DNA from: Bacteroidales bacterium
Lineage (GTDB): Bacteria; Bacteroidota; Bacteroidia; Bacteroidales; NBLH01
Length of the DNA: 15,889 nt
NCBI GenBank assembly: GCA_027083715.1
Contig: JALWNR010000387.1
Coordinates: 1-15,889, forward strand
Direction of reading: 5' to 3'
A program made the position numbers and the translations under genes. The number at the start of each line of letters is the position of its first letter. The first letter of the stretch is position 1. The notes under the pieces are model-generated. The model saw only the letters and a program-made list of their open reading frames with translations. It searched no databases and was not told the origin of the DNA. Below, in pieces: positions 1 to 15,889 of this stretch.

Positions 1-2
1 AT

Positions 3-107
<105 letters not shown>

Positions 108-121
108 TAAAATCTGATAAA

Positions 122-1117
122 ATGGTAGATTTAACAACAAGGTATATGGGATTAAGCCTGAAAAATCCCATAATAATAGCCAGCTCAGGTTTAACAGCTA
201 ATGTAGACAACATTAAAAAACTTGAAGCAAACGGAGCAGGTGCTGTTGTTCTGAAATCCATATTTGAGGAAGAAATCATGTTGGAATATGATCACATGAT
301 GAATCAAATGGATCAATTTGAAAGTGATTATGAGTATTTTGACTACTATGATTACAAAATCAAAGAAGAAAACGTCAGCAAATACCTGCAATTAATTAAA
401 GATGCAAAAGCAGCTGTTTCAATTCCTGTTATTGCCAGTATAAACTGCGTTTCAGCACATGAATGGACTTATTTTGCCAAAAAAATTGAAGAAGCAGGTG
501 CAGATGCCATTGAGTTGAACGCTTTTATTCTGCCTTCGGATGCTGAACGCTCAAGTGCAGAAAATGAAAAAGTATATTTTGACATTGTCGAAAAAATCAA
601 CAATGAAGTTTCTATTCCGGTAGCTTTAAAAATGAGTCATTATTTTTCTAATCTGGCACAAACCATTAAAAAGCTCTCAGAAACAAACTTAAAAGGCATT
701 GTACTCTTTAACCGTTTTTACAGTCCTGATTTTGATATTGAAGAAATGAAAATTACCTCATCTCATATTTTCAGTGCTCAAAGCGATCAGGTTATGCCTT
801 TACGTTGGATTTCAATTATGGCAGAAAAAGTTTCCTGTGATTTGGCAGCGACTACCGGAATACATGATGGCAAAGATGTTATTAAAATGTTATTAGCCGG
901 TGCAAAAGCAGTGCAAGTGGCTTCTACAATCTATAAAAATGGAGCTGAATACATCCAAACCATGCTTAAAGAACTTGAAAATTGGATGGACAGACATAAT
1001 TATCTGAACATAGACCAATTTAGAGCCAAAATGAGTCAGGCTAAAAATGAAAACGGAGCGCATTATGAACGTGTTCAATTTATGCGTTATTTCGGCGAAA
1101 AAGAATCTACATTATAA
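122..1117 (+). CDS. Dihydroorotate dehydrogenase-like FMN protein
   Basis: This 331-residue protein has the length and fold signature of class 1 dihydroorotate dehydrogenases (FMN TIM barrel). The N-terminal strand is LKNPIIIASSGLT (13-24), K45 lies in the FMN-side VVLKS strand, ELN is at 131-133, a second barrel lysine is K170, and the phosphate-binding end is ATTGIHDGKDVIKMLLAGA (243-261). The ELNxSCPN motif of genuine PyrD is not kept: ELN is followed by AFILPSD. This fits the 'dihydroorotate dehydrogenase-like' group seen in Bacteroidota rather than the pyrimidine enzyme itself. The substrate is therefore unknown; a flavin-dependent redox reaction is the safe statement. It follows a GltD/NfnB-like gene by 14 nt and ends before a strong terminator, which suggests a shared transcript and possibly shared electron transfer. 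The ATG at 122 is the only start that keeps the conserved N-terminus. Confidence 0.85.
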   Translation: MVDLTTRYMGLSLKNPIIIASSGLTANVDNIKKLEANGAGAVVLKSIFEEEIMLEYDHMMNQMDQFESDYEYFDYYDYKIKEENVSKYLQLIKDAKAAVSIPVIASINCVSAHEWTYFAKKIEEAGADAIELNAFILPSDAERSSAENEKVYFDIVEKINNEVSIPVALKMSHYFSNLAQTIKKLSETNLKGIVLFNRFYSPDFDIEEMKITSSHIFSAQSDQVMPLRWISIMAEKVSCDLAATTGIHDGKDVIKMLLAGAKAVQVASTIYKNGAEYIQTMLKELENWMDRHNYLNIDQFRAKMSQAKNENGAHYERVQFMRYFGEKESTL

Positions 1118-1128
1118 TATCAGAACAA

Positions 1129-1158
1129 AAGGCGGAATAAAACCGCCTTATTTTTTTC
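1129..1158 (+). terminator. Rho-independent terminator after the DHOD-like gene
   Basis: A perfect 7-bp stem AAGGCGG (1129-1135) / CCGCCTT (1143-1149) with a 7-nt A-rich loop is followed by ATTTTTTTC. It lies 11 nt past the stop codon at 1117 and separates this transcript from the Mbx operon. The remaining gap, 1159-1354, holds a short inverted repeat AGCTT-GAT-AAGCT near 1207-1219 and should contain the promoter of the Mbx operon. I see only imperfect TAnnTTTG matches there (for example GATATTTG at 1264-1271, without a well-placed TTG upstream). Confidence 0.88.
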
Positions 1159-1354
1159 GCCAAAACATCCATCTATCTAGATATAAAGATGAAATACTCT
1201 GAATAAAGCTTGATAAGCTAAATAACATTTGAGTTTGTGATGCATAATAAATACACAGCTCATGATATTTGAATTAGCAGAGTTTTTAATAAAGAAAAAG
1301 GGTTTTTTCAAGTCCTGACAGCTCAAAGAATTTTTATTATAAAAATATATAGTA

Positions 1355-1861
1355 ATGGAAAATGTATCAAACATCAGTAAACTGATATACACCTGGATAA
1401 TTCTTTTTATCGTATGGCTGGCTTTTACATCTACGCTTGCCACGGAAGAAGTAGTTACAGGGATGTTTGTCAGTATGATTGTAGCTTTACTCTCGTTTCG
1501 TTTTTTTACGGGAACCGGATTAAGTGTATTTACACCCCGAAAAGTCTTGTATCTGATTCAATACTTTTTTGTGTTCATCGCAGCATTAATTAAAGCAAAC
1601 TTTCATGTGGCAAAAATTGTATTATCGCCAAAACTCCCAATTAATCCGGGAATTGTAGAATTTGAAACCAATTTAAAATCAGATTTTGCAAAAATGGTTT
1701 TAGCAAATAGTATTACACTAACACCGGGAACTTTCACTGTTGATATAGTAGAAAACCGGTATTATATCCATTGGTTGGAAGTTTCAGCAACCGATGAAGA
1801 AAGTGTATATAAAGAAATAGCAGAAAGTTTTGAAAAAATTTTATTAAAAATTTACGAATAA
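1355..1861 (+). CDS. mbxA: MrpE/MnhE-like subunit of the membrane module (MbxA-like)
   Basis: This 168-residue protein has about three N-terminal hydrophobic segments (roughly 10-30, 33-50 and 63-82) and a cytoplasmic C-terminal domain. The family signature LANSITLTPGT (116-126) of MrpE/MnhE is intact. MrpE-type subunits are structural parts of Mrp Na+/H+ antiporters and of the antiporter module of Mbh and Mbx complexes. As the first gene of a 13-gene operon with the same relative order as archaeal mbx clusters, it is best read as MbxA rather than as part of a free-standing Mrp antiporter. The stop codon is 6 nt before the next start. The symbol is assigned by homology and position. Confidence 0.88.
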   Translation: MENVSNISKLIYTWIILFIVWLAFTSTLATEEVVTGMFVSMIVALLSFRFFTGTGLSVFTPRKVLYLIQYFFVFIAALIKANFHVAKIVLSPKLPINPGIVEFETNLKSDFAKMVLANSITLTPGTFTVDIVENRYYIHWLEVSATDEESVYKEIAESFEKILLKIYE

Positions 1862-1867
1862 AAAGCT

Positions 1868-2125
1868 ATGAACGTATTTTTTATCATCATCATGGGAATA
1901 ATCATGCTGGCAGGCGTTTTTGCCGTCATCAGATTTATTAAAGGACCCACAACGGCAGACCGTGTAGTAGCACTAGATAATTTATCAACCATAGTGGTTG
2001 CTACACTGATATTTATGGGTTTTGTGTTTCAGCGATTTATCTATATTGATGTTTCGTTGATTTATGCGGTATTAGGATTTATCGGTGTGCTGACTATTGC
2101 ACGCTATTTAGAAGGAGGAATATAA
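1868..2125 (+). CDS. mbxB: MrpF/MnhF-like subunit (MbxB-like)
   Basis: An 85-residue, three-helix membrane protein of the usual MrpF length. GPTTADRVVALD (26-37) is the conserved loop and start of helix 2 of MrpF/PhaF proteins, and the third helix begins with D61 in IDVSLIYAVLGF. In antiporter modules this subunit packs with the MrpG- and MrpE-like subunits; conserved acidic residues in this set have been proposed to take part in cation movement. It lies between the MrpE- and MrpG-like genes with only a few nucleotides on either side. No anomalies were seen. Confidence 0.9.
   Translation: MNVFFIIIMGIIMLAGVFAVIRFIKGPTTADRVVALDNLSTIVVATLIFMGFVFQRFIYIDVSLIYAVLGFIGVLTIARYLEGGI
2113..2118 (+). 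promoter_or_regulatory. Strong Shine-Dalgarno before mbxC, inside the end of mbxB
   Basis: AGGAGG lies within the last codons of the MrpF-like gene and is spaced 8 nt from the ATG at 2127. A full Shine-Dalgarno is unusual in Bacteroidota, which mostly initiate without one. It supports ATG 2127 as the true start and suggests local translational control of this small subunit. Confidence 0.6.
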
Positions 2126-2126
2126 T

Positions 2127-2480
2127 ATGGAAACAGTATTGCTTTATCTCGGATACTTTTTTGTATCGCTCGGTGCCGTATTCTTGTTTCTGGGTGCTTT
2201 TGGGATATTTCGTATGCCCGATTTTTATACCCGTTTACAAGCAGGTACAAAATCCAGTACTCTTGGCGCAATGAGCCTGATATTGGGAGTTGGATTAATG
2301 CAACCCGAATGGTTTTTTAAAACATTGATTATCATTATTTTTATTGCAATATCCAACCCGATTAGTTCTCATGCACTGGCACGCGGAGCATACAAAACGC
2401 ATCAAAAACCCTTAACGGACACCATTGATGCTTATGAAGAAGTAGTGAAAGAAGACGAAACTAAAAACGAGGAGGAATAA
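2127..2480 (+). CDS. mbxC: MrpG/MnhG-like subunit (MbxC-like)
   Basis: A 117-residue protein with three hydrophobic helices followed by a short acidic cytoplasmic tail (about 98-117, rich in D and E). The MrpG signatures are FRMPDFYTRLQAGTKSSTLG (28-47) and the C-terminal ISNPISSHALARGAY (75-89), which correspond to the family's R-x-P-D-x-Y-x-R-x-H/Q-A-x-T-K and NP-hydrophobic-S-x-H motifs. It is a structural component of the Mrp-type antiporter module. The acidic EEE end is encoded by GAGGAGGAA and doubles as the ribosome-binding site for the next gene. Confidence 0.9.
   Translation: METVLLYLGYFFVSLGAVFLFLGAFGIFRMPDFYTRLQAGTKSSTLGAMSLILGVGLMQPEWFFKTLIIIIFIAISNPISSHALARGAYKTHQKPLTDTIDAYEEVVKEDETKNEEE
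2470..2475 (+). promoter_or_regulatory. Shine-Dalgarno for mbxD embedded in the C-terminal Glu codons of mbxC
   Basis: AGGAGG formed by the GAG-GAG-GAA codons of the MrpG-like C-terminus sits 7 nt before the ATG at 2483. It fixes that start and probably couples translation of the two genes. It is the second strong Shine-Dalgarno in the operon, in a lineage where such sites are uncommon. Confidence 0.6.
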
Positions 2481-2482
2481 TT

Positions 2483-2737
2483 ATGGATATTTTAACATTA
2501 CTGCTCCTGTTCTTTTCATTAATACTAATGATTGGAGCTGCTATTTACGCAATAATTACAAAAGATTTGATATTTGCAACAATCGGTACTTCGCTTATTA
2601 GTTTGGCACTTTCAGTGATTTTTTATTTACTGCATGCCCCGGATGTGGCATTAACCGAAGCTGCAATAGGAGTAGCTTTGAGTACTATTGTTTTTGTAAT
2701 TGCAGTTCGAAATACTAAAAGATACGAAGAAGACTAA
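2483..2737 (+). CDS. mbxD: MrpA C-terminal-domain / MbhD-like subunit (DUF4040, MbxD-like)
   Basis: An 84-residue protein with about three hydrophobic helices. HAPDVALTEAAIGVALST (51-68) is the hallmark of the DUF4040/MbhD family, with the intramembrane D54 and E59 of APDVAxTEA. In Mrp antiporters this piece is part of the long C-terminus of MrpA; in Mbh and Mbx complexes it is a separate small protein, as here. The separation itself indicates an Mbh/Mbx-type complex rather than a classical Mrp antiporter. It is followed 11 nt later by the MbhE-MrpB fusion. Confidence 0.88.
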   Translation: MDILTLLLLFFSLILMIGAAIYAIITKDLIFATIGTSLISLALSVIFYLLHAPDVALTEAAIGVALSTIVFVIAVRNTKRYEED

Positions 2738-2748
2738 TAATATAGATT

Positions 2749-3468
2749 ATGAAAAAATTAGTTATAATATCATTGCTGCTGGTTTTAGGATATAGCTTGA
2801 TGAATACTTTTTCAGATATTGAATTTGGGAAAAAAAGAGAGGGAATCAGCAGTTATTTTTTAGAACATTCGCCCGATGATTTACAAGTAGCAAATACAGT
2901 AACTGCTATAGTTGTAAGTTTTAGAGGCTTTGATACTTTGGGCGAAGTAACGGTTTTATTTTTGGCAGCTACCGCAATGGGTACCATTTTATTCCGTCGC
3001 CGTTCAAAACATACCGGTTTGAACCCACAGCGAAAATCGCCACAGGCAAGTCGCATTGTACAAGCAGCAGGTAAATTACTGTTTCCTGCGATTATGATTT
3101 TGGGTGCTTATGTATTTATTCACGGTCATTTAACTCCCGGAGGTGGTTTTCAAGGAGGAGCAATTATCGCCACAGGCTTTTTGCTTTTGCTGATTTCCTA
3201 CCGTCAGTTCAAAGTAGAACATAAGTATGTTACATGGATAGAGTCCTTAGCCGGTTTAAGTTTTGTAACAATTGGTTTATTGGGTATGATATTAGGTCCT
3301 CATAATTCTTTTTTGGAAAATTTCCTGAATGTGGGGAGCTTAAACGACTTACTCAGCGGAGGGGTAATTGCTCTGGTTTATATAGCCGTAGGCTTTAAAG
3401 TGGGTGCCGAACTTACCGGTATTCTCGATACATTAATAAATATTCGTGAAACAGGAGATATTGATTAA
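2749..3468 (+). CDS. mbxF: MbhE-MrpB fusion subunit (MbxE/F-like)
   Basis: This 239-residue protein joins two modules. Residues 1-85 resemble MbhE / the extreme C-terminus of MrpA, with NTVTAIVVSFRGFDTLGE (49-66) and two helices. Residues 103-239 are an MrpB/MnhB domain with the signature HGHLTPGGGFQGG (125-137) and four helices. A basic linker (RRRSKHTGLNPQRKSPQASR, 83-102) connects them. In several Mbh clusters these are two genes, MbhE and MbhF; here they are one continuous frame without any sign of frameshift. The protein belongs to the cation-translocating membrane arm. The symbol follows the archaeal mbx naming loosely. Confidence 0.85.
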   Translation: MKKLVIISLLLVLGYSLMNTFSDIEFGKKREGISSYFLEHSPDDLQVANTVTAIVVSFRGFDTLGEVTVLFLAATAMGTILFRRRSKHTGLNPQRKSPQASRIVQAAGKLLFPAIMILGAYVFIHGHLTPGGGFQGGAIIATGFLLLLISYRQFKVEHKYVTWIESLAGLSFVTIGLLGMILGPHNSFLENFLNVGSLNDLLSGGVIALVYIAVGFKVGAELTGILDTLINIRETGDID

Positions 3469-3471
3469 AAA

Positions 3472-3843
3472 ATGATGACAATGAATCAAATATTAACATA
3501 TTCTGTTTACGGCAGTGCCATTTTAGTAATGTTAATCGGTATTTATGCGGTTTTAACCAAAAAAAACCTGATTAAGATAGTAATTGGCTTGTCGATAATG
3601 GATTCAGGATTTAATTTACTTTTGGTAGCCCTGGGCTATATAAAAGGAGGAACAGCACCTATATTTTCGCCTGCAGTTGCAGGGAAAGATGTGCTCATGG
3701 TTGACCCTGTACCACAAGCACTGGTACTTACGGCTATTGTTATCGGATTTGGAGTTACAGCAGTAGCTTTGTCTCTGGTAATTCGCTTATACAGAAAACA
3801 CAATACGATTAAAATTGACGAAATAAAAACATTGAAATGGTAG
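3472..3843 (+). CDS. mbxG: MrpC/NuoK-like subunit (MbxG-like)
   Basis: A 123-residue protein with three hydrophobic helices, of the MrpC/MnhC/NuoK family. DPVPQALVLTAIVIGFGVTA (78-97) is the strongest family motif; the central helix carries D44 in GLSIMDSGFNLLLVALG. MrpC is homologous to complex I NuoK and sits next to the MrpD-like pump in the membrane arm. The first codons read ATG ATG ACA ATG, so the start could be 3472, 3475 or 3481 with no change to the fold. Its last codons overlap the next gene by 7 nt, a sign of translational coupling. Confidence 0.9.
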   Translation: MMTMNQILTYSVYGSAILVMLIGIYAVLTKKNLIKIVIGLSIMDSGFNLLLVALGYIKGGTAPIFSPAVAGKDVLMVDPVPQALVLTAIVIGFGVTAVALSLVIRLYRKHNTIKIDEIKTLKW

Positions 3844-5339
3844 CAAATCCTATTTTATACATAGCATTACCGCTGTTTACGGCTTTTCTAGTTCCGCTTT
3901 TGGCAAAATTATGGAAGCCTTTGGTACGGATTGTTCCGGGTTTGGTATTGGCATATCTGGCAATTATGTCTGTTGTGCTCATGCAACAAGTTAGTCCCGA
4001 AAAACCGATTATTGCCATGATTGCCGGATGGAAAGCCCCTTGGGGAATTAATTTGGTGTTCACTTCATTCAGCGGATTTATCGCAAGTTTGATTTCAATT
4101 CTTGCATTTTTTATCTGGTTATACAGTTTCGGATTTAAAAAAGTTGAGTTTGACGATGCACAAAAGTATTTCATACTTTTTATGTTGCTTACGGCAGGAT
4201 CAATAGGTGTGGTACTTACGGGCGATATTTTCAATATGTTCGTATTTATTGAAATCACATCACTTTCGGCATATGCTTTAACCGCATTTTACAAAGGGCG
4301 CGATGGTGCAGAAGCCGCTTTTAAATTTTTATTGATTGGCTCGTTTTCGTCCATAATGTTGCTTTTGGGTATTGCCATTTTATATACCTACACGGGAACA
4401 TTAAACATGGCGCACCTTGCCTTGCTGATGCCACAAGTGCCGATGCATGCAAAAATAACCTCGTTTTTACTCTTTTTTGTAGCTTTGGGTATTGAGGCAG
4501 AAATGTTCCCGCTTAATGGCTGGGCACCGGATGCCTACTCACAAGCACCGGGACCTATTGCAGCATCTTTTGCGGGAATTTTGGCAAAAGCAGGTATTTA
4601 TGCTTTAATCAGAGTAAGTTATACCATTTTTGATTTAGGCGATCACGGCGGTTTTGAATTATTACTGGTAATGGGCTTAATCACGATGGTTGTCTCGGAG
4701 TTGGTGGCTATGCGTCAGGAAAATCTGCGCCGGATGCTTGCTTATTCAAGTATGGGGCAAATGGGATTGATTATGATAGCTTTTGGACTGGGTACTAAGG
4801 AAGGTATTTATGCAGGACTGTTTATTATGTTTAATCACGCAGTGATTAAATCTTTGCTTTTCCTTGCATCGGCATACCTTGTGTATTACACATCGCGTAA
4901 AAAAATCAGTGATTTAGACGGCTTTGGTAAGCTATTGCCCCTCACCTCTTTACTTTTTGGTTTGGGTGCTTTTGCAATTGTCGGTCTACCGCCTTTTTCA
5001 GGATTTTGGTCTAAGTTATCTCTTTTGATTGCCACTGCCAACAGTCATATGGAATTTGTTTTGGCAACGGTTTTGGCAGTGAGTGTAATTGAAATTATTT
5101 ATTATTTCCGTGTATTGGGACGTTTGTATTTCCGCAAAGCACACAAAGAAATAAAAGTACGAAAACCAACATGGAATTCGGTAGTTACCATGATTGTTTT
5201 AGCATTAGTAATTATTGCCGTAGGTGTTCATCCTGATTTTATTACCGGATTATTGCACAATGCGGCTACAGACCTTGCCGACAAGGCAGATTATATACAA
5301 AAGATAATTCCTGATTTATTCAGTCAAACTCTTAATTAG
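3837..5339 (+). CDS. mbxH: MrpD/NuoN-like antiporter subunit (MbxH-like)
   Basis: This 500-residue protein is a 14-helix proton-conducting antiporter subunit of the MrpD/NuoL-M-N family. Conserved positions visible are E139 in FNMFVFIEI (helix 5), WAPDAYSQAPGP (229-240), K251 in ILAKAGIY (helix 8), RQENLRRMLAYSS (293-305), K338 in NHAVIKSLLFL and E419 in helix 12. The usual lysine of helix 7 (G-I/F-x-K-A-x-x-FPL) is a glutamate here: GIEAEMFPLNGWAPDAY (218-234). Its gene overlaps the MrpC-like gene by 7 nt, and the second antiporter subunit follows 6 nt after its stop. It is one of two probable pumping subunits of the complex. Whether Na+ or H+ is moved cannot be read from the sequence. Confidence 0.9.
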   Translation: MVANPILYIALPLFTAFLVPLLAKLWKPLVRIVPGLVLAYLAIMSVVLMQQVSPEKPIIAMIAGWKAPWGINLVFTSFSGFIASLISILAFFIWLYSFGFKKVEFDDAQKYFILFMLLTAGSIGVVLTGDIFNMFVFIEITSLSAYALTAFYKGRDGAEAAFKFLLIGSFSSIMLLLGIAILYTYTGTLNMAHLALLMPQVPMHAKITSFLLFFVALGIEAEMFPLNGWAPDAYSQAPGPIAASFAGILAKAGIYALIRVSYTIFDLGDHGGFELLLVMGLITMVVSELVAMRQENLRRMLAYSSMGQMGLIMIAFGLGTKEGIYAGLFIMFNHAVIKSLLFLASAYLVYYTSRKKISDLDGFGKLLPLTSLLFGLGAFAIVGLPPFSGFWSKLSLLIATANSHMEFVLATVLAVSVIEIIYYFRVLGRLYFRKAHKEIKVRKPTWNSVVTMIVLALVIIAVGVHPDFITGLLHNAATDLADKADYIQKIIPDLFSQTLN

Positions 5340-5345
5340 TAAAAT

Positions 5346-7190
5346 ATGAACTCTTTAATAATATTACTATTTATACTGGGAGGAGGTGCTTTATTAAGCT
5401 ATTTTGCATTCTTGTCAAAACATGCTTTCGGACAAGCTGTAGTTTGGCTGGTTGCAATTGCTTCGCCCGTTTATTTCTTTACACAGGTAGCTGTTGGCGA
5501 AAGTTTTTCATTTTCGCTTGGTGGTTTTGAACTGGCACTAGGCTTTAACCATTACAGTTGGGTGTTTGCTCTGTTAATCATGGTGCTTTCGCCACTGTCA
5601 TTAATCTATTCCACCGGATATATGAAAAGCCGATTACGTTTAGGAACTTTCTATTTTAGTTTCATTTTCAGTATATTCGGAATGATGGGTATTTTAATGA
5701 GCCGCGATTTGGTTTCTTTATTCATTTTTTGGGAAATTATGACTTGGGCATCTTACTTATTGGTAATTTACCGTGGTAAAGATGTTGAACACACAGGTAT
5801 CAAATACATGATTTTTAGTGCAGTTGGTGCTTATTCTATGTTTATGGCAATTGTTATTCTGAACAGAGAAATGCATTCGTTTGATATTGCTACCGTAATT
5901 CAAAATTTCGGAAACATGAATGCAGCAGACCAATGGCTGACCGGAATATTGCTTTTAATCGGTTTTGCGGTTAAAAGTGCAGTTATGCCTTTACATGTAT
6001 GGGCTCCCGGAGCTTATACGAATACACCTACTTCGTTTACCGCTGTTTTTTCCGGCGGACTTTCAAAAATGGGTGTTTACGGTATTGGTTTGGTATTGCT
6101 GAATTTATACAGCCATTCAGATTTTTCACAAGTGGGTATTTATCTTGCATGGTTGGGTGCTATAACAGCAGTAATGGCTACTTTTCGTGCTGTTTTTCAG
6201 AATGATGCAAAAAAATTACTGGCTTATTCATCGGTTGCGCAATTGGGATATATTGTTGCCGGTATCGGTTTAGGGACAGAACTGAGTGTTTTTGCCGGAA
6301 TTTATCTGGCTATATTGCACGGTGCATTCAAAGGCACTTTATTTATGGCTGTTGGGGCTGTAGAACGCCAAGCAGGCACTACGGATATGACCAAAATATC
6401 CGGTTTAATTAAAAATATGCCCTGGACATTTTTTGCTGCACTGGTAGCAATTATCGCTTTGGCAGGCATTCCGCCCGTTGGGGGATTTGTCGGGAAATGG
6501 ATGCTTTACGAAGCTGCCATTAACAGCGAACACATGTTTTTGGTTATTCTGATTTTTATTTCAAGTACTGCGGCATTTCTTTATTCGTTTCGTTTCTTGT
6601 TTGGCTTGTTTTTGGGACAACAGGAAGAAGAAACTGCTCATATAAAAGAAGCTCCTGCCGTAATGGTTGTTCCGATGATTTTATTGTCTTTGTTTTTAGT
6701 ACTGATGGGTACTTTCCCCGGAATTATTTTTAAACCTATTGCAGCAGGAATGGCAGAACTTGGTTTTCAGGGAGTGCCGTGGCATATGTCTGTATTGTAC
6801 AATATGTGGGGCGACAGTGTAAATCTGACTTATGTTAGTATTACATTTGGTACTGTATTCTTACTTGGCTTGGTTTACATTACCTTAATTGCACGAAAAG
6901 GAACAAAACATAAATTATCAACAAAAGATATTCATACCGCAGGTGAAATTCCAAAACCGGAAGACAATTTAAATTATTCTTTGGATTTTTATAAGCCTTT
7001 TGAGCGTGTTTTATCACCCTTATTAAAACACAAGCTGGATGTTTATTACAATGAGTTTGGTAAAGGTTTGGAAGCACTGTTTAACTTTATGCGAAGAATA
7101 TATACGGGAAACGGACAAACTTATGCTTTATATGTTGTTGTCTTTCTGGTAGCATTAATATTATTAAGCGGAAGAATTTTCGGAATATAA
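5346..7190 (+). CDS. mbxH': Second antiporter subunit, NuoL/MrpA-like with C-terminal extension (MbxH'-like)
   Basis: At 614 residues this is longer than the preceding paralogue. Key residues are canonical: E130 in FIFWEIMTW (helix 5), K210 in GFAVKSAVMPLHVWAPGAY (helix 7), K241 in the helix 8 region, NDAKKLLAYSS (286-296) and K329 in HGAFKGTLF. After the 14-helix core (to about 460) come a further helix (about 497-516), a charged segment (517-590) containing PKPEDNLNYSLDFYKPFERV, and a last transmembrane helix (592-608). This matches the lateral amphipathic helix plus anchor seen in NuoL-type subunits. Two antiporter subunits per complex distinguish Mbx/MBS from Mbh, which has one. The gene ends before an 80-nt gap with a hairpin that separates the membrane-arm genes from the NuoH/B/C/D genes. 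Confidence 0.9.
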   Translation: MNSLIILLFILGGGALLSYFAFLSKHAFGQAVVWLVAIASPVYFFTQVAVGESFSFSLGGFELALGFNHYSWVFALLIMVLSPLSLIYSTGYMKSRLRLGTFYFSFIFSIFGMMGILMSRDLVSLFIFWEIMTWASYLLVIYRGKDVEHTGIKYMIFSAVGAYSMFMAIVILNREMHSFDIATVIQNFGNMNAADQWLTGILLLIGFAVKSAVMPLHVWAPGAYTNTPTSFTAVFSGGLSKMGVYGIGLVLLNLYSHSDFSQVGIYLAWLGAITAVMATFRAVFQNDAKKLLAYSSVAQLGYIVAGIGLGTELSVFAGIYLAILHGAFKGTLFMAVGAVERQAGTTDMTKISGLIKNMPWTFFAALVAIIALAGIPPVGGFVGKWMLYEAAINSEHMFLVILIFISSTAAFLYSFRFLFGLFLGQQEEETAHIKEAPAVMVVPMILLSLFLVLMGTFPGIIFKPIAAGMAELGFQGVPWHMSVLYNMWGDSVNLTYVSITFGTVFLLGLVYITLIARKGTKHKLSTKDIHTAGEIPKPEDNLNYSLDFYKPFERVLSPLLKHKLDVYYNEFGKGLEALFNFMRRIYTGNGQTYALYVVVFLVALILLSGRIFGI

Positions 7191-7196
7191 GATATT

Positions 7197-7229
7197 AGAT
7201 TTAGCAAATTTTTAAGTTTTGCCAAATCT
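7197..7229 (+). other. Intercistronic hairpin between the antiporter genes and the NuoH-like gene
   Basis: AGATTT-A-GCAAA (7197-7208) pairs with TTTGC-C-AAATCT (7218-7229), leaving one A/C mismatch and a 9-nt loop. No U-tract follows directly (the next bases are CAAAAAATAA), so full termination is unlikely. Partial attenuation, an RNA-processing site or mRNA stabilisation are possible and would allow different amounts of the membrane and peripheral arms. Confidence 0.45.
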
Positions 7230-7270
7230 CAAAAAATAATTAGAAGTAAAAAATTATAATTAACATAAAA

Positions 7271-8197
7271 ATGGATGATATCTTAATAAAAATACTCGGT
7301 GCCATAGCAACAGTTATACTTGCTTTTACAGTAGGAATGACTTACGGCGGTTTATCGCGTAAAGTGATTGCACGTATTCAAAATCGTATTGGACCACCGT
7401 GGTATCAGAATTTTATAGACAATGCAAAACTATTGTTTAAAGTTTCAAACATTAATCATGGTTTTATGCAGCATGTAGCTCCTTTGTGGCTGATAGGAAT
7501 GTCTGTTACCACCGTTTTATTCATACCGGTTTTAAATACAGGAGGTGATAGTTGGTACAATTCATGGTTTCCAAACCTGAATTTTCACGGAGACTTAATT
7601 TTTCTTTTGTACCTGATGGTAATTGGCTCCTTAGGAATGGCTCTTGGAGCAGGACAAACGGGAAACCCGAACTCTGCGATTGGTGTTTCGCGTGGATTAA
7701 CACAAATGGTAGGTTTTGAAGTACCTTGGGTAATGGCTTTAGTAGCACTAATGATACAATATAAAACTACTTCCATAACCGGATTAATGGCAGCAGCCGA
7801 GCAACAAGGCACGTGGCTGGCATTTAGCTCACCTTTTGCAACATTGGCGGCTCTTTTGGCAATGCCCGGAATGTTCAGGTACTCACCTTTTGACATTGTA
7901 GGAGCACCTGCCGAGCTGGCATCAGGACCTGTATCCGAGTTTGGTGGAAAATATCTTTCTACCATGATGACCTCAGGTTCTATATTTGCCTTTGTTAAAC
8001 TTACTCTTTACGTAGATATATTTTTCGGAGGTGCAAATAATTTGGTTGAATTAGTTATCAAAACCTTCATTTTATACATGTATCCGGTTTTGTGGGGAGC
8101 GGTTAGTCCGCGTTTCAGAACAGAACAAGCCGTTCGTTTTTTCTGGGGCTGGCCTGTTTTATTCGGAATTATTGCATTAATTCAAGCATCACTTTAA
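7271..8197 (+). CDS. mbxM: NuoH-like membrane anchor subunit (MbxM-like)
   Basis: A 308-residue protein with about eight hydrophobic helices, homologous to NuoH/ND1 and MbhM. Signatures are ARIQNRIGPPWYQNFIDNAK (34-53), the GFEVPW segment (148-153), and the cytoplasmic loop SPFDIVGAPAELASGPVSEFGG (205-226), equivalent to the PFD...AE.EL..G...EYSG loop of NuoH. This subunit joins the peripheral redox arm to the pumping arm, and its loops near the NuoB- and NuoD-like subunits couple electron transfer to ion movement. The start at 7271 gives the expected N-terminal helix. The next gene starts 12 nt downstream. Confidence 0.92.
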   Translation: MDDILIKILGAIATVILAFTVGMTYGGLSRKVIARIQNRIGPPWYQNFIDNAKLLFKVSNINHGFMQHVAPLWLIGMSVTTVLFIPVLNTGGDSWYNSWFPNLNFHGDLIFLLYLMVIGSLGMALGAGQTGNPNSAIGVSRGLTQMVGFEVPWVMALVALMIQYKTTSITGLMAAAEQQGTWLAFSSPFATLAALLAMPGMFRYSPFDIVGAPAELASGPVSEFGGKYLSTMMTSGSIFAFVKLTLYVDIFFGGANNLVELVIKTFILYMYPVLWGAVSPRFRTEQAVRFFWGWPVLFGIIALIQASL

Positions 8198-8209
8198 ATT
8201 TGAAAGAGA

Positions 8210-8761
8210 ATGATGAACATTAACGATAAACATTCGCAAAAGATTGTTGATATTATAAAAGAATATGCAAGAAAACAATCATTGTTTATTCTTGCTTACG
8301 GAACGGGCTGTGGGGCTATTGAAATACCTCCGACAATGACATCAAGATATGATGCGGAACGCTACGGAATCCGTGGAGCAGCTACACCACGACAAGCTGA
8401 TGTACTGCTGATTACCGGATATCTGGCAACCAAAACATTAAAAAGGGTTATTCGCGCATACGAACAAATGCAATCGCCAAAATATGTAATTGGTTTTGGT
8501 TCCTGCACTATTAACGGCGGCATGTATTGGGATTCTTACAATACCATTAATGTTTTGGATAAATACTTACCTGTTGATGTGTACATTAACGGTTGTATGC
8601 CGCGTCCGGAAGCTGTACTTGCAGGATTTGACAAGCTGAAAGAATTAATTCAGGCTGGGAAAGCAGAAGGTTGGAAACATTATCAGGAAAATCTTGACTG
8701 GTATCGTGAAAATCAGAAAAAAGTAATTGTAAATTGGCAAATGCCTGATTATAACTGGTAA
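8210..8761 (+). CDS. mbxJ: NuoB-like [4Fe-4S] subunit with only three cysteines (MbxJ-like)
   Basis: This 183-residue protein is of the NuoB / hydrogenase small subunit family. It shows GTGCGAIEIPPTMTSRYDAE (31-50), the helix ending in QADVLLITG (62-70), GFGSCTINGGMYW (95-107) and INGCMPRPEAVL (127-138). The proximal cluster normally has four cysteine ligands (a tandem or CxxC pair plus two single cysteines). Here only C34, C99 and C129 exist; G31 or G35 occupies the place of the fourth. This is the pattern I recall for archaeal MbxJ, where the cluster is site-differentiated and was proposed to be the catalytic site of sulfane-sulfur reduction. The protein sits between the NuoD-like subunit and the NuoH-like anchor. 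Two ATGs (8210 and 8213) are possible starts. Confidence 0.9.
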   Translation: MMNINDKHSQKIVDIIKEYARKQSLFILAYGTGCGAIEIPPTMTSRYDAERYGIRGAATPRQADVLLITGYLATKTLKRVIRAYEQMQSPKYVIGFGSCTINGGMYWDSYNTINVLDKYLPVDVYINGCMPRPEAVLAGFDKLKELIQAGKAEGWKHYQENLDWYRENQKKVIVNWQMPDYNW

Positions 8762-8771
8762 AATTAGAGCT

Positions 8772-9356
8772 ATGGATAATATAAATTTAGAGAAAGAACA
8801 ACAACTGGCAGACATCCTGAGTTCAGACTTTACACGTTTGGATGCAAAAGTGGTGCGTGAGCGCAGAGTAGAAGCCGTGTTGAAAAGCAATGACATAATA
8901 CCTTCGGTATTACTTTTTGCCAAAGATAAATTGGGATACATTCATTTCTCGCACATGAGTTGTGTGGACTGGCTGGAAGAAGGTGAGTTTGAAGTAATTT
9001 ATATTCTTTGGAATCCCGAAGAAAAAATCAATTTACTGATAAAAGTCAGAACGGACAGAGATAACGCAACATTGCCAAACATTGACTATATCTGGCGACA
9101 AGCCAATACTTACGAAAGAGAATTAAGAGAAATGTACGGTATCGAATTTCCCGGACTGATAGCTGCCAAAGAGTTTATTTTGGAAGACTGGCAAGGTATG
9201 CCGCCAATGCGCCGTGATTTTAAAACCAAAGAATATGTTGATGATCATTTCTTCCACCGTCCGGGCAGAGAAGATGCACAAGATGTTAGAGAGACCATTG
9301 CAAATCGCAGTGGCGAAGAAATTCCTGAATTTGCTAAGAAATTTTCAAGAAAATGA
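8772..9356 (+). CDS. mbxK: NuoC-like subunit (MbxK-like)
   Basis: A 194-residue soluble protein of the NuoC/30-kDa complex I family. The C-terminal half carries ANTYERELREMYGIEFPG (111-128) and LEDWQGMPPMRRDF (137-150), the family's W-x-x-A-x-W/Y-E-R-E-x-x-D/E-M-x-G-I and L-x-x-x-P-x-R-x-D/K motifs; the N-terminal half is variable. It is a structural partner of the NuoD-like subunit and binds no cofactor. Its TGA overlaps the ATG of the NuoD-like gene in an ATGA arrangement, indicating translational coupling of the two. Confidence 0.9.
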   Translation: MDNINLEKEQQLADILSSDFTRLDAKVVRERRVEAVLKSNDIIPSVLLFAKDKLGYIHFSHMSCVDWLEEGEFEVIYILWNPEEKINLLIKVRTDRDNATLPNIDYIWRQANTYERELREMYGIEFPGLIAAKEFILEDWQGMPPMRRDFKTKEYVDDHFFHRPGREDAQDVRETIANRSGEEIPEFAKKFSRK

Positions 9357-10459
9357 GAGAAGAAACAACAACCATATATTTAGGACCGCAACATCCCGGA
9401 ATTACCGGAAATATGATGATAAAACTGCAGGTAAAAGGCGATACGGTAATGAAAGCCGAAACGCATATCGGATACTTGCACCGCGGATTTGAAAAATTGA
9501 TGGAACGCCGTAACTGGCTGCAAAGTTTCACCATTGTGTGTCGTATTTGTGTGCCGGAACCCGACCCGAACGAAGAAAACTATTCGCGTGCCGTTGAAGA
9601 AATCGAAGGCAGAGAAGTGCCCGAAAGAGCTAAATACATCCGTGTAATGGTACTTGAATTGGCACGCATTGCCTCATATTTATTGTGGTATGGCGGGCAA
9701 AACGGTTCTGCAGGACTTTATACTATGGGACAGTGGTCTGTGGGCGACCGTAACTACATCCTTGATTTGTTTGAGGAACTTACCGGAGGTCGTGTGTATC
9801 ACATGTATATTTGGCCAGGAGGTGTACGCAGAGATTTACCCGAAGGTTTTGCCGATAAAGTATTGAAAACGATGGATTATCTGGAAAAACGTTTGGATGA
9901 ATACGATAAACTGATGTTTGAAAACAGTATTTTCCAAAAACGTGCACAAGGTGTAGGTATTATTGACCCTGCCAAAGCTATTGAATGGGGCGTTGTAGGA
10001 CCACCCTTGCGCGGTTGCGGCATTCAGTCGGATGTGCGTAAAGACGACCCGTATGAAGTATATGACAAATTGGATTTTGAAGTGCCGAAAATTGAAGGAC
10101 AAAGTGATGTTTGGGCAAGGGCTTTAGTACGCCGCTTTGAAATCAGAGAATCCATAAAAATTATTCGTCAGGTAATCGAAAAAATGCCTACCGGAGAGGT
10201 GTACAATAAAGTTCCGAATCCGATGAAATGGATTGTGCCTAAGGGGGATGCGTATGTAAAAACCGAGTCTGCCCGGGGTGAGTTTGGCTATTATATGGTT
10301 AGCGATGGCTCGGACAAACCACGCAGGGTTCATGTAAAAGGACCGGCTTATGTTCATGGTATTTCCTTACTGGAAAACTTGTTGGTTGGTGAAAATATTG
10401 CCGATGTTTCATTTATTATGAACAGCTTGGGGACTTGCCCGCCGGAAATGGAAAGGTAA
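9353..10459 (+). CDS. mbxL: NuoD / [NiFe]-hydrogenase large-subunit-like protein without a [NiFe] site (MbxL-like)
   Basis: This 368-residue protein has the NuoD/MbhL fold. GPQHPG (11-16) is the substrate-cavity hairpin, HIGYLHRGFEKLMERR (38-53) the following helix, and RAVEEIEGREVPERAKYIRV (79-98) is very close to MbhL. In [NiFe] hydrogenases RxCGxC and DPCxxC hold the metals. Here, aligned without a gap to RAVEE, the first motif reads RIC-VPE (C66, E69) and the last reads GTC-PPE-MER (C362, E365), so each pair has lost its second cysteine. C63 makes an accidental CRIC that fits only with a three-residue gap. The same loss is known in the Mbx/MBS group, so hydrogen production is not expected. 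The gene overlaps the NuoC-like gene by 4 nt. Confidence 0.9.
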   Translation: MREETTTIYLGPQHPGITGNMMIKLQVKGDTVMKAETHIGYLHRGFEKLMERRNWLQSFTIVCRICVPEPDPNEENYSRAVEEIEGREVPERAKYIRVMVLELARIASYLLWYGGQNGSAGLYTMGQWSVGDRNYILDLFEELTGGRVYHMYIWPGGVRRDLPEGFADKVLKTMDYLEKRLDEYDKLMFENSIFQKRAQGVGIIDPAKAIEWGVVGPPLRGCGIQSDVRKDDPYEVYDKLDFEVPKIEGQSDVWARALVRRFEIRESIKIIRQVIEKMPTGEVYNKVPNPMKWIVPKGDAYVKTESARGEFGYYMVSDGSDKPRRVHVKGPAYVHGISLLENLLVGENIADVSFIMNSLGTCPPEMER

Positions 10460-10572
10460 TATAGTGTTCAACGGTTAAATTGTTCAATGATTGATTTTTT
10501 TTGACACGAAAAACTAATTTAAATAATTTAACTTTTCATATTAAAGTATAAAAAATCTAAAAATATAAAAGC
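10460..10572 (+). other. 113-nt gap inside the operon, before the fused Fe-S flavoprotein gene
   Basis: This is the longest gap in the operon. It is AT-rich and contains two GTTCAA copies (about 10465 and 10482), a T-tract and a TTGACA (10501-10506). No stable hairpin with a U-tract and no correctly spaced TAnnTTTG element was found, so neither a terminator nor a promoter is supported. Read-through from the upstream genes is the simplest view. Confidence 0.35.
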
Positions 10573-12354
10573 ATGGGCTTTTTTGATTTAAAAGGATTAT
10601 TATCACCGCTGACCGGATTGCAACAGTTCGGTAGAAAGCCGCATACATTAACTTATACTAAAGAGGCAGCCGATCGTTATCGCGGATTGCACTACAATAA
10701 ATTGGATCAATGTATCGGTTGCGGAAACTGTTCTACAATTTGTATGAACGAAGCCATTGATATGATACATATCGAAGGCATTGAAGGAAGTAAAGGAGAT
10801 TCAGGTTTACGTCCACGGGTGGATAACGGAAGGTGCTGTTGGTGTGCACTTTGCGTTGAGGTTTGTCCGACAGGTTCTTTAAACCTGACCAAAGATTTTA
10901 TTTATGTTACAGACGATGCAGATAGTTTTCTTTGGACACCGGGAAAAAGCAATCCTGATGCCGAAGAAAAAATATCGTTCCATAGTGATGTGGATACATC
11001 ATTAAGCATGTATCAGCGTGTTCCGATGCGCGAAATGGATGGTATGGAGCGTATCGAATCATTTGCCGAAGTTGTGCTCGGATATAATGATGAAGAAGCA
11101 CGTGCCGAGGCGCAACGTTGTATCAGTTGTTCGTTGTGTACCGAGGTTTGTCCTGATCATATGCACATACCCGAATACATAAATGCCATTGCACGCGGCG
11201 AAAACGAAGAAGCAATCCGTATTATTTACGACAATAACCCGTTGCCGGAGATGTGTGGTAAGGTTTGTACCCGCCGTTGCGAGGATGTTTGTGCTATTGC
11301 CGTACGTGGAGAGCCTGTAGCTATCCGTTGGTTGAAACGCTATGCTACGGAGCAGGCAAAAACTGCAGATATGATTAAAGAAATCGTAAATCCGAAAATT
11401 GAAGAACCCAACGGTAAAAAAGTAGGGATTATCGGTGCAGGACCTTCGGGTTTAACTGCCGGATATTATCTTGCTTTACGCGGATTTGACGTAACCATTT
11501 ACGAAGCTAAATCGCATGGTGGCGGTATGACTTTCTACGGTATCCCGAAATATCGCTTACCTTACGAAAGCATCAACAAACAAGTAGAATACTTGCAAAA
11601 AATTGGTGTAAAAATCAATTTCAATACCCGTGTAGGAAAAGATATTCAGTTTGAGGAAATTTATAATCAATACGATGCGGTATTTATCGGTATCGGATTT
11701 GAAAAACCTTGGACATTGGGCATGAAAGGCGAAGATCTTAATGGTTCAATGCAAGCGGTTAAATTCCTTGAAATTATTAACGAAGGCGGAACAGTGGATA
11801 TAGGTAAACATGTAGTTGTTGTTGGAGGTGGAAATGTGGCTATTGATGCAGCCCGTGTAGCCAAACGATTAGGTGCTGACGTAGATATTGTTTATCGTCG
11901 TCGTGTTCAGGATATGCCTGCTGACTGGGAAGAAATTGAAGGAGCTGAGGATGAAGGTGTAAACATCATCCCGCAAGGTATTCCTATTGAAGTGCTTGGC
12001 GATAAAAACGGTAAAGTAAAAGCATTCCGCTATGCCAAGGCAGAAATGGTACCGGATCCAAAAGGTGGTCGCCCGCGTCCGCAACAGATTGAAGGAAGCG
12101 AAACAGATATTGAGTGCAGTACTGTTATTGCAGCCATCGGTCAGGAAGCGGATTACTCATTCTTCCCCGAAGAAATTAAGAGTAAAATTAATTTTGAGCG
12201 CGGCAGATTTGTGGTTAATCACGAGACCAAACAAACTGATGATCCGAAAATTTTTGCAGGTGGCGATGCTGTTAACCGCACGGCTGATGCAATTAGTGCT
12301 ATTGCCGATGGTTTTAAAGCCGTAAAAGGGATTGAGAAATATTTGTTAGGATAA
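10573..12354 (+). CDS. Fusion of NuoI/MbxN-like ferredoxin domain and GltD/NfnL-like FAD-NAD(P) oxidoreductase
   Basis: This 593-residue protein is the electron-input or -output subunit. Residues 1-125 are a NuoI/MbxN-like domain with two [4Fe-4S] motifs: C47-C50-C53-C57 and C88-C91-C94-C98-P. Residues about 150-593 are GltD/NfnL-like. They include two more cysteine sets, C183-C186-C189-C193-P and C228-C232-C236-C240; an FAD Rossmann motif GIIGAGPSGLTAGYYLALRG (285-304) ending in E311; and an NAD(P) motif VVVVGGGNVAIDAARVAKRL (414-433) with YRRR (441-444), whose arginines suggest NADPH. The C-terminal flavin cap is IFAGGDAVNRTADAISAIADG (560-580). Compared with GltD as I know it (Cx2Cx4Cx3CP and Cx3Cx5Cx3C), both flavoprotein cysteine sets are shorter by two residues. 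As last gene of the Mbx operon it should link the membrane complex to ferredoxin and NAD(P)H. The direction is not decided by sequence. Confidence 0.9.
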   Translation: MGFFDLKGLLSPLTGLQQFGRKPHTLTYTKEAADRYRGLHYNKLDQCIGCGNCSTICMNEAIDMIHIEGIEGSKGDSGLRPRVDNGRCCWCALCVEVCPTGSLNLTKDFIYVTDDADSFLWTPGKSNPDAEEKISFHSDVDTSLSMYQRVPMREMDGMERIESFAEVVLGYNDEEARAEAQRCISCSLCTEVCPDHMHIPEYINAIARGENEEAIRIIYDNNPLPEMCGKVCTRRCEDVCAIAVRGEPVAIRWLKRYATEQAKTADMIKEIVNPKIEEPNGKKVGIIGAGPSGLTAGYYLALRGFDVTIYEAKSHGGGMTFYGIPKYRLPYESINKQVEYLQKIGVKINFNTRVGKDIQFEEIYNQYDAVFIGIGFEKPWTLGMKGEDLNGSMQAVKFLEIINEGGTVDIGKHVVVVGGGNVAIDAARVAKRLGADVDIVYRRRVQDMPADWEEIEGAEDEGVNIIPQGIPIEVLGDKNGKVKAFRYAKAEMVPDPKGGRPRPQQIEGSETDIECSTVIAAIGQEADYSFFPEEIKSKINFERGRFVVNHETKQTDDPKIFAGGDAVNRTADAISAIADGFKAVKGIEKYLLG

Positions 12355-12377
12355 TTTTACACACAAAACTATGAAAG

Positions 12378-12409
12378 AGGGCTACAATTTACTTTGCAGC
12401 CCTTTTTTC
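12378..12409 (+). terminator. Rho-independent terminator of the Mbx operon
   Basis: AGGGCT (12378-12383) pairs with AGCCCT (12398-12403). After one mismatch the stem continues with CAA/TTG, and TTTTTTC follows. It starts 24 nt after the stop of the fused flavoprotein and closes the 13-gene operon. Confidence 0.88.
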
Positions 12410-12445
12410 TTATTTATTCTAAATAAGGCTTATAAGAGCTGTAAA

Positions 12446-12485
12446 ATATTTTTACATTTGCAAGCTCATTAAAATGTAAAAATAT
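12446..12485. repeat. 14-bp perfect inverted repeat covering promoter and start codon
   Basis: The arms ATATTTTTACATTT (12446-12459) and AAATGTAAAAATAT (12472-12485) are perfectly complementary across a 12-nt spacer. The left arm contains the TAnnTTTG element and the right arm runs into the ATG of the outer-membrane-like gene. If transcription starts about 7 nt after the -7 element, most of the left arm would not be transcribed, so a protein-binding operator is more likely than an RNA hairpin. Confidence 0.6.
12453..12460 (+). promoter_or_regulatory. Bacteroidota-type -7 promoter element TAnnTTTG
   Basis: TACATTTG is a perfect match to the TAnnTTTG element recognised by the housekeeping sigma factor of Bacteroidota. 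It lies 23 nt before the ATG at 12484 and just after the terminator of the Mbx operon, a sensible place for a new promoter. A matching -33 TTG element was not found at the usual distance, so the promoter may be weak or depend on an activator. The element lies inside the left arm of the inverted repeat at 12446-12485. Confidence 0.5.
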
Positions 12486-13050
12486 GAATAGGTTAATCAT
12501 TATTATTTTTCTTTTTTTAAACGGTTTTTTCTTATCAGCACAAGATACATTAATGGAAAAATCACCCAAACAATATAGTTTTACCGTAGGTTATCAAAGA
12601 AATTTGACATCAGATTTTACAAATAATGCAAACAATGGCTACAATATAGAAGCTGAAGTTGCATGGAAAGTTTCCGGTTTCCACAAAAAAAGCGCTGTTT
12701 ATTTTGGTGTCCCTTTGGGTTATAACTACTCATTACCTGATACCGAAAATGATTTTTATAGTACAACACTCTTTTATGGATGGATTGTTCGGCATGAAAT
12801 AGGAAGGAATAAAAAATACACTCCTTTTTTGGCTTATGGTCTTTTGTTAAATCAACTACGTATTGAAAATACGGAAGGTAGCGTATTTGGACATCAAACC
12901 AGATTTGAGTTTGGAATAAACCGACATTTTAGAAATAAAAATTATTTATTTGCTAAAATTGAATACAGTTATGCACGTTTCCCCAGTCTGGGAAATAGCT
13001 CATCAAACAAAATGCAGTTTTTGGCATTTAAAATTGGGGTGAGAATATAA
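12484..13050 (+). CDS. Secreted small beta-barrel-like protein, probably outer membrane; function unknown
   Basis: The protein has 188 residues. An N-terminal signal peptide MNRLIIIIFLFLNGFFLSAQ (1-20) has the SAQ-type cleavage end common in Bacteroidota. The mature part consists of alternating hydrophobic and polar stretches with many aromatic residues, for example YSFTVGYQRNL, SAVYFGVPLGYNYSL, STTLFYGWIVRHEIG, KYTPFLAYGLLL, HQTRFEFGINRHF, YLFAKIEYSYARF and a final FLAFKIGVRI. This pattern of about eight amphipathic strands ending at the C-terminus suggests an eight-stranded outer-membrane barrel. I do not recognise a named family. It is monocistronic: a terminator lies before it and a hairpin after it, and the next genes run convergently. 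The inverted repeat at its start suggests repressor or activator control. It has no visible link with the Mbx complex. Confidence 0.7.
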   Translation: MNRLIIIIFLFLNGFFLSAQDTLMEKSPKQYSFTVGYQRNLTSDFTNNANNGYNIEAEVAWKVSGFHKKSAVYFGVPLGYNYSLPDTENDFYSTTLFYGWIVRHEIGRNKKYTPFLAYGLLLNQLRIENTEGSVFGHQTRFEFGINRHFRNKNYLFAKIEYSYARFPSLGNSSSNKMQFLAFKIGVRI

Positions 13051-13058
13051 ATTTAGAT

Positions 13059-13092
13059 TTGGGGCTTACAAAATTTCAACTTGTACCCCCAA
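13059..13092. terminator. Hairpin between convergent genes, possible bidirectional terminator
   Basis: TTGGGG (13059-13064) pairs with CCCCAA (13087-13092), and TACAA (13067-13071) with TTGTA (13081-13085), with a small 2/1-nt internal loop. It lies 9 nt after the stop of the barrel-like gene and 11 nt after the stop of the minus-strand KYG-repeat gene. Neither side has a clean U-tract, so terminator function is probable from position but not proven. Confidence 0.5.
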
Positions 13093-13102
13093 TATTAAAA
13101 AA

Positions 13103-14161
13103 CTAATCCTCTATAATTTGTACGTTTCCGTACCTACTGCTTATCTCTACTTTTGCTTTCGTTTCTTTATTTGCACCAACAGCTCCCCAAACCCGCGATT
13201 CTGTCCCATCAATTATTTTATTAAGTTTATATCCTTTAGGATATTTAACAGATCCATATGCAGCCTGAGCTTCTAATTGATAACTTATGTTTGCAGGCAA
13301 ATGAAGGTTTGATTTTCCGTAGCGTTGATCAATTTTTATAAACTCAAAATCAGGATCAACTTTATACAAATCCAAATTACCGTATTTTACCGTTAAATCT
13401 AACTTATTGTATAATTTTGATATTTCAAAGCTTGAATATCCTCCTGTACAAATAAAGTTGCGCACTGCTCCCACTTTAAAAGGATGATCATATTTTGACT
13501 CTGCCACAATAGACTTTACTTTTTTTATTTTAACAGCAGAATATTTGCTGGCAATCATTAATGCCTGTGCCGTTTCTATGGCAATTTTTGAATAAGCAAC
13601 TTCCATTTTTAACCAGTTTGCCTGATCAATATCACAATAAGTATCAGAATATGCTACATAAATATAATTAAGGGGTTTTTTGTTTCCGCGCCCTAATTTG
13701 TTAATGGTAAAATTTCCGTATTTTACCGAAATATTAGCATGTCCGTTTACTTCGTTTAAAAACAAATCTCCATATTTATTAGATAAATCCACATTTATAT
13801 ATGCCGGTATTTTTACAAAATAATCAATTTTAAACGATGTATTTCTTATAGATTCATTCAAACTTGTGATAGCAGAAACGATATTCCCACTCTCACTAAA
13901 ATCTATATCAATTTTACGAAATGTACTCTCAGCTTTCGATTCGCTTGAAGTTTTAACGGTAATAGTAACGGTAATATCAATACTATTTTTATCCCAGTTA
14001 ATAATTTTCATATCACCGTATTTATTCACCAATTGCATTGTTGTATTTTTATCGGCTTTATATTGTTTATGAAACATTTTTGTAAAATCTTCGGCATATC
14101 CCCAAATGCCAATGAACAAAAAAGTAAATAACAATAATAATTTTAATTTCCCTCTTTCCAT
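13103..14161 (-). CDS. Secreted KYG-repeat beta-helix-like protein (DUF4097-like), sigma/anti-sigma operon member
   Basis: This 352-residue protein has a signal peptide (1-23, ending GYA-ED). The mature region is a ladder of short beta repeats with a recurring tyrosine followed by G or S: Y48, Y130, Y148, Y171, Y190, Y207, Y224, Y242, Y260, Y281, Y302 and Y344. In the central part these are spaced 17-23 residues, with sequences such as NKYGDL, VKYGNF, SKYSAV, VKYGNL, QRYGKS and SRYGNV. This fits a right-handed parallel beta-helix of the kind found in DUF4097 and GIN-domain 'adhesin-like' proteins of Bacteroidota. Such proteins often lie downstream of ECF sigma and anti-sigma genes, as here (87 nt after the anti-sigma gene). 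A role in the envelope or in sensing envelope state is inferred; no enzymatic motif is visible. Confidence 0.75.
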   Translation of the reverse strand: MERGKLKLLLLFTFLFIGIWGYAEDFTKMFHKQYKADKNTTMQLVNKYGDMKIINWDKNSIDITVTITVKTSSESKAESTFRKIDIDFSESGNIVSAITSLNESIRNTSFKIDYFVKIPAYINVDLSNKYGDLFLNEVNGHANISVKYGNFTINKLGRGNKKPLNYIYVAYSDTYCDIDQANWLKMEVAYSKIAIETAQALMIASKYSAVKIKKVKSIVAESKYDHPFKVGAVRNFICTGGYSSFEISKLYNKLDLTVKYGNLDLYKVDPDFEFIKIDQRYGKSNLHLPANISYQLEAQAAYGSVKYPKGYKLNKIIDGTESRVWGAVGANKETKAKVEISSRYGNVQIIED

Positions 14162-14204
14162 TTTTATATATTTTAAAAGTTACCTGATATTAAATTTTAT
14201 GTTT

Positions 14205-14216
14205 AAAAGATCTTTT
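14205..14216. repeat. 12-bp palindrome in the gap between anti-sigma and KYG-repeat genes
   Basis: AAAAGATCTTTT is a perfect 12-bp palindrome in the 87-nt gap upstream of the KYG-repeat gene. It might be a protein-binding site or a chance AT-rich palindrome. No promoter element was recognised beside it. Confidence 0.3.
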
Positions 14217-14248
14217 CGCCTACCGACAGACAATTTAAAGTTTGCTTT

Positions 14249-14767
14249 TTAACAATTTTCTTTAATTTGCTCAATTACCAATTCAAGAAATTCAATTTTA
14301 TACTGATAATTATTAATCATTGCATTAATTATTCGTTCATCACTCCTATTTTGCTTCAATTCCTCCCGTAATGATTGATATACTTTGTCTAATTGCTGTA
14401 ATTCATCGTCAATCATTTCTTTTTGTTCCGGATTAATCTTGCAATTTAATTGTTGAAATTCATTTATTTTACGGTATAAATCCTGACGATAAAACTCTTC
14501 GACCTCTTTATATTGCGGTGAAACATCACCCAAACTTATTAAGCGTTCGGTATTTACAATTTCTTTTGTTTGCGACTGCTCATAACGTATAAAAACAGAC
14601 AAAGATAGTAAAAGAGCGATTGCAGCTGCCAAAGAATACCAATATGTTTTACTAATGGGCTTTTTCTTATTTAATTTTTTTTTAAATCGATCTAAATGCC
14701 CATCCGGTAAATCAAAAGAACTGATTTGTTCTTTATTATTCTTTATGAATTTTTCTAAACTACTCAT
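14249..14767 (-). CDS. Single-pass membrane anti-sigma factor candidate
   Basis: A 172-residue protein with a cytoplasmic N-terminus (1-40) containing FDLPDGHLDRFKKKLNKKK (18-36), one transmembrane helix (about 43-60, YSLAAAIALLLSLSVFI), and a C-terminal extracytoplasmic region (61-172) that is mostly helical and probably coiled coil (EFYRQDLYRKINEFQQL, then about 112-170). The P-x-G/D-H-x-x-R-F-x-x-K-L start is a pattern I associate with Bacteroidota anti-sigma proteins; there is no HxxxCxxC zinc motif. It follows the ECF sigma gene by 11 nt on the same strand, the usual order for a sigma factor and its inhibitor. The anti-sigma role rests on topology and context; direct family assignment is uncertain. 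Confidence 0.72.
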   Translation of the reverse strand: MSSLEKFIKNNKEQISSFDLPDGHLDRFKKKLNKKKPISKTYWYSLAAAIALLLSLSVFIRYEQSQTKEIVNTERLISLGDVSPQYKEVEEFYRQDLYRKINEFQQLNCKINPEQKEMIDDELQQLDKVYQSLREELKQNRSDERIINAMINNYQYKIEFLELVIEQIKENC

Positions 14768-14778
14768 TATTAAAAACT

Positions 14779-15330
14779 TTAAAAAGCTTCATGTGATTGC
14801 AAAATATTTAAAAGTTTTTTTTTAGCTCTTGTCAATTGAGATCTTGATGTTGAAGCTGTAATCCCTAAAATTCCTGAAATTTCATCATGATCATATCCTT
14901 CCAAAAGGTAAAGTGATAAAATTATTCTGTAACCTACAGGTAATTGCATAATTGCTTTACGTATTTTTAATGCTTCAAAAGTGATTTCTCTTTCATTAAG
15001 GCACTGTTCATCATCCTGAATATCAGGATATTGGTCAATGTTTTCAAAAAACTCTTTTTGTTTGCGCAATACATCTAAAGATGTATTTACTACAATTTTT
15101 TTTAACCAAGCTCCAAAACTCACCGTTTCAGAATAGGTATCTAGCTTATTGAATGCTTTAATAAATGCTTCTTGCATAGCATCTTCAGCTTCGTGCACAT
15201 TATTTAGTATCCGGTATGCTGTATTAAACATCGCTTTTGAATACAATGAATACAACTTAGTTTGTGCTTTACGATTACCTTTTTTACAGGCTTTAATTAA
15301 TTGTATGTGAATATTTTTATAATGTTCCAA
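14779..15330 (-). CDS. ECF-type RNA polymerase sigma factor
   Basis: A 183-residue protein of normal ECF sigma-70 length. Region 2 (about 24-92) includes YSLYSKAMFNTAYRIL, the core-binding DAMQEAFIKAFNKL (50-63) and the -10-recognition stretch FGAWLKKIVVNTSLDVLRKQ (72-91). Region 4 (about 118-176) includes AIMQLPVGYRIILSLYLLEG (126-145), HDEISGILGITASTSRSQLT (148-167) and RAKKKLL, the helix-turn-helix that reads the -35 element. It is first in a minus-strand operon with the anti-sigma and KYG-repeat genes, so its signal is probably envelope-related. A possible self-recognised promoter lies at 15350-15374. The regulon cannot be read from this window. Confidence 0.92.
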   Translation of the reverse strand: MEHYKNIHIQLIKACKKGNRKAQTKLYSLYSKAMFNTAYRILNNVHEAEDAMQEAFIKAFNKLDTYSETVSFGAWLKKIVVNTSLDVLRKQKEFFENIDQYPDIQDDEQCLNEREITFEALKIRKAIMQLPVGYRIILSLYLLEGYDHDEISGILGITASTSRSQLTRAKKKLLNILQSHEAF

Positions 15331-15349
15331 CTTGTATTTCTAATCTAAT

Positions 15350-15374
15350 GACGCAAGAATTTTTCTAATGCTGC
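15350..15374 (-). promoter_or_regulatory. Candidate autoregulated ECF promoter of the sigma operon
   Basis: On the minus strand GCAGC (15374-15370) and CGTC (15353-15350) are separated by 16 nt. This is the spacing of ECF promoters, whose -35 usually resembles GnAAC and whose -10 often contains CGTC. The -10 end lies about 20 nt upstream of the sigma start codon at 15330, which suits a short leader. The -35 half is only a partial match, so the call is tentative. Confidence 0.35.
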
Positions 15375-15531
15375 ATAAAGTTACATTTTTTTTAAGAAAT
15401 GTATTCAAGCAAGCTCATTATTAAATACGGAAAACTAAAAATTAGCCCGCAAAATTCACCGCTCTTAGCATATTTGTATTGTAAGTTCCTGTGTGTTAAA
15501 ATGTTAAATAACTTTCACAACAAAGTAAAAC

Positions 15532-15577
15532 CACCCAAATTTATTCGCCTTCGGCTCATGAAGCTAAAGGTTGGGTG
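15532..15577. repeat. Hairpin element adjoining the large palindrome
   Basis: CACCCAA (15532-15538) and TTGGGTG (15571-15577) form a perfect 7-bp stem around a 32-nt GC-richer loop that contains CTTCGG. Its base composition differs from the AT-rich flanks and it ends 4 nt before the large palindrome, so both may belong to one element of about 180 bp. Confidence 0.5.
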
Positions 15578-15581
15578 TGCT

Positions 15582-15711
15582 TGAAATTCTCTTCACGCAT
15601 CTACTTCGTTACGAGTTCCTTGAACTTTTCTCTTTACAAGCGTAGCTTGTGAAAAATATAAAGATATGTCGGCGGAACTCGGTGCCTCGTATCTGCATAA
15701 GGAGAATTTCA
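15582..15711. repeat. 130-bp nested imperfect palindrome, MITE-like or structured-RNA candidate
   Basis: Three nested complementary blocks share one centre near 15646: TGAAATTCTC (15582-15591) with GAGAATTTCA (15702-15711); CGAGTTCC (15612-15619) with GGAACTCG (15674-15681); and, slightly offset, ACAAGC (15636-15641) with GCTTGT (15645-15650) around a GTA loop. Between the outer and middle blocks the two 20-nt segments have equal length and about half their positions match. The whole could fold into one long imperfect hairpin, as in small non-autonomous transposon derivatives or intergenic repeat elements. No transposase gene and no clear target-site duplication is visible. Confidence 0.6.
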
Positions 15712-15889
15712 TGAATTATTGCGGTTAGCTTGTCCATTCTTACCTATCAGCAATTCTAATCATCGTACAAAACAAAAGACATGGTAGCTCAAGGATTATG
15801 TAAAATTACGATAAAAATAAAGATAGAGAATCAGAGTTCCTTCCTATAAGAAAAATAAAATTGAAGAAATTGAAAGTCTACTATAATAT

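Follow-up and report, generated by a model that had tools for sequence, protein, structure and literature searches.

The window, by which we mean the whole stretch of DNA analysed (15,889 nucleotides), is an entire contig (G000:C387). It contains 13 open reading frames between positions 1355 and 12354, all on the plus strand, that form a complete cluster according to a check of the reading frames and Pfam searches (Table 1). An earlier note had described a complete 13-gene cluster of this order and position, which the reading frames and Pfam matches confirm. Its description of the genome as Bacteroidota-like agrees with the closest match of subunit L (97%), which sits in a MAG titled Bacteroidales. 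The two antiporter subunits that it recognised are MbxH and MbxH', each with a Proton_antipo_M domain (1.7e-60 and 2e-58), and the FAD-NAD(P) module that it placed on the terminal subunit was found in the last reading frame, which contains Fer4-type, Fer4_20 and Pyr_redox_2 domains.

Table 1. Genes of the mbx cluster and the flavoprotein gene upstream of it, with the matches that identify them.
Feature	Position	Strand	Match
DHOD-like flavoprotein (PRK07565)	122..1117	+	NF005741 441 bits
MbxA (MrpE-like)	1355..1861	+	MNHE PF01899 8.5e-43
MbxB (MrpF-like)	1868..2125	+	MrpF PF04066 2.7e-16
MbxC (MrpG-like)	2127..2480	+	MrpG PF03334 3.8e-26
MbxD (MbhD-like)	2483..2737	+	MbhD PF13244 4.2e-19
MbxE (MbhE + MrpB, single ORF)	2749..3468	+	MbhE PF20501 5.6e-11, MnhB PF04039 4.2e-23
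MbxG (MrpC/NuoK-like)	3472..3843	+	Oxidored_q2 PF00420 1.9e-28
MbxH (antiporter-like, MrpD type)	3837..5339	+	Proton_antipo_M PF00361; MBS H 6u8y_H 381 bits
MbxH' (second antiporter-like subunit)	5346..7190	+	Proton_antipo_M PF00361; MBS 6u8y_X 294 bits
MbxM (NuoH-like membrane anchor)	7271..8197	+	NADHdh PF00146 1.5e-49
MbxJ (NuoB-like; C34, C99, C129)	8210..8761	+	Oxidored_q6 1.5e-23; MBS J 6u8y_J 229 bits
MbxK (NuoC-like)	8772..9356	+	Complex1_30kDa PF00329 1.7e-25
MbxL (NuoD-like; NiFe site lost; C63/C66/C362)	9353..10459	+	Complex1_49kDa 5.1e-79; MBS L 6u8y_L 372 bits
MbxN (fused NuoI-like + NfnL/GltD-like)	10573..12354	+	Fer4-type, Fer4_20, Pyr_redox_2

A scan found 121 relatives, and the best 80 of these were examined as loci. 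All 13 genes are present in 45 of the 80 loci, in identical order in 44 of those 45. Among the remaining 35, 34 miss only genes that would fall past the end of their stretch, where at most 700 bases are left; one locus (L108) lacks A-EF despite 944 bases of room, which is unexplained. The record titles of 79 of these best 80 loci name FCB-group organisms, and the other (L067) is titled only 'Bacterium BMS3Abin04'. Judging by these titles, close relatives are spread over many bacteria, most of them uncultured, in the Bacteroidota and phyla near it. The cluster is therefore not peculiar to the present genome, and the novelty of lineage that had been claimed for it is not supported. A literature search of open-licence papers returned none that we recognised as describing MBX/MBS in Bacteroidota. 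Matches to plasmid records were all below 60% identity, with the ten matches listed at 37-39%. Isolate names with SulCav, HyVt or Guay appear in eight of the 80 titles, a possible hint of habitat. Names of the scaf2bin kind occur in 20 of the 80 titles, and a study of vent deposits gives one MAG such a name. With the exception of the DHOD-like gene, each family of flanking genes is found in at most 5 of the 80 loci.

The DHOD-like gene, which encodes a flavoprotein resembling dihydroorotate dehydrogenase, lies near mbx in 35 of the 80 loci and is separated from it by about 20 bases in many relatives. In the window, a terminator-like hairpin with a T run (1129-1149) lies between the two, making co-transcription unlikely; terminator-like hits in the window as a whole (11) are not in excess of the shuffle mean (12.5). 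The DHOD-like gene in the window thus probably forms its own transcription unit. Two loci whose mbx is closely related, L038 and L040, have no DHOD-like gene beside the operon within their stretches, and in a tree that left out partial copies shorter than 251 aa the window's copy falls outside a clade of 19 other upstream copies. A PyrD function is unlikely given changes at positions of Lactococcus lactis DHODA: of 32 rows, at least 31 have another residue in place of C130 and every one has another in place of N193, and N67 shows no conservation. All 32 retain K164 and N127. We take all of these positions to have functional roles in the L. lactis enzyme.

The Mrp-type arm with two antiporter-like subunits, together with M, J, K, L and N, makes up the MBX/MBS subunit set. 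The top solved match of MbxH is MBS H (381 bits versus 212 for MBH), and that of MbxH' is an MBS subunit aligned over nearly its full length (294 bits versus 184 for MBH). Charged residues of both proteins are largely conserved, with E139, E220, K251 and K393 of MbxH kept in 55-57 of 57 rows, and E59 of MbxD is one of the charged residues conserved in at least 97% of 50 rows. A histidine at the position of Pyrococcus furiosus MbsH H330 occurs in 0 of 57 rows, and at that of MbsH' H336 in only 3 of 63.

Among solved structures, MbxL matched MBS L best (372 bits), followed by complex I (275) and MBH (148), and the top solved match of MbxJ was MBS J (229 bits). In an L tree, a quick tree with a single MbsL as reference and with long reference branches flagged, all 82 FCB rows joined MbsL with an SH-aLRT of 99, apart from complex I. 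Placement of L inside Mbh or complex I, which the earlier note had named as refuting its reading, is thus not seen, and J, judged on scores and ligands, is MBS-like. The ligand cysteines of J are present in all rows with letters at these positions (C34 and C99 in 76 of 76, C129 in 77 of 77, from 77 J rows). Exactly three cysteines occur in 67 of the 77 rows, five in 8, four in 1 and one in 1, this last row having gaps at C34 and C99. The tandem CC of complex I is absent, with C34-G35 in 76 of 76 readable rows, and the position of the non-ligand C25 of P. furiosus MbsJ is glycine in all 76 (G31 here). By these positions, the proximal [4Fe-4S] cluster of J would carry three Cys ligands only, leaving an open iron. 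In L, C66 and C362 (C85 and C385 in P. furiosus) are kept in 82 of 82 rows as one Cys per NiFe pair, and E69 and E365 replace the second Cys of both CxxC pairs in the same 82. The quinone-site His and Tyr, which we take to correspond to Nqo4 H38 and Y87, are Thr and Val in all 82 rows; the complex I NuoD of the same genome has both His and Tyr. An extra cysteine, C63, is found in 81 of 82 rows and forms a CxxC motif (C63-R-F/I/M-C66). An AlphaFold model of L had a mean pLDDT of 87.7, with residues 363-368 below 50; the 50 matches listed in a fold comparison were complex I/NDH or respirasome with MBS not among them, and this comparison cannot separate MBS from complex I. Membership in the MBX/MBS type, as the earlier note had proposed, holds: L, J, H and H' score best with MBS and the L tree agrees. 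Based on these sequence features, the complex is of the MBX/MBS type and is neither a hydrogenase nor complex I.

MbxN consists of a NuoI-like part with two [4Fe-4S] clusters (about residues 1-125) and an NfnL/GltD-like part with FAD and NAD(P) sites (about 147-593). Its FAD and NAD(P) folds and Fe-S ligands are intact, as in NfnL/GltD modules. The Fe-S ligand positions and a Y-R-R-R set in the NAD(P) fold are conserved over 70 rows, one of which is gapped at the first four positions. Among solved structures, the GltD-like part comes closest to the large subunits of Nfn. Residues 7-591 align to positions 9-606 of the PRK13984 model (NCBIfam NF010590, putative oxidoreductase) with 626.5 bits, below the cut-off of 946; the G009 homologue scores 661.9 bits. 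The genome of Thermotoga maritima has a match above this cut-off, and the model spans both fused parts, so that the domain fusion is not the novelty it had been thought to be. The T. maritima match is presumably situated in its mbx operon. Schut and colleagues have reportedly worked on MBX in Thermotogae.

The same genome contains rnfB, C, D and A and nqrA, B and F, all above NCBIfam cut-offs, in two operons. The earlier note had suggested that the complex could replace Rnf or Nqr; with both sets of genes present, it replaces neither, though it may complement them. The genome also encodes a quinone-type complex I, separate nfnSL-like genes, and cytochrome bd and COX1-type terminal oxidases; with these oxidase genes present, the anaerobe that had been supposed is not supported.

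We propose, with a probability of about 0.5, that this complex uses NAD(P)H to cleave S-S bonds at the open-iron cluster of J and couples this to H+/Na+ translocation. NAD(P)H, probably NADPH, would donate a hydride to the FAD of N, from which electrons would pass through two clusters of the GltD part and two of the NuoI part to the J cluster. There, polysulfide, an organic trisulfide or another disulfide would be cleaved, and turnover in the J/L chamber would drive H+ and Na+ translocation. Ferredoxin may also feed electrons in at the NuoI part. Such an enzyme could operate next to Rnf, Nqr and the quinone-type complex I and, given sulfane sulfur, serve as an NAD(P)H sink. The MBS-like scores of L, J, H and H' and the L tree (SH-aLRT 99) favour this proposal, as do the retention of C66 and C362 in L with loss of the quinone-site His and Tyr, the retained Fe-S ligands of N and its closeness to NfnL, the largely conserved charged residues of the two antiporter-like subunits, and the isolate names and scaf2bin titles as habitat hints. 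The three ligand cysteines of J are conserved, and in MBS the equivalent three-Cys proximal cluster is described as the catalytic one (PMC7684303). In T. maritima, mbxA is reported to be up 4.36-fold with S0, but a membrane fraction of this organism is reported to have produced no H2S with NAD(P)H or ferredoxin (PMC9431562). Also against the proposal are the histidines of MbsH and MbsH', which are mostly or wholly missing, and the flanking genes, which form no recurrent sulfur-gene neighbourhood. By our own estimate the NAD(P)H-sulfur span is smaller than that of ferredoxin-sulfur, and two pumping subunits are perhaps an excess load. It is doubtful, going a step further, that the complex is an NAD(P)H:disulfide (polysulfide) reductase that conserves energy and is ancient within the FCB group, its open-iron J cluster working with the CxxC of L (C63/C66) and C362 serving as a third thiol. 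The arrangement would resemble ferredoxin:thioredoxin reductase, where a cluster and a redox-active disulfide act together. CxxC chemistry of this sort would depart from the mechanism put forward for Pyrococcus MBS, in which the L cysteines are dispensable (C85A/C385A is fully active).

In MBS, MBH and complex I, the J/L chamber is where chemistry is linked to pumping. The earlier note had favoured an ion-pumping ferredoxin/NAD(P)H oxidoreductase. On such a reading, ferredoxin would react at the NuoI-like part and NAD(P)+ would be reduced at the GltD-like part. Both sites are on a single polypeptide, and two loci, L111 and L114, have NfnS/NfnL-like genes downstream of mbx. This function is nevertheless unlikely: the J/L site belongs to the S-S-reducing MBS type, and plain transfer from ferredoxin to FAD would bypass the coupling site because the electrons would never reach it. 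The conserved open-iron cluster of J and the L cysteines would be left without a role, and the Rnf and Nfn-type genes of this genome already cover the job, although PMC6349859, citing earlier work, gives P. furiosus Mbx such a function.

Quite unlikely is a two-donor (confurcating) enzyme in which NAD(P)H at an NfnL-type flavin and ferredoxin would jointly drive S-S or a related low-potential reduction. The FAD of the Nfn large subunit is the bifurcating flavin in Nfn, and among solved structures the GltD-like part is closest to this subunit; an NfnS with its [2Fe-2S] cluster is not in the window's operon, and there is one linear cluster chain. An NAD(P)H:quinone oxidoreductase analogous to complex I is very improbable and was rejected on the ligand and site residues of J and L: His and Tyr are replaced in every L row, the NuoB CC is absent, L stands apart from complex I in the tree, and a separate complex I with a quinone-type NuoD is encoded in the genome. 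Gene content and the Mrp-type arm resemble Mbh, but an energy-converting hydrogenase of the Mbh/Ech type is hardly conceivable and is refuted by the NiFe ligands, since the second Cys of both pairs is gone in all 82 rows.

If the proposed S-S reduction is true, Bacteroidota, Ignavibacteria-type bacteria, Calditrichota and related bacteria would own a sulfur-linked ion pump of a type discussed for thermophiles in the papers cited. Its fuel would be NAD(P)H and not ferredoxin alone, and its carriers would include several from vents and sulfidic places. More organisms would then be counted as sulfane-sulfur respirers, and studies of the transition from MBS to complex I would gain a second, distant family. 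Even in an ordinary MBX, the three-Cys J, C63/C66/C362 of L and the fused N would be a signature.

This kind of complex is already known from heat-loving sulfur reducers, and the fusion is not new either. The membrane-bound sulfane reductase (MBS) of P. furiosus (6u8y) has the same subunit set with two antiporter-like subunits, and is described as having a three-Cys proximal J cluster and two leftover NiFe cysteines in L (PMC7684303). The present complex departs from it in the fusion of N to an NfnL/GltD-like NAD(P) module, in Gly at the position of C25 of J, in the extra C63 of L, and in the lack of conservation of H330 of MbsH and H336 of MbsH'. The MBX of T. maritima likewise is reported to have 13 subunits homologous to MBS (PMC9431562); T. 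maritima passes the PRK13984 cut-off, whereas the present fusion does not (626.5 versus 946). A 13-gene MBS cluster has also been reported in a bacterium, the thermophile strain 3DAC, and most lineages of the CCTB clade to which it belongs are reported to have MbsL-type genes (PMC10356935). Compared by description, that cluster differs in belonging to thermophiles, in being derived from archaea and in having a separate Nfn2, and the parts of PMC10356935 used here make no mention of a fused N. The second part of MbxN shares FAD, the NAD(P) site and the Fe-S ligands with NfnL/GltD flavoproteins (5jca, 4ylf), but is fused to a NuoI-like part and has no NfnS partner in the operon. Complex I shares homologues of J, K, L, M and H and the fold of L, whereas the complex described here has no quinone-site His and Tyr, no CC in J, an Mrp-type arm, and no NuoEFG genes in the window.

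The window is one entire contig of the G000 genome assembly, which spans 3.94 Mb in 884 contigs and is 92.4% complete with 3.5% contamination. It contains thirteen ORFs whose families were assigned by Pfam, and both the families and their order are those that the earlier note had read as a 13-gene MBX/MBS-type operon (mbx). The top solved relative was P. furiosus (Pf) membrane-bound sulfane reductase (MBS) for the NuoD-like MbxL (372 bits versus 275 for complex I and 148 for the related hydrogenase MBH), the NuoB-like MbxJ (229 versus 129 for NDH and 107 for MBH), and the antiporter-like MbxH (381 versus 212 for MBH) and MbxH' (294 versus 184 for MBH). In an MbxL tree, all 82 FCB rows clustered with MbsL (SH-aLRT 99) apart from MbhL/HycE and four complex I sequences, using a quick method, a single MbsL and long reference branches that drew a tool warning of long branches meeting. 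This check, suggested in the earlier note, thus placed MbxL outside Mbh hydrogenases and complex I. The complex is a well-defined MBX/MBS member. A literature search of open-licence papers found no report of MBX/MBS in Bacteroidota.

Features of the window
Feature	Position	Strand	Remark
DHOD-like flavoprotein gene	122-1117		PRK07565
mbx operon, thirteen ORFs	1355-12354	+	Pfam families
MbxL ORF	9353-10459		carries C63
Outer-membrane beta-barrel match	12484-13050	+	weak
ECF sigma factor, 172-aa ORF, DUF4097 protein in a row	13103-15330	-	172-aa ORF has no Pfam match; anti-sigma-like by position only

An alignment of two MbxL proteins, scanned against the GTDB species genomes, gave 121 relatives, and the best 80 were kept. 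By record title, 79 of these 80 are MAGs of Bacteroidales, Bacteroidetes, Flavobacteria-type, Saprospiraceae, Melioribacteraceae/Ignavibacteriales, 'Chlorobiota', Calditrichota and Neomarinimicrobiota; L067 is titled just Bacterium BMS3Abin04. All 13 genes occur in 45 loci, in identical order except in L057, where C and D differ as called (44 of 45). Gene sets are incomplete in 35 loci, and the end of the stretch accounts for 34 of them. It does not account for L108, where A to EF were not found though 944 bases remain upstream of G. The last subunit, MbxN, follows MbxL in 74 of these best 80 loci by automated count and also in L083, which that count missed, probably because the called ORF begins further inside MbxL; in the remaining five the sequence stops at most 408 bases past MbxL. 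The gap between the two genes, below 120 bases in most relatives, is 719 bases in L073 and 1071 in L094.

MbxN resembles NuoI/ferredoxin-type subunits over residues 1-125 and NfnL/GltD over residues 147-593. NCBIfam model PRK13984 covers both parts with 626.5 bits, below its cut-off of 946, which only Thermotoga maritima passed among 14 control genomes. Judged by model score, the fusion is therefore known outside the window's lineage, and the novelty once attributed to it falls away. Among the matches listed for 296 sampled genomes of the phylum, only G000 and a second genome, G009, had full-length fused MbxN, so its distribution there looks sparse. Across 70 rows, each above 500 aa, the Fe-S ligand positions are conserved (the first four are gapped in one row) and Y441 R442 R443 R444 is present in 70/70, which by analogy with NfnL favours NADPH as the substrate.

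We surveyed MbxJ in 77 rows (the window and 76 loci). C34 and C99 are present in all 76 rows with letters there and C129 in 77/77. Gly stands in place of the second cysteine of the CC pair found in complex I, and also at the position of Pf C25 (76/76). The three-Cys cluster of MbsJ is the catalytic one in MBS, according to one study (PMC7684303). The MbxL survey covered 82 rows: the window, 80 loci and G009, whose MbxL is identical to that of L101. C66 and C362 are invariant (82/82), as are T18 and V67 at the positions held by His and Tyr in complex I. An extra cysteine, C63 (81/82), forms a CxxC with C66; unlike here, Pf MbsL, HycE, E. coli NuoCD and G000's own NuoD all lack a Cys at this position. 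That study also describes MbsL C85/C385 mutants with activity comparable to wild type (PMC7684303). Because these mutants stay active, the conserved MbxL cysteines either call for a different explanation or are spectators.

In the antiporter-like subunits, with positions transferred by reading of alignments, equivalents of MbsH E138, E219, K250 and K393 are kept in 55-57 of 57 rows and those of MbsH' E128, K217, K248 and K399 in 62-63 of 63. His is found at the MbsH H330 position in 0/57 rows and at the MbsH' H336 position in 3/63, so these histidines are not conserved, although an invariant His is present four residues further along.

DHOD-like (dihydroorotate-dehydrogenase-like) genes lie near mbx in 35 of the 80 loci (20 upstream, 15 downstream), and in 14 of the 22 showing both operon ends plus 1.3 kb each side. 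Since the two arrangements occur in different lineages, this suggests that the protein is functionally linked to mbx. NfnS- and NfnL-like genes lie between mbx and the DHOD-like gene in L111 (12275-15618) and L114 (9805-13107), where an HMM test covered one protein per locus, and a GltD-like fragment immediately precedes it in L107. In the window a terminator-like hairpin separates the gene from mbx. The usual dihydroorotate site of the protein is not conserved, and a second copy exists elsewhere in G000. With MbxN, the protein would match dihydropyrimidine dehydrogenase in its set of domain types, which we take only as a lead.

The genome was also searched for Rnf and Nqr, as proposed earlier, and both operons were found: Rnf on contig C523 and Nqr on C60. 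NCBIfam cut-offs are passed by rnfB, rnfC, rnfD and rnfA in the former and by nqrA, nqrB and nqrF in the latter, the remaining genes being assigned by gene order and reading only. G000 further contains complex I genes with a quinone-type NuoD (C435), nfnSL-like genes (C806), cytochrome bd genes and five COX1-type genes, of which four are strong matches and one is weak and split in two pieces. Three contigs carry four [FeFe]-hydrogenase-type matches between them. Because the assembly is fragmented and MAG-like, individual contigs may be foreign.

The reading that uses all conserved parts, with every catalytic step inferred, is that NAD(P)H would give electrons through the fused MbxN module to an open-iron cluster, where S-S bonds would be cleaved, coupled to Na+/H+ translocation. 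Against this reading, PMC9431562 describes T. maritima membranes without sulfur reductase activity. As a member of the MBX/MBS kind, the complex shows two testable oddities.
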